Assembly (NCBI RefSeq): GCF_001277995.1
Contig: NZ_CP009220.1
Location: 1,550,001 to 1,614,000 of the forward strand
Reading direction: 5' to 3'
Length of the DNA: 64,000 bases
Origin: Corynebacterium deserti GIMN1.010
GTDB lineage: Bacteria; Actinomycetota; Actinomycetes; Mycobacteriales; Mycobacteriaceae
Shown here: positions 1-64,000 of the stretch, piece by piece
How the letters are laid out: each line of letters starts with the position of its first letter
How positions within the stretch are numbered: the first letter of the stretch is position 1
Position numbers and translations under genes: made by a program
Notes under the pieces: model-generated
What the model was told of the DNA's origin: nothing
Database searches by the model: none
Seen by the model: only the letters and a program-made list of their open reading frames with translations

Positions 1-3000
1 TCGGTAATGCGAGGTCAAAGACAAACCTGGGTAAAACTGGCGCATGATGGAGTTCAACGAACCCACAATGCCACCATCAGCGTATCCAGCCACATAATCA
101 CTCATGAATCCCGCAAACGTTTTACCCTTTTTGCCGGCTTCATTTGCGGAGAGGAAAAGGTCACGGGAGCGCTGATCTTTCAACGCTTCCGAAACCAGAA
201 CACCCTCACCCTGGCGCATCGGGACGAGCTGGTCATCCCCATCCGCCATGCGGGAAAAGCCCGGCAGAATACCACCGCGAGCAAAACCAATTTGGATAGG
301 ATCAGGCGCATCCATGCCGGTGAATTTAGCGACCGCGCCAATAGCTTTGAGCAGACCGTTATTCCACACGGTATTGACGATGAACCTGATTGGTGCTGCA
401 GCGAGCTCTTTCAGACCATCCCAAATTTTGCCGATAGCATCGACCGCAGTCTGGAAAGAACCCTGGACTGCATCAAGCCCACCCTGCAGGCCGCCGAATA
501 CGACGCCGACAATGAAATCTTTGCCAAGGCCTAGCAGGTCAGTGAAGCCGTCCCAGATCCCGGCGATGGCGCCGAAGATGTCTGAGAAATACATATGCAG
601 GCTGACGATCGCGCCGACCAGTACGTCAGCGAAAACGCTGGCGACGCTGCCCACCAAACCAATAAGTGGGGCGAGAATATTGTCCGCTACCCACTGGATG
701 ATATTTGCGGCGAATTCAATGATTTCAGCGACCACACGCACCGCACCGACCAAACCAACAAACGCAGCGACCAGGACTCCACCGACGATTCCGGCGATGA
801 TTTTTAGGAGCGGCATCAGGACTGGGGACAGGAAATCCCAGAGCGCCTTGAAAAGGTCGTAAACGCCCTTGATGGCTTCCCAGAGGGCGCCACCGAGTGC
901 ACCGGCGACCTCGAGGACCGCCTCAGCCAAGGACTGCACTGTCTCCCACAAAGAGCTCAGCGTTTCACCGAGCTGATCTTTTGTGAATTCATACAGCCAC
1001 GTGAGCACCGGCTCCGCAGTATCCCACGCATCATGGAAAAACTCCGTGAGCTTATCTCGGAAATCGAAAATACGATCACCCAGATCAGCAATAAACGTGA
1101 TTAGCTCCTCGGCGCCCTCTTCACCGAAAAGCTCAGCTAGTGCACCATACCCCCAGTCGCCACCAGTGAACGCAGCAGCGATCTCCTCCCACGCACTGAC
1201 CACCGTGTCTTTAGTATCAATTGCCCCATCGCGAATATCGAAAAGGAAATCAACAACGCCAGAATCTTCAGACAGCCCAAATGGCAGGCCTGTGTAGTCA
1301 CCATCGAAAAGGATGTCCCACACACCACTGCCAAGATCTTTAATACTGCCCAGTGTGTCGCCGACGCTTTCGACAATTGGTGAGTCAATCACCGACTGGG
1401 CAAGGTTCCCAGCCCACTCATTAAATTGCAACGTGGACTCAATCGCCCAACCGTGGATATTACCCTTGAGCTGGTTAAACATTCCCGTGAAGGTATTTTG
1501 AGTATTATCCGCCATGGTCTGTGCAGACCCCGCGAAATCACCCATACCCTCACCACCAGCAGTCAAAGACTCAAGGAAAGTAGGGATCTGGTCAACGCCC
1601 AAATCCTCAACCGGCGTGCCAAACAACGCAATCGCGGCATTGGCGCGCTCCGCAGGATCTTCAATCCCAAGCAGTCCCTCTGCGGTCAGCTTCAACGCTT
1701 CCTGAGCGCCCTCGCCACCCGCAGCGATTTTCGACGCCATCTCCCCCGCCGACAACCCGATCAGGTCATAAGCTTCCGTGGAGGTTTTCGACATATCGGA
1801 TCCACGCAAAGAGAATTCCTTGATCGCATCACCGGTCTTGTCGATCGCGTACTGGCCATTCTCCGACGCAGCAACCAGCATCGCCATAGCATCAGCACCA
1901 TCAATACCCAAAGTATTGAAGTGCTTTGAATACTCGTTCATCGCGTCGAAAACTTCATCCTGCATAGCTGCAGGTACTTTCTGCATGCCAGCGGTGAGCA
2001 GGTCCAGGCCCTCTTGGGCATTGGAGACCATGCCGGAGTTCAGCATCACGTCGATAGTTGACGCGGTTTCTTCCGCAGACCGCTGGAAAGTCTGATTAAA
2101 GGCCATGAAATCATCACTCAACTGCGCAGCTGTCTGTCCGCCCATATGAGCAATCTCATCGCCCAGCACCTGATTGATCTGAGTGACCGCCAACGCGGTC
2201 TCCTCATAATCCCCCATGCCAGAACCCATCGCGTCCGCGATCTCACCTTGCATGTCACGCGCAGCATCAGCAGACAAACCGAACTGGTTCTGCATATTCA
2301 CACGAGATTTAGCCAGGTCATCACTGAACTTCACAGCTGCGCCAGCAGCAGTGCCCAATGCGCCAGCGATAGCCATGACACCAGCTGCCGGGCCACCCTT
2401 GAAGCTTTCTAGGAGATCGCCCACTCCACCGAGCGGGCCACCCATATCGGATACTTGATCTTTCAGGCCACTAAAGCTATCTTTCAAACCGCCGAAAGTG
2501 CCCTTGGAATTGCTGACCTCGTTGTTCAGGTCTAGCTGCGCTTGCTGGTATTTTTCAGTAGTGCGCTGCAAATCTTCCAACTGAGATTTGTGCTTCTGCT
2601 CAGCGTCAGTAATATCCCGCTCAGCTTTGGTGAGCTTGATGGTTTCATCAGTGACCTTGGCGCGAGCTTTCTCCACCTTAGCCTGCTCAGCGAGACCAGA
2701 TTTGCCCTTTTTCAGAGCATCCTGATATTTCTCCTCAGCTGCAGCCTGCTCCGCAATAGCAGCATTCAGCCGATCTTGCTGAGCTTTACGCTTGCTAGTG
2801 GAATCCTCACGAGCGCGGTCAAAATCATTAAGCTTCTTCGTCGATGCCGCGACTTGACGCTCCAAAGACTTCACCGAATCATTAACAGATTTCTCCACCT
2901 CAGACGCAGCTTTTTTACCTGCATCCCTGGCTGGCTTGATCAGCTTGTCATTGAGCTGGCCTGCGATGCCAATAAAGCTAGGTGCGATAGGCACATTAAT

Positions 3001-3018
3001 AAAACCAAGCTCAGCCAT
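1..3018 (-). CDS. Phage tail tape measure protein (3' end outside window)
   Basis: The frame is open from the ATG at 3018 to the window edge, at least 1006 codons, so the C-terminus is missing. The protein starts MAELGFINVPIAPSF. A long charged helical, coiled-coil-like stretch follows (about residues 40-150, rich in K, E, Q and D), then an Ala/Gly-rich segment and several hydrophobic helical blocks around residues 700-850. This layout is typical of siphovirus tape measure proteins, which set tail length and help DNA ejection. An AGGAG ribosome site precedes the start. It lies directly downstream of the two putative tail chaperone genes, the usual place. Its length, order and composition support the call; no enzymatic domain is recognisable in the visible part. 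Confidence 0.9.
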   Translation of the reverse strand, partial: MAELGFINVPIAPSFIGIAGQLNDKLIKPARDAGKKAASEVEKSVNDSVKSLERQVAASTKKLNDFDRAREDSTSKRKAQQDRLNAAIAEQAAAEEKYQDALKKGKSGLAEQAKVEKARAKVTDETIKLTKAERDITDAEQKHKSQLEDLQRTTEKYQQAQLDLNNEVSNSKGTFGGLKDSFSGLKDQVSDMGGPLGGVGDLLESFKGGPAAGVMAIAGALGTAAGAAVKFSDDLAKSRVNMQNQFGLSADAARDMQGEIADAMGSGMGDYEETALAVTQINQVLGDEIAHMGGQTAAQLSDDFMAFNQTFQRSAEETASTIDVMLNSGMVSNAQEGLDLLTAGMQKVPAAMQDEVFDAMNEYSKHFNTLGIDGADAMAMLVAASENGQYAIDKTGDAIKEFSLRGSDMSKTSTEAYDLIGLSAGEMASKIAAGGEGAQEALKLTAEGLLGIEDPAERANAAIALFGTPVEDLGVDQIPTFLESLTAGGEGMGDFAGSAQTMADNTQNTFTGMFNQLKGNIHGWAIESTLQFNEWAGNLAQSVIDSPIVESVGDTLGSIKDLGSGVWDILFDGDYTGLPFGLSEDSGVVDFLFDIRDGAIDTKDTVVSAWEEIAAAFTGGDWGYGALAELFGEEGAEELITFIADLGDRIFDFRDKLTEFFHDAWDTAEPVLTWLYEFTKDQLGETLSSLWETVQSLAEAVLEVAGALGGALWEAIKGVYDLFKALWDFLSPVLMPLLKIIAGIVGGVLVAAFVGLVGAVRVVAEIIEFAANIIQWVADNILAPLIGLVGSVASVFADVLVGAIVSLHMYFSDIFGAIAGIWDGFTDLLGLGKDFIVGVVFGGLQGGLDAVQGSFQTAVDAIGKIWDGLKELAAAPIRFIVNTVWNNGLLKAIGAVAKFTGMDAPDPIQIGFARGGILPGFSRMADGDDQLVPMRQGEGVLVSEALKDQRSRDLFLSANEAGKKGKTFAGFMSDYVAGYADGGIVGSLNSIMRQFYPGLSLTSHYR

Positions 3019-3042
3019 GGAAAACTCCTAAAAATAATGTGA

Positions 3043-3663
3043 TTATGCGGACAACCCACGGGCACGCATGCGCTTGATCTTCTCGCGCTCTTCACGCTCA
3101 GCGTCCATCTCAGCCAGCGTTTTCAAAAGCATGTGTGGTTTCTTCGCCTCCGAATTAGCAGCCACAGACTGAGCCAGCATGATCTCCCCCGCAGCTAATG
3201 GTGTGACGATGCCAAACATCGCTGCGCCAAAACGAGTCTCAGGGCGAGCCGCTAAATCAGCCACAAGGTTTGCAACACGACGGCTCGGAATCTCACCACG
3301 CAACCAGCCAAAAATATCGATCTGAAAATGGCGCAAAAAATCAACCTCAATAGCCTCCAAATGCTGCAGAGCCAAGCGCAGGTAATGAAGCTTCTCTGCA
3401 CTGAGTCCTGCCGCTTCCATCCAAAGGGTAAAAAGGCGCTGCCAATCATCAGGGCTGGGGAAAAGGGAAAACAATGCGAACCCGGAATTAGTGGTGAGGA
3501 GCCGCCGAAACTTCGACGGATTCTCTAAGAATGTGGCGCACCACTCCACACCAAGCGTCATAGGGTCAGCTGTCATCTCAAGATCAGCTGACCTATCCCC
3601 CACGTGAAATGTCACAATGACAGTGGGGGCTGTGCCCATTTCCCGCAGGAAATGATCAAGCAC
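3043..3663 (-). CDS. Probable tail assembly chaperone, second gene
   Basis: A 206-residue protein starting at GTG 3663, two nucleotides after the stop of the preceding 119-residue gene, so translation is probably coupled. It sits between the tail tube region and the tape measure gene, where siphoviruses encode the chaperones that coat the tape measure during tail assembly. It has an alpha-helical, Leu-rich middle and a highly charged C-terminus (EREEREKIKRMRARG). I do not recognise a named family; the function is inferred from position and size. The -1 frameshift that often fuses such gene pairs is not supported here. Confidence 0.6.
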   Translation of the reverse strand: MLDHFLREMGTAPTVIVTFHVGDRSADLEMTADPMTLGVEWCATFLENPSKFRRLLTTNSGFALFSLFPSPDDWQRLFTLWMEAAGLSAEKLHYLRLALQHLEAIEVDFLRHFQIDIFGWLRGEIPSRRVANLVADLAARPETRFGAAMFGIVTPLAAGEIMLAQSVAANSEAKKPHMLLKTLAEMDAEREEREKIKRMRARGLSA

Positions 3664-3665
3664 TT

Positions 3666-4025
3666 TTAATCAGATTCTTTCTTAATCATGCCGATGGTCT
3701 CAGCCACCTTTTCCGTGATCATCTCAAAATCAATAACCATCGCACCCGCAGCCTTGAGCTTGAATTTTGAAGTCTTGGTGATAATCGAATTCACCAGCAC
3801 TGGATAATTCATTTCAGCCATAGCTTCGACCGCTTCATAAGACCAGAAGCGTTGGTCTTTGATCACATCAAGAGTGATTGAAGCGCCGTTGTAAAGCACG
3901 ACATCGAATGGGACGGTCTCTACTGTGCTTGGTGCTTTTTCGATGGTCTCTACAGAGTCCTCAAAATCGTTATCAACATCGTTGACAACAACCTCTGGCT
4001 TAGTGCTGTTCTTGCGTGGTGTCAT
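3666..4025 (-). CDS. Probable tail assembly chaperone, first gene
   Basis: A 119-residue protein with an acidic, low-complexity N-terminus (about 40 residues) followed by a compact domain containing FDVVLYNGASITLDVI and a helical C-terminus. It follows the major tail protein gene and precedes the 206-residue gene by two nucleotides, matching the G/T chaperone position of lambda-like tails. An AGGAAA ribosome site lies before ATG 4025. The function is inferred from gene order; sequence recognition is weak. Confidence 0.6.
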   Translation of the reverse strand: MTPRKNSTKPEVVVNDVDNDFEDSVETIEKAPSTVETVPFDVVLYNGASITLDVIKDQRFWSYEAVEAMAEMNYPVLVNSIITKTSKFKLKAAGAMVIDFEMITEKVAETIGMIKKESD

Positions 4026-4156
4026 GGCGGTTTCCTTTCAGGTAAAACAAAAACCCCACACCAGGTGGCGCAGGGCGAAAAAGTGGTGGCAGTTTCAAGC
4101 AAAAGACTGTGAGGGGCCCAGGCGAAACCGCCACGGAAAGCCAAGGCCCCGACCGA

Positions 4157-4864
4157 CTATGACAGATTAATCAAATCAGCGTCACCATCAGACACCACAG
4201 TGGCCTCCATAGCAGTACCCTCACCCGATGCATCAGGAATAAACGCAGTGCCATCAGTTACCTGGGTAGCTACGTCAGCTACGGTCTGGAAAATCTTCTC
4301 CTGCACTTCCACGACAGCTCCATTCTCATCAATTCGGTAGAACATTTCTTCGACGGCATATCCGTCATCACCATTCTTGTAGGTGGCGGCAATAGCGCGA
4401 GCGCTAGGTGCATTACCGGTGGTACGTGCTGCGACAGTGAGGTCTGCCTTTTCGCGAGAGACCATCACTCCGATAACTCCAGACTGGAATTTGTGCACAC
4501 GAGCAACATAGGCCTTAGCAACCTTGTTTGAATGCTTGCGGTACAAAGTGCCGTTCTTCTCGGTAGTTTCTGGCCACTCAATATAATCCAATGCTGGGGA
4601 GCCTGGAATCACATTGGTGGTAGAGGTCAGCGCACCCTTGGTGTAGTCAGTAGCGGACTGACCACCGGTTAGCTGGGTGGTGTTCGACGTGACCTCACGG
4701 GAAAGTTCGAAGGTGGAATCTGCTGGCTCAAGACCAGCGGAGTGCCAACCGCCAACAAAAGTGCCGGTAGCTCGGTCAATCTTCGGATCATCACCGAAAT
4801 ACAGTAGGGTTTCTTTATCTTCCAAGACCTTAATATCAAGGCCCTCGGTACGGGACTTCGCCAT
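4157..4864 (-). CDS. Major tail (tube) protein
   Basis: A 235-residue protein, MAKSRTEGLDIKVLEDKE at the start, with alternating beta-rich segments, an ELSREVT/TQLTGGQSATDYTKG stretch and a flexible Ala/Thr-rich C-terminal part. Size, beta-rich composition and position between the head-tail joining genes and the chaperones fit the major tail tube protein of long non-contractile tails. In the 131-nt gap that follows (4026-4156) there are short GC-rich inverted repeats that could attenuate transcription after this highly expressed gene, but none is a clear terminator. Confidence 0.75.
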   Translation of the reverse strand: MAKSRTEGLDIKVLEDKETLLYFGDDPKIDRATGTFVGGWHSAGLEPADSTFELSREVTSNTTQLTGGQSATDYTKGALTSTTNVIPGSPALDYIEWPETTEKNGTLYRKHSNKVAKAYVARVHKFQSGVIGVMVSREKADLTVAARTTGNAPSARAIAATYKNGDDGYAVEEMFYRIDENGAVVEVQEKIFQTVADVATQVTDGTAFIPDASGEGTAMEATVVSDGDADLINLS

Positions 4865-4876
4865 TGTTAGGCTCCT

Positions 4877-5323
4877 TTACTCAAATGATTGAAAAAATTT
4901 GGACATGCCAACTGAGATCGACATGGTGGAGACGTAACCACCAGCGAGGGAATCAGGAGCGACCACAACGCCAGTAGAACGAGATTTCGAAACACCTAAA
5001 CCCAACCCACCAAAAGACGAGGTCAGGAAGTCATGAATGTTTCTTCCCCACTTGCGTGAGGTATCAAAAGATGGTGAGTGCACAGTAATGCGCACCAGCA
5101 CACGATCATGGCCAGTCTCACGCGACTGCGAGGCATCATCAGCCACCACGACCGCAACCCCAAGATTGGGATTCCACCCATCCGGCAAACGATGTCGATG
5201 GATATAGGAAAAGGCACTGCCATCAGAATTGAATCTTTTCGGCAATGCCTTAGTGAGCCGCTTATGCACCAAGGTGACGGCATCATTACTGACCGGTATT
5301 TTCACCCTCACTCCTAAACTCAA
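4877..5323 (-). CDS. Probable tail terminator / minor tail protein
   Basis: A 148-residue protein just upstream of the tail tube gene and overlapping the 3' end of the gene before it by 38 nt. Position and size correspond to tail terminator (gpU-like) or tail completion proteins. It contains GVAVVVADDASQSRETGHDR and a central HDFLTSSFGG segment; I see no catalytic motif. The call rests mainly on conserved siphovirus gene order: connectors, terminator, tube, chaperones, tape measure. Confidence 0.55.
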   Translation of the reverse strand: MSLGVRVKIPVSNDAVTLVHKRLTKALPKRFNSDGSAFSYIHRHRLPDGWNPNLGVAVVVADDASQSRETGHDRVLVRITVHSPSFDTSRKWGRNIHDFLTSSFGGLGLGVSKSRSTGVVVAPDSLAGGYVSTMSISVGMSKFFQSFE

Positions 5324-5621
5324 GTCCTAGTGACTCAGCAGCTTTAGTGAAAGCTCCCGTGCGCGCTTGGTGCGCCACCGCATACGGATGGTTGACATGG
5401 ACATGCACCCACGGCCGGCGACCAGAATTATCAGTGGGGACAATTTCAAAAACTTTGTCTTTCACTGACCACTTGGTGGGATTATCGCCGATGGATTTAG
5501 GCCACGTCGCTTTCGCGACATCGACGAAATCCTCAGCGACTTCCATGAGCCGATCATCCAATGCAGGATCCGCCAGAATCTTCTCCACCAAATCATTGAT
5601 GTCGAATTCCTTAGAGGCCAT
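5286..5621 (-). CDS. Head-tail joining protein (HK97 gp10-like position)
   Basis: A 111-residue protein starting at ATG 5621 (MASKEFDINDLV), chosen because GGGGAGGTG sits 4 nt upstream; an in-frame start 15 nt earlier has no such site. It overlaps the preceding gene by 11 nt and the following gene by 38 nt. It contains WVHVHVNHPYAVAHQART and TKAAESLGLEF, which resemble small neck/connector proteins of actinophages. The exact family is not certain; it is assigned by size and by position among head-completion genes. Confidence 0.55.
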   Translation of the reverse strand: MASKEFDINDLVEKILADPALDDRLMEVAEDFVDVAKATWPKSIGDNPTKWSVKDKVFEIVPTDNSGRRPWVHVHVNHPYAVAHQARTGAFTKAAESLGLEFRSEGENTGQ

Positions 5622-5973
5622 CGGACACCTCCCCACGTGATACTGTGACGGTCACTTTAGGTCGATGACGTGCCAGCATTGGACGACGGCCAATGCTGTA
5701 ATCAAATGACTTGATTGCATCCACTGTGAACTCCTCACCGCGCACCCGCACTACATCACCATCGCGAAACACAGTCCCCGCAGGCGCTAGAATTTGGTAT
5801 TTCGTCACGTCGCCATGCATGTACCCGTCGCCGTTGACTACCTGATCACCCGCTGGGGATACGACGCAATGCCGAATCTCCTCAATGACTGGGCGATCCT
5901 GGAGCATGTCGAATTCATCACGCTGCGCCACACCAAGCTTGTATACCGATTCGCCGCTTTGGTGGATAGTCAT
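5611..5973 (-). CDS. Head closure / head-tail connector protein
   Basis: A 120-residue protein, MTIHQSGESVYKLGV, whose ATG at 5973 overlaps the TGA of the previous gene (ATGA), a coupling seen throughout this operon. An in-frame GTG 12 nt upstream is possible but less likely. The middle is beta-rich with YQILAPAGTVFRDGDVVRVRG and FTVDAIKSFDYS, like SH3-type or beta-barrel head-closure proteins that plug the portal after DNA packaging. Function is inferred from fold impression and order. Confidence 0.55.
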   Translation of the reverse strand: MTIHQSGESVYKLGVAQRDEFDMLQDRPVIEEIRHCVVSPAGDQVVNGDGYMHGDVTKYQILAPAGTVFRDGDVVRVRGEEFTVDAIKSFDYSIGRRPMLARHRPKVTVTVSRGEVSDGL

Positions 5974-6404
5974 CGCGATTCCCACTCCGGCCAGGGTTTC
6001 ACTGCGGGGAAATCACCACGAGGGTACGCTCCAACGAAAAGCCCGAGAGCTTCTTTCTGCGCATCAGCTAGACGGACACCGGAAAAGGTCACGGCGCCTA
6101 CATCTGCATATGTCACGCTGTCAGACTGTGGCCCAGTCGTAGAAGATGCGGAGCGCACACCAGCATTGGGCCCAATGATGATCGCAGCAGACACCATCTC
6201 GCGGATGACATCTTTAGCTTCACCATCGAGCCATGGAGTGACAAGAACCTCAGAATCAAAAAAGCGCCCCTCTTTCAGGAACGCTCTGCGAATCTTTTCC
6301 TCAGCATCATCAATGAGAATGCCGATCCGGTCATATGTTTCAGGCCCCGGCTGTGGATCAAGCCGTGCCACAATGTCAGTTACACCTACAAGTGCCACAG
6401 CCAT
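5970..6404 (-). CDS. Head-tail adaptor, Gp19/Gp15/Gp42-like
   Basis: A 144-residue protein with an alpha-helical N-terminal half (VTDIVARLDPQPGPETYDRI, then DDAEEKIRRAF) and a central VIREMVSAAI helix, then a beta-hairpin region (SVTYADVGAVTFSG) and a short C-terminus ending PEWESR. This pattern matches the Gp19/Gp15/Gp42 family of head-tail adaptors of Gram-positive phages, which bind beneath the portal. It is followed with ATGA overlap by the head closure gene. Confidence 0.7.
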   Translation of the reverse strand: MAVALVGVTDIVARLDPQPGPETYDRIGILIDDAEEKIRRAFLKEGRFFDSEVLVTPWLDGEAKDVIREMVSAAIIIGPNAGVRSASSTTGPQSDSVTYADVGAVTFSGVRLADAQKEALGLFVGAYPRGDFPAVKPWPEWESR

Positions 6405-6413
6405 CTCCTTCTA

Positions 6414-6785
6414 CTAGGCAGGGATAGCTGCGATGAGCTCATCCTTGGTCTTGAATTGGGTGGGGTCAATCTTCATGGCGCGAGCGTAGCTATCCCACTT
6501 GTCACGATTGTGAGCGTTAGCTGGGCGTTTAATGATGGAAGTCTCGTCCACCACTAGATCCTCATCTGGTGCTACTGCATCCAGATTTGGTTCATCCTCT
6601 GGATAATCTTCTCCCTCATCGACTGGCTGCTCAGCGATGACACCAGCGGGGACAGCCGCACCAATCTTAATCAGGTGAGCGCCCTTAGCCTCATCGACAG
6701 TGAATACATCACCCTTGGTGAAATACTCGTAGTCGTTTTCGCCTACGCGCTTGCGGAATCGGTCACTGACCAGACGAAGTTCCAT
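6414..6785 (-). CDS. Small capsid-associated protein with C-terminal HeH/SAP-like motif
   Basis: A 123-residue acidic protein. Its ATG overlaps the TAA of the capsid gene by one base (TAATG), so it is probably translated by ribosomes finishing the capsid gene. The N-terminal part (GDVFTVDEAKGAHLIKIGAA) resembles small proteins encoded after the major capsid gene in many phages. The C-terminus (WDSYARAMKI, TQFKTKDELIAAIPA) looks like the helix-extended-loop-helix motif found in Rho-N/SAP-like domains. A head-tail or capsid accessory role is inferred from position. Confidence 0.5.
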   Translation of the reverse strand: MELRLVSDRFRKRVGENDYEYFTKGDVFTVDEAKGAHLIKIGAAVPAGVIAEQPVDEGEDYPEDEPNLDAVAPDEDLVVDETSIIKRPANAHNRDKWDSYARAMKIDPTQFKTKDELIAAIPA

Positions 6786-7705
6786 TACTTAACCCCCGTA
6801 ATCCACGCAGCTGCCTTTGGCTTGTCGAATCCAATGATGCGCTTACCGGAAAGCTTGTAAGCGATGGTGTCGCGCTCTGGGTAATCATAAGGGCCGTACA
6901 TGGAAAGTGGGTTGGTGTCAGACACAAAGCCTGGACGATTCTTGGAATCAAGAACAAGCACACGATCGGTGTACCAGAAACGAGGAATGACGATCTGCAG
7001 GCCGTTGTAGCCCTGTGCAGTCAAGCCTTTGTAGCCAGCGAAGAGTGGATTATCAGTGGCAAGATTGCCAGTGAATGCCGCGCGCACCTCTTCGGACTTT
7101 ACAAAGCTTCCCATGAGGGAGCGAGGAATGACAATGGTGTCAGGATCGAAGCCATAGGTTGCTTCCCCCTCAGCAACATCAGGTACTGCAGCGTCCGCGA
7201 TCAATTCAATTGCTTCATTGGTATCCCCCAATGGATCGCCAGTGGCATTCTTCCACAGGTCAGTAGCAGTCACAGTGCCAATATCGGAAGCTTCCAGCAG
7301 CGCCTTGATGCGCTTGTAGCGGGAAAACTCGGCAGCATTCTTAAACTGCGCCAGGGACTTCGCAACCTGATTTACCTGGTTTTCATCGCGCATGTCATAG
7401 GAGAATTCCAGCATGCGGCCTTCCTTCTCACCAGTGATCATGACGCGAGTGCCACCCTGCGCACGAGTGGTAGGGTACTCGGCGAATTCGGCGACAGTCT
7501 CAAGACCATCAGCAGCGAAAGGAACTGGATCCTTCTCGTACGCGACGGAGCCGTTGTTTCGACCTAGATCTTCGAAGATTGCGCCTGCTAGATCCCAGTC
7601 CACCAGGTAGTCCACGATTGGCTTCGCAAAGTAGGTTGGGTTAGCCAGAAGCTCAGAGACGGTGTAGGTTGCGCCGTCGTTTACGGAGTAAATAGGTTCA
7701 GCCAT
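6785..7705 (-). CDS. Major capsid protein, HK97 fold
   Basis: A 306-residue protein located between the decoration protein and the head-tail adaptors. It has an N-terminal arm, a long helix around NQVNQVAKSLAQFKNAAEFSRYK (a spine-helix-like segment), a central domain with FGFDPDTIVIPRSLMGSF-type beta strands and a C-terminal YPERDTIAYKLSGKRIIGFDKP segment, all usual for HK97-type capsid subunits. The visible N-terminus has no long scaffolding (delta) domain, which fits the separate protease-scaffold gene upstream. The start ATG follows the previous gene by 14 nt. Confidence 0.85.
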   Translation of the reverse strand: MAEPIYSVNDGATYTVSELLANPTYFAKPIVDYLVDWDLAGAIFEDLGRNNGSVAYEKDPVPFAADGLETVAEFAEYPTTRAQGGTRVMITGEKEGRMLEFSYDMRDENQVNQVAKSLAQFKNAAEFSRYKRIKALLEASDIGTVTATDLWKNATGDPLGDTNEAIELIADAAVPDVAEGEATYGFDPDTIVIPRSLMGSFVKSEEVRAAFTGNLATDNPLFAGYKGLTAQGYNGLQIVIPRFWYTDRVLVLDSKNRPGFVSDTNPLSMYGPYDYPERDTIAYKLSGKRIIGFDKPKAAAWITGVK

Positions 7706-7719
7706 GATTCATGGTCTCC

Positions 7720-8109
7720 TTAGGATAGGCGCACAAGCGCACGGGTAGCGGTAGGTGCAACGTCGGTGACGATGCCCACAACAGAGCCAGCAGTCCAGAG
7801 CTTGGCTTTGCCGAGATCATCGGCACCAACCTTGTCTCCGAACGCAAGCTGAGCGGTGGTTTCGAGGTATACCTCCATGCCGGAGTATGCGACACCAACA
7901 TGTTCTGGCTTCTGGCGCACGAGCATGCCATCGACCGGATCGGTCTGTGGACCAGCGTCAGTGACTGCGACACCAAGCACCTTGGAGGAGTCCACACCAG
8001 CGACACCAACGCCACCAGTCTTAGCCTCCATGATCTGACCACCAAGCACGGCTTCAACCGCCTTGAAAGTCTTAGGGCCGGTCTTAGTAACAATGTTAAT
8101 TCCAGGCAT
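7720..8109 (-). CDS. Capsid decoration protein, DUF2190-like
   Basis: A 129-residue Gly/Ala/Val-rich beta protein (GVGVAGVDSSKVLGVAVTDAG, DKVGADDLGKAKLW) placed directly before the major capsid gene. Small proteins with repeated short beta strands in this position are usually capsid stabilising (decoration) proteins, often annotated DUF2190. The ribosome site AAAGGAAAA precedes ATG 8109. The alternative is an uncharacterised structural protein. Confidence 0.65.
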   Translation of the reverse strand: MPGINIVTKTGPKTFKAVEAVLGGQIMEAKTGGVGVAGVDSSKVLGVAVTDAGPQTDPVDGMLVRQKPEHVGVAYSGMEVYLETTAQLAFGDKVGADDLGKAKLWTAGSVVGIVTDVAPTATRALVRLS

Positions 8110-8121
8110 TATTTTTCCTTT

Positions 8122-8670
8122 CTAGAAATTAAGCTTGAAAGCTCGTTGGATTTCCTCAGCCTCATGTTCTGCTGAGGTGAGGTTGTCAACTTCCTTGACG
8201 TGCCCGGTTTCCGACCGGTGCACCAAACCAGCGCGCATGTTATCCAGGCGCGCCTTTGCATCGTCAAAGTCGTTGCGCAGCGCTTCAACCCATCGGGGTT
8301 GTGCTGCTGCGCCGATCTTGCCGTCCTTGACTGCTTGTGCTGCGATCTTTTCTAGGTTGGCTTCGGCGTCCTTGGCTTCGGCTTCCTTCCACTTCAACTC
8401 TGCTTCTTCGAGCTCTGCGAGGCGCGCTGCATCGACTTCGATGGTGAGTGGCGCGTCTGCATCAGTGTGTTCTTCGTCCACGGGTAAAGGTGCGGACGGT
8501 TCTGTGGTGGTGGTGGCTTCTTCCTTGTCGGGAGTGCCTGCCTGCTCAGTGGGTTCTTCTGCTACCTGCTCTTGTAGTGCTTCTTCGAGAGCGTTGATAA
8601 TGGTGGTTTCATCGGTGGCTTTGTCGGTGGGCAGGCCGAGGCGCTGCGCGATTTCATTCAGGAAATCCAT
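8122..8670 (-). CDS. Possible internally started scaffolding protein (same frame as protease)
   Basis: An in-frame ATG at 8670 begins MDFLNEIAQRLGLPTDKA, exactly at the domain boundary between the ClpP-like protease and the acidic helical region; a purine-rich AGAAAG lies about 11 nt upstream. In lambda the protease gene C contains the internally started scaffold Nu3. The same arrangement here would give a scaffold of about 182 residues. This is inferred from layout; start use cannot be shown from sequence alone. Confidence 0.35.
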   Translation of the reverse strand: MDFLNEIAQRLGLPTDKATDETTIINALEEALQEQVAEEPTEQAGTPDKEEATTTTEPSAPLPVDEEHTDADAPLTIEVDAARLAELEEAELKWKEAEAKDAEANLEKIAAQAVKDGKIGAAAQPRWVEALRNDFDDAKARLDNMRAGLVHRSETGHVKEVDNLTSAEHEAEEIQRAFKLNF

Positions 8671-9321
8671 ATTTTCATTCGTCTTTCTGGGTTCAGTCAT
8701 AGGTGGCCGGGTGGCTTCCCTACGGGAGTGGTTTTTGAATCGTGCCATCACGCGGGATTGTGAAAATGCCTGCATGTCTGCAGGTTCCAGTGATCCGTCG
8801 ATGTGGTCTGCGAGTCCTGCTGTGACAGCTTCTGAGGCGGAGTACCAGGATTCCGCTCGCATTGCAGCACGCCAGAAATCCACACTTTCACTGGTGCGTG
8901 AAGCGTAGATGCCGGCGATGTTTTCCGATTCGCGATTAAGATGATCGATCATGGTCGCGAGGTCATCTGCGTTGCCGTAAGCCATAGCCATAGCGTCGTG
9001 AATCATGAGCTCAGAGTGTGGGGCCATGACTAGTTCATCTGCTGCACCTACGGCAATGAAAGAGGCAGCGCTTGCTGCCATGCCCTCTACAACTACGGTC
9101 ACACGCGCTTTGTGGCGCTTGAGTGAATTCATAATTGCCAGGCCATCCCACACGTCACCGCCTGGGCTGTGCATACGCACTGTCAAATCGGTGACATCTA
9201 GGTCTGCGATGTCGGTGGCAAATTGTTTGGCATCGACGCCGAACCACCCGCCGATTTCGTCATAAAGCAAAACCTCGGCAGCAGAACTACCGAGGTTGTT
9301 AATTGTCATTCGCTTTTTCAT
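8122..9321 (-). CDS. ClpP-like head maturation protease with C-terminal scaffold-like region
   Basis: A 399-residue protein. Residues about 10-185 are a ClpP/S49-like serine protease: HSPGGDVWDG (51-60), nucleophile region GMAASAAS with Ser84, and MIHDA with His109. The C-terminal half (from about residue 210) is rich in Glu and Ala with a long helical EEAELKWKEAEAKDAEA stretch, as in scaffolding proteins. It lies between portal and capsid genes, so it should cleave capsid or scaffold during head assembly. Its ATG overlaps the portal TAA (TAATG). An internal ATG at 8670 (MDFLNEIAQRLG) or 8700 could yield a separate scaffold. Confidence 0.85.
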   Translation of the reverse strand: MKKRMTINNLGSSAAEVLLYDEIGGWFGVDAKQFATDIADLDVTDLTVRMHSPGGDVWDGLAIMNSLKRHKARVTVVVEGMAASAASFIAVGAADELVMAPHSELMIHDAMAMAYGNADDLATMIDHLNRESENIAGIYASRTSESVDFWRAAMRAESWYSASEAVTAGLADHIDGSLEPADMQAFSQSRVMARFKNHSRREATRPPMTEPRKTNENMDFLNEIAQRLGLPTDKATDETTIINALEEALQEQVAEEPTEQAGTPDKEEATTTTEPSAPLPVDEEHTDADAPLTIEVDAARLAELEEAELKWKEAEAKDAEANLEKIAAQAVKDGKIGAAAQPRWVEALRNDFDDAKARLDNMRAGLVHRSETGHVKEVDNLTSAEHEAEEIQRAFKLNF

Positions 9322-10517
9322 TAAGCCCCCTCCAATGGGCGTTTAGGCGGAAGGCCACCACGTCGGCGAACCTCTTCCTCCAGATCCTTATCCGGCAAGA
9401 TCACACCAGCGGCCACGAGTGTGGAAAGGGTCTCCATTGGGAGATCCTTTACTGAGCCGATGGGATCAAATGTGATTTTGGGATAGGGGCCATGCTCAAC
9501 ATCGAAAGCGAGGTTGACCATTCGCTCCACCAAGAATTGATTAAGCGTGTCGGCAATAGATTCAGCCAATGTTTGCAGTGACTGAATGAACGTATCTGCC
9601 TGGATTTCAGCGAGGGAGTACGATCCGCCCTTACCCTCAAGGTTGAGGAAGTGCGCCAGAACAGAACGCGCAATCATTGAATCGTGATATGCGATCGGCT
9701 CCCGAATAGAGGGCAGCTGCCCATTGACACCTAGAATCGAAAGCTTTGCGCCCTTAGGTCCAGCTCCACCAGATGATTTTCCAGCGTTGACTTTTTTGGC
9801 GATCCGCTCACCGCGCTTGATTTCCTCAGGCTCATCAGTGCCTGCCTCATACCATGGCACACCCATGCCGTTGCGCTGCAAAACATTATCTTCCAGCGCG
9901 AGCTGTCGATCTCGTAGCACCCAGTGTTTGTACGCTGCGCGTAGCTCAGAGTTTCCTGTCCAGGTGAAATCATCTGGATCATTGACGTAAGCAAGTAGAT
10001 GCTCTACACCGATTTCTACTGGTTTACCTTTGCCACCTGGTGGTGGCACCTGCTTAATCCCAGCAAGCCCACCATCGGACTCCACAAGGATTTCTTGAAT
10101 TGATCCAGGTGGGCGATATGCCAGCTTATGCAAGCGGTCACGACCATCAACCTCTTTGTAAACCACCTCGAAGAAAGCATGACCATAGGTCAACATCTTC
10201 AACACCCAATGCAGGTGCTGGCGAAGCGACACACGCCCACCAGTTTCAGCCAGAGGTGCACGACCATCATCGCCCAGGATTGGGATACGTAAATCCTCAG
10301 CGACAAGTCGTACTACCTCATCTGATGCACCATTGGGATCTAGTCGCCACGTGGTACGTCGGATTGGCAGGGACACTGCACGCAAGATTGATTTGACCTG
10401 TGTGTCCTCGCGAGCCATACGTGAATACGCACGGATAGACCGAGGCCACCGTAGATCCCAGTTCACTTCACTGGCAGGGTCCCACACATCTACATTTGCA
10501 TGCCCTATTTCAGCCAC
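9321..10517 (-). CDS. Phage portal protein, DUF935-like
   Basis: A 398-residue protein following the large terminase gene. Recognisable segments are WDLRWPRSIRAYSRMAREDTQ and VKSILRAVSLPIRRTTWRLDP near the N-terminus, a central stem-like region with LRAAYKHWVLRD and LGVNGQLPSIREPIAYHDSM, and the helical LAEIQADTFIQSLQTLAESIADTLN segment. Together they match portal proteins of the DUF935 (Mu gp29-like) type. The portal forms the dodecameric vertex through which DNA is packaged. Translation probably starts at GTG 10517. Confidence 0.85.
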   Translation of the reverse strand: MAEIGHANVDVWDPASEVNWDLRWPRSIRAYSRMAREDTQVKSILRAVSLPIRRTTWRLDPNGASDEVVRLVAEDLRIPILGDDGRAPLAETGGRVSLRQHLHWVLKMLTYGHAFFEVVYKEVDGRDRLHKLAYRPPGSIQEILVESDGGLAGIKQVPPPGGKGKPVEIGVEHLLAYVNDPDDFTWTGNSELRAAYKHWVLRDRQLALEDNVLQRNGMGVPWYEAGTDEPEEIKRGERIAKKVNAGKSSGGAGPKGAKLSILGVNGQLPSIREPIAYHDSMIARSVLAHFLNLEGKGGSYSLAEIQADTFIQSLQTLAESIADTLNQFLVERMVNLAFDVEHGPYPKITFDPIGSVKDLPMETLSTLVAAGVILPDKDLEEEVRRRGGLPPKRPLEGA

Positions 10518-10532
10518 ACACTCACCCCCTTA

Positions 10533-12083
10533 TTAAAAAGCAAAATCATTAACAATTTCTACAGACTCCACTTCCACCGGCAGCAACACCGGCGCTTTCC
10601 GCTTAGCAGGCAAAGGAGCAAACCGAGTCACACCCCACATCGCGGCAGATAAAGAAACCAGCTGACAAATCACACCAGAACGACGCGCCCACTTGACACC
10701 GCCGTCCTTATCCTCGCGCAGCTCAGCACACGCCATGCCATCACGAATAATCTGTGAATCATCAAGCAGATAATCCTGATCATCGACACCCTGTAAGAAC
10801 GCTGCAGTCGATGACTTCACACTGGTGAAGGTCATCCTCTCCACATCGAACCCGGCGCGCTCGAGTGGGTCGATGAGGACTTCTGCTGGTGATTTGTGGT
10901 CGATGAGGATTGCCATTGGGTTTGCGGCTTCGATGACTTGGATGGTTGCGTCTACGACGGTTTTGACGTTCATGTCTGCGTGGTAGACGACTCGTCCGTA
11001 GACTTTTTCTCCGCTTCGTCCGCCGATGGAGATTGAGCACATTGTGCGGTCTGGTGCTGCGTCGATGGAGATGACGGAGTGTGAGAGTGTTTGTGGGTTG
11101 GTGGTCATGACTGCTGTGAGTGCTTCGTCGGAGATGACTGGTGTGAAGTTGTCTTCGGTGAGTTCATCGAACCAGCTTGCCCAGCCGAGGGCTTCGACTC
11201 CGAAGTTGATTCGTCCTTCTTCGGTGTTCATGCGGCGCATGATTTTTTTCATCTTTTTTGCTGTGGCGATAACACCATAGGACGGGTTGGAAAGTATCCA
11301 GGTTTGCTCATCTTCTGGATCAAGATCCGTAGGAGCTGCGTACTCCGAAAGATAAAGCGGATCATTGATATCAAAATCATCGAGTGCTTGCGCTCGCATC
11401 GCCGAAAGAACTTTCCCTTTTTGATGCTGCGGAAAATCTTTATGCACAGAGGATGACATAAAGAACACCTGCGGGTCTGGTGCTGCCTGGGAGAGGAAGG
11501 ATAGTGCTGCCATTTCCCCATCGGTGAGGTTGTATGCCTCGTCGTAAATCAGCAGGTCGACTTTTGTCAGCCCTCGGCCTGCGTCTTGTGACCTAGTAGT
11601 AAAGACCACTCGCCCTCCGTTGCTGAGGAAGATTGTTCCCCTGCCTTGTGAGCAGGTGTGGCTGGTAACGAGCTTCATGAGGAAGCGTCTACCTTTGACA
11701 ATTTTCCATGCCTGCTCGTATAGCTCTTTCGCAGTCTCCCACTGCTGTGCCGTGAATAGCACGTTTTGGCCGAGGATGAAGATTCGGTAGATCACGATCA
11801 ATGCCACGATCAGGGATTTTCCGTTTTGTCGCGGCACAATCAAGATCGCATCTGAGTGTGTCCATGTCCCATCGGGGTTGGTGGCATTGATTGCGTTGAT
11901 CTCATTGCATTGCCACGGCATTGGTGGGACACCAGCTCTGCGCGCCAGCTCAATGTTTTTGCGACCGTGCTCGTGGTCACCTGGGGCTTCGCGGAGATTT
12001 AACGGGGTTTGTTTGCCGGTGAGTGTTGGGAAGTCCTCAGAGGTCGGATAGTCCTCCCGCTTCGTCGTCGTCATCGTCGTCAT
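10533..12083 (-). CDS. Terminase large subunit
   Basis: A 516-residue packaging ATPase-nuclease. It has a phage-type Walker A, VPRQNGKS (residues 83-90), a Walker B VDLLIYDEA (175-183, D181 and E182) and a C-terminal nuclease domain with acidic residues in SIDAAPDRTM and ILIDHKSPAEVL, as expected for the RNase H-like terminase nuclease. GGAGG lies 10 nt upstream of ATG 12083, inside the small subunit gene, with a 47-nt gene overlap. It pumps DNA into the prohead through the portal encoded next. Confidence 0.93.
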   Translation of the reverse strand: MTTMTTTKREDYPTSEDFPTLTGKQTPLNLREAPGDHEHGRKNIELARRAGVPPMPWQCNEINAINATNPDGTWTHSDAILIVPRQNGKSLIVALIVIYRIFILGQNVLFTAQQWETAKELYEQAWKIVKGRRFLMKLVTSHTCSQGRGTIFLSNGGRVVFTTRSQDAGRGLTKVDLLIYDEAYNLTDGEMAALSFLSQAAPDPQVFFMSSSVHKDFPQHQKGKVLSAMRAQALDDFDINDPLYLSEYAAPTDLDPEDEQTWILSNPSYGVIATAKKMKKIMRRMNTEEGRINFGVEALGWASWFDELTEDNFTPVISDEALTAVMTTNPQTLSHSVISIDAAPDRTMCSISIGGRSGEKVYGRVVYHADMNVKTVVDATIQVIEAANPMAILIDHKSPAEVLIDPLERAGFDVERMTFTSVKSSTAAFLQGVDDQDYLLDDSQIIRDGMACAELREDKDGGVKWARRSGVICQLVSLSAAMWGVTRFAPLPAKRKAPVLLPVEVESVEIVNDFAF

Positions 12084-12399
12084 ATGCAGCTCGCCTCCTA
12101 CTAACCTCGGCTAGAAGCTGCTTAAAAACGATTTCGGTTTGACGCTGCTCCCGTAGAACATTTCCAATCTCTAGGACAAACTCTGTGTCGGAGTCTTTGT
12201 AGGGCAGGATTCTGCCCCATTCGTTGTCGTCGCGGGTGGCGAGTCGGTCGAGTCGGTCGAGTCGGTCTTTGACGCGGCATGATTCGACGACGAGTGCGTG
12301 GACGTCACCTGGGTCTCGGTGGCTGCGCATTTGCTCGTAGAGTGTTCGTCCTCCATCTTCGAATGTTTCGAGGCTAAAAAGGGCTTCCAGGTCATCCAT
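12037..12399 (-). CDS. Probable terminase small subunit
   Basis: A 120-residue protein starting at ATG 12399 (MDDLEALFSLETF), preferred over in-frame ATGs at 12408 and 12429 because AAAGGG lies at a good distance upstream. It contains a helical RVKDRLDRLDRLA repeat, a region resembling the oligomerisation helices of small terminases, and an Asp-rich tail encoded by a GTC/ATC run on the + strand. It overlaps the large subunit gene. Small terminases bind the packaging site; the assignment is mainly positional because these proteins are poorly conserved. Confidence 0.6.
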   Translation of the reverse strand: MDDLEALFSLETFEDGGRTLYEQMRSHRDPGDVHALVVESCRVKDRLDRLDRLATRDDNEWGRILPYKDSDTEFVLEIGNVLREQRQTEIVFKQLLAEVSRRRAAYDDDDDDEAGGLSDL

Positions 12400-12429
12400 T
12401 TTGGTCATCCCTTTCTGCAGCTCAGGCAA

Positions 12430-12515
12430 ACTTTTTGATCGAGTGTAAAAAATGTTCTGACTGTGCCGAAAAAGGGTGGGGTCAGGAGGTGCACCACGCT
12501 AAGATTTCTGTGAAT
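12430..12515. other. Candidate cos / packaging site interval
   Basis: This 86-bp non-coding gap lies between the HNH fusion gene and the small terminase gene, where cos sites lie in many HNH-encoding HK97-like phages. It holds a G-rich block, GGGTGGGGTCAGGAGGTG, at about 12473-12490. The position of the cut cannot be read from a prophage sequence. Confidence 0.25.
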
Positions 12516-13769
12516 TCACTGGAAGGCTAGTCCTCCCAGGTCAACGCCGTTTCTTACGGGCTCACGAATCTTTTGCGGGGTGCTAGAGGTTGCTTGACGG
12601 GCGATTGCTGGCCGGAGATGGTCATTGCTGCCGTCTTGGCGTTGCGAATTGCAGGTGAAGTGCAGCAGGCGGTCGAGGTGTGATCCTCTGCGTGCTCCCT
12701 CGGCTTCGAGGTGGTCACGTGCGAGTGGTTTGCCATCGAAATTCTTGGTTTTATCTTTGTACATTGGTTTGCCACACCACCAGCAGAGTGAGCCGTCTTT
12801 ATGCTTGCGCAGTAGCGACTCGCGAGCTTGCTGGTGTTGCCATCCATAGCCTCGCTCAGTGGTGCTTTTAGCCCGCTTTGGTTTGATGCTTGCGTGTTTG
12901 CTGTACCAGGCTGCTGCGATTTTGAGCATTTCGGGCGGGCGTTCCGCTTTGCAGCGTTTCATCACGATATCTTTGCCTGGGTCAACCACGTCGATCACTG
13001 CGCCGAGTGTGCGGTAGTGGTCGAGGAGCTTATCTGATGGTGATGAATGGATGATCCATACTGTGTGGTCGCCTGCGTGTTTGATTGCTGCGTCTATTGC
13101 TGCTTGCCTGGTGGTTTTGGTGATCTGTTTGATGTGTTGTAGGTGCGTGTGGTTGGCAGGCGAGACACCGGCGAGTTCGTTGGCGATGGTGTCGAAGTCA
13201 ATGAGCACGTCACCTGGTTTCCACTGCTCTCGAATGAATGTGCTTTTGCCTGCTGCTGGTGGGCCGGTGACTACATGGATGTTGGTTGCGCCTTTAGTGG
13301 TGGGCAGTGCGTCGTCGTCGTGGTTGGTGATGAGTTGGCCCGGGTTGATGATTTCTGCGTCACGCGGCCACTGATCACGCTTCGAATACCAGGAGTCAAC
13401 GAGCCTGTGTTTGTAACCCGGCCTGTGCGCTTTGCAGCGCTGTAAGGCTGTGTCGTAGCCGGGGTCAATGACAATGAAGCTCGCACCATACCGGCGCCAC
13501 TGTCCTGCCTGCGAGTCAGTCAGGTTGGAGATCAGTACCCACACATCAACCTGGTTGCGGTGCTTGATTGCTTCCTGGATCGCTGCTTCCCTCGCAGCCT
13601 TGCTGACCTTCTTCACGATGGCATCATGGTGGTGCTTTGATTCCGATTTGCCGGTCAACGTGTTGGTGAGCTCGTCGGATCCAATCTGAATATCACCAGG
13701 TTTTGCGGTATTGCGTACCCAGGTGGATTTCCCGCAGCCTGGGCTGCCGGTGACGATGTGAAGCGACAT
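12516..13769 (-). CDS. Tandem polynucleotide-kinase-like P-loop domains fused to HNH endonuclease
   Basis: A 417-residue protein with two homologous P-loop kinase domains and a C-terminal HNH nuclease. The first has Walker A GSPGCGKST (8-16); the second has GPPAAGKST (169-177). Each is followed by a matching D-[EF]L/IANEL segment, an REAAIQEAIKH / RQAAIDAAIKH helix and an RCKAHRP / RCKAERP segment, so the domain is duplicated. The HNH part has CWWCGKP (329-335), ARDHLEAEG and HFTCNSQRQ. The start ATG 13769 has GGAGGTG just upstream. HNH genes beside terminase are usual in HK97-like phages and aid packaging; the duplicated kinase is not. It may process 5' or 3' DNA/RNA ends; substrate unknown. 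Confidence 0.8.
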   Translation of the reverse strand: MSLHIVTGSPGCGKSTWVRNTAKPGDIQIGSDELTNTLTGKSESKHHHDAIVKKVSKAAREAAIQEAIKHRNQVDVWVLISNLTDSQAGQWRRYGASFIVIDPGYDTALQRCKAHRPGYKHRLVDSWYSKRDQWPRDAEIINPGQLITNHDDDALPTTKGATNIHVVTGPPAAGKSTFIREQWKPGDVLIDFDTIANELAGVSPANHTHLQHIKQITKTTRQAAIDAAIKHAGDHTVWIIHSSPSDKLLDHYRTLGAVIDVVDPGKDIVMKRCKAERPPEMLKIAAAWYSKHASIKPKRAKSTTERGYGWQHQQARESLLRKHKDGSLCWWCGKPMYKDKTKNFDGKPLARDHLEAEGARRGSHLDRLLHFTCNSQRQDGSNDHLRPAIARQATSSTPQKIREPVRNGVDLGGLAFQ

Positions 13770-13845
13770 GCTCACCTCCATTATGTATTCAGTTTTAAAG
13801 TTTGAGCGCCGTTGGATTGGGTGGCGCAACACCCTAGCGGTTTAT

Positions 13846-14229
13846 TTAGCTACTCTCTTCAACCCGAACCAAATAAAAAGGATCAGGATCAATTCCATGC
13901 AGTGCTTTATATTCCGCTATATCAATGGTTGACTGAGTTATCTCAATGTCTTCAATATCCGTGACCTCAGAAATTGAGAACAATGCCTCCCTCAGTTCTC
14001 TATTGATTTTAGACTTTGGCATAGCAAGATCGATGTCAACTGACCTCGCTATTCCCTCTTCTTGATGTAGCTTCATATTCATGCCTGCGGGAATCGAACC
14101 ACCTTCCAAAGTTGTGTAGTCCTTACGATCAACGATCCTTCTCACCCATCGGTTCCAATCATCAGCGACGAGCCACCTTAGGGTATCTTGCCGAAACTTT
14201 ATATGAATATTGGTCGCATATATCAGCAT
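13846..14229 (-). CDS. Hypothetical protein, 127 residues
   Basis: No family recognised. The protein starts MLIYATNIHIKFRQDT and has a conserved-looking LREALFSISEVTDIEDIEIT region with an acidic C-terminal third. There is no good ribosome site before ATG 14229, but TACCCT lies 6 nt upstream, so a leaderless transcript is possible. It is a lone gene between the packaging module and the kinase accessory region and has visibly lower GC than the structural genes, suggesting an accessory cargo gene. It could be a regulator or anti-phage factor; nothing in the sequence decides. Confidence 0.5.
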   Translation of the reverse strand: MLIYATNIHIKFRQDTLRWLVADDWNRWVRRIVDRKDYTTLEGGSIPAGMNMKLHQEEGIARSVDIDLAMPKSKINRELREALFSISEVTDIEDIEITQSTIDIAEYKALHGIDPDPFYLVRVEESS

Positions 14230-14932
14230 GTCTATAGGGTATCGGAGAACCCATACAGATCTATATCAAAGAGCAAGCTCTCTATGAGTCCAGCGCGACC
14301 TCTGCACATTGACTACCCACGCCACCAGAACGGAGTTCTATCAACGTGACGGCATAAGATCTACTCCCGCAGTATGCACGTGGTGTGAATCGTAACCACG
14401 TGCATGGCGTTTCCCATACGGAACTACGGGATGATCGACTCCACCACCGCGCCACCCCCATTAATTGGTTGTTCTTATATTTATACCGTCTCCCGATGAT
14501 CGGATTCCCTTCACGAATGGCCAGCCTGACGGAAGGGATCTAATGATCGCGCGTGCTGGTCTGCGACAAGGGCTTAGGGGGCATCAACCTGTAGCAGTCT
14601 TACACCTACGCCGACATCAGTATCAGATGCGTTTTCCACAGTAGGATTGTATGTTGCCTGAGACTAACCGCTGGGGAATGCGCGCCACATCGATCAGGTC
14701 GAGCACTGACCTTCGAGCATCCATGAACAACGAGTACTATGGACGCCCGCCCCATTCCACGCATTACCTCTTAAATATGAGTTTTAAAGGTACTAATACT
14801 CAGCGCAAGTATGATATCGATTGTATTCTATCTAACAATATCGAGTGTTCTAAATACTCTATTTTGCAAAGATACCTTAACACTGATTGTTATGGTCGAT
14901 TCACACCTATCAACACAATTTTGGAGAGAATG
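14230..14932. other. 703-bp region without a supported gene
   Basis: The region becomes AT-rich toward the kinase gene (one 60-bp row, 14821-14880, is 16 of 60 GC). It holds a perfect 11-bp inverted repeat, ATGCACGTGGT / ACCACGTGCAT, at 14374-14384 and 14395-14405 with a 10-nt loop and no T tract. The kinase reading frame stays open upstream to 14651, but no start there has a ribosome site and the residues do not look protein-like. No RNA gene was recognised. Confidence 0.6.
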
Positions 14933-15778
14933 ATGGCAGCGCAGCTTGAATTAATCACCCAGGCAATTTCGGCCCTCGGAATGACAGAGGAAATGCCGCT
15001 TATAGATGGAGGTCAAAAAAGTGTTTGGAAAGGACTTCTTAGTGGAACACCAGCTGTTGCTAAGATCATCCTTCTTTCTGGGAATCCAGGAAATGATCAA
15101 ATTACTGTGACGCGGGCACAACGTGAAGTTGAATTATTAACGGACATTGATTCCCCTCAAGTAGTAAGAACACTCACGGATGCCATTCAGATTGGGGAAC
15201 CGCCAGAGGCTGTAGCATGGGCAGAAGAGTGGCTAGATGGGTCTGATTTGACTCAACATTTAGACCGCCAATTTACCTCAGATGAAGTTTGGAAATTGCT
15301 GGCCGATCTGGCCAAAGGTTTAAAAGAAATTCACAGCCTTGAAGTCGTGCATCGAGATCTATCTCCAAATAATATCCGTTGGAAATCGGATGGATCATTT
15401 GTACTTATGGATCCGGGTTTAGCCCGACACTTGGCAAAAACGGCACTAACTGGGGTATTTCAACCTGGAACACCTGGCTGGCGTTCTCCTGAACATGTTG
15501 CAGGGGGTGAGCCGGTGCCAAGCAGCGATATATTCTGTCTTGGGATTCTCGCATATTACTGCCTCACTACCCAACTTCCTTTTGCTATTAATAAAGATCC
15601 CGCTGAACAAGAGTTCGAGCTACTCAACTGCCAAGTCTCGTCTGTTCAAGACCTACGGTTCGATTTAGATCCAGACCTTGTGTCGGTAGTTGATAGATGC
15701 CTGCAGCGACAGCCTGCGCGACGGTTTATCGATGGCGCGGAATTATTGGGTGAATTACAGATACTTGGGAAGGCATAA
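14933..15778 (+). CDS. Serine/threonine protein kinase-like protein
   Basis: A 281-residue kinase domain without membrane segment. It has a short glycine loop GGQKSVWKG (26-34), Lys44 in AVAKII, Glu65, the catalytic loop HRDLSPNNI (140-148, Asp142, Asn147), DPG (160-162) in place of DFG, GTPGWRSPE (179-187), and the C-lobe SDIFCLGILAYYC. All residues needed for ATP binding and phosphotransfer are present. ATG 14933 is preceded by GGAG at 14923; ATG 14930 is an alternative. The next gene starts 2 nt after the stop. Low GC and + strand orientation within a minus-strand phage block mark it as cargo. Stand-alone kinases in prophages often act in phage defence; the target here is unknown. Confidence 0.85.
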   Translation: MAAQLELITQAISALGMTEEMPLIDGGQKSVWKGLLSGTPAVAKIILLSGNPGNDQITVTRAQREVELLTDIDSPQVVRTLTDAIQIGEPPEAVAWAEEWLDGSDLTQHLDRQFTSDEVWKLLADLAKGLKEIHSLEVVHRDLSPNNIRWKSDGSFVLMDPGLARHLAKTALTGVFQPGTPGWRSPEHVAGGEPVPSSDIFCLGILAYYCLTTQLPFAINKDPAEQEFELLNCQVSSVQDLRFDLDPDLVSVVDRCLQRQPARRFIDGAELLGELQILGKA

Positions 15779-15780
15779 AT

Positions 15781-16941
15781 ATGGCTGGAGTGTTAATTCA
15801 GGATGGGCGCAGGTCAGGCCATCTAAAATGGAGTATAGAAGCGATTCAAAAAGGAGTTGCAGATGGAGTTATTATTAATCCTTTCGCAACACCTCGGGTA
15901 AAAATCCCTCGTAATCCTAGCGCAGCTGAGATTGTAAGTGAGATTCACAGTATTGGTGGCGAAGTCTTGTTTGATCCTATGACTCATGCTGCAATGCTGA
16001 GTAATTCTGATCGCTTGGATTTCTATGAAAGTTGGGCACTCTGGGGGGCCAACGGAAGGTCTTTATCAAATCCCATAGATCGATTGGAACACATAGAAAG
16101 AGTCTTTAAATATCAACAGACTTTAAATGTCCCCCTTTTATCACCTACGACCACAATCGACGACCCGCAATCTGTCCATGCAAATACAGCTCTTGATATG
16201 GCTCGACTCGCGAAGAATCTCGATTCCTCAAGCTGGCAATCTCTAGTAGGAACAAGAGCTTTTTGGTCTTCAGGAAACAGACTCGATGCTTATATTGGAA
16301 CGTTGGTCTCTTTGCAAGCCCCAGTCTGGCTAATAACGGTCTCTAATGAGATAGTAAACGAAAATGTCCATGACCTCTCAGCAACTGATGCGTTTGCTGG
16401 GCTCTACAGAACTGTACATTCACTGTCGATGAGATCACGTGTAATTGTCGCTTATGCAGATTTTGGAGGATTAGGCACAATCGCTGCAGGTGCAGATTCA
16501 GTCGGTTCAGGTTGGGACCGCGGACAGAGAATATTCGATCCTCTCTCATTCCAAAACGGCGATGGAACACCTCGTCGCGCAGCTTCATACGTTACGCAAG
16601 GAAGATTGCTTTCCGTCCTGCGTCGAGATGCTGCGGACGCAATCGAAAAGTGGGACCCCATGGTTGCCCCGTTGATTCGCGGCGGAGCTATGCCTAAAAG
16701 TGATGGAGAAGAACGTCTTCATCATCTTCATCAACTTAGGAAAACTATTCAAGATATTACAGTCACTCCACACCGAAAGGATCGCGTCGAAATCCTACGA
16801 GGAAAATACAATCAAGCAAAAGTGGATTATGAAACTCTCATCCCCTCACTGCGCCCTTCAGTTGAAACCGCCCATCTCACTAAATGGATCACTAACCCCC
16901 TTGATGTCCTAGAACGCTACGCAGAGAGCGAAGGATTTTGA
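15781..16941 (+). CDS. Unknown protein, possible alpha/beta barrel, coupled to kinase
   Basis: A 386-residue cytosolic protein starting 2 nt after the kinase stop, with GGAAGG upstream in the kinase 3' end. Alternating strand-helix segments are visible: VADGVIINPFATPR, GGEVLFDPMTHA, LNVPLLSPTT, PVWLITVSNEI, RVIVAYADFGGLGTIAAGADSV-like glycine-rich turn (about residues 222-240). These suggest a TIM-barrel-like fold. The C-terminal third is helical with HHLHQLRKTI. I do not recognise the family. Coupling to a kinase and a tail-to-tail overlap of 25 bp with a nuclease-like gene suggest one functional module; the barrel could be an effector, sensor or kinase substrate. Confidence 0.6.
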   Translation: MAGVLIQDGRRSGHLKWSIEAIQKGVADGVIINPFATPRVKIPRNPSAAEIVSEIHSIGGEVLFDPMTHAAMLSNSDRLDFYESWALWGANGRSLSNPIDRLEHIERVFKYQQTLNVPLLSPTTTIDDPQSVHANTALDMARLAKNLDSSSWQSLVGTRAFWSSGNRLDAYIGTLVSLQAPVWLITVSNEIVNENVHDLSATDAFAGLYRTVHSLSMRSRVIVAYADFGGLGTIAAGADSVGSGWDRGQRIFDPLSFQNGDGTPRRAASYVTQGRLLSVLRRDAADAIEKWDPMVAPLIRGGAMPKSDGEERLHHLHQLRKTIQDITVTPHRKDRVEILRGKYNQAKVDYETLIPSLRPSVETAHLTKWITNPLDVLERYAESEGF

Positions 16942-17621
16942 AGATAATTATCAAACCACAATTCAGACGCAAATAGCCTCATACCGGGATCTGGTTTACC
17001 TAATCGTGGACGAACAATCCAATGACTTCGTATAGCTAACCCAACTTGAAAATGCTTAAAATGTTGTTGGACCTCCTCAATATTCCGCGGAGGTCTCAAT
17101 AACACCACTGAAGCTGAATCGCACCACTTGCCATAGCGCAGGGCTTGGCTCAGACCACCTTTCCAGTTATTCACTTTGGCCTCCAACGCATACGACCTAC
17201 CGATTGATGTCATGCCTTCCATACGGCAGAAACCATGTCCCTTCTTTAACAGGTAGCCACCAGTAGCCAGATTCGAAGCACGCCGTTTAACCTGCTCAAT
17301 ACTCATACCTAAACGAGATGCCACAGATTCTGGAAAAAAGACTCGACGCGAGCTAAACGCAGCCACAACAGCCGCATCACTTAAACTCGCCAGTGGAGGA
17401 AGCTGAAGATTCCGCCGGGCTTTTAAAGAATCTCCAGTTTTCACTGTAGCGACTAGATCTGCAATTCCCTGGGGTCCTGTAACTTCTCTACTAATAAACA
17501 AACTATTTTTTGCGCCCGGGAGACTCTCCGCCAGTTGAATAAGATCCGGATCTAACAGGCGTTCTTCGATAGGTTCAAAACGACTTCCCGGCCGACTTGA
17601 AACAGGAATCTCAATTATCAA
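16917..17621 (-). CDS. Putative PD-(D/E)XK nuclease with internal winged helix
   Basis: A 234-residue protein. Asp55 in GIADLVATVK and Glu147-x-Lys149 in YALEAKVNNWKGG match motifs II and III of the PD-(D/E)XK fold, followed by the usual QALRYGK helix and a SVVLLRP strand. Between them (about 78-135) is a winged-helix-like segment, LSDAAVVAAF ... SVASRLGMSIEQVKRRASNLATGGYLLKKG. It would therefore be a DNA-binding nuclease or its inactive relative. The start is TTG 17621 with GGAGG upstream. It converges on the kinase-barrel pair with a 25-bp overlap. Fold assignment is by motif reading only. Confidence 0.6.
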   Translation of the reverse strand: MIIEIPVSSRPGSRFEPIEERLLDPDLIQLAESLPGAKNSLFISREVTGPQGIADLVATVKTGDSLKARRNLQLPPLASLSDAAVVAAFSSRRVFFPESVASRLGMSIEQVKRRASNLATGGYLLKKGHGFCRMEGMTSIGRSYALEAKVNNWKGGLSQALRYGKWCDSASVVLLRPPRNIEEVQQHFKHFQVGLAIRSHWIVRPRLGKPDPGMRLFASELWFDNYLQNPSLSA

Positions 17622-17733
17622 AATTCCTCACCTCCAAGCACGAACTTAATGAAATCTTTTCTAAAATTATCTACTTTATCGACTCAACTTGTTACCGTAT
17701 ATTTAGCGCTAATAAATTAAAGTGAATAAATAA

Positions 17734-17755
17734 CCGCGCCCCTGTGGGTGCGCGG
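17734..17755 (-). terminator. Terminator after the early operon
   Basis: CCGCGC and GCGCGG pair across a 10-nt loop; on the minus strand the stem is followed by TTATTTATTCAC. It lies 28 bp after the last gene of the minus-strand early operon (stop at 17783). Confidence 0.55.
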
Positions 17756-17782
17756 TGTCGTCGCGTCGATCATAACAAATCA

Positions 17783-18397
17783 TCACGCAGACTGTCGAGC
17801 AATGAGGTACTCGAGCACTTCAGTGAGCAGATAGCCGTTGGTGCCGTCATGCCGTGGGTAGGCGCGGATGTTGCCTCTTGCTGTCCAGTCGTGGAGTTGG
17901 CGTGGTGAGATTCCGGTGAAGCCGCGGGTGTTGAGTTTCGCGATGATTGCTTTGCTGGATTGTTGGACTTCTGGCCGTGCTGCGATGTCTTTGATCTCAG
18001 GTCCCTGTCCGACGATTTTCTCGATCTGTTTGATCCATCGTCGGATTTCTTCATGGAATGAGTCGGCGTCGATCTGCTCTGCGATGTAGAAAGCATGGGT
18101 GGCTACCCATCTCGCTAATGGTCTACCTCCCGCGGTTTTCTTTGGCAGCGGTGACCTCGACGCGATCTCCTCAGCAAACCGCAGACACCAGGAGCGGAGG
18201 TCTGCGGTGATCTCCGCATCATCACTAATGGCTTTCACGTTGGCTGGATCTCGTGGACCTGCTTGTGATCTGATCTTGCTTTCGGTGTTCCCTCCTCCAC
18301 TGGGTATCTTTGCCTGATCTAGCTCTAGGAAGAGGTAGCTGAGGTGGTAGGCGTCTTTCCGGAGTGCGAACTCGTCAATCAATGGACAACCTTTCAT
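17783..18397 (-). CDS. Phage protein with C-terminal HTH domain
   Basis: A 204-residue protein. The C-terminal 60 residues (GISPRQLHDWTARGNIRAYPR then GTNGYLLTEVLEYL) form a MerR/excisionase-like winged helix that would recognise DNA. The N-terminal two thirds are helical, with LRSWCLRFAEEI and EEIRRWIKQIEKIVG. ATG 18397 has only weak upstream pairing; TTG 18382 (L6) has AAAGG 7 nt upstream and may be the true start. Similar proteins occur late in actinophage early regions. A role in controlling late or early transcription is possible but not shown. Confidence 0.6.
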   Translation of the reverse strand: MKGCPLIDEFALRKDAYHLSYLFLELDQAKIPSGGGNTESKIRSQAGPRDPANVKAISDDAEITADLRSWCLRFAEEIASRSPLPKKTAGGRPLARWVATHAFYIAEQIDADSFHEEIRRWIKQIEKIVGQGPEIKDIAARPEVQQSSKAIIAKLNTRGFTGISPRQLHDWTARGNIRAYPRHDGTNGYLLTEVLEYLIARQSA

Positions 18398-18469
18398 TGT
18401 TCTAGAGGCTCTACAAAAGCCGAATTGAAGCCTCTAAAGAGTCTGGCAACGTGTGTCATCTCAAAAAAG

Positions 18470-18498
18470 GGCCACTCACGAACTAAACGTGAGTGGCC
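18470..18498 (-). terminator. Rho-independent terminator
   Basis: A perfect 11-bp stem, GGCCACTCACG / CGTGAGTGGCC, with a 7-nt loop, followed on the minus strand by six T residues. It ends the transcript of the 294-residue gene at 18515-19399 and separates it from the HTH gene. Confidence 0.85.
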
Positions 18499-18514
18499 TC
18501 TTGAGGTCTATTCT

Positions 18515-19399
18515 TTAGAAACGTTTCATGAGATCGCGATCAGGAATAGCTTTTGGCTTACCCCAATTGCTCTCCAAAGTTGCTCTGATTGTTTCTTTAA
18601 ACCTGCGTAGTACACGAACTTCTTTCTGAAATTCAGACTTTTTTTCTGTGGGAATTTGATCGAAATATTCCTCAGACAAACTTAGGATCGCGGAATAGGA
18701 TGCAGCAAGACACCAATAGTCATTTTGAAGATTGGTGCCTAGATTCTCTTGTGCGTCGATCACTGCTAGTGAAACCACGGTAGCGTTACCATGTACGAAA
18801 TCAGATAAAAAACGGTGCGGTTTCATAGGCAAATCAATGAGCAAATCAGATTCGCTGTCACTATTGAATACCGGTTTTGCTTTAATTCCCTTTTCAATGC
18901 CCCAGGCTTCGATTTGAGTATAAAAGGCGGTTTCACGAAATAGCCCAGGTTTATCCCAATGATAATCTTTAAGACCCTTTTTCATGAGTCTGTAAGCAGC
19001 TGATGTCTTTTCCCAGTTATCTCTTTGTTTCAAAATGAAATAAGAAGCTGCACAAAACTCAACGCAAGGTCGCGCGATAACACCGGTAACCATCGGCGTG
19101 TAGGGGTGAAAATTTCCCTGACCAATTAGCGAATTCGACGCAGTATGAGCTGCGCTATACAAGAATCCTCCTGCTGCCAAGGCGTAAAATTTTTGTATCT
19201 TAAGTGCATTTCTCAACGGGTCAGGAAACGAACTAGTTCCATGTTGAAGATCCCATTCAGAATGATCGGGAGCAAGATCCAGATAGTCCGTGGAGGCCAG
19301 TCTATTCACTAGATGTGACAGTTTAAGGCTTTTCTCTATTAAATCCTCTAACTTCGTAAAAGCGTCTTCATCCAGATGAACTGCCCGGATTTTCACCAT
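18515..19399 (-). CDS. Unknown protein, 294 residues, probable cargo gene
   Basis: No family recognised with confidence. It is mostly helical with an N-terminal LEDLIEKSLKLSHLVNRL segment, a central GFLYSAAHTASNSLIGQ and GVIARPCVEFCAASYFIL region, and SDFVHGNATVVSLAV near residue 205. The arrangement of a helical bundle with FVHGN-type motif recalls DUF5677-like or abortive-infection-associated proteins, but I cannot confirm this. It has its own ribosome site (GGGAGG, 9 nt before ATG 19399), its own strong terminator and low GC, so it is a self-contained unit inserted in the early region. Confidence 0.55.
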   Translation of the reverse strand: MVKIRAVHLDEDAFTKLEDLIEKSLKLSHLVNRLASTDYLDLAPDHSEWDLQHGTSSFPDPLRNALKIQKFYALAAGGFLYSAAHTASNSLIGQGNFHPYTPMVTGVIARPCVEFCAASYFILKQRDNWEKTSAAYRLMKKGLKDYHWDKPGLFRETAFYTQIEAWGIEKGIKAKPVFNSDSESDLLIDLPMKPHRFLSDFVHGNATVVSLAVIDAQENLGTNLQNDYWCLAASYSAILSLSEEYFDQIPTEKKSEFQKEVRVLRRFKETIRATLESNWGKPKAIPDRDLMKRF

Positions 19400-19562
19400 C
19401 AAGAACTTCCTCCCATAAGTTATTTATTCAGGAAAACCATTTTACGCACCTGAAACGAGATATCTTCCGATTATGAGGTATGTCTTCCAACCCCTAACCA
19501 TCTATGCCGTCGAAATGTAGACATGATGGCAATTTACTCCTTTTACAACTTGATCGAGGCGT

Positions 19563-19928
19563 TCATTTGTGGCTGATGAGTTTGATGAGGTCATCTACTG
19601 TCATGGTGACCCATTGACTGCCCGGCGCGGTGGTGCCGTGTCTTTTGTGGATGGTGATGCCTGTGTGGGCTTGGTAGTTGGTGGCCTCTGTATGGGCTTC
19701 CCTCTCCCATTGTGGGAGGCTTATTGTGGTGGTGTTTTTGCATTCGACGGCAATCAACCGATCATATGAGTCCCTGACATTGGATATGTCGCCCTTATCC
19801 AGGGAGCCTGTTTTGGGCATGCGGTCGATCTCCTGGATCCCAAGCTCTTCTTTGAGGTGATCTGCAATAAGCCGCTCAAACGACGAACCAGCCTTCTTAG
19901 CACTTGCCCGTGAACGTGACCTAGCCAT
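19563..19928 (-). CDS. PD-(D/E)XK endonuclease, Holliday-junction-resolvase-like
   Basis: A 121-residue basic protein, MARSRSRASAKKAG at the start. Glu19 in SSFERLI, Asp47 in LDKGDI and Glu62-Cys-Lys64 in LIAVECKNT match the catalytic residues of small PD-(D/E)XK enzymes such as Hjc/RecU-type resolvases. It is followed by WEREAHTEATNYQAHTG. Phages use such enzymes to resolve branched DNA before packaging. ATG 19928 overlaps the end of the upstream gene by 8 nt; an in-frame TTG just upstream is less likely. Either a resolvase or a replication-linked nuclease. Confidence 0.7.
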   Translation of the reverse strand: MARSRSRASAKKAGSSFERLIADHLKEELGIQEIDRMPKTGSLDKGDISNVRDSYDRLIAVECKNTTTISLPQWEREAHTEATNYQAHTGITIHKRHGTTAPGSQWVTMTVDDLIKLISHK

Positions 19929-20217
19929 CAACAACCACCGGACTCACACGACGCTTCACCACACGCGCCGGGGTGTCCGGCTCCCACAAGCTGGCAAAGT
20001 ATTCAGCCCTCTCTCTAGAGGGGAACCATTTCGCGGCCTCCTCCAATGAGTTGCCCGTATTTAGCGTGACCATGAAAATCCACCTCCCACCCATGAACAC
20101 CTGAACACTCCACACGTACTTTTCTTCCGAAATGGCGCGCACTGACTTCCAGGCGAGACCACTATCCCAGTCGGAACCTTTTAGTAGTTGCTGGGTGCGG
20201 GCGATGATGTCAGTCAT
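19921..20217 (-). CDS. Hypothetical phage protein, 98 residues
   Basis: Starts MTDIIARTQQLLKGSDWD. It contains a beta-rich YVWSVQVFMGGRWIFMVTLN segment and then SLEEAAKWFPSRERAEYFASLW, which looks like a small helix-strand regulatory domain. It overlaps its neighbours by 8 nt on both sides. No function can be assigned; it belongs to the early operon beside the nuclease gene. Confidence 0.55.
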   Translation of the reverse strand: MTDIIARTQQLLKGSDWDSGLAWKSVRAISEEKYVWSVQVFMGGRWIFMVTLNTGNSLEEAAKWFPSRERAEYFASLWEPDTPARVVKRRVSPVVVDG

Positions 20218-20644
20218 TGGTGTTCTCCCATTCGGTAATGAATCGGCGGACTTGTATGTCTTCGTCTGAGACTGCGGGTGTGACGTTTTTAGGCCATTTG
20301 TCCATGCCTTGCATTTCCCCGGTGCCTAAGCATTCCGCGCCGATTAGATCAACGGTTTGGCTGTCGTCCCCTGGTTCGTTCCACCACATGTGACCATCTA
20401 CCCATTCCCCTTTCGGTGGTGTGCCGTCTGGGTTCCAAGCGGGAGGAAGATCAAAACGTGGGGTGAAATGACTCAGTGGCGCAGTGCACGGATATGGACC
20501 TTGCGGCACCGTAGCCTGGGCATGTACCCCGTCTTTTTCTACACGCGCAAGGACAAGAAGTCTTCCATGTCCCTCTGTTTCACACCACATTCCCACACAC
20601 GATTGCCGTTCATCTGCCGTCATATCGGCAAGTGTTTTAGTCAT
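20210..20644 (-). CDS. Hypothetical phage protein, 144 residues
   Basis: Start placed at ATG 20644 (MTKTLADMTADERQ) because AAAGGAAA precedes it and it overlaps the stop of the exonuclease gene by 8 nt (ATGACTAA). The first half is a small beta-rich domain (VGMWCETEGHGRLLVLARVEKDG); the second has WVDGHMWWNEPGDD and an acidic end. No family recognised. The position between exonuclease and nuclease genes suggests an early DNA metabolism role. Confidence 0.55.
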   Translation of the reverse strand: MTKTLADMTADERQSCVGMWCETEGHGRLLVLARVEKDGVHAQATVPQGPYPCTAPLSHFTPRFDLPPAWNPDGTPPKGEWVDGHMWWNEPGDDSQTVDLIGAECLGTGEMQGMDKWPKNVTPAVSDEDIQVRRFITEWENTND

Positions 20645-21305
20645 TGGTTTCCTTTCCTGAGGTTTTGAGGATTCCTCCGGGTGCAGGGAATCGTTCAGGT
20701 AGGGGTGCAAGGGGTGGTCTTGCGACTGCGTTGAGGGTTGCTTTCACGAGTGCTGCTGATTGGCATAGGTCGTAGAGTGCTCTGTGGGGTTTGAGGTCCC
20801 AGCGGTTTAGGTGGTCGAGCATGTCCACGACCAGGAGCGTCTTCGCGTCGTTGATGGTGTCGTTGGTGATGTCGTACAAGCTTGTTGAGGCAAGTAGGAC
20901 TGAGGTGGCGTCGAGGCTTCGGTAGTGGAACATTCGGTGCAAATTTGGCATGTGGTGGTCTAGCCACGTGCGATCAAATGTCACTGACGATCCAAGCATT
21001 GGGAGCTTGTTTGCTCCAGCTTCGAGGATCCACGCAGACGCCTCCGCTTCTACTTGTCTAAGCGGTTGAGTGTGACCAGTCTTCAAGTCTTCCCAGAGGC
21101 CTGATTCTTCATGCATCACCTCCACCACAGGGGCTGACACAATCGCTTCCTTTTCGACCAGCTCATTGGTGAGCCATGATCTCGCTGCTATCGGCATGAG
21201 GTCTGCGTCGAAAATGATGATGCCCACTTCGAGGATCGCTCCTGAGTGGGCATCAAGTCCGGTGGTCTCTAAATCGAGGCCGATGAATGCGGGTTTAGGT
21301 TTCAT
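20637..21305 (-). CDS. DEDD-family 3'-5' exonuclease, oligoribonuclease/DnaQ-like
   Basis: A 222-residue protein. Exo I is LDLETTG (Asp11, Glu13). The Exo III region is KPHRALYDLCQSA with the HxAxxD arrangement expected of the DEDDh class, and LGSSVTFDRTWL supplies the middle Asp. It would degrade single-stranded DNA or short RNA from the 3' end. ATG 21305 overlaps the preceding gene (ATGA). It sits in the replication-repair part of the phage early operon with SSB and a resolvase-like nuclease. A Pro-rich tail replaces the longer domains of DnaQ. Confidence 0.8.
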   Translation of the reverse strand: MKPKPAFIGLDLETTGLDAHSGAILEVGIIIFDADLMPIAARSWLTNELVEKEAIVSAPVVEVMHEESGLWEDLKTGHTQPLRQVEAEASAWILEAGANKLPMLGSSVTFDRTWLDHHMPNLHRMFHYRSLDATSVLLASTSLYDITNDTINDAKTLLVVDMLDHLNRWDLKPHRALYDLCQSAALVKATLNAVARPPLAPLPERFPAPGGILKTSGKETND

Positions 21306-21553
21306 GGTGTTCTCCTTCGGTACAAACGAGTGTTATGTGGCGGTTTGCTTGATGTGTGAGTGACGTGGGCTCGGGTGTGATCAACCGGGCGGGTAACGAG
21401 CCTGCGATCCACCCGTGATGATTCGGGATCAGCTGTCTCCTCCAGGAGCTCCTCGATCTTCGCCATCGCCTCAGCAACCTCACGTACGAGTTTGCGCATA
21501 GCTGGCATGAATTCCTCGTTGAACCACTTCGTAAACAGAGTCGAGAAGTTCAT
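21302..21553 (-). CDS. Small helical hypothetical protein
   Basis: An 83-residue protein, MNFSTLFTKWFNEEF, with an amphipathic coiled-coil-like helix (MRKLVREVAEAMAKIEELLEE) and a basic C-terminus. It is connected on both sides by ATGA overlaps, which supports that it is translated. No function assigned. Confidence 0.5.
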   Translation of the reverse strand: MNFSTLFTKWFNEEFMPAMRKLVREVAEAMAKIEELLEETADPESSRVDRRLVTRPVDHTRAHVTHTSSKPPHNTRLYRRRTP

Positions 21554-21813
21554 CGGTCCTCACTTCCTTGAAAAACATCAAAGCCCGGCGCGCTAACTTG
21601 TTGTCGCGCCGGGCATTGGTGGGTGGTGTGTAGGGCTGTGTGGGCTATTTGGGCGAGTTCTAGGCGTACTCCGACTAGATATACGAAATGTCTGCGTTGT
21701 CGCTTCCAGCGACCGTCTGGGCGGGGTTTAGGATCCACTGGAATCCACGTGGTTCTTCGTTTGCCCCAGAGGATTGGCTCCCCGCAGTGAATACAGGTGC
21801 TCTCTTTCCTCAT
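21550..21813 (-). CDS. Small putative zinc-binding protein
   Basis: An 87-residue protein that begins MRKESTCIHCGEPILWG, a CxxC knuckle of the zinc-ribbon type; a second CxxC pair is not obvious, so metal binding is uncertain. The segment TTWIPVDPKPRPDGRWKRQ is typical of short phage proteins. It overlaps both neighbours by ATGA. A 10-bp GC-rich hairpin (21583-21614) lies inside its 3' end. Confidence 0.5.
   Translation of the reverse strand: MRKESTCIHCGEPILWGKRRTTWIPVDPKPRPDGRWKRQRRHFVYLVGVRLELAQIAHTALHTTHQCPARQQVSAPGFDVFQGSEDR
21583..21614. terminator. GC-rich hairpin, possible attenuator
   Basis: GCCCGGCGCG pairs with CGCGCCGGGC over a 12-nt loop. No T tract follows. The left arm is almost identical to that of the hairpin at 22090, so both may act as RNA stabilising or processing elements in the early transcript. 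Confidence 0.4.
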
Positions 21814-22070
21814 GCGCGCTCAGACACGAGGTACTTCAGAGCGTTGAGGTTCTCAGCGGACATACCAGCCCACCTAACAACACCATCAGGAGTGGACACC
21901 TCCACGAGCGGCAACTCCAACCACCCCTCGCTCCGCATCAGCTCGACTTTGTCCGGGTGCTCATCAATCTGAGGTGATGTGACCGGAACACCCATCTTGG
22001 TCAACGCCTTATGAGTAGCCCGACACTTCATACACCCAGGCCTCGAATACACAACAGCAGAAAAACTCAA
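21810..22070 (-). CDS. NrdH/glutaredoxin-like redoxin
   Basis: An 86-residue thioredoxin-fold protein with the redox motif CMKC (Cys13, Cys16), the cis-Pro region LELPLVEV and the C-terminal WAGMSAENLNAL helix, the standard NrdH features. NrdH supplies electrons to class Ib ribonucleotide reductase, the type corynebacteria use, so the phage copy probably raises dNTP supply. It overlaps the next gene by ATGA and follows a GC-rich hairpin that separates it from the gene upstream. Confidence 0.85.
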   Translation of the reverse strand: MSFSAVVYSRPGCMKCRATHKALTKMGVPVTSPQIDEHPDKVELMRSEGWLELPLVEVSTPDGVVRWAGMSAENLNALKYLVSERA

Positions 22071-22089
22071 CTCAAACTCCTCTCGAAAG

Positions 22090-22119
22090 CCCGGCGCGCC
22101 AAAAGTTGTGCGCGCCGGG
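22090..22119 (-). terminator. Intercistronic GC-rich hairpin
   Basis: CCCGGCGCGC / GCGCGCCGGG, perfect 10 bp, 10-nt loop, between the 116-residue gene and the redoxin gene. On the minus strand it is followed by CTTTCGAGAGG, a poor T tract, so partial termination or mRNA processing is more likely than a full stop. Confidence 0.45.
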
Positions 22120-22121
22120 TA

Positions 22122-22472
22122 CTAAAAAATTGCTAGCTGCTTAAGTGGCGGGATCCACTCCCACCACGTCGCACCCTCGCCTAAATCAACTGGATTGCAT
22201 TGCGCTTTCGGTACGTTTTGCACCGTGCATGCCTGCGGAAGAAGCACCTCATGGGCTTCGCCTTGGTACTCAATCCACGCTGCAAACTCGAAAGGGAAAT
22301 ATTTGCTCCCTGTCTGCCTCTCAACCACTCGGATCAATCGGTGATACCCCTGAGTCGAATAGCCCATGTCCGCAGGCTTAGCCCAGACCGCATGCCCAAC
22401 AAAGTGCTTTACATCTTCGATGCGGACAGTGGCAGTCACCGTCTCCTCCACCTCAGAACGGCGGCTCATCAT
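22122..22472 (-). CDS. Hypothetical protein, 116 residues
   Basis: The longer open frame overlaps SSB and is unlikely there; ATG 22472 ([16 protein letters not shown]) has GGTGG upstream and overlaps the SSB stop by 20 nt. It contains [22 protein letters not shown] and [12 protein letters not shown]. No family recognised. It is cotranscribed with SSB. Confidence 0.5.
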
Positions 22473-22980
22473 CGCTTCCACCGGAGCCACCTGAGCCTGC
22501 TGGTGGTGCGGAATTCCACGGATCATTCGCAGGCGCAGCCTGACCAAACCCACCACGAGACTCAGTTGCCGCTTGCGCTGGTGGCGGGCTTGCCTGCTGG
22601 CCAGCCTGCTTGCCTGTCTGCCGATGCACATTCGCATACGCAAACGTCAACGACGGCCCCACCTCATCAGCCTCAACCTCAAAGACACTGCGCTTCTCAC
22701 CCTCACGAGTCTCATAAGAACGCTGCTTCAATCGACCCGTGACGATAACGCGCATGCCCTTAGACAAAGACTCAGCCACATTCTCCGCAGCCTGACGCCA
22801 CACATTCACTGTCAGGAAGAGCGCTTCGCCGTCCTCCCACTGGTTGGATTGCCGGTTAAACGAGCGAGGCGTCGACGCCATCCTGAAATTGCACACCGCC
22901 GCACCCGAAGGCGTAAAACGCAGCTCCGGGTCAGCAACCATGTTCCCCACAACCGTGATATTCGTGTCACCTATCGCCAT
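22453..22980 (-). CDS. ssb: Single-stranded DNA-binding protein
   Basis: A 175-residue SSB. The OB-fold is in residues 1-110, with [20 protein letters not shown] at the start, [19 protein letters not shown] in the middle and [19 protein letters not shown] at the end. A Gly/Gln/Pro-rich linker follows, then the acidic protein-interaction tip DDEPPF. It protects single strands during phage replication and recruits partners through the tip. It is encoded directly after the putative helicase loader with a 14-nt overlap. It is a phage copy, distinct from the host ssb, which is not in this window. Confidence 0.93.
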
Positions 22981-23464
22981 TGAGCTTCTCTCTTCCCGCC
23001 TGGATCTTCTCCAAAGCTAATTTCCTTAAATCCGCAATTGCTTCCACATTTGGCTTCACCTCAATCTCACGAGGCTGAAAACCCCGAAGCTGAGCAAAAG
23101 TCCCATCCTTAAGCTGTTGATCACGCAGGTCTTCCATCCGGCGTCGATAAGCCCTCAACTGAGCGCGACCTTGAGGCGTGTTCTCCCACGCCTTGCGTTC
23201 CTCCTTCAACGCATCACGAATGTCCTTTGGCGACACCATGCGATTAGTAACGCCGCTGTTCGACCACCGAGCCAACGCAGCCATGACATTATGCTGAGAA
23301 ATCGATGACAGTTCCGGCAACGCACGACACCACGCTTCAACGTTCTCTTGCGAGATCACCGGGAACCGATCACCCACCAACGCCTTACCCTGCTGGAAAA
23401 ACTCAGTCATGAACTTCAACTGCTCAGCAGGCACAGGAGGCAAATCCCACTTTGAGCCGCTCAT
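22967..23464 (-). CDS. Possible helicase loader / replication accessory protein
   Basis: A 165-residue helical protein directly after the initiator gene (ATGA overlap) and before ssb. The N-terminal half ([45 protein letters not shown]) resembles the fold of phage G39P-type loaders, and the second half is a charged helix. Position between initiator and SSB is where phages encode a helicase loader. The assignment is inferred; no ATPase motif is present, which fits the G39P rather than the DnaC class. Confidence 0.5.
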
Positions 23465-24288
23465 AGAAGCTCACCGTCAATCACTTCACCCTCAAGCCAA
23501 TCCTGGGAATCATCCTCAATTCCCCACTCAGCTAGATAATCCTCAGCAGACTTGGCCACCGGATCAGCACTCGGCATTTGCGCATCCTCCCACCCGTCAC
23601 GATTAAGCCACGTAGTCGGATGAGGAATGAACTGCTCCTGAGGAAGATTCGGATCCTTCGCCAGCGACTGAGCACCAAACAGAATCTGTTCCTCCCCGGC
23701 GCGTTTGATTGCCCTTTCCCATGCTTTGTGGGCTGTTCGCTTTCCCACCCGGCGCGGGTAGGTCTTCCAGAACTCCTCGAATGAAGCGGGATAAGGTGCT
23801 CGTCCCCCGTGGGGGACTATAGGGGGTTGGTTTAAGGACGGTTTAGGGATGGTTAAGGACGGTTTGGGTGACACAGCTCTGTCACCCCGTTCTGCACTGG
23901 GTGTCACCCCGTTGGCGTCATTTTGACACCCCGTTGCGTCACCAGTGTCACCCCGTTCATCGTTTGGCGGGGTGTCAGGTTGGCACCCCGTGTTCTCTTG
24001 GGTCAGTGATAAATCCAAGTCCCAAACAGTTGGTCGGCGATCAGATCTAAAGTGCCCAACAATGCGTTGGTCCCCTTTTCGGATCAGTCCTTTTCGCTCA
24101 AGGTTCTTCAAGTGCCGCTGTACTGTTCTCGTTGAGCAGCGTGCCCGCTCAGCGATCCAGGAAACAGCGGGATAGGCTGCCTGCCCATTATCAGAAGCTC
24201 GATCAGCTAGTGCGTACAGCACAACTAATTCCGCATGATTATCAACAGGTGCTTCTTCCATCACCCAGATCATTGCTTTGAGGCTCAT
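23461..24288 (-). CDS. Phage replication initiator (HTH_36-like)
   Basis: A 275-residue protein from ATG 24288 (MSLKAMIWVMEEAP), chosen for GGAGGAGG just upstream and an ATGA overlap with a 49-codon gene. Residues 15-80 form a winged helix (HAELVVLYALADRASDNGQA, SWIAERARCSTRTVQRHLKNL, GLIRKGD). Residues 105-165 are a low-complexity linker whose DNA contains four 22-bp iterons. The C-terminal domain has FEEFWKTYPRRVGKRTAHKAW, common in phage initiators. Like lambda O, it should bind the iterons inside its own gene and open the origin. Confidence 0.8.
   Translation of the reverse strand: MSLKAMIWVMEEAPVDNHAELVVLYALADRASDNGQAAYPAVSWIAERARCSTRTVQRHLKNLERKGLIRKGDQRIVGHFRSDRRPTVWDLDLSLTQENTGCQPDTPPNDERGDTGDATGCQNDANGVTPSAERGDRAVSPKPSLTIPKPSLNQPPIVPHGGRAPYPASFEEFWKTYPRRVGKRTAHKAWERAIKRAGEEQILFGAQSLAKDPNLPQEQFIPHPTTWLNRDGWEDAQMPSADPVAKSAEDYLAEWGIEDDSQDWLEGEVIDGELL
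23880..23957. repeat. Four 22-bp iterons, probable phage replication origin
   Basis: TGTCACCCCGTT (one copy TGACACCCCGTT) starts at 23880, 23902, 23924 and 23946, an exact 22-bp period. An inverted copy (CGGGGTGTCA) lies at 23968 and a degenerate direct copy near 23981. The first copy is also one arm of an 8-bp inverted repeat centred near 23876. Because 22 is not a multiple of 3, each copy is read in another frame, so the repeats are kept as DNA, not as protein. A 13-bp pair TTAAGGACGGTTT at 23832 and 23853 flanks them. Confidence 0.8.
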
Positions 24289-24434
24289 TGTTCCTCCTCC
24301 CCTATCAGTGAGATGAAAAGTGAAAGCAGGGCATCGAGTAACACGGGGCTGGTGTTGGTGATGCCCTGCTCTGGTTCTTGGAGCCAAGTTTTAAGGTCGG
24401 CTCGGTCACGTGGTGAAAAGTTCTTCTTGTCCAA
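24285..24434 (-). CDS. Small hypothetical protein, 49 residues
   Basis: Starts at TTG 24434 (MDKKNFSPRDRADLKTWLQE) with GGAGGT about 10 nt upstream, and its TGA overlaps the ATG of the initiator gene (ATGA). It fills the gap between the HNH gene and the initiator. The predicted protein is one polar and one hydrophobic helix (VLLDALLSLFISLIG). Its function is unknown, but the coupling and reading-frame fit make it a likely real gene. Confidence 0.55.
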   Translation of the reverse strand: MDKKNFSPRDRADLKTWLQEPEQGITNTSPVLLDALLSLFISLIGEEEQ

Positions 24435-24747
24435 CGATGCTCACACCTCCGTCCGGAAGCAGGTGGACTTCTTGGCCTTGGCGGATGACGGTCACGTCGC
24501 CTGGTTGGTAGTTCATTTTGACCAGCCAGCCACTGGCGCGTGACAGCTGTGGGTTCCTGTGAATCCACTCGTGGCAGATATGGCACACGTCGAGCAGGTT
24601 TTCGACCAGGTGCTCACGACCAGAAATCTTCCGGTGATGCTTATGCTCACCCCTGGTGGTGCAGCCAATAGCGATAAGACCGACCTCGCAGTGGCCTTCG
24701 GAGCGCTCTGAGACGATGTCACGAATCTTCTTTGGGATATCACTCAT
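24406..24747 (-). CDS. HNH endonuclease-like protein
   Basis: A 113-residue protein from ATG 24747 (MSDIPKKIRDIVSERS), overlapping the upstream TGA (ATGA). It has Cys20 and Cys29, the HNH first half EHKHHRK (36-40) and Asn50 followed by LLDVCHICHEWIHRNP (Cys55, Cys58, His63). These give both the metal-finger cysteines and the His-Asn-His core. In an early operon such proteins can be homing, resolvase-like or host-DNA-degrading; it is distinct from the HNH fusion next to the terminase. Confidence 0.75.
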   Translation of the reverse strand: MSDIPKKIRDIVSERSEGHCEVGLIAIGCTTRGEHKHHRKISGREHLVENLLDVCHICHEWIHRNPQLSRASGWLVKMNYQPGDVTVIRQGQEVHLLPDGGVSIVGQEELFTT

Positions 24748-25142
24748 GGCAATCCCCTTCCTGCCAGTGGGTATGCAGTACGTAGACCAGCGGCCTGTGT
24801 CTGCAAAGCGGATAACTTGTTTTGCAGCTGAACCATGAGATCTCTCGCATACCAATAAGCGACCTCTGCTTGGTCACGCTCATTGTGGGCAGGATCAGTG
24901 TCAATCACCGTCTGCGCATCAGCGTCCTTGATGGACAAGCCATTTGAGCGGTGCTGCATGTAGACCATCGCCTTCTCACGCTTGAGAAGCCGTTCGCAAT
25001 CCTTCAGAATCCGGTTACGCTCGCGGACAATCTCCACACCACGCTCCAAGCGCTCGGTGGTCTCGCGGATCTGCCTCTCCACCTCCACAGGTGTCAAAGG
25101 TTGATCGCCGAGAATCACCTCACCAAAAATGTGCGCCACCAT
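24744..25142 (-). CDS. Coiled-coil hypothetical protein
   Basis: A 132-residue protein. After a short N-terminal segment it has a long charged helix (RQIRETTERLERGVEIVRER, LLKREKAMVYM) and a second helix (AEVAYWYARDLMVQLQNKL). It resembles small actinophage recombination or replication accessory proteins, but no family is certain. It is connected to the HNH gene by ATGA. Confidence 0.5.
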   Translation of the reverse strand: MVAHIFGEVILGDQPLTPVEVERQIRETTERLERGVEIVRERNRILKDCERLLKREKAMVYMQHRSNGLSIKDADAQTVIDTDPAHNERDQAEVAYWYARDLMVQLQNKLSALQTQAAGLRTAYPLAGRGLP

Positions 25143-25145
25143 GCA

Positions 25146-25346
25146 TCACTCCTCGACAATGTTGTCGAGTGCAATATCAGTCAGTGCAATAGCAACCTCA
25201 GAATCGTAATCATGCGAAAGGAAAAACTCATACGCAGTCTTAACCTCCTCCAAAGACTTACGCAGAGCCTCCGCCTCTCGTGCCTCCTGCGCTTCCATGT
25301 CCGCTTTAATCCGAGGTTTGAGCGCATACAGATCACTGGGGTTCAT
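25146..25346 (-). CDS. Small helical acidic protein
   Basis: A 66-residue protein from ATG 25346 (MNPSDLYALKPRIKADM), whose start overlaps the stop of the small membrane protein gene (ATGA); this decides against the in-frame ATG 12 nt earlier. It is mostly helical and Glu/Ala-rich. No function assigned. Confidence 0.5.
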   Translation of the reverse strand: MNPSDLYALKPRIKADMEAQEAREAEALRKSLEEVKTAYEFFLSHDYDSEVAIALTDIALDNIVEE

Positions 25347-25483
25347 GACAACATCCATCCAATCGGGAACGCCAACAACGCCACCGTGAACACGATGACG
25401 CCGAAGGGAATAAGAATTAAAAAAAGAGTCTCGATGTCATCATCGAAAGCCTCAAAACGATCAGGCCGGCCATCTCTACTCAT
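25343..25483 (-). CDS. Small single-span membrane protein, 46 residues
   Basis: MSRDGRPDRFEAFDDDIETL is followed by a hydrophobic span (FLILIPFGVIVFTVALLAFP) and a short tail. It is joined to both neighbours by ATGA overlaps. One transmembrane helix with an acidic cytoplasmic N-terminus is predicted. Function unknown; the next gene upstream also encodes a small membrane protein, so the two may act together. Confidence 0.6.
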   Translation of the reverse strand: MSRDGRPDRFEAFDDDIETLFLILIPFGVIVFTVALLAFPIGWMLS

Positions 25484-25671
25484 AGAGCACCAACCATCGC
25501 ACTCCACAGCAAGCCGGTACCGACCACCACACCAAAAGAGATAGCCACCAGGGTTTCTCCAGCGCGGTTGTACTTGTCCCGTGCACGCTGCAACTCATCG
25601 TCAGCCGACGTTTGCGGCTTGGTATCCATGACTCCGACCATCACTGCGAGATCATCAATGGGAAAACTCAT
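25480..25671 (-). CDS. Small membrane protein, 63 residues
   Basis: Starts at ATG 25671 (MSFPIDDLAVMVGVMD), overlapping the upstream TGA. A charged helix (DDELQRARDKYNRAGET) is followed by a C-terminal hydrophobic span (LVAISFGVVVGTGLLWSAMV). It is linked to the 46-residue membrane protein by ATGA. No function assigned. Confidence 0.55.
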   Translation of the reverse strand: MSFPIDDLAVMVGVMDTKPQTSADDELQRARDKYNRAGETLVAISFGVVVGTGLLWSAMVGAL

Positions 25672-25952
25672 CGTGGGTTCTTCCTTCCCGTATGCGTAGA
25701 TAAAAAGCCTTGAATCTTTGGTTCGCATTCATCACAAAAGCCCAACCGCGATAGTGTCTTCTGCTTCCTTTTGCAGCCGTGGTATTCGCACATCTTCTCC
25801 TCTGAACTCCGCACAGCCACAAGCTTGCGGAAACGACCAACCGCATTGATATGCTCAGCAGCTTCACGCCACGACGAATGGAACTGACGAAGCCCCTTGG
25901 ACTCACTCATCCACATTCCGCCGACTGGCTTAATCTGAGGTGCGCTAACCAT
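25668..25952 (-). CDS. Small protein with four-cysteine motif
   Basis: A 94-residue protein from ATG 25952 (GGAAGG upstream). The C-terminal part holds CEYHGCKRKQ and LGFCDECEPK, a CxxxxC-CxxC set that may bind zinc. The N-terminal part has WREAAEHINAVGRFRKLVAV. It is an early operon member of unknown function. Confidence 0.5.
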   Translation of the reverse strand: MVSAPQIKPVGGMWMSESKGLRQFHSSWREAAEHINAVGRFRKLVAVRSSEEKMCEYHGCKRKQKTLSRLGFCDECEPKIQGFLSTHTGRKNPR

Positions 25953-26100
25953 CTTTCTTTCCTTCCCCGGTGCGAACCTCATAGATCTGAACCAGCTCGT
26001 CGAGGTTGCGGATAATGATCGTGATCAGATACTTTTCACGATCATTCCAGCCATTCCACCTGCACACTTTCAACAGCGTGGACTTAGTATTCTTCAGCAT
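25945..26100 (-). CDS. Small hypothetical protein, 51 residues
   Basis: MLKNTKSTLLKVCRWNGWND at the start, then YLITIIIRNLDELVQIYEV. Its TAG overlaps the start of the next gene by 8 nt and it starts 9 nt after the HTH gene stop. The frame fills this gap exactly. Function unknown. Confidence 0.5.
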   Translation of the reverse strand: MLKNTKSTLLKVCRWNGWNDREKYLITIIIRNLDELVQIYEVRTGEGKKDG

Positions 26101-26108
26101 GGTGGGGA

Positions 26109-26297
26109 TCACGCTGCCTCCTCAATCCCCAGATGGCGATCAATATCAATCTTCACGAAGCGAACGGCTTCACCAGCTCGATGCCACCTAAACGGAGGCT
26201 CCAAAGCACCCGCATATGCGTGCTTCAACAGCGTGGACTTCGCATATCCAAGAAGCTCAGCAGCTTCCCCAGCGCTATAAGTCAATTGCCTAGACAC
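26109..26297 (-). CDS. Excisionase-like HTH protein
   Basis: A 62-residue single winged-helix domain, LTYSAGEAAELLGYAKSTLLKHAY then FRWHRAGEAVRFVKIDIDRHLG, of the MerR/excisionase (HTH_17) type. Such proteins act as recombination directionality factors or small repressors. It lies near the start of the early operon, where the phage would need an excisionase at induction, but far from the integrase. Overlaps the upstream gene by 8 nt. Confidence 0.65.
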   Translation of the reverse strand: MSRQLTYSAGEAAELLGYAKSTLLKHAYAGALEPPFRWHRAGEAVRFVKIDIDRHLGIEEAA

Positions 26298-26550
26298 TGG
26301 CCCTTACCTCCTTGATCTCATTAAAAGGAACAAGCTCGATGGTTTCCCGGCGCAAGTCGGTGTTCCATACCTTCGCCAACGCATAAGGCGTTTCGCCTTC
26401 GCCAACACCGACAAGCTTCGCTGGCTCCTGCTCTCCCCAGAGCTCAAGCTCAACCGCACCCGCGGCAAGCAACCCAAGAAGCAACTGTGGCGTGATTCGT
26501 GACTTTTTCACGGTGGACTCTCCTGATGGTGGAAGGCTGATAGAATTCAT
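26290..26550 (-). CDS. Hypothetical early protein, 86 residues
   Basis: Starts at ATG 26550 (MNSISLPPSGESTVKKSR) with AAAGGAAA upstream. It contains LLLGLLAAGAVELELW and RETIELVPFNEIKEV. It is the first gene after the terminator-like hairpin at 26579, so its expression may depend on readthrough. No family recognised. Confidence 0.5.
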   Translation of the reverse strand: MNSISLPPSGESTVKKSRITPQLLLGLLAAGAVELELWGEQEPAKLVGVGEGETPYALAKVWNTDLRRETIELVPFNEIKEVRASV

Positions 26551-26578
26551 GGTGATTTCCTTTCCTGGAATCAAAAAT

Positions 26579-26607
26579 GCCCGCCACCTGGTCAAGAGGT
26601 GGCGGGC
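26579..26607. terminator. Strong 11-bp hairpin upstream of the main early gene block
   Basis: GCCCGCCACCT / AGGTGGCGGGC, perfect stem with a 7-nt loop. On the minus strand it is followed by ATTTTTG, so it should stop minus-strand transcription arriving from the immunity region before the replication genes. On the + strand no T run follows. Confidence 0.7.
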
Positions 26608-26636
26608 AACTTATTTAAATAACCGTGGAGGATATT

Positions 26637-27311
26637 ATGGAGTGGGCTTCAATTTTCATTTCTGCTAGCGCCTTCCTCACGGCACTTGTAGCTCTCGCAG
26701 TTTCCTATCTTCAACTAAGAGAAGCGCGAACCTCAACAGGTGGACGAGGAATGTACATGTACTTCCGCCCTGTTCAAAGAGATGACGTCAGTCCAGAAGA
26801 GGCTGCACTAATTGACGAATCGCTTTTTGACTTAACAAGTAAAAATCCAGACATCCAAATGACAGCAATACTTCTCGTTGTAGAAGTTCACGGACCGGCG
26901 GCTTTCTATGAAGTAGGTCCACATACATGGGGTGAAGCTGGAATGCCTGACACCCCATTAGCCTTCAAGCCAGTCAAAAAACTAACGTGCGAATCAGGCC
27001 CCACATCATTTGTAGTAATAATCCAAACTGATTTGCTCCCTACAACGAAACTCGGAGTCGTCTGGCTTCAGCCATGGCAACGAGGCCTGGAAACAAGCTC
27101 AATCCGATCAAACTTAAATGGCGACTTAGAAGAATGGGTTTTCTACTCACGATTTCGAAAGATTTTTGCCAAGAAAGGTGTCACTGGGCGCTGGCGCTCG
27201 AAAAAGAACGGACCCATAACTTACGGTCCAATCTCTCAGCCATGGCAACACCCTAGCGCTAAATCAAAAATCCTCTTCAAAAGACGTAGGAATGCTAAAA
27301 CAGATTATTAA
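26637..27311 (+). CDS. N-terminally membrane-anchored protein, possible exclusion factor
   Basis: A 224-residue protein on the opposite strand to its surroundings. GGAGGA lies 4 nt before ATG 26637. Residues about 5-26 (IFISASAFLTALVALAVSYL) form one membrane span, followed by a short QLREART linker and a soluble beta-rich domain (YMYFRPVQRDD, TAILLVVEVHG, SFVVIIQTDLL, FYSRFRKIFA). No family recognised. Low GC and orientation suggest a gene expressed from the prophage, for instance in superinfection exclusion. Confidence 0.6.
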   Translation: MEWASIFISASAFLTALVALAVSYLQLREARTSTGGRGMYMYFRPVQRDDVSPEEAALIDESLFDLTSKNPDIQMTAILLVVEVHGPAAFYEVGPHTWGEAGMPDTPLAFKPVKKLTCESGPTSFVVIIQTDLLPTTKLGVVWLQPWQRGLETSSIRSNLNGDLEEWVFYSRFRKIFAKKGVTGRWRSKKNGPITYGPISQPWQHPSAKSKILFKRRRNAKTDY

Positions 27312-27493
27312 AGCAGCAATTGAGCAAATAATCGAAGCAATTGACAACACAAGTGAAGCTGCAACCAACATGTATCCTCCTCTCATATTTATCTTTGTTG
27401 GGCGCAGCCGTACCAGCAGGACAAGCTGGAAACATGAGCCCCGCCAGGTGGGTACGGCTTAACAGTCATGCGTGAACCGTTTTTAACGCCTCG
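27312..27493. other. Non-coding spacer around a structured element
   Basis: No gene. It contains the 54-nt inverted-repeat element described separately (27406-27459). The rest is AT-rich with no promoter or terminator that I can support. Confidence 0.5.
27406..27459. ncRNA. Possible three-way-junction RNA element
   Basis: A perfect 9-bp closing stem AGCCGTACC / GGTACGGCT encloses two further helices: CCAGC-7 nt-GCTGG and CCC-8 nt-GGG, separated by AAACATGAG (+ strand reading; the closing stem shares two C with the first inner helix). It lies 34 nt beyond the 3' end of the tRNA-Arg on that strand. No T tract follows on either strand. A structured RNA or processing signal is possible; the family is unknown. 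Confidence 0.35.
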
Positions 27494-27566
27494 TGCCTGC
27501 AGCTGGATTCGAACCAGCGGCCTAAGGATTAGAAGTCCTTTGCTCTGTCCGCTGAGCTATGCAGGC
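27494..27566 (-). tRNA. tRNA-Arg (anticodon TCT)
   Basis: A 73-nt cloverleaf: acceptor GCCTGCA / TGCAGGC with discriminator A, D stem GCTC / GAGC, anticodon stem AAGGA / TCCTT around loop CTTCTAA (anticodon TCT, reads AGA), variable AGGCC, T stem GCTGG / CCAGC with TTCGAAT. CCA is not encoded. It is in the phage early region on the coding strand of the early operon, so it is probably phage cargo supplementing a rare host codon. Confidence 0.93.
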
Positions 27567-27816
27567 TACTGTCGTCGTCTTTCCGCATCATCGTCACAGT
27601 GACGACATGCCCCCAAAGGGGATACGATGCGGGGCTCCCCTGCCCGGCTCGCCACCGGGTGGTACTCCACGACGAAAAAGTGTTTCAATGTTGAGTTCTC
27701 ATACATCACGTACCCGGCGCGACCCCACACCCTGTTTTGGGTGGTCGCTAGTCCCAGGGACTGAGTGCCCGTGAGGAGGCTTGCACTCCTCTGCCTACTG
27801 GTCGGGCTGCTGTTTG
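27567..27816. other. 250-bp non-coding region rich in hairpins
   Basis: Between the tRNA and the next gene. It has TCGTCACAGTGACGA (27591-27605, palindrome), CCCCAAAGGGG, a CACCC/GGGTG stem within an outer GCGAC/GTCGC pair near 27717-27747, AGTCCC/GGGACT, and GAGGAG-7 nt-CTCCTC at about 27773-27791. No reading frame looks coding. The several hairpins suggest a processed leader or non-coding RNA upstream of the tRNA. Confidence 0.4.
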
Positions 27817-28092
27817 TTAGTGGTATCCGTCGAGGATTGCTCGCATTTCGTTGACTGCGTGTTCGAGTGCGAGGAAGTCTTGTCCGGAGAAGTCGTATGG
27901 TCCGAGTTCGAGGGTGATGCCGGATGCTGCGCTGGTGGTGATGCGCATTGGTAGGCGTGCCCAGGAGTCGTTATTTGGGGTGTGGGGTTCTGGGATTCCG
28001 AGTTCCTGGATGACTTCGCGTGAGCCTTCGCGGTCGATGTCGTATCGGTCTGCGTCGTGTAGCGGGAACGGTGAGGAAACGTCATGCAGCAT
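27817..28092 (-). CDS. Hypothetical protein following the antirepressor
   Basis: A 91-residue protein from ATG 28092 (MLHDVSSPFPLHDADRY), overlapping the antirepressor end by 11 nt. It has a DIDREGSREVIQELG helix, ARLPMRITTSAASGITLELG strands and FLALEHAVNEMRAILDGY helix. No family recognised; probably translated together with the antirepressor. Confidence 0.5.
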   Translation of the reverse strand: MLHDVSSPFPLHDADRYDIDREGSREVIQELGIPEPHTPNNDSWARLPMRITTSAASGITLELGPYDFSGQDFLALEHAVNEMRAILDGYH

Positions 28093-28924
28093 TTCGGCCC
28101 CCAACCTCAAGCTCAGGCTGGTCCGCCCGCAGCCACTTACCAACAGCACGTTTAATAGCAGCAGCGCCAGCCGGAGTGATCTTTAGCGTGTGGTCAACCT
28201 CGCCACGGAAACGCGGAGCATCATGATTCTGCCTACGAATGAAATACGGCTTCTTGTCCGCATACTCCGAGTACCGGTACTGAGGAATAACCTCCCCAGT
28301 CTTTTGTGATCGGCGCGATGAGCTCTCCTTGTAGATCCAGCCCTTCTCAATCAAAAGATTGCGGAGTGCCTTCTCCCCCATCTCCAAAGTGGATGCCACC
28401 GTGCGGAAGCTCAGCTGATCGGATTCAGCAACATAGGTGTCGTGATAGGTGACCTTCGGGGCTGCAACTTCCAGCTGCGTAGCCTGTGCCTGGACGGTGG
28501 TTTCAAGTTCCTGCATCATGGACTGCGCTTCAATCAGGGCTTTCGCCATGAGCTGCTTACCAGAAAGTGCTGGTGTGGAAAGCTGCTTTTCCATCTCCAC
28601 GAAAGCCCGGATGAGATTCTTTTTGAAGTCCAGAACAATCTCGTTGTTTCGGAACAGCGTCATGGCGAACATTGCTTGTTCACGGTTTAAGATTGCGATT
28701 TCTCGGGACTGCATTCCACCAGCCGTGTTAAAGGGTTGATTCTTAAAATCGACCCTTCCGAAGGTTTCAAAATCGGTGAGGTACTTCCGCACCAGTCGGA
28801 TTACATTGCGGTGCTCGTTGTCAGTTCCGACTGCAATGATGTGACTGTCGGTGACGAGTGAACCATCTTGGGCGGTATTGACCAGGGCGGGTTGTATACT
28901 GGAGGTGGTAGCGGTGAGGGACAT
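28082..28924 (-). CDS. Phage antirepressor, Rha + KilAC type
   Basis: A 280-residue protein from ATG 28924 (AGGAG 8 nt upstream; ATG 28930 is too close to it). The N-terminal 110 residues match Rha-type regulators: SLVTDSHIIAVGTDNEHRNV, FKNQPFNTAGG, REIAILNREQAMFAMTLFRN. A coiled coil follows, then the KilAC/ANT domain (SFRTVASTLEMGEKALRNLL, EKGWIYK, PQYRYSEYADKKPYFI, LKITPAGAAAIKRAVGK). Such proteins relieve repression or change host regulation when the lytic cycle begins. It stands early in the minus-strand operon. Confidence 0.85.
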   Translation of the reverse strand: MSLTATTSSIQPALVNTAQDGSLVTDSHIIAVGTDNEHRNVIRLVRKYLTDFETFGRVDFKNQPFNTAGGMQSREIAILNREQAMFAMTLFRNNEIVLDFKKNLIRAFVEMEKQLSTPALSGKQLMAKALIEAQSMMQELETTVQAQATQLEVAAPKVTYHDTYVAESDQLSFRTVASTLEMGEKALRNLLIEKGWIYKESSSRRSQKTGEVIPQYRYSEYADKKPYFIRRQNHDAPRFRGEVDHTLKITPAGAAAIKRAVGKWLRADQPELEVGGRNAA

Positions 28925-28955
28925 TCTCATCGCTCCTTTCTTTTAAGGGGTAAAA

Positions 28956-29594
28956 GTGGATTGGGAAACAATCAACTGGGGAGTGGCGACTGACGCCGGT
29001 GCGTTATTGATCGGACTCGGCGGCTTCATCTACGCTGGCTTGGCTCACAAGCGAGCTAAGGAAGCCAACATGCTCGCGAAGGACGCGGTGGTCGCCGCGA
29101 AAAAAGCGAACCTCATTGCAGAGCAAGCCAACGATCTGGCTGGAGACTCGAATACGATCTCGCAACGGGCGCTCGACATCAGTGCGGAGAGCGTCGAATA
29201 CGAGTTCACTCTCAATGTCGATGAACAACGGGGGGCCATCATCGTCAATCACAATCCCCTGCCCGTATCCGACGTTTCCGTCTTCGTCCTTTCGGAAGGC
29301 CGAGCAGTGGCGAACATTGAAGGTGAAAGCGCCGAGCCCTTCGGCGAAATTGCGCTCAGCCTCACGAGCCTTATTGACGAGACAATCGAACGTGCCAAGA
29401 AGATGAACTTCAGAATTGTCAGTGAAGGGCCCTACGGGGACAGCAAGCGGAGTGGTCGCCACCCAGTAACCTGCACCGTGACCGCTACCGTTGGATACCG
29501 AACCCAGTCCGGAAAGCAGCTGAGCACCAAGCTTGATGACACATTCGGCGTAGTCGAGGACAGTCACGGACAAATTAGGTTCTTCAAGTCGTGA
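28956..29594 (+). CDS. N-terminally anchored coiled-coil protein
   Basis: A 212-residue protein, divergent from the antirepressor. It starts at GTG 28956 with AAGGGG upstream. Residues about 12-30 (TDAGALLIGLGGFIYAGLA) are a membrane span, followed by a long Ala/Lys/Glu helix (AKEANMLAKDAVVAAKKANL) and a beta-sandwich-like domain (VEYEFTLNVDEQRGAIIVN, VSDVSVFVLSEGRAVAN, VTCTVTATVGYRTQ). Function unknown. It shares the one-anchor design with the genes at 26637 and 29632. Confidence 0.6.
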   Translation: MDWETINWGVATDAGALLIGLGGFIYAGLAHKRAKEANMLAKDAVVAAKKANLIAEQANDLAGDSNTISQRALDISAESVEYEFTLNVDEQRGAIIVNHNPLPVSDVSVFVLSEGRAVANIEGESAEPFGEIALSLTSLIDETIERAKKMNFRIVSEGPYGDSKRSGRHPVTCTVTATVGYRTQSGKQLSTKLDDTFGVVEDSHGQIRFFKS

Positions 29595-29631
29595 GGGCAT
29601 TTCGAAGCTTCCTTTCATTTAGTATGTGAAT

Positions 29632-30099
29632 ATGGATCTGGGGACGGTTTCGTCATGGGTTGCTGCTGCGATTTCGTTCGCCTCGGCGGGAGGGGCAGTG
29701 CTGTGGTCCTGGTGGAACCGCCCGAAAGTGGACTGGTTATTTACCGGGAAAATCGCCAATCCCTCACAAGACCGTCAGCAGCTTGTTATTCGCGGGGATT
29801 GTGGAAACTTCGGCGATGGAAACGCTCACCGAGTAAGCGTTTGGATCCAGCGGTCTTCCAAAGTCGAATCGGAGCGGATAGCCACCGCCCCACTGCTCCG
29901 ACCAGGGGAAGCCGTCTCTTTCGAGACCACGATGCATATAGCCGGTCTGGATCGGGCCTCGGTTTTTGTGCGCTGGACTCCGGCACCAATACGTCGCCGC
30001 AACGAGCGCACATCCGAGAGCTACTCAACTCGGGATGTTTTTGAACTAAGTCCTCTAGTCGTTGAGGCCGACCAGAAATACCGCAGTAGCCAGGATTGA
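29632..30099 (+). CDS. N-terminally anchored small protein
   Basis: A 155-residue protein. No ribosome site precedes the ATG, but TAGTAT lies about 6 nt upstream, so a leaderless transcript is likely. Residues about 6-26 (SSWVAAAISFASAGGAVLWSW) form a membrane span; the rest is an immunoglobulin-like beta domain (LVIRGDCGNFGDGNAHRVSV, LRPGEAVSFETTMHIAG, ASVFVRWTP). No family recognised. It is encoded on the + strand inside the minus-strand early region, next to a protein of the same design. Confidence 0.55.
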   Translation: MDLGTVSSWVAAAISFASAGGAVLWSWWNRPKVDWLFTGKIANPSQDRQQLVIRGDCGNFGDGNAHRVSVWIQRSSKVESERIATAPLLRPGEAVSFETTMHIAGLDRASVFVRWTPAPIRRRNERTSESYSTRDVFELSPLVVEADQKYRSSQD

Positions 30100-30179
30100 A
30101 ATCGCAACCCCACTGACATTGGCCACCCAGATTTTTCACCTGACGATTCATCCCAAGACCTCCTTTCATTTATGTGGGG

Positions 30180-30428
30180 TTAAGCGGCTTCGCTTTCTTC
30201 TGCTGGGTCGAACCAAGCACTTATGTAGTACTCGTCACCCTGCAATGCGCTCAGCCGTGTGGCGAGTCGTTCGGATACTTCTGCACCGGAGCGAAGCAAG
30301 GGCAGATGTTCAGGCCTCACTCCGACGTACAGCGCAAGCTGTTGATCTGAAGTGAAGTTCCTTGATCGTGCGATTGCATCGAGTGCTCCAGGTCGGAAGC
30401 GATAAGTGCGTGGTTGCACGTCAATCAA
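30180..30428 (-). CDS. Cro-like early regulator (putative)
   Basis: An 82-residue protein starting at TTG 30428 with AAGGAGG 5 nt upstream. Residues 13-55 (GALDAIARSRNFTSDQQLALYVGVRPEHLP then GAEVSERLATRLSAL) read as a Cro/C1-type helix-turn-helix. It is the first gene of the minus-strand lytic operon and diverges from the repressor gene, the position of cro. It should bind the 20-bp repeats between the two genes. Confidence 0.65.
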   Translation of the reverse strand: MIDVQPRTYRFRPGALDAIARSRNFTSDQQLALYVGVRPEHLPLLRSGAEVSERLATRLSALQGDEYYISAWFDPAEESEAA

Positions 30429-30470
30429 TTTGCCTCCTTAGGTCTCTGTCGTTGCTCTGTCGCATCGACT

Positions 30471-30510
30471 GATCCAAGTATGCATCGCTTGATCCAGTTT
30501 TGCAACTCTT
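30471..30510. promoter_or_regulatory. Tandem 20-bp operator repeats in the immunity region
   Basis: Two adjacent 20-bp units start at 30471 and 30491 and share GATCCA, TGCA and a terminal CTT at the same offsets (15 of 20 identical). They cover the -35 and -10 of the minus-strand promoter, so a protein bound there would block early transcription. They are the best candidates for repressor/Cro binding sites. Confidence 0.6.
30477..30505 (-). promoter_or_regulatory. Early (lytic) promoter
   Basis: Minus strand: TTGCAA at 30505-30500, 17-bp spacer, CATACT at 30482-30477. Transcription would begin near 30470 and give a leader of about 40 nt before TTG 30428. Both hexamers lie within the operator repeats. 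Confidence 0.6.
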
Positions 30511-30539
30511 TTCTTAAAAAAGATTATTCTTACAAAGTA

Positions 30540-30568
30540 TTGCCAGCTCAAACCGCTGATGCTAAAAT
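30540..30568 (+). promoter_or_regulatory. Repressor promoter, leaderless
   Basis: TTGCCA at 30540-30545, 17-bp spacer, TAAAAT at 30563-30568, and ATG of the repressor only 7 nt later. RNA would start at or next to the ATG, so the repressor mRNA has no leader. Confidence 0.7.
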
Positions 30569-30575
30569 AGATCAC

Positions 30576-31076
30576 ATGAACATTGAAGAGTGGTTTAAAA
30601 GCATTACGGATGGTGATTCGCAGCGAACCGTCGCTGAAAAAATCAACGTCCAGCAATCCAAACTGTCCCGCCAGCTCAAGGCCGGGCACCTGGACGCAGA
30701 GATCGTGCGCGACATCGCACGCGCCTATGGACGCAAGGCCGGCGATGAACTTCTCAAGACCGGATTCCTCAAGCCAGAAGACCTAACCCTTGTAGGCGTA
30801 GAAGAAGCATTAGGCCTGGCAAGGAACTCCCAACTCTGGATCGAAATGAGTCTCCGCTCCGATCCGGATGGACGTCGTCTATTTCACGCAGAGGGCAAAC
30901 CAGGGGTTATTGACCTGGACGACGACGTGGTTGATGCCGAGGTGTTCGAATTTCCAGGTCGCCGTGTCGCGTCGTTGAGCGATGATGAGATCGCCGCAGC
31001 TATCCGCGAAGCAAACGAGCAGCCACAAGCCGCCCACCCAGCAACAGACGAACTAACGGAACCCGACACCCCATAG
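30576..31076 (+). CDS. Phage repressor (HTH, cI-like)
   Basis: A 166-residue protein from ATG 30576 (MNIEEWFKSITDGDSQRTVA). Residues about 16-40 (RTVAEKINVQQSKLSRQLKAG) form the helix-turn-helix. No peptidase domain of the LexA/cI type is present; the C-terminal part is acidic and flexible. It is followed 8 nt later by an ImmA/IrrE-type protease, the pairing known from ICEBs1 ImmR/ImmA, where the protease removes the repressor. It probably maintains lysogeny. The longer open frame upstream is crossed by the promoter and is not used. Confidence 0.75.
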   Translation: MNIEEWFKSITDGDSQRTVAEKINVQQSKLSRQLKAGHLDAEIVRDIARAYGRKAGDELLKTGFLKPEDLTLVGVEEALGLARNSQLWIEMSLRSDPDGRRLFHAEGKPGVIDLDDDVVDAEVFEFPGRRVASLSDDEIAAAIREANEQPQAAHPATDELTEPDTP

Positions 31077-31084
31077 GAGGAGGA

Positions 31085-31489
31085 TTGGACCTGGACAAAC
31101 TCGCCGACCTCATCGGCGTCAGAGTCGTCGAAACAAAAGATCTACACCCATCACACGCGGGTATGTATATCCACAGGCGACGCCTTATCCTCCTCCGAGC
31201 TGGTCTCGACGATTGGAATCGCCGAAGCGTTTTCGCACACGAACTGGCACATGCCTACTACCATGACGAAAAACACGGGGACCCCCGCATAGAAAATCGA
31301 GCCAATCGATGGGCAGCACAGCTTCTGATCACAGAAGATGATTACAGGTCTGCAGAGCTTATCCACGGCTCACACCCCGGTGCGATTGCGCATGAACTTG
31401 GAGTCAACATCGATGTCGTGCATACCTGGTGCGATATCCGGATTCATGCCGGTGCATCTATTCCTATTAAGTACCAACGAGAAAGCTAG
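31085..31489 (+). CDS. ImmA/IrrE-type metallopeptidase
   Basis: A 134-residue protein starting at TTG 31085, 8 nt after the repressor stop, with AGGAGGA in the gap. The zinc motif HELAH (52-56) in SVFAHELAHAYYH and the downstream EN(R)ANRWAAQLLI segment with its Glu are the hallmarks of the ImmA/IrrE (M78) family. It should cleave the repressor on induction. Cotranscription with the repressor gives a self-contained switch. Confidence 0.88.
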   Translation: MDLDKLADLIGVRVVETKDLHPSHAGMYIHRRRLILLRAGLDDWNRRSVFAHELAHAYYHDEKHGDPRIENRANRWAAQLLITEDDYRSAELIHGSHPGAIAHELGVNIDVVHTWCDIRIHAGASIPIKYQRES

Positions 31490-31494
31490 AAACT

Positions 31495-33045
31495 ATGGGA
31501 ACTTTCGGTCCTGACTATCCACTGTGGGGAGTCTCGAAGACTTTCATTAAAGGCAGAGCCTCAAACCTCCAGCCGTACTACGCCAACCTGCGAAAAGTTA
31601 TAAACGCTCTTCCGATAGGTCCTGACGAGGGCGTGTACTTTGATGCTGAGTTGGTGCCTGAACGTGACAACCCTGAGTCGCCTTTTTCCATCTCGTTGAG
31701 ATGGAACGGACTCACGCTTGGTTATATGTCAACGCGTGACTCCGTTGACCTGTTTCCTGAAATCTCTCGCGTTGCATCATCTGGATTTACCCCTACCACC
31801 CCGGCGCGATTGTGGGGGTCGCCTGCGCAGGATCGTTTTAGGCTTGAGTTTTCGAAGCCGAAAGCTGGTAGTGCAGTTCCGTTGAATGCTCCTCCTTCGG
31901 AGCCGTTTGTCTTGATGCCCAATGGTGCTGCGTTGCAAGTTCAGGGTGAGGAGAAGCATCTTGACTTCTTGATTCCGTATGTTCCGCCGAGTGGGTCGGG
32001 GCGCGTGCTATTGACGTTGGTGAAGCCTGAGGGATCTGAAGCGTACGAGGTTTTGCTTGATAATCATGTGGTGGGTTCGTTGACTGCTGCGACATCGAAG
32101 AAGCTGGCGGAACCATTTGATCTATTTACTGAGCGTGGCTTGGTTATTGGTGTTCGGGGGAAGATCGCGGGCAATGATCTTGATTGCCAGTTGACAGTGA
32201 ATGTGGCGCGGGCTAATGAGTTCACGCAAGAGGATCTTCAGACTGCACCGACCTCGATGCCTGAGTTGAAGCCATTTTCTCCTGAGGGTTATCCCCTGCC
32301 TGTGGTGTGGGGTGAGGAAGAGCCTGATTGGTCGTTGATGGTGTGGCCTGATGGGACGGTCGTTGAGGATTCTTCGGCGGTTGTATCGGATTCTGGTGAT
32401 GATGTGGTTGAGGAGCGTTTCGAGAATGTTGAACCGGTGATCGTAGAGCCTGTTCGTCAGGTGGATCCTCAACCGATTCCCGAGCCAATTGCACAGCCGG
32501 AGCCTCAGCCTGTCCAGGAACCTAAATATCAGCAATCAGCGCAGTGGCAGCAGCAAGACCACGCTCATGCCTCGTTCGTTCATCCACAACAAGGCACCCG
32601 ATCACCCACTGTATCTAAGGGCAACGGCGTAAAACCTGTCGCGAAGTGGAAGCCAATCCTTGCATGGGTGGGCATCGTCGTGGGTGCAATGACACTCTTG
32701 GGCGCGTTCGCCTCAGGCAATGCACTCGAGATTCTTGGCGGAATATTTATCAGTCTTTCATTCCTCGGTCCCGGCGCGTGGTGGGTTTATAACCATTCAA
32801 AGGATAAGAAAGCACTGGAAGCACATGCCGAAGCTGTTCGAAAGCATGAGGAACTGCATGGGCTTCTGCAGGTGACTGATCCAGCACTTGCAGAAAGTAT
32901 GGGTTCCCCTGAACCTGTGAAGCTGCAACCACGTAGGTGGCCTTTAGTCGCTGCGGCTGCCGTAATCTCGTTTTTCCTTGGTGGCTTATTGCTTCCAGCA
33001 GCCGATGAGGTTCCATCAGATAGCGAAGTTCAGACTTCGCAGTAG
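31495..33045 (+). CDS. Large lysogeny-region membrane protein
   Basis: A 516-residue protein beginning 6 nt after the protease gene. Residues 1-100 (GVSKTFIKGRASNLQPYYANL, GLTLGYMS) and the 130-240 region (SGRVLLTLVKPEGSEAYEVLLDNHVVGSL) are soluble domains reminiscent of HIRAN-like modules. A Pro/Glu/Gln-rich linker follows (about 320-370). C-terminally there are three hydrophobic spans: WVGIVVGAMTLLGAFASG, EILGGIFISLSFLGPGAWWV and PLVAAAAVISFFLGGLLLP. It is probably made in the lysogen. An exclusion or cell-surface role is possible; the family is not recognised. Confidence 0.6.
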   Translation: MGTFGPDYPLWGVSKTFIKGRASNLQPYYANLRKVINALPIGPDEGVYFDAELVPERDNPESPFSISLRWNGLTLGYMSTRDSVDLFPEISRVASSGFTPTTPARLWGSPAQDRFRLEFSKPKAGSAVPLNAPPSEPFVLMPNGAALQVQGEEKHLDFLIPYVPPSGSGRVLLTLVKPEGSEAYEVLLDNHVVGSLTAATSKKLAEPFDLFTERGLVIGVRGKIAGNDLDCQLTVNVARANEFTQEDLQTAPTSMPELKPFSPEGYPLPVVWGEEEPDWSLMVWPDGTVVEDSSAVVSDSGDDVVEERFENVEPVIVEPVRQVDPQPIPEPIAQPEPQPVQEPKYQQSAQWQQQDHAHASFVHPQQGTRSPTVSKGNGVKPVAKWKPILAWVGIVVGAMTLLGAFASGNALEILGGIFISLSFLGPGAWWVYNHSKDKKALEAHAEAVRKHEELHGLLQVTDPALAESMGSPEPVKLQPRRWPLVAAAAVISFFLGGLLLPAADEVPSDSEVQTSQ

Positions 33046-33054
33046 CCCTAAACA

Positions 33055-33071
33055 AAAAGCCCCTCCCCACC
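33055..33071 (+). repeat. Direct repeat flanking the lipoprotein gene, left copy
   Basis: AAAAGCCCCTCCCCACC begins 10 nt after the stop of the 516-residue gene. An identical copy begins at 33878, also 10 nt after a stop codon. Confidence 0.8.
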
Positions 33072-33112
33072 TAGTCAATGTTTGGCAAGGAATATTTAGA
33101 AAGAGCACTTTA

Positions 33113-33868
33113 ATGAAACGCTTGCTTCTCATATTTGGAGCTGCACTACTCTTAGTGAGCAGCTGTGCATCTCCGGAATCTGATGCTGATCCTCCAAATC
33201 CAACCACAAGCGCAACCACGGCTTCCTCAACCACCTCCTCCACTCCCATCACAACTGAGGGGCCTGCCGAAGTTATCGAAAGTGGAACTTGGCTCGTCGG
33301 AACTGACATTCTTCCCGGAACCTACAAGTTCGATGGGAGTACCGATTCATGCTATTGGTCTCGGTTGTCAGGTTTTGGTGGAACACTCGATGAAATTATT
33401 TCAAATGACCGCCCACGTGGACAGTCATTTGTCACGATCGAGGCGAGTGATAAAGGTTTTAAAACCAGTGGATGCGGACAATGGACACGCGTAGATGATG
33501 CTTCACCGGAAGTTGAATCCAGTGTGGTCGTTTCCTCGGTCGCAACAACGACAGCACCAGATCCAGCTCCAGTAGCTACCGGACCGACTTTCGTAAAGTG
33601 CTGGGAAAACAATGCAGCGCTCATGTCTGACGGCTCAATCAGCGTGGATACCGTCAATTGCCATATGGAAGAACAGGATCCAGGTCAAGTAGCGATTGCT
33701 GACGGTGGCACCTGCCCCGCGTACCTCTGCGGGTACGGCACAAATGATCAGGGGCAAAGGAACCCATCATCGGGTGAAATTCAAACCCTGCACGGCTGCC
33801 AAGATGGCTATATCAATGACCCGGAACTTTGCGGAGCTGTTGCTTGGGTGGAAACCCACCAATACTAG
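33113..33868 (+). CDS. Prophage-encoded lipoprotein
   Basis: A 251-residue protein from ATG 33113 (an upstream open frame has no ribosome site). The signal peptide MKRLLLIFGAALLLVSSCAS ends in a lipobox LVSSC, so Cys18 should be lipidated. A Thr/Ser-rich linker (about 22-50) leads to a domain with GTWLVGTDILPGTYKFDG and a second domain rich in Cys (CYWSR, CGQWT, CWENN, CPAYLCGYG). The GTW.VG.DI.PGTY motif occurs in secreted actinobacterial proteins. It is flanked by 17-bp direct repeats. A surface role such as receptor blocking is plausible. Confidence 0.75.
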   Translation: MKRLLLIFGAALLLVSSCASPESDADPPNPTTSATTASSTTSSTPITTEGPAEVIESGTWLVGTDILPGTYKFDGSTDSCYWSRLSGFGGTLDEIISNDRPRGQSFVTIEASDKGFKTSGCGQWTRVDDASPEVESSVVVSSVATTTAPDPAPVATGPTFVKCWENNAALMSDGSISVDTVNCHMEEQDPGQVAIADGGTCPAYLCGYGTNDQGQRNPSSGEIQTLHGCQDGYINDPELCGAVAWVETHQY

Positions 33869-33877
33869 ACAAAATGA

Positions 33878-33925
33878 AAAGCCCCTCCCCACCCAACAGT
33901 TTGGCGACCACGGGTGAAGAGGGGA
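33878..33925. repeat. Direct repeat, right copy, with hairpin
   Basis: The 17-bp repeat at 33878-33894 is here part of a hairpin: CCCCTC-cc-CACCC pairs with GGGTG-aa-GAGGGG (to 33925). A T-rich tract follows only on the minus strand, so it may stop antisense transcription from the host side. Confidence 0.5.
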
Positions 33926-33977
33926 AACAGTATCCAAGAAAAATTAATTCCCTAGACACAGGAGAAGTGTATCAACC

Positions 33978-35195
33978 ATGGCAGTGCAGCGACGACCAAA
34001 GTCCGGTAAACCCGCTAAGGGAAAAGTTCGGTGGATGGTGCGCTACCGAGATCCATCCGGCAAAGAGCACGCGAAGAGCTTCAGCACTGAGAAGGAAGCC
34101 AAGGCCTACGACGCTGAGCAAGCCCGCAATCTAGCACGAGGATCCTGGCAATCCCCCACCACATTGTCAACTACCCTTGATGAGCTGATGGCACAGTGGG
34201 TGCTCCGCCCTATGCGAGAAGGAACAGTACAGGCCTACGAGCTGACACGGAAAAACCTTGGCCCACTAGCCGCAATGCCCGCATCTGCCCTGAAGAGATC
34301 TGACGTTGAGGCATGGCACAGCCAGCTCGTCAATGGCAGACCGTGGATGGGTAAAAACGACCGCGGAGTCGCACCCACCACAGCACGAGAACATGTCGTG
34401 AGATTATCGGCAGTCCTCAATGGTGCCGTCGACGATGAGATACTCGTCCGTAATGTCGTGAAGCTCCCGCGACTCCCTGCGGGTATCCAAGTGCTGCGCT
34501 CCGACATCCCAGATATGGATACTGTGCGTGCAGTGGTTGTCGCACTGGAGGAAGGTGGTTCGATCTACCCGTCACGGGAGAGGGTCGCAGGCCAGCGTGG
34601 AAAATTCAGGCCCGTCGACAGAGTGCAAGACCCGCAGCCCATCATCGCGGACATGGTGCGTGCAGCGGTCGGCACAGGCATGCGACTGTCAGAGCTATGT
34701 GGACTACGTACCGAGGACATCGATTTCCTACGACGCGAGGTGCGTGTCGAAGCTCAGCTGGCACCAGGTGGGAAAGAGCGGGTGCCCACCAAGACTCTCT
34801 CCTCAGTTCGAACGATCCCCATTGCCGATGACCTCATCGCAGTGCTTGACCGACGAGTCGTGGCCTCCACCAACGGCTGGATTTTTGAGACCGCGAGAGG
34901 CACACCATACCGAGCGGCCACTGCTGGCGGAGAACTCCGCAAGACAGTCACCAGCCTTGGAGGTGGCGTGACATTCCACAGCTTCCGACACCTCTATGCA
35001 TCACGACTGATCTCCGCAGGAGTCTCAGTGAAGCAAGTCCAGAAAGTCCTCGGCCATGCGTCAGCGTCGACAACTCTTGATGTGTACGCCCACTTCTTCC
35101 CCGGCGATGATGAGCTATCCCGGAGCGCAATTGCGGGCATGGTGGATTCGTGCGGGCAAATTGCGGGCAAAGTCCCAGTGGGAGACGTTCAATAA
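33978..35195 (+). CDS. int: Tyrosine site-specific integrase
   Basis: A 405-residue phage integrase. An N-terminal arm-binding domain (residues about 17-58, VRWMVRYRDPSGKEHAKSFST) is followed by a SAM-like core-binding domain (65-160) and the catalytic domain: Arg236 in TGMRLSELCGL, Lys272, HSFRH with His334 and Arg337, His360 in LGHASASTT and nucleophile Tyr370. All catalytic residues are present. It is the last phage gene, reading toward the host ABC-F gene, so the attachment site should lie just beyond it. Confidence 0.95.
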   Translation: MAVQRRPKSGKPAKGKVRWMVRYRDPSGKEHAKSFSTEKEAKAYDAEQARNLARGSWQSPTTLSTTLDELMAQWVLRPMREGTVQAYELTRKNLGPLAAMPASALKRSDVEAWHSQLVNGRPWMGKNDRGVAPTTAREHVVRLSAVLNGAVDDEILVRNVVKLPRLPAGIQVLRSDIPDMDTVRAVVVALEEGGSIYPSRERVAGQRGKFRPVDRVQDPQPIIADMVRAAVGTGMRLSELCGLRTEDIDFLRREVRVEAQLAPGGKERVPTKTLSSVRTIPIADDLIAVLDRRVVASTNGWIFETARGTPYRAATAGGELRKTVTSLGGGVTFHSFRHLYASRLISAGVSVKQVQKVLGHASASTTLDVYAHFFPGDDELSRSAIAGMVDSCGQIAGKVPVGDVQ

Positions 35196-35226
35196 ACGCG
35201 ACGACCTGCAGGAATTGGCCTAATCC
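35196..35226. other. Probable right attachment junction
   Basis: Only 31 bp separate the integrase stop from the 3' end of the host ABC-F gene. The phage-host junction (attR) must lie here or overlap the end of the ABC-F gene. The other end of the prophage is outside the window, so the core cannot be defined. Confidence 0.45.
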
Positions 35227-36858
35227 CTAGGCAAGCTCAACGATCTCCATGTACTGATCATTCCACAGGTCTTCGGTCCCGTCAGGAAGGACAATGACGC
35301 GTTCAGGTTCAAGTGCTTTCACCGCACCTGGGTCGTGGGTGACCAGTACGACGGCACCTGTGTAGGTACGAAGTGCGTCTAGGACCTGTTCGCGCGAAAT
35401 AGGATCAAGGTTGTTGGTTGGTTCGTCGAGAAGCAATACGTTGGCTCGAGAAGACACGAGAGTTGCGAGGGCTAGACGGGTCTTTTCACCACCGGAGAGT
35501 GTACCTGCTGGCTGCTCGAGTTGTTCCCCAGAGAACATGAACGCACCAAGAAGTCCGCGGAGGTCTTGTTCATCGGCGTCTGCGCAAGCTTCGATGGTGT
35601 TTTGCCAGACTGATTTGTTCGGATCGATGGTGTCGTGCTCCTGGGCGAAGTAGCCGATCTTCAGGCCGTGGCCGCTGACGATACCGCCTTCTCCGTCGGT
35701 GCGTTCCACGCCCGCAAGCAGCTTGAGCAGCGTCGTCTTACCGGCGCCGTTGAATCCAAGCACTACGACGCGGGAGCCCTTGTCGATGGCGAGGTCGACA
35801 CCCGCAAACACTTCCAAGGAGCCGTACATCTTGGTCAGTCCGGTGGCATTGAGAGGTGTCTTGCCGCATGGGGCAGGCTCAGGGAATGAAATGTGGGCGA
35901 CACGGTCCGCAACACGAATCTCATCGAGGCTACCCATCATCTTCTCGGCACGAGCAATCATTTGCTTTGCAGCGGCAGCCTTGGTCGCCTTGGCTCCGAG
36001 GCGAGCTGCCTGGTCCTTCAGTGCAGACGCCTTCTTCTCCGCGTTGGCGCGCTCGCGACGACGACGGGCTTCATCGGTGGCGCGGGCGTCCTTGTACTTA
36101 GAAAAGCCCATGTTGTAGACATCGGCTTCACCGCGGACAGCGTCGAGGTACCAGATTTTGTTGCAAACGGCGTCGAGAAGCTCAACGTCGTGCGAAATCA
36201 TGATGAGGCCACCCTCGTGCTTGGCTAGAAAGCCACGCAGCCAAGAGATTGAGTCGGCATCGAGGTGGTTGGTGGGCTCGTCGAGTAGCAGTGTGGTTTT
36301 TGACTTACCTGAGCCGTTGGTGGCGGCGAAGAGGATCTGCGCGAGCTCAACACGGCGACGCTGACCACCGGACAGTGTTTTCAGCTGCTGGTCCAGGATG
36401 CGGGGCTCAAGGCCCAAGTTGTCGCAGATCTGAGCTGCCTCGGAGTCGGCTTCATAACCGCCAAGCGCCTGGTATTGCTCTTCCAGGCGGGAGTACTTGC
36501 GGATCGCCGCGTCGCGCTTGCGGTCATCCGTCGTGGTTTCCATGATCTCCTGCTGGCGCTCCATCGACGAACGCAGCTGATCAAGACCACGGGCGGAGAG
36601 AACACGATCGCGTGCGGTCTGCTCGATGTTACCTTCGCGGGAATCCTGCGGGAGGTAGCCGATATCACCAGAGGTGGTCACCGAGCCGCCGTAGGGCTGG
36701 GTTTCACCAGAGAGAATACGCATGGTGGTGGTCTTGCCCGCACCATTTCTACCGACCAGACCGATGCGGTCTCCAGGCTGCACACGCAGGAGTTGGCCTG
36801 GGGCATTAAGAAGGGTACGTGCGCCGACGCGCACCTCTAAATCATTGGTGACAATCAC
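35227..36858 (-). CDS. ABC-F family ATPase
   Basis: A 543-residue protein with two ABC domains and no membrane segments: Walker A GLVGRNGAGKTT and VLGFNGAGKTT, signatures LSGGQ and LSGGE, Walker B LLLDEPTNHLD and LLLDEPTNNLD, joined by a charged helical linker (about 240-310). This is the ABC-F layout, whose members act on ribosomes as translation factors or antibiotic protection proteins. It is the first host gene beside the prophage and appears intact. Confidence 0.9.
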   Translation of the reverse strand: MIVTNDLEVRVGARTLLNAPGQLLRVQPGDRIGLVGRNGAGKTTTMRILSGETQPYGGSVTTSGDIGYLPQDSREGNIEQTARDRVLSARGLDQLRSSMERQQEIMETTTDDRKRDAAIRKYSRLEEQYQALGGYEADSEAAQICDNLGLEPRILDQQLKTLSGGQRRRVELAQILFAATNGSGKSKTTLLLDEPTNHLDADSISWLRGFLAKHEGGLIMISHDVELLDAVCNKIWYLDAVRGEADVYNMGFSKYKDARATDEARRRRERANAEKKASALKDQAARLGAKATKAAAAKQMIARAEKMMGSLDEIRVADRVAHISFPEPAPCGKTPLNATGLTKMYGSLEVFAGVDLAIDKGSRVVVLGFNGAGKTTLLKLLAGVERTDGEGGIVSGHGLKIGYFAQEHDTIDPNKSVWQNTIEACADADEQDLRGLLGAFMFSGEQLEQPAGTLSGGEKTRLALATLVSSRANVLLLDEPTNNLDPISREQVLDALRTYTGAVVLVTHDPGAVKALEPERVIVLPDGTEDLWNDQYMEIVELA

Positions 36859-36956
36859 AACCGATCAGTCTATCAAGAGTCATTGCTAGGTCAATAAACG
36901 GCTTTTCGACGCGGCCCTTCACCCCAGCACGCCTGCACGAACCCGACTTCTTCGCC

Positions 36957-36962
36957 TAGGGT
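36957..36962 (+). promoter_or_regulatory. Putative -10 of a leaderless transcript
   Basis: TAGGGT lies 7 nt before ATG 36970 and no ribosome site is present, as for several genes in this window. Confidence 0.5.
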
Positions 36963-36969
36963 GAAGGTT

Positions 36970-37611
36970 ATGAACTCGCCACGGAAAAAACGAGCTCGCC
37001 CCCAACCCCGTCCGCAGGATGTCAGCACTGATTCAACAGTCGGATCTGATTACACGATCAAGTATTCCCTCAATGAGTTTCCGCGTGGCAGTTTGGTTAC
37101 ACGTTTCACCTCCCTTCCAAGTAAACGAGAGGTCTTTTCCGTCCTCGAGCAATACGGCATCGTCAGTTCGCAAATCTCGGATTACTCCGTCGCTCCCGTT
37201 GCAAGTTTCAGGCAGGCGCGTGATCAGGCCAATGATGGCATCGTTGTGCCGTCCATTCTCCAGGCTCAGCAAAGACAACAACCTGTCGAAGGTCCGTTAA
37301 AGGGTACGGAGAGGAAGAAAAAGAGTAGCGGTTGTGGCTGGATCTTTGCCGGCATTTTCCTCGTCATATTCGCCCTGCCTGTGTTTACTGCGGATCGTGC
37401 CTTCGAAAATGGTCGTGCAGCAGTCACCAGCTATTCCAGTGACATGGGGCCGTTTGAGCGGTTTAGCTATTGCAATGATCGTCGAGAATCACTTGCTGAT
37501 TCTTCGATGAGGATTTGGGGAGAGGAGCCGGGCTTTTTCACCGACAGGGTCTCCCCTTCGCTTCTCCATCCCGCCAATGTTGCCTACATGGCAGGGTGTA
37601 TCACCCAGTAA
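36970..37611 (+). CDS. Conserved corynebacterial membrane protein, unknown function
   Basis: A 213-residue protein. A basic N-terminus (MNSPRKKRARPQPRPQ) and a cytosolic region of about 115 residues precede one membrane span (CGWIFAGIFLVIFALPVFTA, about 122-143), then an outer domain with three Cys (SYCNDRR, MAGCITQ). Divergent from the ABC-F gene. No family recognised. Confidence 0.6.
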   Translation: MNSPRKKRARPQPRPQDVSTDSTVGSDYTIKYSLNEFPRGSLVTRFTSLPSKREVFSVLEQYGIVSSQISDYSVAPVASFRQARDQANDGIVVPSILQAQQRQQPVEGPLKGTERKKKSSGCGWIFAGIFLVIFALPVFTADRAFENGRAAVTSYSSDMGPFERFSYCNDRRESLADSSMRIWGEEPGFFTDRVSPSLLHPANVAYMAGCITQ

Positions 37612-37621
37612 GCATCACACA

Positions 37622-37669
37622 AAATCCCGGTGTGGCACTCCTCTTTAAGGGAGTGCCACACCGGGATTT
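37622..37669. terminator. Bidirectional terminator
   Basis: A 20-bp perfect stem that starts AAATCCCGGTGTGGCACTCC on the left, 8-nt loop, between the convergent membrane protein gene and the suf operon end. Confidence 0.9.
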
Positions 37670-37689
37670 AAGCGTCGAAAAGCGTTGTT

Positions 37690-38109
37690 TTAAACCGCAA
37701 AGCCAAGCGCCTGCAGCTGCGCGCGGCCTTCCTCGGTGATCATGTGTGGACCCCATGGTGGCATCCATACCCAGTTGATCGACAGGTTGTCTACAACATT
37801 GTTGCCGACAACCGCGGTGCGGGCCTGATCCTCGATGACATCGGTCAGCGGGCACGCTGGGGATGTCAGGGTCATGTCGATGTGAGCCTCGTTACCATTG
37901 ACGATGTAAATGTCGTAGACAAGGCCGAGGTCAACGACGTTAATTCCCAGTTCGGGGTCGATGACGTCGCGCATGAACTCTTCCACGTCACTAGCCTTGG
38001 CAAGGTCAGCTTCGGACTGCTCAGGGCGATCCGCAGTGGGAGCTTCGAAGGTCGACGAGTTCTGGTCGTCCAGAGTCTTATCAGTGTGTGGTTCAGTGTG
38101 CTCGCTCAT
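37690..38109 (-). CDS. sufT: DUF59/MIP18 family Fe-S assembly protein (SufT-like)
   Basis: A 139-residue protein. After an acidic N-terminus, residues 38-135 form the DUF59 domain: EEFMRDVIDPELGINVVDLG, VYDIYIVNG, DMTLTSPACPLTDVIEDQA with the conserved Cys, and WVWMPPWGPHMITEEGRAQL. Such proteins help mature Fe-S proteins. It is the last gene of the suf operon. The symbol follows common usage for operon-linked DUF59 genes. Confidence 0.85.
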   Translation of the reverse strand: MSEHTEPHTDKTLDDQNSSTFEAPTADRPEQSEADLAKASDVEEFMRDVIDPELGINVVDLGLVYDIYIVNGNEAHIDMTLTSPACPLTDVIEDQARTAVVGNNVVDNLSINWVWMPPWGPHMITEEGRAQLQALGFAV

Positions 38110-38136
38110 GGGGTTCCTCCAATGGTTGAAAGCGGG

Positions 38137-40627
<2,491 letters not shown>

Positions 40628-40775
40628 CTGTGACAATCTTTCAGGTTTAAAAGCGAACTGGTGCAAAAAAGTTTCGGGAAAAGGAGAAACTTGAGTCCAG
40701 CTGGAGCCACCGGCTCTTGGAAAGAGCTCTTACCCAGAGGTGGGTAGCCGAGCTGGAATAAGTTACATCCGTTAG

Positions 40776-41954
40776 TTACATGCCGAGAACTGCGAGTTCC
40801 GAGCTGACACGGTCTTCTAATTCCTCGCGGATAGCTTCCACTGGAACCTTGTTAATGACTTCGTTGAAGAATCCTCGAACGATGAGGCGACGTGCCTCCT
40901 CCGCAGGGATACCGCGAGCCTGGAGGTAGAACACATGCTCGTCATCGAAGCGTCCGACGGTAGCTGCGTGGCCTGCGCCGACGATTTGGCCGGTTTCAAT
41001 TTCAAGGTTTGGAATTGCGTCCGCGCGTGCGCCCTCAGTGAGGACGAGGGAGCGGTTTGCTTCATAGGTGTCAGTGCCCTGGGCGTTGGCACGGATGAGT
41101 ACGTCACCGACCCAGCAGGTACGTGCATCTGGTTTGTCAGAGTTCTTGTCACCCTGAAGTGCACCCTTGTACAAGACGTTGGAGCGGCAGTTTGGCACGG
41201 CGTGGTCTACGAGGAGACGCTGCTCAAAGTACTGTCCGTCGTCTGCGAAGTACACACCGAGCATTTCGGCGTCGCCACCAGGAGCGGTGAAGCGGACGCG
41301 AGGGACAATGCGGACGACCTCGCCACCGAAAGTTGCCACAGTGTGGCGCAGGATAGAGTCGCGACCAAGCTGAGCAAGCTGGTTGCTCAGGTGAACTGCA
41401 TCTTCGTTCCAGTGGGTGTCGGTGATGACGGTCAGACGTGCATTGTCACCGACGATAAATTCCACATTGTCGGCGTGGGTTCCGGAACCTACGTACTTGA
41501 GGTCAACGATGGCGTCTGCGCCGGACTCAACCTCAATTGAAATTGCTCCGAAGGAGGTAACGCCCTCACCCTTGCCGGTAACGGTGATGGTTACTGGGCT
41601 TGGGTTGTGGGAGTTCTTTGCAAAGGTGACAACCTCACCCTGCTCCATGGAGGTCCAAGCCTGTGCTGCAACACGGTCTACTGGTGCGCCTGCGCGACCA
41701 AGACGTGCGTCATCACGGGACACGGTCTCGTGGGTGACAGCCTCGGCATCCGCTGGGATCTCTACGGTGACATCGGAGGTGGTCGCAGGTGCGAACTCTC
41801 CGTTGTGCAGGCCGCGGAGACGACGCAGGGAGATGAAGCGCCATACTTCATCGCGTCCGCGGGGAATGTCAAAGTCCTCAACGTTGTATGAGGTAAACAG
41901 GTCACCCTTGGTGTTGTGTGGGGTTGCTGCCTTAACAGTTGCTACTTCAGTCAT
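40776..41954 (-). CDS. sufD: Fe-S scaffold protein SufD
   Basis: A 392-residue protein with the SufBD beta-helix core (GDAEMLGVYFADDGQYFEQRLLVDH, NVLYKGALQGDKNSDKPDARTCWVG, GQIVGAGHAATVGRFDDEHVFYLQARG) including the conserved His of GHAATVG. It lies 5 nt after sufB. It forms the scaffold with SufB and SufC. Confidence 0.93.
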   Translation of the reverse strand: MTEVATVKAATPHNTKGDLFTSYNVEDFDIPRGRDEVWRFISLRRLRGLHNGEFAPATTSDVTVEIPADAEAVTHETVSRDDARLGRAGAPVDRVAAQAWTSMEQGEVVTFAKNSHNPSPVTITVTGKGEGVTSFGAISIEVESGADAIVDLKYVGSGTHADNVEFIVGDNARLTVITDTHWNEDAVHLSNQLAQLGRDSILRHTVATFGGEVVRIVPRVRFTAPGGDAEMLGVYFADDGQYFEQRLLVDHAVPNCRSNVLYKGALQGDKNSDKPDARTCWVGDVLIRANAQGTDTYEANRSLVLTEGARADAIPNLEIETGQIVGAGHAATVGRFDDEHVFYLQARGIPAEEARRLIVRGFFNEVINKVPVEAIREELEDRVSSELAVLGM

Positions 41955-41959
41955 TGGGC

Positions 41960-43405
41960 TTAGCCCACCGATCCTTCCATCTGCAGTTCGATCAGTCGGT
42001 TGAGCTCAAGTGCGTACTCCATGGGGAGTTCCTTGGCGATTGGCTCAACGAAGCCACGGACGATCATGGCCATTGCTTCTTCTTCCGCGAGTCCACGGCT
42101 CATGAGGTAGAACAGCTGTTCCTCGGAAACCTGGGAAACGGTGGCCTCGTGTCCAAGGGACACATGATCGTTGCGGATGTCGTTGTATGGGTAGGTGTCG
42201 GAACGAGAGATGTCGTCGACTAGCAAGGCGTCGCACTCCACGTTGGAGGTTGAGTGGTGTGCGTTTGCGTTGATCTGAACCAGACCACGGTAGGCTGCAC
42301 GTCCGCCACCACGTGCCACAGACTTAGACACAATGTTGGAGGAGGTGTAAGGAGCCATGTGGGTCATCTTTGCACCGGTGTCCTGGAACTGTCCCTCACC
42401 TGCGAAAGCAACGGAGAGAACTTCGCCCTTTGCGTGTGGACCAGTCATCCAGACTGCTGGGTACTTCATGGTGACCTTGGAACCGATGTTGCCATCGACC
42501 CATTCCATGGTGCCGCCCTCTTCAACCTTGGTGCGCTTGGTCACCAGGTTGTAGACGTTGTTGGACCAGTTCTGAATGGTGGTGTAACGGCAACGGCCAC
42601 CCTTCTTTACGATGATCTCAACCACTGCGGAGTGCAGGGAGTCAGACTTGTAAATTGGTGCGGTACAACCCTCAACGTAGTGAACGTAGGCGTCCTCATC
42701 AACGATGATCAGGGTGCGCTCAAACTGGCCCATGTTCTCAGTGTTGATGCGGAAGTAAGCCTGCAGAGGAATGTCCACGTGGACACCCTTTGGCACGTAA
42801 ATGAAGGATCCACCGGACCACACTGCGGAGTTCAGTGCAGAGAACTTGTTGTCACCAGCTGGAATGACGGTGCCAAAGTACTCTTGGAAGATTTCTGGGT
42901 GTTCTTTCAGAGCGGTATCGGTGTCCAGGAAGATGACACCCTTTTCCTCCAGGTCTTCGCGGATCTGGTGGTACACAACCTCAGATTCATACTGTGCTGC
43001 CACACCTGCGACGAGGCGCTGCTTCTCAGCCTCAGGAATACCCAACTTGTCGTAGGTGTTCTTGATGTCTTCTGGCAGATCTTCCCAGCTCTGAGCCTGT
43101 TTCTCAGTGGAGCGGACGAAGTACTTAATGTTGTCGAAGTCGATTCCGGAGAGATCCGCACCCCAGGTTGGGATTGGCTTCTTGTCAAAGATGCTCAGTG
43201 CCTTGAGGCGCTGCTGAAGCATCCATTCTGGCTCGTTCTTCTTTGCAGAGATGTCGCGTACGACAGCTTCGCTTAGACCACGCTGTGCAGATGCACCTGC
43301 GTCGTCGGAATCGTGCCATCCGTAGTTGTACGGACCGATGGATTCAATGATCTGGTCATCGGTCAAGGGTTCGTTAACCCCTGGGTTCGTCGTTGCCGAA
43401 GTCAT
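41960..43405 (-). CDS. sufB: Fe-S scaffold protein SufB
   Basis: A 481-residue protein matching SufB over its length: [11 protein letters not shown]-type N-terminal part, [63 protein letters not shown] with the conserved Cys, and [15 protein letters not shown] ... [21 protein letters not shown]. It is the main cluster assembly site with SufD. It follows the regulator gene sufR by 15 nt. Confidence 0.95.
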
Positions 43406-43420
43406 GATCCGCTCCTTTCA

Positions 43421-44107
43421 TCAGGAGTGTTTGATGGGTGTCAATGGAATATTTGTTGTGCAGATGCCGTGGCCGTCCGCGATTGTTGCCAAAGGCTGCG
43501 TGTGCTGCCCCAAGAGTTTTGACACTGCTTGGTGCTCTGCCTCGCACAGTTCCGGGAATTCCGCGGCCACTGTGGATATGGGGCAGTGATGCTGACAGAT
43601 TTGCAGCCCGTTTCCGACGGCGTCAACAGTTGCTGCATAACCATGATTGCTAAAAGCCTCAACTAAAGATTTGGCTGTGTCTTCAATTGATTTCTCTGAC
43701 GTATTCGCCGGGGCTACGCCCTCAACGATGTCGTGGATGCGCTTCTTTGCAAACGTCCTCACAGCGTCATCTCCGCCAACCTCTCGAAGGGTTGTCAGCG
43801 CTGCCACTGCTAGTGAATCGTATCCATGGCCAAAGATTGAGCGACCTTTATCGGTCAGCCGGTAAGTTTTAGCCGGCCTGCCTCGCATCTTAGGCTCATA
43901 AGGATTTTGGCGCGGGCTAACAGCCTCCGCCAGATGATCCTCAACCAGGTTGTCTAGGTGTCTGCGCACTCCCGCAGTTGAAAGCTGAAGCTGTTCCGCA
44001 ATATCTGAAGCAATCACCGGCGCACGCTCCAATAGGATCAACAAGATTTTCCGACGGGTATCGCCGTCTGCAGCGTACACATCGTTTTGTTTTGCTGAAT
44101 TTTCCAT
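43421..44107 (-). CDS. sufR: Suf operon repressor SufR
   Basis: A 228-residue protein from ATG 44107 (MENSAKQNDVYAADGD) with GGAGGTG upstream; GTG 44116 lies inside that site. The N-terminus is a winged helix (RKILLILLERAPVIASDIAEQLQLSTAGVRRHLDNL, shown in parts). The C-terminal CQHHCPISTVAAEFPELCEAE region carries three Cys that would bind a cluster. SufR represses the suf genes when its cluster is intact; it is the first gene of the operon, so it is autoregulated. Confidence 0.92.
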   Translation of the reverse strand: MENSAKQNDVYAADGDTRRKILLILLERAPVIASDIAEQLQLSTAGVRRHLDNLVEDHLAEAVSPRQNPYEPKMRGRPAKTYRLTDKGRSIFGHGYDSLAVAALTTLREVGGDDAVRTFAKKRIHDIVEGVAPANTSEKSIEDTAKSLVEAFSNHGYAATVDAVGNGLQICQHHCPISTVAAEFPELCEAEHQAVSKLLGQHTQPLATIADGHGICTTNIPLTPIKHS

Positions 44108-44417
44108 TGGTGTCACCTCCTGCTCGATCTAACTTTCACCTTTAGACAACACAAGTGTTCCCTAATTCTATTCCCCTGTCCAATCCCTGCCTTACTACCT
44201 GCACAAATAGCAATGAAAATGTGACTAATAAACAAATACTAAGCTGACCCTAATTGAACTAAAGGTTCCCTTATTTACCCAGTTAATCGGTAATAAAGTC
44301 GTTCGATTCACGCTTTCACGAATCTCCCACGCAAAAATGAGAGTTACCTCACACCATTAGCCGGGGACACGCCGGGCGACTCCAATGGTCAGAAAATGAG
44401 TGCGTAGAATAAGGCGC
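44108..44417. promoter_or_regulatory. Divergent sufR / mptB control region
   Basis: A 310-bp AT-rich region between divergent genes. It should contain the SufR operator and the suf promoter; I cannot define the operator. On the + side TAGAAT at 44405-44410 stands 7 nt before the GTG start of mptB with no ribosome site, a leaderless promoter signature. Confidence 0.55.
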
Positions 44418-46193
44418 GTGACCCAGGACGAGCAGCAATCTACAGAAAAGACGCCCCCGCAAAACAAAGAACGCTTTGCGCGGGCGCCTCGTCCACTTCG
44501 CCCATTCTTTGACACCCTCCCCCGGCTTGGAACTGCAGGTTCGCGCTCGGCAATGTTGCACATCGAGGCTGAGGAACAGGGCCCACGGACAACGCTTTTC
44601 GACGTTGCCACCGGCGCTTCATCTATCAATTCGAGAGATGCTGGCGCCACAACGACGTCCACAAATACCCTGCGTCGATTTGCGTGGCTACGCCTCATCG
44701 GCATCATCGGCACCTTAATGATCGCCTTCGGCGCGCTTGGTGCTGGTGCTCTACCCGTGGTGAACAACCCGTACGTGGACTTCCCCGGCGGAAACTTCAT
44801 GAGCCGCATGCTTCAGACCTCTTCAATGGTGGTGCTCATCGGCGTGGGATTCCTTGTCCTTGCTTGGGTGCTCATGGCGCCATTGGTGGGCATCCATTTA
44901 AGTAGGAGCACCTCCCGTGTGAGCGCGGTGAGTTTGTCCATGTTGCGCCGGACCTTCGCAGCCTGGGTGGCACCGCTCATGTTCACCGCGCCGCTGTTTA
45001 CCCAGGACATCTATTCCTATCTTGCGCAAGGGTCGATGACGGCCCAAGGTATGGATCCCTATTCCGGCGGACCGCTTGAACTCCTAGGCCCCGACAATCA
45101 TTTGGCACGCTCCGTCCCCTTCATCTGGGCGCAATCTCCGTCGCCCTATGGCCCGGTAGCGCTGAGCATTGCGGCGTCGATAAGCGTTATTACTAATGAC
45201 AGCATCGTAGGTGGCGTCATGGTCCACCGATTTGCCTCGTTGATCGGTGTGATTGCGGCTGGTTGGGCGATTACGATGCTGGCGAGGCGATGCAGAGTAT
45301 CAGAGCAGGCGTCGTTTTATCTCGGCGTGCTCAATCCGCTGCTGATTCTCCATCTCATTGGCGGCATTCATAATGAGTCAATTCTGCTGGGATTCATGCT
45401 CGTAGGACTGGAAATGGGTCTGCGTGGAGTCGATCGCGTGCGCACCGGGCTGTGGAGAGCTGCATGGGGCTTAATTGTGCTCAGCGGCGTCCTCATCACA
45501 TGCGCTGGATTAGTGAAGGTGACAGGGTTTATTGCGCTGGGATTCGTCGGCATGGCACTGGGGCGTGAATTTTATGCCAGGTGGAACAAGCACATCCTTG
45601 CGCTCGGTGCGGCGGTGCTCGTTCAGGTCGCAATACTGGTGATCACCGTCGCTGTGGTCAGCGTGGTCACAGGAATTAGCCTCGGATGGATCACAGGCCA
45701 AGGCGGTGCAGCAACAATTAGAAGTTGGATGTCTATAACTACCAATATCGGAGTGGTCTACGGTTTTTTGAGCATGAACCTCGGGCTTGGCGATCACACC
45801 ACCGCCATGCTTGTTGTCACCCGCTCTGCCGGCATTTTGGTTGCAGCCGCATTCATGATCCGCATGTTGTTTGCCACCTACCGAGGACACATCCACGCCA
45901 TTGGCGGGTTGGGCGTTTCCACATTCGTGCTGGTCATCCTTTTCCCGGTCGTGCACCCCTGGTACATGCTGTGGGCGATCGTCCCCCTCGCACCGTGGGC
46001 AAACAGGCTGCTGTTCCAATTGGGTGTGGTCGCATACTCCACGGCGTTTAGCTTCTTTGTCCTCCCCCGCGGACTCGCACTACCTGCAGGTACAATCTTT
46101 TCCATTTACTTCGGCGCCGCTCTCGGTTTCGCCCTCCTCGTGCTAGTTGGATGGTGGAGTTTGAAGCGCTATACAACCTTTGGTTTACACTGA
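44418..46193 (+). CDS. mptB: Alpha-1,6-mannopyranosyltransferase MptB
   Basis: A 591-residue GT-C membrane enzyme starting at GTG 44418. About 13 hydrophobic spans follow a 95-residue cytosolic N-terminus. The outer loop after the second or third span has MFTAPLFTQDIYSYLAQGSM with the Asp of the GT-C metal motif, and GGIHNESILLGFMLVGLE later. MptB elongates the alpha-1,6-mannan core of lipomannan and lipoarabinomannan. In corynebacteria this gene lies next to sufR, as here. Confidence 0.85.
   Translation: MTQDEQQSTEKTPPQNKERFARAPRPLRPFFDTLPRLGTAGSRSAMLHIEAEEQGPRTTLFDVATGASSINSRDAGATTTSTNTLRRFAWLRLIGIIGTLMIAFGALGAGALPVVNNPYVDFPGGNFMSRMLQTSSMVVLIGVGFLVLAWVLMAPLVGIHLSRSTSRVSAVSLSMLRRTFAAWVAPLMFTAPLFTQDIYSYLAQGSMTAQGMDPYSGGPLELLGPDNHLARSVPFIWAQSPSPYGPVALSIAASISVITNDSIVGGVMVHRFASLIGVIAAGWAITMLARRCRVSEQASFYLGVLNPLLILHLIGGIHNESILLGFMLVGLEMGLRGVDRVRTGLWRAAWGLIVLSGVLITCAGLVKVTGFIALGFVGMALGREFYARWNKHILALGAAVLVQVAILVITVAVVSVVTGISLGWITGQGGAATIRSWMSITTNIGVVYGFLSMNLGLGDHTTAMLVVTRSAGILVAAAFMIRMLFATYRGHIHAIGGLGVSTFVLVILFPVVHPWYMLWAIVPLAPWANRLLFQLGVVAYSTAFSFFVLPRGLALPAGTIFSIYFGAALGFALLVLVGWWSLKRYTTFGLH
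46186..46191 (+). promoter_or_regulatory. Putative -10 for the ABC transporter pair
   Basis: TACACT lies 8 nt before GTG 46200, overlapping the end of mptB, with no ribosome site in the 6-bp gap. Confidence 0.4.
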
Positions 46194-46199
46194 TCCATT

Positions 46200-47204
46200 G
46201 TGACTACTGATTTTTCTGCCTCGAGCCCCGATTTTCGGGCAACAACGGGCAATCTTGAGGCCGCGTCCACTTTCGCAATTGAAGTTCGAAATGTGGTGAA
46301 AAAGTTCGGCCCCAAAACAGCAGTCGACGGAATTTCCTTCAACGTAAAACGCGGCGAAGTCCTCGCGTTGCTCGGCCCCAACGGCGCGGGCAAAACAACC
46401 ACCATTGAGATGTGCGAAGGTTTTACGACGCCCACCTCCGGCGACATTCGTATCCTGGGTATCAACCCAGCAACCGACCCCGACCGCGTACGCCAAAATA
46501 TCGGCATCATGCTCCAAGGCGGCGGGTCCTATAGCGGTATCCGAGTACTGGAAATGCTCAAACTTGCCGCCTCGTACAACGACTCCCCTCACGATCCCGA
46601 GTGGCTTTTAGATGTCGTCGGCCTTCGCGAACAACGCAAAACCACCTACCGCCGACTTTCCGGTGGCCAACAGCAGCGCCTCTCCCTCGCATTGGCTCTC
46701 ATCAGCCGCCCCCATATCGTGTTCCTCGACGAACCCACCGCGGGCATGGACGCTCAATCGCGCAACATGGTGTGGGACCTCATCAACGACCTTCGACGCG
46801 ACGGCGTCACCGTTGTGCTGACCACCCACCTCATGGACGAGGCCGAATCCCTGGCCGACCACGTCATCATTGTGGCCAATGGACAAATCCTCGCCCAAGG
46901 CACCCCCGCTGAACTTACCGCACAGCGCGAAAACAAAATTGCCACTGTATCTATAGAGACAACGACGCCCTTAGATACCGTCCAGCTCGGGCATGACCTT
47001 GCAGACTCATTCGTGGATGCAGTAGATATTCGTTCACCCAGGCCACTGAACTATTCCATCTACGCCGATGCCTCCCCGCAGGTTTTGGCAAATATCGCAG
47101 GTGCCATTGCCCGCCAAAACGTACTTATTCGCACTCTAGATACTGGTCACCGCTCGCTCGAAGATGTCTTTTTAGATATCACCGGCAAAGAACTTAGGAG
47201 TTAG
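46200..47204 (+). CDS. ABC transporter ATP-binding protein
   Basis: A 334-residue ATPase of the drug/antibiotic (DRA) exporter type: Walker A LLGPNGAGKTT, signature LSGGQQQRLSLAL, Walker B HIVFLDEPTAGMD, then a C-terminal DUF4162-like part. It follows mptB by 6 bp and precedes an ABC-2 permease gene by 9 bp, forming a two-component exporter. The substrate is unknown; the position beside mptB suggests envelope lipids or drugs. Confidence 0.9.
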   Translation: MTTDFSASSPDFRATTGNLEAASTFAIEVRNVVKKFGPKTAVDGISFNVKRGEVLALLGPNGAGKTTTIEMCEGFTTPTSGDIRILGINPATDPDRVRQNIGIMLQGGGSYSGIRVLEMLKLAASYNDSPHDPEWLLDVVGLREQRKTTYRRLSGGQQQRLSLALALISRPHIVFLDEPTAGMDAQSRNMVWDLINDLRRDGVTVVLTTHLMDEAESLADHVIIVANGQILAQGTPAELTAQRENKIATVSIETTTPLDTVQLGHDLADSFVDAVDIRSPRPLNYSIYADASPQVLANIAGAIARQNVLIRTLDTGHRSLEDVFLDITGKELRS

Positions 47205-47213
47205 TACTTTTCG

Positions 47214-48023
47214 ATGTCTGAATCTTCCTCCCAAAACGTCGCATCTGGAAACTTCCCACGATTCCCTGTCGGCACATTTAGCCCCGCCCCCAAGCGAGCA
47301 TCAGCTGCCAAAATGCTGCTTGCCCAAGGCAAAATGGAATCGATGCTCTTCCTGCGCCACGGCGAGCAGCAGCTCCTCAGCATCATCATCCCGCTGGTTG
47401 CTCTCATCGCGTTGTCCAAATTTGACATTGTTCCCGGCGAAACCGCGCTGAGCAAGACATTCCCCTTTGCCCTCGCGACGGCTGCGATGAGTGCCGGATT
47501 CACCGGCCAAGCAATCAGCCTTGCCTTCGACCGTCGCTATGGAGCTCTCAAGCGCACCGGCGCCAGCGGAGTCCCCGCATGGACCATCATCTTCGGCAAA
47601 GTAATCGCAGTTCTCGCCGTCACCATTGTCCAGATCATCATTTTAGGAGCCACCGCGCTCCTTTTGGGATGGACCGCTCCCGTAGGCGGCGTTATCTTCG
47701 GCATCATCACCTTGTTCCTCGGGGTATCCAGCTTCACTGCTTTCGGTATGCTCATGGGTGGCACTTTATCCTCGGAATTAGTGCTTGCACTGGCCAATCT
47801 CATCTGGATTGTGCTCTCCGGCGTTGCAGCGTGGGCGGTGTTTTCCCCCTCCGTCAATGCAGATGGGTTCCTGTCCATTATCCCGTCTGTAGCCTTGTCC
47901 CAGGGGATGGTCAATGCTTTTAATGGGGGTCTCCCGTGGCTCCAGTTGGGCATTTTGCTTGGCTGGCTGGCCTTCATTGGGGTTGCCGCAACAAAGCTGT
48001 TCAAGTTCTCTTCTCAGCGCTAG
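47214..48023 (+). CDS. ABC-2 type permease
   Basis: A 269-residue membrane protein with six predicted spans, including QQLLSIIIPLVALIALSKF, TIIFGKVIAVLAVTIVQIII, FGIITLFLGVSSFTAFGMLM and LQLGILLGWLAFIGVAATKL. It has AGGAG before ATG 47214. It should dimerise and work with the preceding ATPase. Confidence 0.85.
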   Translation: MSESSSQNVASGNFPRFPVGTFSPAPKRASAAKMLLAQGKMESMLFLRHGEQQLLSIIIPLVALIALSKFDIVPGETALSKTFPFALATAAMSAGFTGQAISLAFDRRYGALKRTGASGVPAWTIIFGKVIAVLAVTIVQIIILGATALLLGWTAPVGGVIFGIITLFLGVSSFTAFGMLMGGTLSSELVLALANLIWIVLSGVAAWAVFSPSVNADGFLSIIPSVALSQGMVNAFNGGLPWLQLGILLGWLAFIGVAATKLFKFSSQR

Positions 48024-48485
48024 TGCACGAGTTCGCTAAAAGCCGATTTAAGCGGTCGAGTTTTTCAAATGTAGATTCCCTTGCAGTGGCTGCTCTAAGT
48101 GGTTTGGCACGGCGCAGAAAGCATTGCAATTTTTGCATGTAAAGGAATTAAATTCACGTTTCGTGCCGATTGCACCGAGATTTTGGAAACTCGATCGTTT
48201 TGGTGCTTTTTGAACGTTTAAGGGCCCACAAGTGTGCCAATCGCACTGAAGATCTGGCATACCAGCAATCGTCCGTGTGATCGGCACACACGATCCGTCT
48301 CACCAAGCCCCGTCGACCCGAAAACCACCTAAACCATAAACCTTGCGCAATAACACACTCGCCGGGGTCGGATTTAGGATTCGAAAAGTTCCACGCTCGA
48401 CCTAAACAATGCAGTGGCATATGCCACGTTTCTGGCGACCTTAAGGATTGTCCGAAAATGGGCATGACCGGCTAGGATAAGCTTC
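48024..48485. other. Intergenic region before ctaA
   Basis: A 462-bp gap with no supported gene. A 13-bp motif related to GTGCCGATNRCAC occurs three times: 48163-48175, 48234-48246 and, inverted, 48275-48287. TAGGAT at 48473-48478 stands 7 nt before GTG 48486 of ctaA and looks like the -10 of a leaderless transcript. Confidence 0.45.
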
Positions 48486-49505
48486 GTGTCTACGTCAGTT
48501 GCCCCCTCATCTCAGCCCGTGAAGTTGAAGCCCATCGCCAAGTGGGCGCCGACAATCAAAGTGCAGCGATTTCTTGCGTTGCTTTTGCTCATTTTCCAGG
48601 GAGGCATTACCGTCACCGGCTCGATTGTGCGTGTGACGGGCTCTGGACTTGGTTGTGATACGTGGCCACTGTGCCATGAGGGGTCGCTGGTTCCAGTTGC
48701 TGGCGCTGCACCGTGGATTCACCAGGCAGTGGAGTTTGGCAACCGTATGCTGACGTTTGTGCTGGTAGCAGCTGCGTTGGCGGTGTTCCTGGCGGTGTTG
48801 GGTGCGAAGCGTCGTAAAGAAATCGTGGTTCATTCCTTCATTCAGGGACTCGGCATCATTTTGCAGGCGGTTATCGGTGGCATCACGGTGTTGGTGGATC
48901 TCCACTGGTATGCGGTTGCGCTGCACTTCCTGCCGTCGATGATTCTGGTGTTTATGGCAGCGATTCTATACACGCGCATTGGGGAGCCAGATGATGGTGA
49001 GGTTGTCACCACGTTCCCTTCGTGGATTCGTACTGTTGCAGTAATCGGTGCTGTCGCGCTATCGATCGTGTTGATCACGGGAACCATGACCACGGGCGCA
49101 GGTGTGCACTCGGGTGACTCGGGCGTCGGTATGGATGGCCGTTTGGAAGTCGATATTGACTGGATCGCGCACGTCCACGGCTACAGCATGTATGTCTACC
49201 TCTTCTTCACCCTCATAGTGGTGGCTGGCCTGTACCGTTCACAAGCGTCCACGCACAGCAAGAAGCTGGGTCTGATGTTGATTCTGTTCATTTTGGTCCA
49301 GGCGGGAATTGGTATTTTGCAGTACCGCATGGGTGTGCCACGGTGGACGATTCCGTTCCACATTGCAATGTCATCTGTTGTCGTTGCATTCACCTCACTG
49401 TTGTGGTCGCAGGGCCGTGTTCGCAAGGGTGGTTCCGCGACAGTGACTGGTTCGCCAGAGGGTGACCAGAAGCATAGGGAGTTAAGCGCTCGCAAGGCTG
49501 CTTAA
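48486..49505 (+). CDS. ctaA: Heme a synthase CtaA
   Basis: A 339-residue membrane protein with eight predicted spans. The first half has GGITVTGSIVRVTGSGLGCDTWPLC and HQAVEFGNRMLTF, the second half TMTTGAGVHSGDSG and HVHGYSMYVYLFFTL, giving the paired His residues and the two Cys in the first outer loop (CDTWPLC). It oxidises heme o to heme a for the aa3 oxidase. ctaB, which makes heme o, lies nearby in the opposite direction. Confidence 0.92.
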   Translation: MSTSVAPSSQPVKLKPIAKWAPTIKVQRFLALLLLIFQGGITVTGSIVRVTGSGLGCDTWPLCHEGSLVPVAGAAPWIHQAVEFGNRMLTFVLVAAALAVFLAVLGAKRRKEIVVHSFIQGLGIILQAVIGGITVLVDLHWYAVALHFLPSMILVFMAAILYTRIGEPDDGEVVTTFPSWIRTVAVIGAVALSIVLITGTMTTGAGVHSGDSGVGMDGRLEVDIDWIAHVHGYSMYVYLFFTLIVVAGLYRSQASTHSKKLGLMLILFILVQAGIGILQYRMGVPRWTIPFHIAMSSVVVAFTSLLWSQGRVRKGGSATVTGSPEGDQKHRELSARKAA

Positions 49506-49520
49506 ACCCTTAAATCACGC

Positions 49521-49561
49521 AGAGCTCAGGTAGTCGATGTGTCGTCGACTACCCGAGCTCT
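49521..49561 (+). terminator. Terminator after ctaA
   Basis: AGAGCTC-a-GGTAGTCG pairs with CGACTACC-c-GAGCTCT, followed by TTGCTTGTTTTC. Confidence 0.85.
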
Positions 49562-49596
49562 TTGCTTGTTTTCTCACCTTGTCCAGCCTGAATAGA

Positions 49597-49602
49597 TAGG
49601 GT
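49597..49602 (+). promoter_or_regulatory. Putative -10 of the qor leaderless promoter
   Basis: TAGGGT lies 7 nt before ATG 49610; no ribosome site is visible. Confidence 0.5.
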
Positions 49603-49609
49603 GGGTTTT

Positions 49610-50578
49610 ATGAAGGCAATCGTAATTTCTCGCACTGGTGGGCCTGAGGTACTCGAGTTCACGGATTTTGACGCTCCGAAACCAAACGATGATCAAGTGT
49701 TGGTGGAGGTAGATATGGCGGGTGTCAACTATATCGACACCTATTATCGCGAGGGTGTGTATCACTCGCGGTTGCCGTTCATCCCGGGTTTTGAAGGCAC
49801 CGGCCGCGTTATCCAGGATCCTCAAGGGCTTATCGCTGAGGGGACAAAAGTCGCGTGGTGTGACGCCATGGGTTCGTATGCTCAGCAGGTATGTGTGCCC
49901 CGCGATCGTCTGGCTGCGGTACCGGAGGGAGTGAGCCCGGAGGTTGCAGCATCGATGTTGTTGCAGGGCATCACTGCGCATTATTTGACCAATGGTGTGT
50001 ATGAGCTCAAAGAGGGCGATTCCTGCTTAATCACGGCAGGTGCCGGTGGCGTGGGCTTGCTGGCAACGCAGATGGCGGCGTCGAAAGGCGTGCGGGTGTA
50101 TTCGGTGGTGTCCACTGATGAGAAAGCCGAGCTGGCATTTGATGCTGGCGCGCATGAGGTGTTCCGCTACTCGGATAATTTGGCGGAGCAGGTGCGTCGT
50201 CACAACGGTGGTCGGGGCGTGGATGTGGTGTATGACGGCGTTGGTAAGTCGACGTTTAGTGAGTCCCTGGAGGCAGTTCGCCCGCGCGGGACAGTGTGCT
50301 TGTTTGGTGCGGCATCAGGTCCGGTTGAGCCGTTTGATCCGCAGCTACTCAACACGCACGGTTCGATTTACCTCACGCGCCCAAGCATCGGCGCGTGGAC
50401 GTCGGAGGAAGGCGAGTTTGCCAAGCGCGCACAGGCCGTCACCCAAGCCATCGTGGACGGTTCCCTGAGAGTTCGGGTCACAGGCACCTACGCGCTTGCC
50501 GACGCGCACCTCGCCCATCAGGACCTGCAGTCCCGCGCGACGAGCGGCTCACTGGTGCTTGAGGTACCCAAGAACTAG
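49610..50578 (+). CDS. qor: NADPH:quinone reductase, zeta-crystallin type
   Basis: A 322-residue medium-chain reductase from ATG 49610 (MKAIVISRTGGPEVLEF). It has the catalytic domain with VNYIDTYYREGVY and the nucleotide-binding motif AGAGGVGLLATQMA (about 145-158), then GRGVDVVYDGVG. No zinc ligands are present, as in quinone oxidoreductases. It reduces quinones with NADPH. Confidence 0.9.
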   Translation: MKAIVISRTGGPEVLEFTDFDAPKPNDDQVLVEVDMAGVNYIDTYYREGVYHSRLPFIPGFEGTGRVIQDPQGLIAEGTKVAWCDAMGSYAQQVCVPRDRLAAVPEGVSPEVAASMLLQGITAHYLTNGVYELKEGDSCLITAGAGGVGLLATQMAASKGVRVYSVVSTDEKAELAFDAGAHEVFRYSDNLAEQVRRHNGGRGVDVVYDGVGKSTFSESLEAVRPRGTVCLFGAASGPVEPFDPQLLNTHGSIYLTRPSIGAWTSEEGEFAKRAQAVTQAIVDGSLRVRVTGTYALADAHLAHQDLQSRATSGSLVLEVPKN

Positions 50579-50590
50579 AAAAGCCGGAAA

Positions 50591-50630
50591 CCCCGTGACC
50601 CGCCGCGAATGTTCGCGGCGGGTCACGGGG
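50591..50630. terminator. Bidirectional terminator between qor and ctaB
   Basis: A perfect 17-bp stem (left arm CCCCGTGACCCGCCGCG) with a 6-nt loop between convergent genes. Confidence 0.9.
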
Positions 50631-50648
50631 GCGTCGACAAGCGTCTTT

Positions 50649-51581
50649 TTAGAAGAACGTGGTGGTCCAGCCGAGCATGTCGCCGATGGTCTGGAGGCCA
50701 AGCACAGCGTCGACGGACAGGGCAACGAAGAGCACTGCAAGGTAGTTGTTGGAGAGGATAAACAGCTTCAAAGGCTTAACCTTGCCACCGTTTTTGATGC
50801 CGAGGTGCAGCTTTATGGCCATGTACAGGAACGCCACGCCGGAAACCACGGCGGCGATGGAGTAGATCCAACCGGTTGCTGGGATGAGCAAGAAGGTGGT
50901 CACGACGGTGGCAACGGAGTACCACACAATCTGCAGTGTTACCTGGACTGGGGTGCGAACGACGGGAAGCATCGGAACGCCTGCGGCCTTATAGTCTTCG
51001 CGGTATTTCATGGCGAGTGCCCAGGTGTGTGGAGGTGTCCAGAAGAAGATGACCATGAACAAGACGATTGCCTGCCACCACTGCTGTGGGACGCCGGGCT
51101 CGAATTGATCAACAATCACAGCCCAACCGACGAGAACTGGCATACATCCTGCTGCGCCACCCCAGACAATGTTCATGTGGGTGCGTCGCTTTAGCCACTT
51201 GGTGTAAACGAAGATGTAGAACGCAATGGTGATAAGCACGAAAATGCCGGCCAGCAGCGATTTACACAGCAGCCACAGCCACAAAAAGCTAGCGATCGTA
51301 AGCACCCACGCAAAGATGGAGGCGTTGCGGTTACTGACAGTGTGGCGAACCAGTGGCCTCGCCCTTGTGCGTCCCATGCGCTGATCAATATCAGAATCGG
51401 CCACCATATTGAAGGTGTTGGCCGCTGCTGCTCCCATCCAGCCACCAAAGACGGTGAGAAGGATGAGCAGGATATTGTTTTCCCCACGTTCTGCCTGAAG
51501 CATCGTGGGAATTGTGGCGACAAGTAGGAGTTCGATCACCCTGGGCTTTGTTAGCGCAATATAGGCCTTGATCGTCTCCAA
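50649..51581 (-). CDS. ctaB: Protoheme IX farnesyltransferase (heme o synthase) CtaB
   Basis: A 310-residue UbiA-family enzyme. The start TTG 51581 ([15 protein letters not shown]) is chosen because GGAGG lies 7 nt upstream and it gives the usual length; an open frame reaches 51662. The first Asp-rich motif is [20 protein letters not shown] and the second [13 protein letters not shown]; about nine spans are predicted. It adds the farnesyl chain to heme b, producing heme o for CtaA. Confidence 0.92.
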
Positions 51582-52285
51582 GGATTTTCCTCCACAACGT
51601 TGCATTTTTACATCAATCATGTACTTATTTCTGCGCCTACATATGCAAGACGCACGGCACAACTGTCGGATACCGCTTCACGAAAGTTCCACCAGCGTGG
51701 ATTTTCGTGGCGACGATCACTTTTGCTCTACCGAGGTTTGTGAAAATTATCGACTCACCGCTTTTGACTCAAACGCTTGATTCAAGTTCAGCAAACCTAT
51801 AAAAACCAGACCTAGCCATGCTATAGCCTTTGGGTGTTGTTTGAGTAATCTAGGTAGAAAAACACGCACCGCATCTCGACTTATACGGCATGCAATTACG
51901 GCTTTGGAATTTTCGCCACAGTTCAGGACCGTTCGAAACGGTTCGGCTCAGTAGGGCGCGGTTAAGCCCTGTTGGGCACAAGGCGGACTCAGGTTTCTTT
52001 CAGCCCTTTACCCGCCTAAACCTGCAGCTCACAACAGGCATTCGTTATATTGGTCACACCTTTATACATTTTGAACCACACTTAGGTTTAAAATGGGGTG
52101 AACATCACTAAGGTTAGAGGTGTTGAACGATCACGTGCAATTCGGACTCCTGCTTTTCTTTCAGAGTTTCCGCCAAATTTTGGGGCGCTTGAAAGCCCAT
52201 GCATGTGTTCCAGTTAACATAGAACCGTTATACGTTTCTTCAACATAAACTTCGTCCCGGTTTACCCCAGGAAGGATTGACCACC
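51582..52285. promoter_or_regulatory. Divergent ctaB / tkt intergenic region
   Basis: A 704-bp region without a convincing gene. It should carry both promoters of ctaB and of the tkt operon. Upstream of tkt a TAACAT (about 52217) could be a -10, but the -35 is not clear. An open frame at 51890-52111 has no ribosome site and no protein-like composition. Confidence 0.5.
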
Positions 52286-54379
52286 TTGACGCTGTCACCT
52301 GAACTTCAGGCGCTCACTGCCCGCAATTACCCCTCCGATTGGTCCGATGTGGACACCAAGGCGGTAGACACCGTTCGTGTTTTGGCTGCGGATGCCGTTG
52401 AGAACTGTGGATCTGGCCACCCTGGCACTGCCATGAGCTTGGCTCCACTCGCCTACACCCTCTACCAGCGCGTAATGAACGTCGACCCAACCGACACCGA
52501 CTGGGCTGGGCGCGACCGCTTTGTCCTTTCCTGTGGACACTCCTCCCTCACCCAGTACATTCAGCTGTACCTCGGTGGCTTTGGACTGGAAATGGATGAT
52601 CTCAAGGCACTACGAACCTGGGATTCCCTCACCCCTGGCCACCCTGAGTACCGCCACACCAAGGGCGTAGAAATCACCACTGGCCCACTCGGCCAGGGCC
52701 TGGCATCCGCTGTTGGTATGGCTATGGCTGCTCGTCGTGAGCGCGGATTGTTCGACCCCACCGCTGCCGAGGGCGAGTCCCCATTTGACCACCACATCTT
52801 CGTCATCGCGTCCGATGGTGATCTGCAGGAAGGTGTCACCTCCGAGGCATCCTCGATCGCTGGCACCCAGCAGCTGGGCAACCTCATCGTCTTCTGGGAT
52901 GACAACCGCATCTCCATTGAAGATGGCACCGAGATCGCTTTCAACGAGGACGTTGTTGCTCGTTACAAGGCTTACGGCTGGCAGACCATTGAGATCGAAG
53001 GCGGCGAAGATGTCGCAGCCATCGAGGCCGCTGTTGCAGAGGCAAAGAAGGACACCAAGCGTCCAACCTTCATCCGTCTGCGCACCATCATCGGCTTCCC
53101 TGCCCCAACCATGATGAACACCGGCGCCGTCCACGGTGCTGCTCTGGGTGCAGAAGAAGTTGCAGCAACCAAGAAGGAACTCAGCTTCGACCCTGAGGCT
53201 CACTTTGCAATCGACGACGAGGTCATCGCACACACCCGTGCCCTTGCTGAGCGCGCTGCAGAAAAGAAGGCTGCATGGCAGACCAAGTTTGATGAGTGGG
53301 CTGCTGCCAACCCAGAGAACAAGGCTCTGTTCGATCGTCTGTCCACCCGCGAGCTTCCTGCAGGCTACGCTGATGAGCTTCCTTCCTGGGATGCTGACGA
53401 AAAGGGCGTTGCCACCCGTAAGGCATCTGAGGCTGCACTTCAGGCTCTGGGCAAGACTCTTCCTGAGCTCTGGGGCGGCTCCGCTGACCTCGCAGGTTCT
53501 AACAACACCGTGATTAAGGGCTCCCCTTCCTTCGGCCCTGAATCCATCTCCACCGATGCATGGACTGCTGAGCCTTTCGGCCGTAACCTGCACTTCGGTA
53601 TCCGTGAGCACGCCATGGGATCCATCCTCAACGGTATTTCCCTCCACGGTGGCACCCGCCCTTACGGCGGAACCTTCCTCATCTTCTCCGATTACATGCG
53701 TCCTGCAGTTCGCCTCGCCGCTCTGATGAAGACCGACGCGTACTACGTCTGGACCCACGACTCCATCGGACTTGGTGAAGATGGCCCAACCCACCAGCCA
53801 GTTGAGACTTTAGCAGCGCTGCGCGCCATCCCAGGTCTGTCCATTCTGCGTCCAGCCGATGCAAACGAGACCGCTCAGGCCTGGGCTGCTGCACTGGAGT
53901 ACGAGGAAGGCCCTAAGGGTCTTGCTCTGACCCGCCAGAACGTACCAGTTCTGGAAGGCACCAAGGAAAAGGCTGCTGAAGGCGTTCGCCGTGGCGCCTA
54001 TGTTCTGGTTGAAGGCTCCAAGGAGACCCCAGACGTAATCCTCATGGGCTCCGGCTCGGAGGTTCAGCTTGCGGTTGAAGCTGCCAAGGCACTTGAGAAC
54101 GAAGGCGTTGCCGCTCGCGTTGTGTCCGTTCCTTGCTTGGATTGGTTCCAGGAGCAGGACGCTGACTACATCGAGTCCGTTCTTCCAGCGGCTGTCACCG
54201 CACGTGTCTCCGTTGAAGCTGGTATCGCAATGCCGTGGTACCGCCTGCTGGGCACCAAGGGCCGCGCAGTCTCCCTCGAGCACTTCGGTGCATCCGCAGA
54301 CTACAAGACCCTGTTTGAGAAGTTTGGCATCACCAGCGAAGCAGTCGTAGCAGCAGCTAAAGACTCCATCAACGCCTAA
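52286..54379 (+). CDS. tkt: Transketolase
   Basis: A 697-residue thiamine diphosphate enzyme. The start TTG 52286 (MTLSPELQALTARN) agrees with the length I remember for the C. glutamicum enzyme; TTG 52277 is an in-frame alternative, with GGAAGG before both. Motifs: GSGHPGTAMSLAP, the ThDP motif SDGDLQEGVTSEASSIAG ... NLIVFWDDN, and the second-domain GIREHAMGSILNG with GTFLIFSDYMRPAVRLAAL. It transfers two-carbon units in the non-oxidative pentose phosphate pathway. First gene of tkt-tal-zwf-opcA-pgl. Confidence 0.96.
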   Translation: MTLSPELQALTARNYPSDWSDVDTKAVDTVRVLAADAVENCGSGHPGTAMSLAPLAYTLYQRVMNVDPTDTDWAGRDRFVLSCGHSSLTQYIQLYLGGFGLEMDDLKALRTWDSLTPGHPEYRHTKGVEITTGPLGQGLASAVGMAMAARRERGLFDPTAAEGESPFDHHIFVIASDGDLQEGVTSEASSIAGTQQLGNLIVFWDDNRISIEDGTEIAFNEDVVARYKAYGWQTIEIEGGEDVAAIEAAVAEAKKDTKRPTFIRLRTIIGFPAPTMMNTGAVHGAALGAEEVAATKKELSFDPEAHFAIDDEVIAHTRALAERAAEKKAAWQTKFDEWAAANPENKALFDRLSTRELPAGYADELPSWDADEKGVATRKASEAALQALGKTLPELWGGSADLAGSNNTVIKGSPSFGPESISTDAWTAEPFGRNLHFGIREHAMGSILNGISLHGGTRPYGGTFLIFSDYMRPAVRLAALMKTDAYYVWTHDSIGLGEDGPTHQPVETLAALRAIPGLSILRPADANETAQAWAAALEYEEGPKGLALTRQNVPVLEGTKEKAAEGVRRGAYVLVEGSKETPDVILMGSGSEVQLAVEAAKALENEGVAARVVSVPCLDWFQEQDADYIESVLPAAVTARVSVEAGIAMPWYRLLGTKGRAVSLEHFGASADYKTLFEKFGITSEAVVAAAKDSINA

Positions 54380-54584
54380 CTTTTAACCTATTTACCTAGG
54401 TTCACACGCATCTAGCCCGGGTCAATAAGACTCTCCGGAGACTAACCGGAATTTTATTGCCCTGGGCTAGCGTTGTTCATAGGTATAAAGGACATAAAGC
54501 AAATCCGCCCTCTCATTTGTCGCTGCAACCAATGAAGAAACAGACAAATGCAGCCATCAAAACTTCTAAGGATTACATAGATTC

Positions 54585-55667
54585 ATGTCACATATTGATG
54601 ATCTTGCACAGCTTGGCACCTCTACCTGGCTCGACGACCTTTCCCGTGAGCGCATTACCGCGGGTAACCTCCAGCAGGTAATCGACCAAAAGTCAATCGT
54701 TGGTGTCACCACCAACCCAGCTATCTTCGCTGCAGCAATGTCCAAGGGCGATTCCTACGACGCGCAGATCGCGGAGCTTAAAGACGCCGGCGCATCCGTC
54801 GACGAAGCCGTCTACGCCATGAGCATCGATGACGTTCGCAACGCATGTGACCTGTTCACCGGCATCTACGAGTCCACCAACGGCTACGACGGTCGCGTGT
54901 CCATCGAGGTTGATCCTCGTATCTCCGCAGACCGCGACGCTACCCTGGCTCAGGCTAAGGAACTGTGGGCAAAGGTTGACCGCCCCAACGTCATGATTAA
55001 GATTCCTGCAACCCCAGGATCCCTCCCAGCCATCACCGACGCACTTGCTGAGGGCATCAGCGTTAACGTCACCCTCATTTTCTCTGTCGCTCGCTACCGT
55101 GAAGTCATCGCAGCGTATATCGAGGGCATCAAGAAGGCTGCAGCAAACGGCCACGACGTCTCCAAGATCCACTCCGTGGCATCCTTCTTCGTCTCCCGTG
55201 TTGACGTCGAGATCGACAAGCGCCTCGAAGCTATCGGCTCCGACGAAGCCCTCGCTCTGCGTGGCAAGGCTGGCGTTGCTAACGCGCAGCGTGCGTACGC
55301 GGTTTACCAGGAGCTTTTCGCCGCCGCAGAGCTCCCTGAAGGTGCAAACACCCAGCGCCCACTGTGGGCATCCACCGGTGTTAAGAACCCTGCATACCCA
55401 GCAACCCTTTACGTTTCTGAGCTTGCCGGACCACACACCGTCAACACCATGCCAGAAGGCACCATCGACGCAGTCCTCGAGCTGGGCAACCTCCACGGCG
55501 ACACCCTGTCAAACGCTGCCGCAGACGCAGACGCTGTGTTCGAGCAGCTCAACGCCCTGGGCATCGACTTGGCAGACGTCTTCGATGTCCTCGAGACCGA
55601 AGGCGTTGAGAAGTTTGTGGCTTCGTGGAGCGAGCTCCTTGAGTCCATGGAAGCTCGCCTGAAGTAA
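54585..55667 (+). CDS. tal: Transaldolase
   Basis: A 360-residue TalB-like protein of the long actinobacterial type. It has [19 protein letters not shown] near the N-terminus, the Schiff-base lysine in [12 protein letters not shown], and [19 protein letters not shown]. It moves the dihydroxyacetone unit between sugar phosphates. A 205-bp gap separates it from tkt and holds no clear terminator. Confidence 0.95.
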
Positions 55668-55796
55668 ACTCAGGACATTCCACCACAGGCAGCATGCTGC
55701 ATCAGTAACGGCAGCGGAAACTAATTCATAAAGAAAGAATTGTTTCCGAGGCCGTTACTCATCTTTCATCAAAGAAAGGATCGTGACGCTACCATC

Positions 55797-57338
55797 GTGA
55801 GCACCAACACGACTCCCACCCCGTGGACCAACCCACTTCGTGATCCCCAAGACAAGCGCCTCCCCCGCATTGCTGGCCCGTCCGGAATGGTCATTTTCGG
55901 CGTCACGGGCGACCTCGCACGCAGGAAACTGCTTCCCGCGATCTATGACTTAGCAAACCGTGGTCTGCTCCCTCCAGGTTTTTCCCTGGTCGGTTATGGC
56001 CGCCGCAAATGGTCAAAATCAGACTTTGAAAAGTACGTCCGGGAAGCAGCTGAGGCAGGCGCGCGTACGGAGTTCCGCGAAAACGTCTGGGAACGCCTTG
56101 CTGAGGGCATGGAATTTGTCAGCGGTAACTTTGACGACGATGCAGCATTCGATAACCTCGCTGACACGCTGAAGAACCTGGACAAGACTCGTGGCACCGC
56201 AGGTAACTGGGCTTTCTACCTGTCCATTCCGCCAGATTCTTTCGCCGCCGTCTGCCACCAACTGGAACGTTCCGGAATGGCAGAATCCTCCGAGGAAGCG
56301 TGGCGACGCGTCATCATCGAAAAGCCATTCGGCCACGACCTTGAGTCCGCTCACGAGCTTAACCGCCTCGTCAACGGCGTGTTCCCTGAGTCCTCAGTGT
56401 TCCGCATCGACCACTACCTGGGCAAAGAAACTGTTCAAAACATTCTGGCACTGCGCTTTGCCAACCAGCTGTTTGAACCATTGTGGAACTCTAATTACGT
56501 CGATCACGTTCAGATCACCATGGCCGAGGACATCGGCCTAGGTGGACGTGCGGGCTACTACGACGGTATTGGCGCTGCCCGCGACGTCATCCAAAACCAC
56601 TTGATCCAGCTGCTCGCGCTCGTTGCAATGGAGGAGCCCATCTCCTTTACCCCTGAGCAGCTTCAGGCGGAAAAGATCAAGATTTTGAGCGCAACCAAGC
56701 CTCGTTACCCGCTGGCTGAAACCACCGCACGTGGACAGTATTCCGCTGGTTGGCAAGGCTCTGAATACGTCCAAGGTCTGCGCGAAGAAGAGGGATTCAA
56801 CCCAGAATCCACCACCGAAACCTTTGCTGCCTGCACGTTGGAGATCACCTCCCGCCGCTGGGCTGGGGTTCCGTTCTACTTGCGTACCGGCAAGCGTTTG
56901 GGTCGTCGCGTCACCGAGATCGCTGTGGTTTTCAAAGACGCACCACACCAGCCTTTTACTGATGACATGACGGCATCGCTGGGCCAAAACGCCATCGTTA
57001 TCCGCGTTCAGCCAGATGAAGGCGTGATCATCCGATTTGGTTCCAAGGTTCCAGGCTCTGCCATGGAAGTCCGCGACGTCAACATGGACTTCTCCTACTC
57101 AGAGTCCTTCACCGAGGAATCTCCAGAGGCCTACGAGCGCCTGATCTTGGATGCGCTTCTCGACGAGTCCAGCCTCTTCCCCACCAACAAAGAAGTGGAG
57201 CTGAGCTGGAGGATCCTCGACCCGATCCTCGAGTCCTGGGAATCAAGCCAACCTGAGGAATATCCTGCAGGAACGTGGGGACCAAAGAGCGCTGACGACA
57301 TGCTCTCCCGCAACGGTCACACATGGCGCAGGCCATAA
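55797..57338 (+). CDS. zwf: Glucose-6-phosphate dehydrogenase
   Basis: A 513-residue protein from GTG 55797 (MSTNTTPTPWTNPLRD), the start I know for C. glutamicum Zwf; an open frame reaches back to TTG 55740. NADP site GVTGDLARRKLLPAIY, substrate motif RIDHYLGKE, EKPFGHD. It makes 6-phosphogluconolactone and NADPH. Some residues differ from the ATCC 13032 protein as I remember it, for example in the 45-80 and C-terminal regions. It works in complex with OpcA. Confidence 0.95.
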   Translation: MSTNTTPTPWTNPLRDPQDKRLPRIAGPSGMVIFGVTGDLARRKLLPAIYDLANRGLLPPGFSLVGYGRRKWSKSDFEKYVREAAEAGARTEFRENVWERLAEGMEFVSGNFDDDAAFDNLADTLKNLDKTRGTAGNWAFYLSIPPDSFAAVCHQLERSGMAESSEEAWRRVIIEKPFGHDLESAHELNRLVNGVFPESSVFRIDHYLGKETVQNILALRFANQLFEPLWNSNYVDHVQITMAEDIGLGGRAGYYDGIGAARDVIQNHLIQLLALVAMEEPISFTPEQLQAEKIKILSATKPRYPLAETTARGQYSAGWQGSEYVQGLREEEGFNPESTTETFAACTLEITSRRWAGVPFYLRTGKRLGRRVTEIAVVFKDAPHQPFTDDMTASLGQNAIVIRVQPDEGVIIRFGSKVPGSAMEVRDVNMDFSYSESFTEESPEAYERLILDALLDESSLFPTNKEVELSWRILDPILESWESSQPEEYPAGTWGPKSADDMLSRNGHTWRRP

Positions 57339-57363
57339 TTTAGGGACTATAAGGGACTAATCA

Positions 57364-58323
57364 ATGATCTTTGAACTTCCAGATACCACAACCCACGAAA
57401 TCTCCAAGACACTTACCCGCTTACGTGAGTCCGGCACCCAGGCCACCACCGGTCGAGTGCTCACCCTCATCGTGGTCACCGATTCCGAAAGCGATGTCGC
57501 ATCTATCACCGAGTCCACCAATGATGCATCCCGTGAGCACCCCTCACGCGTGATTATCTTGGTAGTCGGCGATAAGACCGCTGACACAAAGGTTGATGCC
57601 GAGGTCCGCATCGGTGGCGACGCCGGCGCCTCAGAGATGATCATCATCCACCTCAACGGTCCAGTAGCAGACAAGCTTCAGTACGTGGTTACCCCACTGC
57701 TGCTCCCAGACACCCCCATCGTTGCGTGGTGGCCTGGTGAATCGCCAAAGAATCCTTCTGAGGATCCCATTGGACGCATCGCTCAGCGTCGCATCACGGA
57801 TTCCCTATATGACCGTGACGATGCGCTGAAAGACCGTGTGGAAAGCTACCACCCTGGCGACACCGACATGACCTGGGCACGCCTGACTCAGTGGCGAGGC
57901 TTGGTGGCATCCGCACTGGATCATCCACCACACAGTGAGGTAACCTCCGTGCGCTTGAGTGGCGCTAGTGGCAGCACCTCGGTTGACTTGGCTGCAGGGT
58001 GGTTGGCTCGACGCCTTAATGTGCCGGTCATCCGCGAAGCAACCGACTCCCCAACCGTGCCTGTCGACGACAACGGAGAGCCTCTCCTGGCGGTGCAGTC
58101 CCTCGAGATTTGCCGCAGCTCAGGATCAATCATCGTGAGCATTCAAGATGCCCACACCATTCGCGTCGACATGCCTGAAACCGGCAACGCACCGTCCTTG
58201 GTTGCGATTGGTCGACGCAGCGAGGCTGATTGCCTGGCGGAAGAACTCCGTCACATGGATCCTGATCTGGGCTACCAGCACGCGCTGTCTGGCCTGTCCG
58301 GGGTCACTGTAGAAAACGTTTAA
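57364..58323 (+). CDS. opcA: G6PDH assembly/activator protein OpcA
   Basis: A 319-residue OpcA. Characteristic segments are IVAWWPGESPKNPSEDPIGR, RRITDSLYDRDDAL, YHPGDTDMTWARLTQWRGL and SVRLSGASGSTSVDLAAGWL-like core. It is needed for full G6PDH activity and is always encoded after zwf in actinobacteria. It starts 26 nt after zwf. Confidence 0.94.
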   Translation: MIFELPDTTTHEISKTLTRLRESGTQATTGRVLTLIVVTDSESDVASITESTNDASREHPSRVIILVVGDKTADTKVDAEVRIGGDAGASEMIIIHLNGPVADKLQYVVTPLLLPDTPIVAWWPGESPKNPSEDPIGRIAQRRITDSLYDRDDALKDRVESYHPGDTDMTWARLTQWRGLVASALDHPPHSEVTSVRLSGASGSTSVDLAAGWLARRLNVPVIREATDSPTVPVDDNGEPLLAVQSLEICRSSGSIIVSIQDAHTIRVDMPETGNAPSLVAIGRRSEADCLAEELRHMDPDLGYQHALSGLSGVTVENV

Positions 58324-58333
58324 GGAGATCTCG

Positions 58334-59044
58334 ATGGTTGATATTGTTCGCGCGCTCGATACCGAGGACCTGGTTGCCCAGGCTTCCGCACGTTTCATTG
58401 AGGTAGTCTCTGCTGCCACCGCAGAGGGCGGCACTGCTCGTGTTGTTCTCACCGGTGGTGGCGCTGGCATCAAGCTGCTGGAAAAGCTCAGTGTTGATGC
58501 AGCCGATCTTCCTTGGGATCGCATCCACGTGTTCTTCGGTGATGAGCGTAACGTTCCAGTTACTGATCCAGAGTCCAACGAAGGCCAGGCTCGTGACGCC
58601 CTGCTGTCAAAGGTCTCCATTCCAGAAGACAACATCCACGGATACGGACTTGGTGATGTTGACCTTGCAGATGCAGCCAACGCATACGAAGCCGTCCTGA
58701 ACGAGTTTGCACCCAACGGTTTTGACCTGCACCTGCTCGGCATGGGAGGCGAAGGCCACATCAACTCATTGTTCCCTCACACTGACGCCGTCAAAGAAAA
58801 CAGCGCGAAGGTGATTGCAGTGTTTGATTCCCCCAAGCCGCCTGCAGAGCGCGCAACACTCACCCTTCCAGCAGTTCATTCTGCCAAGCGCGTATGGTTG
58901 CTCGTCTCTGGTGCAGAAAAGGCTGAGGCCGCAGCAGCCATCGTGAACGGCGAAGCTGCCGTAGATTGGCCAGCCACAGGTGCCACCGGTTCAAAGGAGA
59001 CCATCTTGTTTGTGGCTGAAGACGCCGCAACTCAGATCTCCTAG
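58334..59044 (+). CDS. pgl: 6-phosphogluconolactonase
   Basis: A 236-residue DevB-type lactonase: VVLTGGGAGIKLLEKL, IHVFFGDERNVPVTDPESNEGQ and DLHLLGMGGEGHINSLFPHT, the usual motifs of the NagB-like fold. It hydrolyses 6-phosphogluconolactone, the product of zwf. AAGGAG precedes ATG 58334. Last gene of the pentose phosphate operon. Confidence 0.95.
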   Translation: MVDIVRALDTEDLVAQASARFIEVVSAATAEGGTARVVLTGGGAGIKLLEKLSVDAADLPWDRIHVFFGDERNVPVTDPESNEGQARDALLSKVSIPEDNIHGYGLGDVDLADAANAYEAVLNEFAPNGFDLHLLGMGGEGHINSLFPHTDAVKENSAKVIAVFDSPKPPAERATLTLPAVHSAKRVWLLVSGAEKAEAAAAIVNGEAAVDWPATGATGSKETILFVAEDAATQIS

Positions 59045-59055
59045 CACCGCCTACA

Positions 59056-59102
59056 CCATCGAAAAAGCACGGACACAATTTGTGTCCGTGCTTTTTCGAT
59101 GG
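59056..59102 (+). terminator. Terminator of the pentose phosphate operon
   Basis: A stem of about 22 bp, left arm starting CCATCGAAAAAGCACGGACA; the right arm contains CTTTTT. It also faces the soxA end and may be bidirectional. Confidence 0.9.
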
Positions 59103-59157
59103 CTTCACACATCACACTCACCCTGGAAAAGCTCGTGCAACGATAAGGGTTAGCTTT

Positions 59158-60300
59158 CTATACGCTCACCACCTGATGAATCGGCTGGTGGGCGCTGATG
59201 CTGAAATCTTCGCTGTAGAGCTCTGATTCCTGGCCCGTGGCCAGTTTCGCCGCAAGTTCACCATAAGCTGGGCACAGTTTGAAACCGTGGCCGGAACCTC
59301 CGGTGAGCACCACAACGTTATCTACTGCATCAATCACCGGAGCTTTGTTGGCCGTGTAGGTGTCGTAGTGCACGCTGTAACGGTTAGGCTCTGGGTTCAC
59401 ACCTGGGAACAGGTCGTGGGTTTTGCGTCCAAATTCAGAGACCTTATCACGGTCGAGGCGAAGATCCTCGTCTTCCACGTGTGCCCCCAGAGGCACTCCC
59501 CACTCGTCCAGGCCAGCGATCTTGATGCTGTATCCATCGACGCATGGAGCACCAAAGATGTGGAATCCGTCGCGGTCGCGGATAAAGCATGGCAAGTTCG
59601 TAGGCTGGAAGTCCACGGGGTTGTGTGGCAGGAACCAGGTCAGTACCAAGCGACGGACTTCAAGGAGAGAAGCAACCTCTGGGACGAGCTCGCTGGTCCA
59701 GGCGCCGGTTGTGACGATAACACGATCGACCTTGGTGATATCGTCGCCTGATTCGATGAGGACGTGATCGCCATTGTCCACGATGTTAGTGATCTTTTGA
59801 CGATCGCGTACCTCTGCACCATTGGCCTTCGCTTGCTCGATGGCGCTTAAGACGGCAAGTTCTGGTCGCAACGCTCCACCCTGCTTGTCCAACACGCCTG
59901 CTTCATCATCGCGGAAGTCCAATCCTGGGTAGCGCTTGCGCATCTCTTCGGCGGTTAAGCGTTCGTGTGGCAAATCGTAGCGTTCTACGGATTCCACGAG
60001 GCGCTGGAAGGGTGCTTCGTCTTCCTTGCCGGTGCTTAACACTCCAAAGTTGTGGAAGAGCTGGCGGCCAGCCAGGGAGCCAAGTTCTTCCCACAGGTCT
60101 TTTGCTCGCTTGAGCAGCGGAACGTAGGTGGCACCTTCGTGGTAGGCCATGCGGAAGAGTCGAGACTCGCCGGTAAAGGCGCCGTAGCCGTGGCCGATGC
60201 CGAACTGCTCAAATCCGATTGCCTCCACACCTGATATTTTGCTCAAGTGCCACAGCGCCATGGAACCTGTGCTGCCGAGGCCGATTACTGCAACCTTCAT
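59158..60300 (-). CDS. soxA: FAD-dependent amine oxidase, monomeric sarcosine oxidase family
   Basis: A 380-residue flavoprotein. N-terminal dinucleotide motif VIGLGSTGSMALWHLS (5-20), then GYGAFTGESRLFRMAYHE. The C-terminal SGHGFKLCPAYGELAAKL is the family signature. The region before it, where monomeric sarcosine oxidase has the Cys that binds FAD covalently, reads SVHYDTYTANKAPVID, without Cys, so FAD is probably not covalently bound. It is the last gene of the amt-ocd-soxA unit; the substrate may be an N-methyl or secondary amine. Confidence 0.8.
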   Translation of the reverse strand: MKVAVIGLGSTGSMALWHLSKISGVEAIGFEQFGIGHGYGAFTGESRLFRMAYHEGATYVPLLKRAKDLWEELGSLAGRQLFHNFGVLSTGKEDEAPFQRLVESVERYDLPHERLTAEEMRKRYPGLDFRDDEAGVLDKQGGALRPELAVLSAIEQAKANGAEVRDRQKITNIVDNGDHVLIESGDDITKVDRVIVTTGAWTSELVPEVASLLEVRRLVLTWFLPHNPVDFQPTNLPCFIRDRDGFHIFGAPCVDGYSIKIAGLDEWGVPLGAHVEDEDLRLDRDKVSEFGRKTHDLFPGVNPEPNRYSVHYDTYTANKAPVIDAVDNVVVLTGGSGHGFKLCPAYGELAAKLATGQESELYSEDFSISAHQPIHQVVSV

Positions 60301-60325
60301 TGTTCTTGAATCTCCTTAGTGCTCG

Positions 60326-61474
60326 TTAGGCCAAGTCTGGGGTTTCCCACAGGTTGAGGCTGGTGCCGATGTTCTTCTCTAGCGCGTTTTCATACACCTG
60401 GGTTGCCCAGGCAACGTCTTCGACTGGCATGCCACCGACGGAGTAGAGAATGATCTCTTCGTCGTTGGTGCGGCCAGGAAGCTTACCGGAGCAGATATCG
60501 CCGATTTGGGAGATGCGGGATGGATCAAGCTTTCCGGATCCGGCGAGGTCGTGCCAGTGTGTGCCAGGAATGCCGAGGAGTTGGTAGGCCTGTGGGCCGT
60601 ACTCTTCGGCCCAGGCATCGTAGAGGCCCATGTAGTCGACGACGAGGCGGGCGTCGTCAAGCAAATACTCGTCGTCAAAGCGAGCCGCAGCGGGCAGCAA
60701 CAGTAGTGCCCCTGGCTTCAGCCATTCTTTTTTGAAGTATGGGAATGCGGAAGATCCGGCGGCGTCGGTGGTGGTTGCTGCGATGACAATGTCAGCGTCC
60801 TTGACTGCTTCCTGCTCGGTGTCAACGGCGATGACTTCCACCTCGGGGAAGTTCTCCAAAGCCCACGTGGCGAAGGCGTTGATACCGCGCTCGCTGCGGC
60901 CCTTGACTTTAATAGTGGTAATGCCTGGGCGCTTCGCGATGCTCGCCTCAGTAATTGTCTTTGCCATCACGCCTGGTCCAATGACCGCAAGCGTCGTGGA
61001 ATCAGTCAGGGCTAAGTGCTTGACTCCGACGCCAGGGACCGCACCGGTGCGGTATGCGGAAAGGAGGTTTGCGGACATAATAGCCTTTGGCGCACCGGTC
61101 ACCGTGTCGTTGAGCACGAACGTGTGAATGGAGCGAGGCAAGCCTGAGGCCTTGTTTTCTGCGTTCGAACCGTACCACTTCACGCCGGTGTTCTTAAAAC
61201 GTCCACCCAGGTATGCAGGCATCGCCATGAATCGGCGGTCAGGGCCGTCCTTGGGCATGCCCTCAAATTCAGGGTTTTCCGGGAAAGTAATCATCGCGCC
61301 GTGGGAGTTGGAGTTAAGTCCAGCCATCTTGTAGTCGCCCTGCGCGAGCAGCACCAGGGTTTCTTCCATGACGTCGACACATTGATCAATATCCTTTACG
61401 CCGGCGGCGATCATGTCCGGCTCGTTAAGGAAAAGGAAGTCAATGTTAGTAGCGGAAGTGGTGGTTGAGGTCAT
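60326..61474 (-). CDS. ocd: Ornithine cyclodeaminase family protein
   Basis: A 382-residue protein of the OCD/mu-crystallin family: KNTGVKWYGSNAENKASGLPRS, PKAIMSANLLSAYRTGAVPGVGVKHL (shown in part) and the Rossmann motif LAVIGPGVMAKTITEA, then VKGRSERG. It lies between amt and soxA. The usual reaction is ornithine to proline and ammonia, which fits a nitrogen operon, but ketimine reductase activity is also possible. Confidence 0.88.
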   Translation of the reverse strand: MTSTTTSATNIDFLFLNEPDMIAAGVKDIDQCVDVMEETLVLLAQGDYKMAGLNSNSHGAMITFPENPEFEGMPKDGPDRRFMAMPAYLGGRFKNTGVKWYGSNAENKASGLPRSIHTFVLNDTVTGAPKAIMSANLLSAYRTGAVPGVGVKHLALTDSTTLAVIGPGVMAKTITEASIAKRPGITTIKVKGRSERGINAFATWALENFPEVEVIAVDTEQEAVKDADIVIAATTTDAAGSSAFPYFKKEWLKPGALLLLPAAARFDDEYLLDDARLVVDYMGLYDAWAEEYGPQAYQLLGIPGTHWHDLAGSGKLDPSRISQIGDICSGKLPGRTNDEEIILYSVGGMPVEDVAWATQVYENALEKNIGTSLNLWETPDLA

Positions 61475-61497
61475 TTTGAAGCCTTTCGGGTTGTTTT

Positions 61498-62853
61498 CTA
61501 AGATTGAGGTTCTGCGAGCTTAGGGGCTTGCTTATCGACGCCCACCTTGCCCGCACCGGGTACAACTTCCTCGGGGATGTCGCTGCCGAAGGTGGTGCGG
61601 CTGGTTGAACCAACACCGTTGGCGTTGAGGTGGTATGCAGATTCTGCGTGCTCTGCGCGGTCGATACCTTCGTACTCCGCCTCGGAAGTGATACGAATCT
61701 TCATGACCTTGCTGAGGACCTTCGCAATGATCCAGGTGACACCGAATGCGTAGGACAGGGTGACGATGATTGCCAGCGGTTCACGCCACAGCAGGGAAAG
61801 TTCTCCGCCGTAGAAGATGCCAGCCAATCCAGCTGGTGCCTGCGGGTTGGCGAACAGCATGACGAAGAGTGCGCCAGCGATACCTGCCATGCCGTGGACT
61901 GCGAAGACGTCGAAGGTGTCATCCACCTTGTGGTACTTCTTCCAAGAGATCGCCCAGAATGCCATGGCTGCTCCGAGGAAGCCCACAATGTAGGCACCGA
62001 TTGGGCTTACGGCGTCTGCTGCTGGGGTAATAGCCACCAGGCCTGCGATCGTTCCGGTCATGGCACCGAAGAAGGTGGCCTTTCCGTTGAAGAATCGCTC
62101 CACCAGGAAGGCACCCATCATGCCACCACCAGCTGCAAGTAGCGAGGTTACAACAACGTAGCTTGCCAAGAAGTTGGCGCCGCCGGCGGTTCCGCCGTTG
62201 AAGCCAAACCAACCTGCGATGATCATTCCGGAACCGATGAGGATCAACGGCAAGTTGTGAGGACGAACGCTCATCGTGTGGCGTCGACCCAAGACCATCG
62301 CCAGAGCCAGTCCGGATGCACCTGCGTTCATATGAACTGCGGTGCCACCAGCGAAGTCGTGGAAGTCAACAATGTTCTTCATCCAACCACCGACGTAACC
62401 GGAGTCTGGATCAGAGATGGCGAAGACCCAGTGTGCCAGCGGTGCGTAGACGAAGGTGAACCACAGGACTGCGAACACCAACCATGCACCAAAGCGCATG
62501 CGGCCTGCGGCACCTGAGGACATCAGTGCGAGGGAGATTGCTGCGAATAAGACGTAGAAACCTGCCCACATCATTCCGCCTGCGCCGTCATCTTCCATCA
62601 CGTTTCGGAATCCGAAGTACTCGACGGGGTTTCCGATGATGCCCCATCCCCCAACGGAGTTTCCGAGTACGAGCCCGTGTCCGTAGAGAACGTAGACGAG
62701 ACCAATAATTCCAAGTGAGCCCATGACCATCATGAACGTGTTGAGTACATGTTGCGCTCCAAGCATGCCACCGTAAAGGAGGGACAGGCCGGGGAACATG
62801 AGGCTAACCAATGCAAATGCTGCGAGAATCCAGGCGAGATCTGAGGGGTCCAT
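61498..62853 (-). CDS. amt: Ammonium transporter AmtA
   Basis: A 451-residue Amt/Mep/Rh protein with 11 predicted spans. It has GGMLGAQHVLNTFMMVMGSL, FVYAPLAHWVFAI, DFAGGTAVHMNAGASGLALA with the first pore His and DVFAVHGMAGIAGALFVML with the second. It imports ammonium. AmtR boxes lie upstream; in C. glutamicum amt-ocd-soxA are known as one AmtR-controlled unit expressed under nitrogen shortage. Confidence 0.95.
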   Translation of the reverse strand: MDPSDLAWILAAFALVSLMFPGLSLLYGGMLGAQHVLNTFMMVMGSLGIIGLVYVLYGHGLVLGNSVGGWGIIGNPVEYFGFRNVMEDDGAGGMMWAGFYVLFAAISLALMSSGAAGRMRFGAWLVFAVLWFTFVYAPLAHWVFAISDPDSGYVGGWMKNIVDFHDFAGGTAVHMNAGASGLALAMVLGRRHTMSVRPHNLPLILIGSGMIIAGWFGFNGGTAGGANFLASYVVVTSLLAAGGGMMGAFLVERFFNGKATFFGAMTGTIAGLVAITPAADAVSPIGAYIVGFLGAAMAFWAISWKKYHKVDDTFDVFAVHGMAGIAGALFVMLFANPQAPAGLAGIFYGGELSLLWREPLAIIVTLSYAFGVTWIIAKVLSKVMKIRITSEAEYEGIDRAEHAESAYHLNANGVGSTSRTTFGSDIPEEVVPGAGKVGVDKQAPKLAEPQS

Positions 62854-62894
62854 GTTAAAGGCCTTTCAGCTAAGTAATGCTGTCAAGCGGAGTA

Positions 62895-62950
62895 TTTTCT
62901 ATTCCGCTATAGATAACCTAACCCAATTTCTACCTATCAGTCTATAGAAT
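62895..62950 (-). promoter_or_regulatory. amtR box: Two putative AmtR operators upstream of amt
   Basis: On the minus strand CTATAG-N4-ATAG occurs twice: at 62912-62899 (N4 CGGA) and 62947-62934 (N4 ACTG), 35 bp apart, each within T-rich/A-rich flanks. This matches the AmtR operator CTATAG...ATAG of C. glutamicum. AmtR represses amt when nitrogen is plentiful. Confidence 0.75.
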
Positions 62951-63393
62951 TACGTTTTTATAGCGCAGATCACAAAAGGATGTCCCCGACGGGGGTTGAG
63001 CTAGCCTTTGAAAACCCCGATTAACACCACGAAATGGCCGCGACGTGGAGTTTGACGCCGAGATTTACGGCATTTCGTCGAGAGCTCGTGAATCCAGGAC
63101 ACTGAGACATGGACGCCCGTCGCGAGTAGCACCACATCTACCCCTATATATGGTGCCAGGTGGTGTCTACGGGCAGTTGAAAATTTTTCGACCCCATTTC
63201 CATAACACACCACAAGACATATAACTGTAGATGTGGTGCTACGGTCGCGTGGCGTCACAATTTCCATCAATGTGGCAGAAAAAGTGCCCCTCTAGATCGC
63301 CGTTTAAGCGCCTTACATCGCCCGATCCTTAGCAATACTCATACGGAGAATTCGATCCCTTAAAACGCAACTCCGCAAAGAACTGGCAGAACA
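62951..63393. other. Intergenic region between amt and secG terminator
   Basis: No convincing gene; the 89-codon open frame at 63001-63270 lies across an inverted repeat and lacks a ribosome site. The region contains an element with long inverted ends at 63113-63256, described separately. Confidence 0.5.
63113..63256. repeat. 144-bp element with imperfect terminal inverted repeats
   Basis: GTAGCACCACATCTAC (63126-63141) is perfectly inverted at 63227-63242. The match extends outward through CGTCGCGA / TCGCGTGGCG to GACGCC and GGCGTC, giving arms of about 30 bp with small gaps. The inside is AT-rich. It could be a MITE-like relic or a large RNA hairpin. Confidence 0.45.
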
Positions 63394-63433
63394 AAAAGGG
63401 CGACTCCCCCGCATACTGGGGAGTCGCCCTTTT
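63394..63433 (-). terminator. Terminator after secG
   Basis: A perfect 16-bp stem AAAAGGGCGACTCCCC / GGGGAGTCGCCCTTTT with an 8-nt loop, 26 bp after secG. The T run on the minus strand continues past the stem. Confidence 0.92.
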
Positions 63434-63458
63434 AGAGCTCGTAAAAAGCTAGCGACGT

Positions 63459-63692
63459 TTAGGAGTACGCCTGGATGAGGTTGAGTGCAATCACGCACAC
63501 AATCCAGATGACGGCGACCAAGATGGTGACGCGGTCCAGGTTCTTTTCAACAACAGTGGAGCCCGAAAGATTGGACTGCACACCGCCACCGAAGAGGCTG
63601 GAGAGTCCGCCACCCTTACCTCTGTGCAGCAGGACGAAAACCGTCATGAGCAGGCTGGCGACGACGAGAATGATTTGAAGCGTCAATGCCAT
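63459..63692 (-). CDS. secG: Preprotein translocase subunit SecG
   Basis: A 77-residue protein from ATG 63692 (MALTLQIILVVASLLMTVF), AAAGGAA about 10 nt upstream. Two membrane spans surround the conserved cytosolic loop HRGKGGGLSSLFGGG. SecG belongs to SecYEG and assists export. It is encoded between ppc and amt as in C. glutamicum. Confidence 0.94.
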   Translation of the reverse strand: MALTLQIILVVASLLMTVFVLLHRGKGGGLSSLFGGGVQSNLSGSTVVEKNLDRVTILVAVIWIVCVIALNLIQAYS

Positions 63693-63770
63693 ATGGAGAA
63701 TGTTCCTTTGCCGAATGTACACCGCGGCTCGCAGACACGAACCGGGTATCGAATAACTTTAGATAGTATA

Positions 63771-63790
63771 CACGAGCGCTAGCGCTCGTG
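63771..63790. repeat. 20-bp perfect palindrome between ppc and secG
   Basis: CACGAGCGCTAGCGCTCGTG. It follows the ppc stop by 20 bp and directly precedes TATACT (minus strand 63768-63763), a likely -10 for secG. It may be the end of the ppc transcript, an operator, or both. Confidence 0.5.
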
Positions 63791-63810
63791 CTGGTTGTCT
63801 AATGCAGTAC

Positions 63811-64000
63811 CTAACCGGAGTTACGCAAGGCGGTGGACAGACCATTCATGGTGAGCTGAATGTTTCGGGAGATTCCATCGCTGTCGTCGCCGCTGCGGAA
63901 GCGTCGCATCATTTCGACCTGGATGACATTGAGCGGCAACAAGTAGGGGTATCGACGCTGCACGGAACGCGCGAGCAAAGGGTTGTCATCGAGCAGATCG
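63811..64000 (-). CDS. ppc: Phosphoenolpyruvate carboxylase (C-terminal end)
   Basis: The last 62 codons of ppc are inside the window; the rest lies to the right. The C-terminus reads [19 protein letters not shown] ... [21 protein letters not shown], which carries the strongly conserved PEPC tail including the terminal Gly. The enzyme carboxylates PEP to oxaloacetate. Upstream of secG as in C. glutamicum. Confidence 0.93.

What the first reader, a model, noticed from the sequence alone, without database searches (positions are those of the whole stretch)
23832..23992. 22-bp iterons inside the initiator gene, selected at DNA level
TGTCACCCCGTT-type repeats start at 23880, 23902, 23924 and 23946, exactly 22 bp apart, about two helical turns, with an inverted copy at 23968. 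Since 22 is not divisible by 3, the copies encode different peptides (ERGD, NGVT, TGCQ, ERGD), so the repeat is conserved as DNA. The layout, origin in the linker of the initiator, matches lambda O, but the iteron sequence is new to me.
Basis: seen in the sequence. Interest (0 to 1): 0.65.

Follow-up and report, generated by a model that had tools for sequence, protein, structure and literature searches.

The report
Phage replication origin inside initiator gene
A virus sleeping in a Corynebacterium genome seems to carry the starting point for copying its DNA inside the gene of the protein that starts the copying, and one amino acid of that protein tracks one DNA letter of the start signal across many related viruses, which makes the recognition directly testable.

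Summary
Four copies of AACGGGGTGWCA lie exactly 22 bp apart inside a prophage initiator gene, read in different frames; none of 400 synonymous-codon shuffles of the gene gave more than 2 in-register copies. The array is larger than reported: a converging pair upstream, an inverted half-site downstream, then 10-11-bp AACC repeats. Relatives (PHROG 270/1032) in Corynebacterium prophages, Arthrobacter and Pseudomonas phages and metagenome phages share the plan: the best repeat period is 22 in 44 of 69 and, in a second set, 54 of 96 non-redundant genes. Residue 58 of the recognition helix predicts iteron base 11: Arg with C, other residues with A, in 39 of 39 genes with at least 3 units, then 49 of 49 held-out genes, 318 of 318 units. 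This ties the N-terminal HTH to the repeats. Some relatives carry helicase-loader genes next door. Best reading: a lambda-type intragenic origin, but with asymmetric direct iterons where lambda's are palindromic, and an initiator outside Pfam's lambda-O family. Binding and replication are not shown. New variant of a known kind; repeats in a Pseudomonas phage O-like gene were noted before (PMC8508860).

The parts
23461..24288 (-). initiator gene, 275 aa: N-terminal winged HTH, disordered linker, C-terminal domain
   Evidence: PHROG 270 E 2.9e-38; HTH_36 at residues 17-69; AlphaFold2 model mean pLDDT 95-98 over residues 1-90, 47-54 over 101-150
24082..24240 (-). HTH_36 DNA-binding domain, residues 17-69; predicted recognition helix 53-65
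24115..24117 (-). codon of Arg58, the residue that co-varies with iteron base 11
23981..23992 (-). upstream direct core CACGGGGTGCCA, outside the 22-bp register
23966..23977 (+). upstream inverted core, forms a converging pair with 23981-23992
23946..23957 (-). iteron unit 1 AACGGGGTGACA
23924..23935 (-). iteron unit 2 AACGGGGTGTCA
23902..23913 (-). iteron unit 3 AACGGGGTGACA
23880..23891 (-). iteron unit 4 AACGGGGTGACA
23865..23873 (+). downstream inverted half-site TGGGTGACA (one mismatch in the first six bases)
23829..23868 (-). AACC-type repeats 10-11 bp apart, candidate unwinding zone
   Evidence: TRF period 11; spacing 11, 10; period 11 in most relatives with an array
22967..23464 (-). 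next gene, 165 aa; occupies the slot of helicase-loader genes in some relatives (own identity not shown)
   Evidence: phrog_6055 only, E 0.003, function unknown; relatives' next genes
22453..22980 (-). single-strand DNA-binding protein gene
   Evidence: PF00436 E 1.4e-30

Best explanation
The segment 23829-23992 is the replication origin of this prophage, embedded in the linker of its own initiator gene. Initiator subunits bind GGGGTGxC half-sites through their N-terminal winged HTH (supported by covariation, not by assay); Arg58 of the recognition helix probably reads the G opposite base C11 (inferred). Four half-sites in direct orientation 22 bp apart, flanked by inverted half-sites, would line the subunits up on roughly one face of the DNA; the assembly would strain and open the adjacent AACC 11-mer zone, and the C-terminal domain would bring in the helicase through a loader from the next gene (all inferred from the lambda paradigm and gene order).
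For: Initiator family and HTH. Array conserved as DNA: best period 22 in 44 of 69 non-redundant genes (39 of the 54 significant against synonymous shuffles) and 54 of 96 in a second set (53 of 79 significant). A same-genus relative (L026), 46% identical over the matched part and 43% in the alignment, keeps the same core four times at 22 bp. Residue 58 and base 11 agree in 39 of 39 genes with at least 3 units and in 49 of 49 held-out genes; by single units 74 of 74 with Arg have C and 244 of 244 without Arg have A. Both traits change 7 times on the tree; all 5 well-supported independent pairs go the same way. Residue 58 explains 100% of base-11 entropy, the next best of residues 1-95 explains 57%. 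Flanking sites, found without looking at base 11, obey in 154 of 155 cases. Residue 58 lies in the second HTH helix, 53-65. Next genes: lambda-P-like in L131 and L146, IstB/DnaC-like in L111, L088 and L148, Toprim in L121, of 9 relatives tested. The 44 nt after the array are lower in GC than the gene in 88 of 88.
Against: No binding or replication experiment. In the window itself the candidate unwinding zone is hardly AT-rich (GC 0.50 against 0.54) and the next gene is not recognisable as a loader. 15 of 69 and 17 of 96 genes show no significant array of any period 14-33, and 15 of 69 and 26 of 96 have a significant array of another period; 30 of 69 and 47 of 96 genes have fewer than 3 motif units and do not enter the residue-base count. 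The tree-aware sign test has only 5 usable pairs (p 0.0625). Only 19 of the 88 genes carry Arg58. Structure matches are weak: best Foldseek E 0.024, VIA-align Z 8.3 at most.
Confidence: 0.85

Rival explanations
1. The repeats are operators: the initiator binds them only to regulate transcription of its own operon, and the origin lies elsewhere.
For: The domain is a generic winged HTH, with CRP and MarR-type regulators among the structure matches, and the covariation speaks for binding, not for origin function.
Against: The sites lie about 300-420 bp inside the gene; no sigma-70-like site was found in 22900-24500, though 0.6 were expected by chance and host promoters may differ; the 22-bp register followed by an 11-bp repeat zone is an origin-like plan; loader-type genes follow in some relatives; outside the array only one further GGGGTGNCA occurs in the window.
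Confidence: 0.1
2. The repeats are a by-product of selection on a repetitive linker peptide.
For: Linker peptides of relatives share motifs such as NGVT, ERG, TGC.
Against: 22 is not a multiple of 3; copies sit in frames 1, 2, 0, 1, and 0 of 400 synonymous shuffles restore more than 2 copies; L007 is 66% identical in protein but has another core.
Confidence: 0.02
3. The residue-base agreement is only shared ancestry, so the HTH need not touch the repeats.
For: R and non-R genes are partly clades; the tree-aware test gives p 0.0625.
Against: The states differ within several groups and always together: Arthrobacter QR and QN, CCGG-type RR and RN/RT, L260 (RR) and L262 (RN); no other residue of the domain exceeds 57% of base-11 entropy; the residue is in the predicted recognition helix.
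Confidence: 0.05

Closest known systems
Phage lambda origin (ori-lambda) in gene O
   Same: Four iterons and then an AT-rich zone inside the initiator gene; loader gene P next (passages of PMC5043065 and PMC7466680).
   Different: Lambda iterons are 18-19-bp inverted repeats bound by O dimers (passages), spaced 20, 24, 23; here direct asymmetric units at 22, 22, 22, with inverted sites at the array ends. Lambda O hits Pfam PF04492; this protein does not.
Shiga-toxin-converting phage origins (P27, 933W)
   Same: Intragenic iterons plus AT-rich tract (PMC7466680 passages).
   Different: Six lambda-type iterons and lambda-like O proteins (PMC7466680 passages).
Iteron plasmid origins (P1, F, RK2, R6K)
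   Same: Mostly direct, helically phased iterons next to an A+T-rich zone (PMC5043065 passages). A relative of the window protein (L026) matches the plasmid RepC N-terminal profile PF03428 just above its cut-off (25.1 against 24.4 bits).
   Different: Iterons lie outside the initiator gene in those plasmids (recalled); the window protein itself has no plasmid Rep match.
Pseudomonas phage MD8 O-like gene gp56
   Same: Repeats within an O-like gene were noted and read as lambda-like (PMC8508860 passage).
   Different: The passages seen give no sequence, spacing, flanking sites or specificity residue; MD8 itself was not compared here.
Geminivirus Rep and iterons
   Same: Iterons interact with the cognate Rep sequence-specifically and often differ between close relatives (start of the abstract of PMC12548392 in the listing).
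   Different: Unrelated proteins and rolling-circle replication (recalled).

Membership tests
Lambda-type intragenic phage origin (kind of system) | Iteron array inside the initiator gene between DNA-binding and C-terminal domains | tested here: met
   Units at gene nt 332-409; HTH residues 17-69, C-terminal helices 168-229 in the model
Lambda-type intragenic phage origin (kind of system) | Iterons recognised by the encoded initiator | tested here: inconclusive
   Residue 58 and base 11 agree in 88 of 88 genes with at least 3 units, indirect evidence; no binding assay
Lambda-type intragenic phage origin (kind of system) | AT-rich unwinding zone beside the iterons | tested here: inconclusive
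   Family mean GC 0.48 against 0.61, lower in 88 of 88; window only 0.50 against 0.54
Lambda-type intragenic phage origin (kind of system) | Helicase-loader gene directly downstream | tested here: inconclusive
   Recognised in 5 of 9 relatives tested, plus one Toprim protein; these 9 were chosen from 13 next ORFs found in 16 loci; window's 165-aa gene not recognised
Lambda-type intragenic phage origin (kind of system) | Supports autonomous replication | not testable with these tools
   needs a plasmid assay
Lambda O protein family (Pfam PF04492 Phage_rep_O) | PF04492 match | tested here: not met
   Lambda O matches at 5.7e-36; window protein has no match listed up to E 0.1. Both share weaker PHROG hits 391, 678, 345
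Lambda O protein family (Pfam PF04492 Phage_rep_O) | Each iteron is an inverted repeat | tested here: not met
   In the window the four units are direct; inverted cores lie before the first and after the last unit
PHROG 270/1032 replication initiation proteins | Profile match | tested here: met
   E 2.9e-38 and 3.7e-26
Iteron plasmid origin | Direct, helically phased iterons | tested here: met
   22, 22, 22 bp
Iteron plasmid origin | Plasmid Rep-type initiator | tested here: inconclusive
   Window protein: best Pfam HTH_36, no plasmid Rep family listed; relatives L026 and L070 match RepC N-terminal domain PF03428 at 1.7e-5 (above cut-off) and 4e-4 (below)

The most novel reading that the evidence does not exclude
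A widespread class of phage origins, found from Corynebacterium to Pseudomonas phages, is built on an 11-bp lattice inside the initiator gene: converging half-sites at the ends, four direct 22-bp half-sites, then 11-bp AACC repeats. It works with initiator subunits lined up in one direction, unlike lambda's dimers on palindromes, and its specificity is set in large part by one residue-base contact (58 to 11) that phages have switched repeatedly, which would keep co-resident phages from firing each other's origins.
Probability: 0.4. Interest if true: 0.75.

Novelty: new variant of a known kind. Interest (0 to 1): 0.55.

Why it matters
Lambda O matched no chain among the solved-structure sequences searched, so how intragenic phage origins are read is largely inferred. 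A single-residue rule seen in 88 natural initiator-array pairs, with dozens of natural arrays of known register, makes the reading, the assembly geometry and origin exclusivity between phages directly testable. It also suggests a way to find origins in unannotated phages: look for a 22-bp array in the linker of HTH_36 initiators.

Tried and rejected
One search used a register that was off by one base, and differently for the two core types, and gave no agreement; it was corrected and is discarded. Protein-repeat explanation: rejected by frame and synonymous shuffles. RNA element: no Rfam match at gathering threshold in 22400-25400; the single-strand DNA fold is not remarkable (z -1.68, 9 of 200 shuffles fold as well); the terminator-like hit at 23967-23991 is the converging core pair, and 2 such hits were found against 1.7 expected. 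A simple rule for the GGGGTG to CCGGA switch (residue 57 alone) fails: R57 occurs with both cores; residues 42 and 47 fit parts of it in the 39-gene set but are confounded with lineage. No similarity was found between the window's next gene and that of L182 in a direct comparison, although both hit phrog_6055. Sequence search for solved relatives gave nothing useful (one weak AsnC-type match, E 0.0045). Foldseek gave no match at E 0.001 or better; in the second look the listed rows, many of them winged-helix proteins, have Z 8.3 or less, among them CRP (7.7) and the DnaD N-terminal domain (7.2), levels that the tool calls common.

Rows dropped before counts. First set: 119 genes were taken from the window and the 191 loci then held. 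Left out were loci that repeat the window's or G124's array, or whose match did not reach the N-terminus or whose start was not set: L001-L004, L009-L022, L028-L056, L155-L179 and L073. So of the same-genus hits only L023-L027 entered, and of the same-family hits none. One gene was too short; 12-mer overlap above 50% collapsed the rest to 69: 42 from viral contigs, 14 phage records, 9 named genomes, 2 same-genus genomes, the window and lambda. Of these 39 had at least 3 in-register motif units, 8 had 2 (no exception to the Arg/C rule, but the L140 register is doubtful) and 22 fewer. Held-out set: 223 loci, 2 short, 125 near-duplicates, 96 left, 49 with at least 3 units, 47 not; the motif list was the one of the first set. 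Only 18 of the 185 phage records with a match were fetched; lambda was fetched by accession. The synonymous-shuffle null for motif offsets is high at some forward offsets (up to 51 of 88), because the array supplies its own codons. Next genes: 13 ORFs were found in 16 loci and 9 of these 13, partly chosen by eye, were given to Pfam.

Same-genus sample: 26 of 151 genomes have a protein match, but the two-unit repeat with up to 3 mismatches was found in 2 of 151, the window's own genome and G124.

Literature: ten answered searches. At most 20 papers per search were listed (of 69, 203,054) and I saw titles and abstract starts; none of the listed ones announced this iteron, its 22-bp array in Corynebacterium or Arthrobacter phages, or the residue-base rule. 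Only open-licence PMC papers are held. Passages were read in PMC7466680, PMC7157519, PMC5043065 and PMC8508860; the rest were seen in listings only.

Full report
What was checked. The window lies at 1,550,001-1,614,000 of contig 1 of a 3.03-Mb genome. Same-genus genomes G022 and G124 hold contigs whose lengths equal those of named Corynebacterium records (71434 and 119476 bases), so the host is very probably a Corynebacterium (inference). The region is a prophage: head protease, portal and large terminase genes lie at 8122-12083. The finding is in a minus-strand gene, 23461-24288, 275 aa, a replication initiation protein (PHROG 270, E 2.9e-38) with an HTH_36 domain. An SSB gene is the second gene downstream.

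The repeats. Four copies of AACGGGGTGWCA (gene strand) lie at 23946, 23924, 23902 and 23880, exactly 22 bp apart, and nowhere else in the genome. They fall in frames 1, 2, 0, 1, and 0 of 400 synonymous shuffles gave a run longer than 2. The set is larger than reported. Upstream in the gene there is a converging pair, a direct core at 23981-23992 and an inverted one at 23966-23977. Downstream there is an inverted half-site at 23865-23873, then AACC repeats 10-11 bp apart at 23829-23868.

The family. Relatives came from phage records, IMG/VR, same-genus genomes and named genomes; which were left out is told under Tried and rejected. Among 69 non-redundant genes the best self-match period between 14 and 33 is 22 in 44; of the 54 with shuffle p at most 0.05, 39 have period 22, the others 21 and 23 (4 each), 17 and 25 (2 each), 24, 27 and 33 (1 each); lambda gives 23. 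The core differs: AACGGGGTGACA in the window and in G124 (L026), GGGGTGCCA, GGGGTGCAC or GGGGTGAAC in Arthrobacter phages, GGGGTGCAA in Pseudomonas phages, ACCGGACA or ACCGGAAA in several other loci (such as L008, L023, L025, L027), and GGTAGCTCA in L007. So the period is kept while the word changes. In the same genus only 2 of 151 sampled genomes hold the window's own two-unit repeat with up to 3 mismatches.

The recognition rule. In one search the second base after GGGGTG looked tied to the residue aligned with Arg58 of the recognition helix. With the register set correctly (one search was wrong), 13 of 13 genes with R58 have C at base 11 and 26 of 26 with Y, N, T or S have A. The rule was written into the notebook before new loci were fetched. 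Of 96 held-out non-redundant genes, 49 have at least three units: 6 with R58 have C, 43 without R58 have A. By single units, 74 of 74 with Arg have C and 244 of 244 without have A. The held-out genes are relatives of the first set, found with queries made from it, and 35 of the 49 carry Tyr. On a tree of the N-terminal domain without the helix both traits change 7 times (the two counts must be equal, since the traits agree in every row); in the 5 well-supported independent pairs they go together (p 0.0625, the limit for 5 pairs). Residue 58 explains all of the base-11 entropy, the next best of residues 1-95 explains 57%. Flanking sites, found by their first six bases only, agree in 154 of 155 cases (downstream inverted found in 63 of 88 genes, upstream inverted in 44, upstream direct in 48); the exception is one upstream inverted site in L260. 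The codon for residue 58 lies about 160-235 bp from the units, so the agreement is not an effect of overlap. AlphaFold2 puts residue 58 in the second HTH helix (53-65) of a confidently modelled N-terminal domain; the linker that carries the array has low confidence and no predicted structure, as a disordered stretch would.

Layout across the 88 genes, measured from the last unit (at most 1 mismatch of 8): direct cores at 0, -22 and -44 in 88 by construction, at -66 or -63 in 77, at -96 or -93 in 58; inverted cores at +13 in 62 and at -83 or -80 in 50, and in 15 genes each at -40 and -18. The window has its flanking inverted sites at +16 and -88. After the array, A[AT]CC words are spaced 11 bp in 152 cases against 20.5 expected from synonymous shuffles, and the 44 nt are lower in GC than the gene in 88 of 88 (0.48 against 0.61); in the window the difference is small (0.50 against 0.54).

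Neighbours. Of 9 next genes given to Pfam, two are lambda-P-like (L131, L146), three IstB/DnaC-like ATPases (L111, L088, L148), one a Toprim protein (L121), and L139, L123 and L182 gave no match, nor did the window. PHROGs call L131 and L146 P-like helicase loaders. In the 13 Arthrobacter phage regions fetched, a DNA methylase or methyltransferase gene follows instead.

Mechanism. Shown by sequence: the array, its DNA-level conservation, the covariation. Inferred: that Arg58 reads the G opposite C11; that subunits assemble in one direction on 22-bp half-sites with inverted caps; that the 11-mer zone opens; that the C-terminal domain recruits a helicase loader. The steps follow the lambda paradigm described in PMC5043065 and PMC7466680 (passages).

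Comparison with what is known. It works like lambda's origin. It is not a member of the lambda O family by Pfam, and the iterons are direct and asymmetric, the plasmid style, not palindromic; one relative, L026, even matches a plasmid RepC N-terminal profile just above its cut-off. Repeats in an O-like gene of Pseudomonas phage MD8 were noted in print (PMC8508860), so intragenic repeats in this wider group are not new; the 22-bp plan, the flanking sites and the residue-base rule were not seen in the titles and abstract starts listed.

Verdict.

Noticed in passing
window 27412-27701: The only near match to a phage record in 20000-30000 is 290 bp of Corynebacterium phage CL31 at 78%; it overlaps the tRNA-Arg(tct) gene at 27493-27566 on the minus strand.
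   Followed up: no
window 12516-13832: 438-aa protein that matches terminase small subunit, HNH endonuclease and polynucleotide kinase profiles in different parts, as if modules were fused.
   Followed up: no
L089, L201 and several of L207-L257: Other branches of the initiator family have significant arrays with period 24 or 23; most of them lack three in-register GGGGTG-type units.
   Followed up: no
L032 (G056:C1:770212-770628): A relative broken by several stops; the locus still holds four in-register copies of a 22-bp repeat with a CCTGACAC-type core.
   Followed up: no
L071, Escherichia phage Ayreon O-like gene: Significant 21-bp-period array starting near gene nt 263 in a distant relative.
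   Followed up: no
plasmid collection: 56 plasmid records encode relatives of the initiator, among them Streptomyces, Arsenophonus and Piscirickettsia plasmids; whether they carry arrays was not looked at.
   Followed up: no
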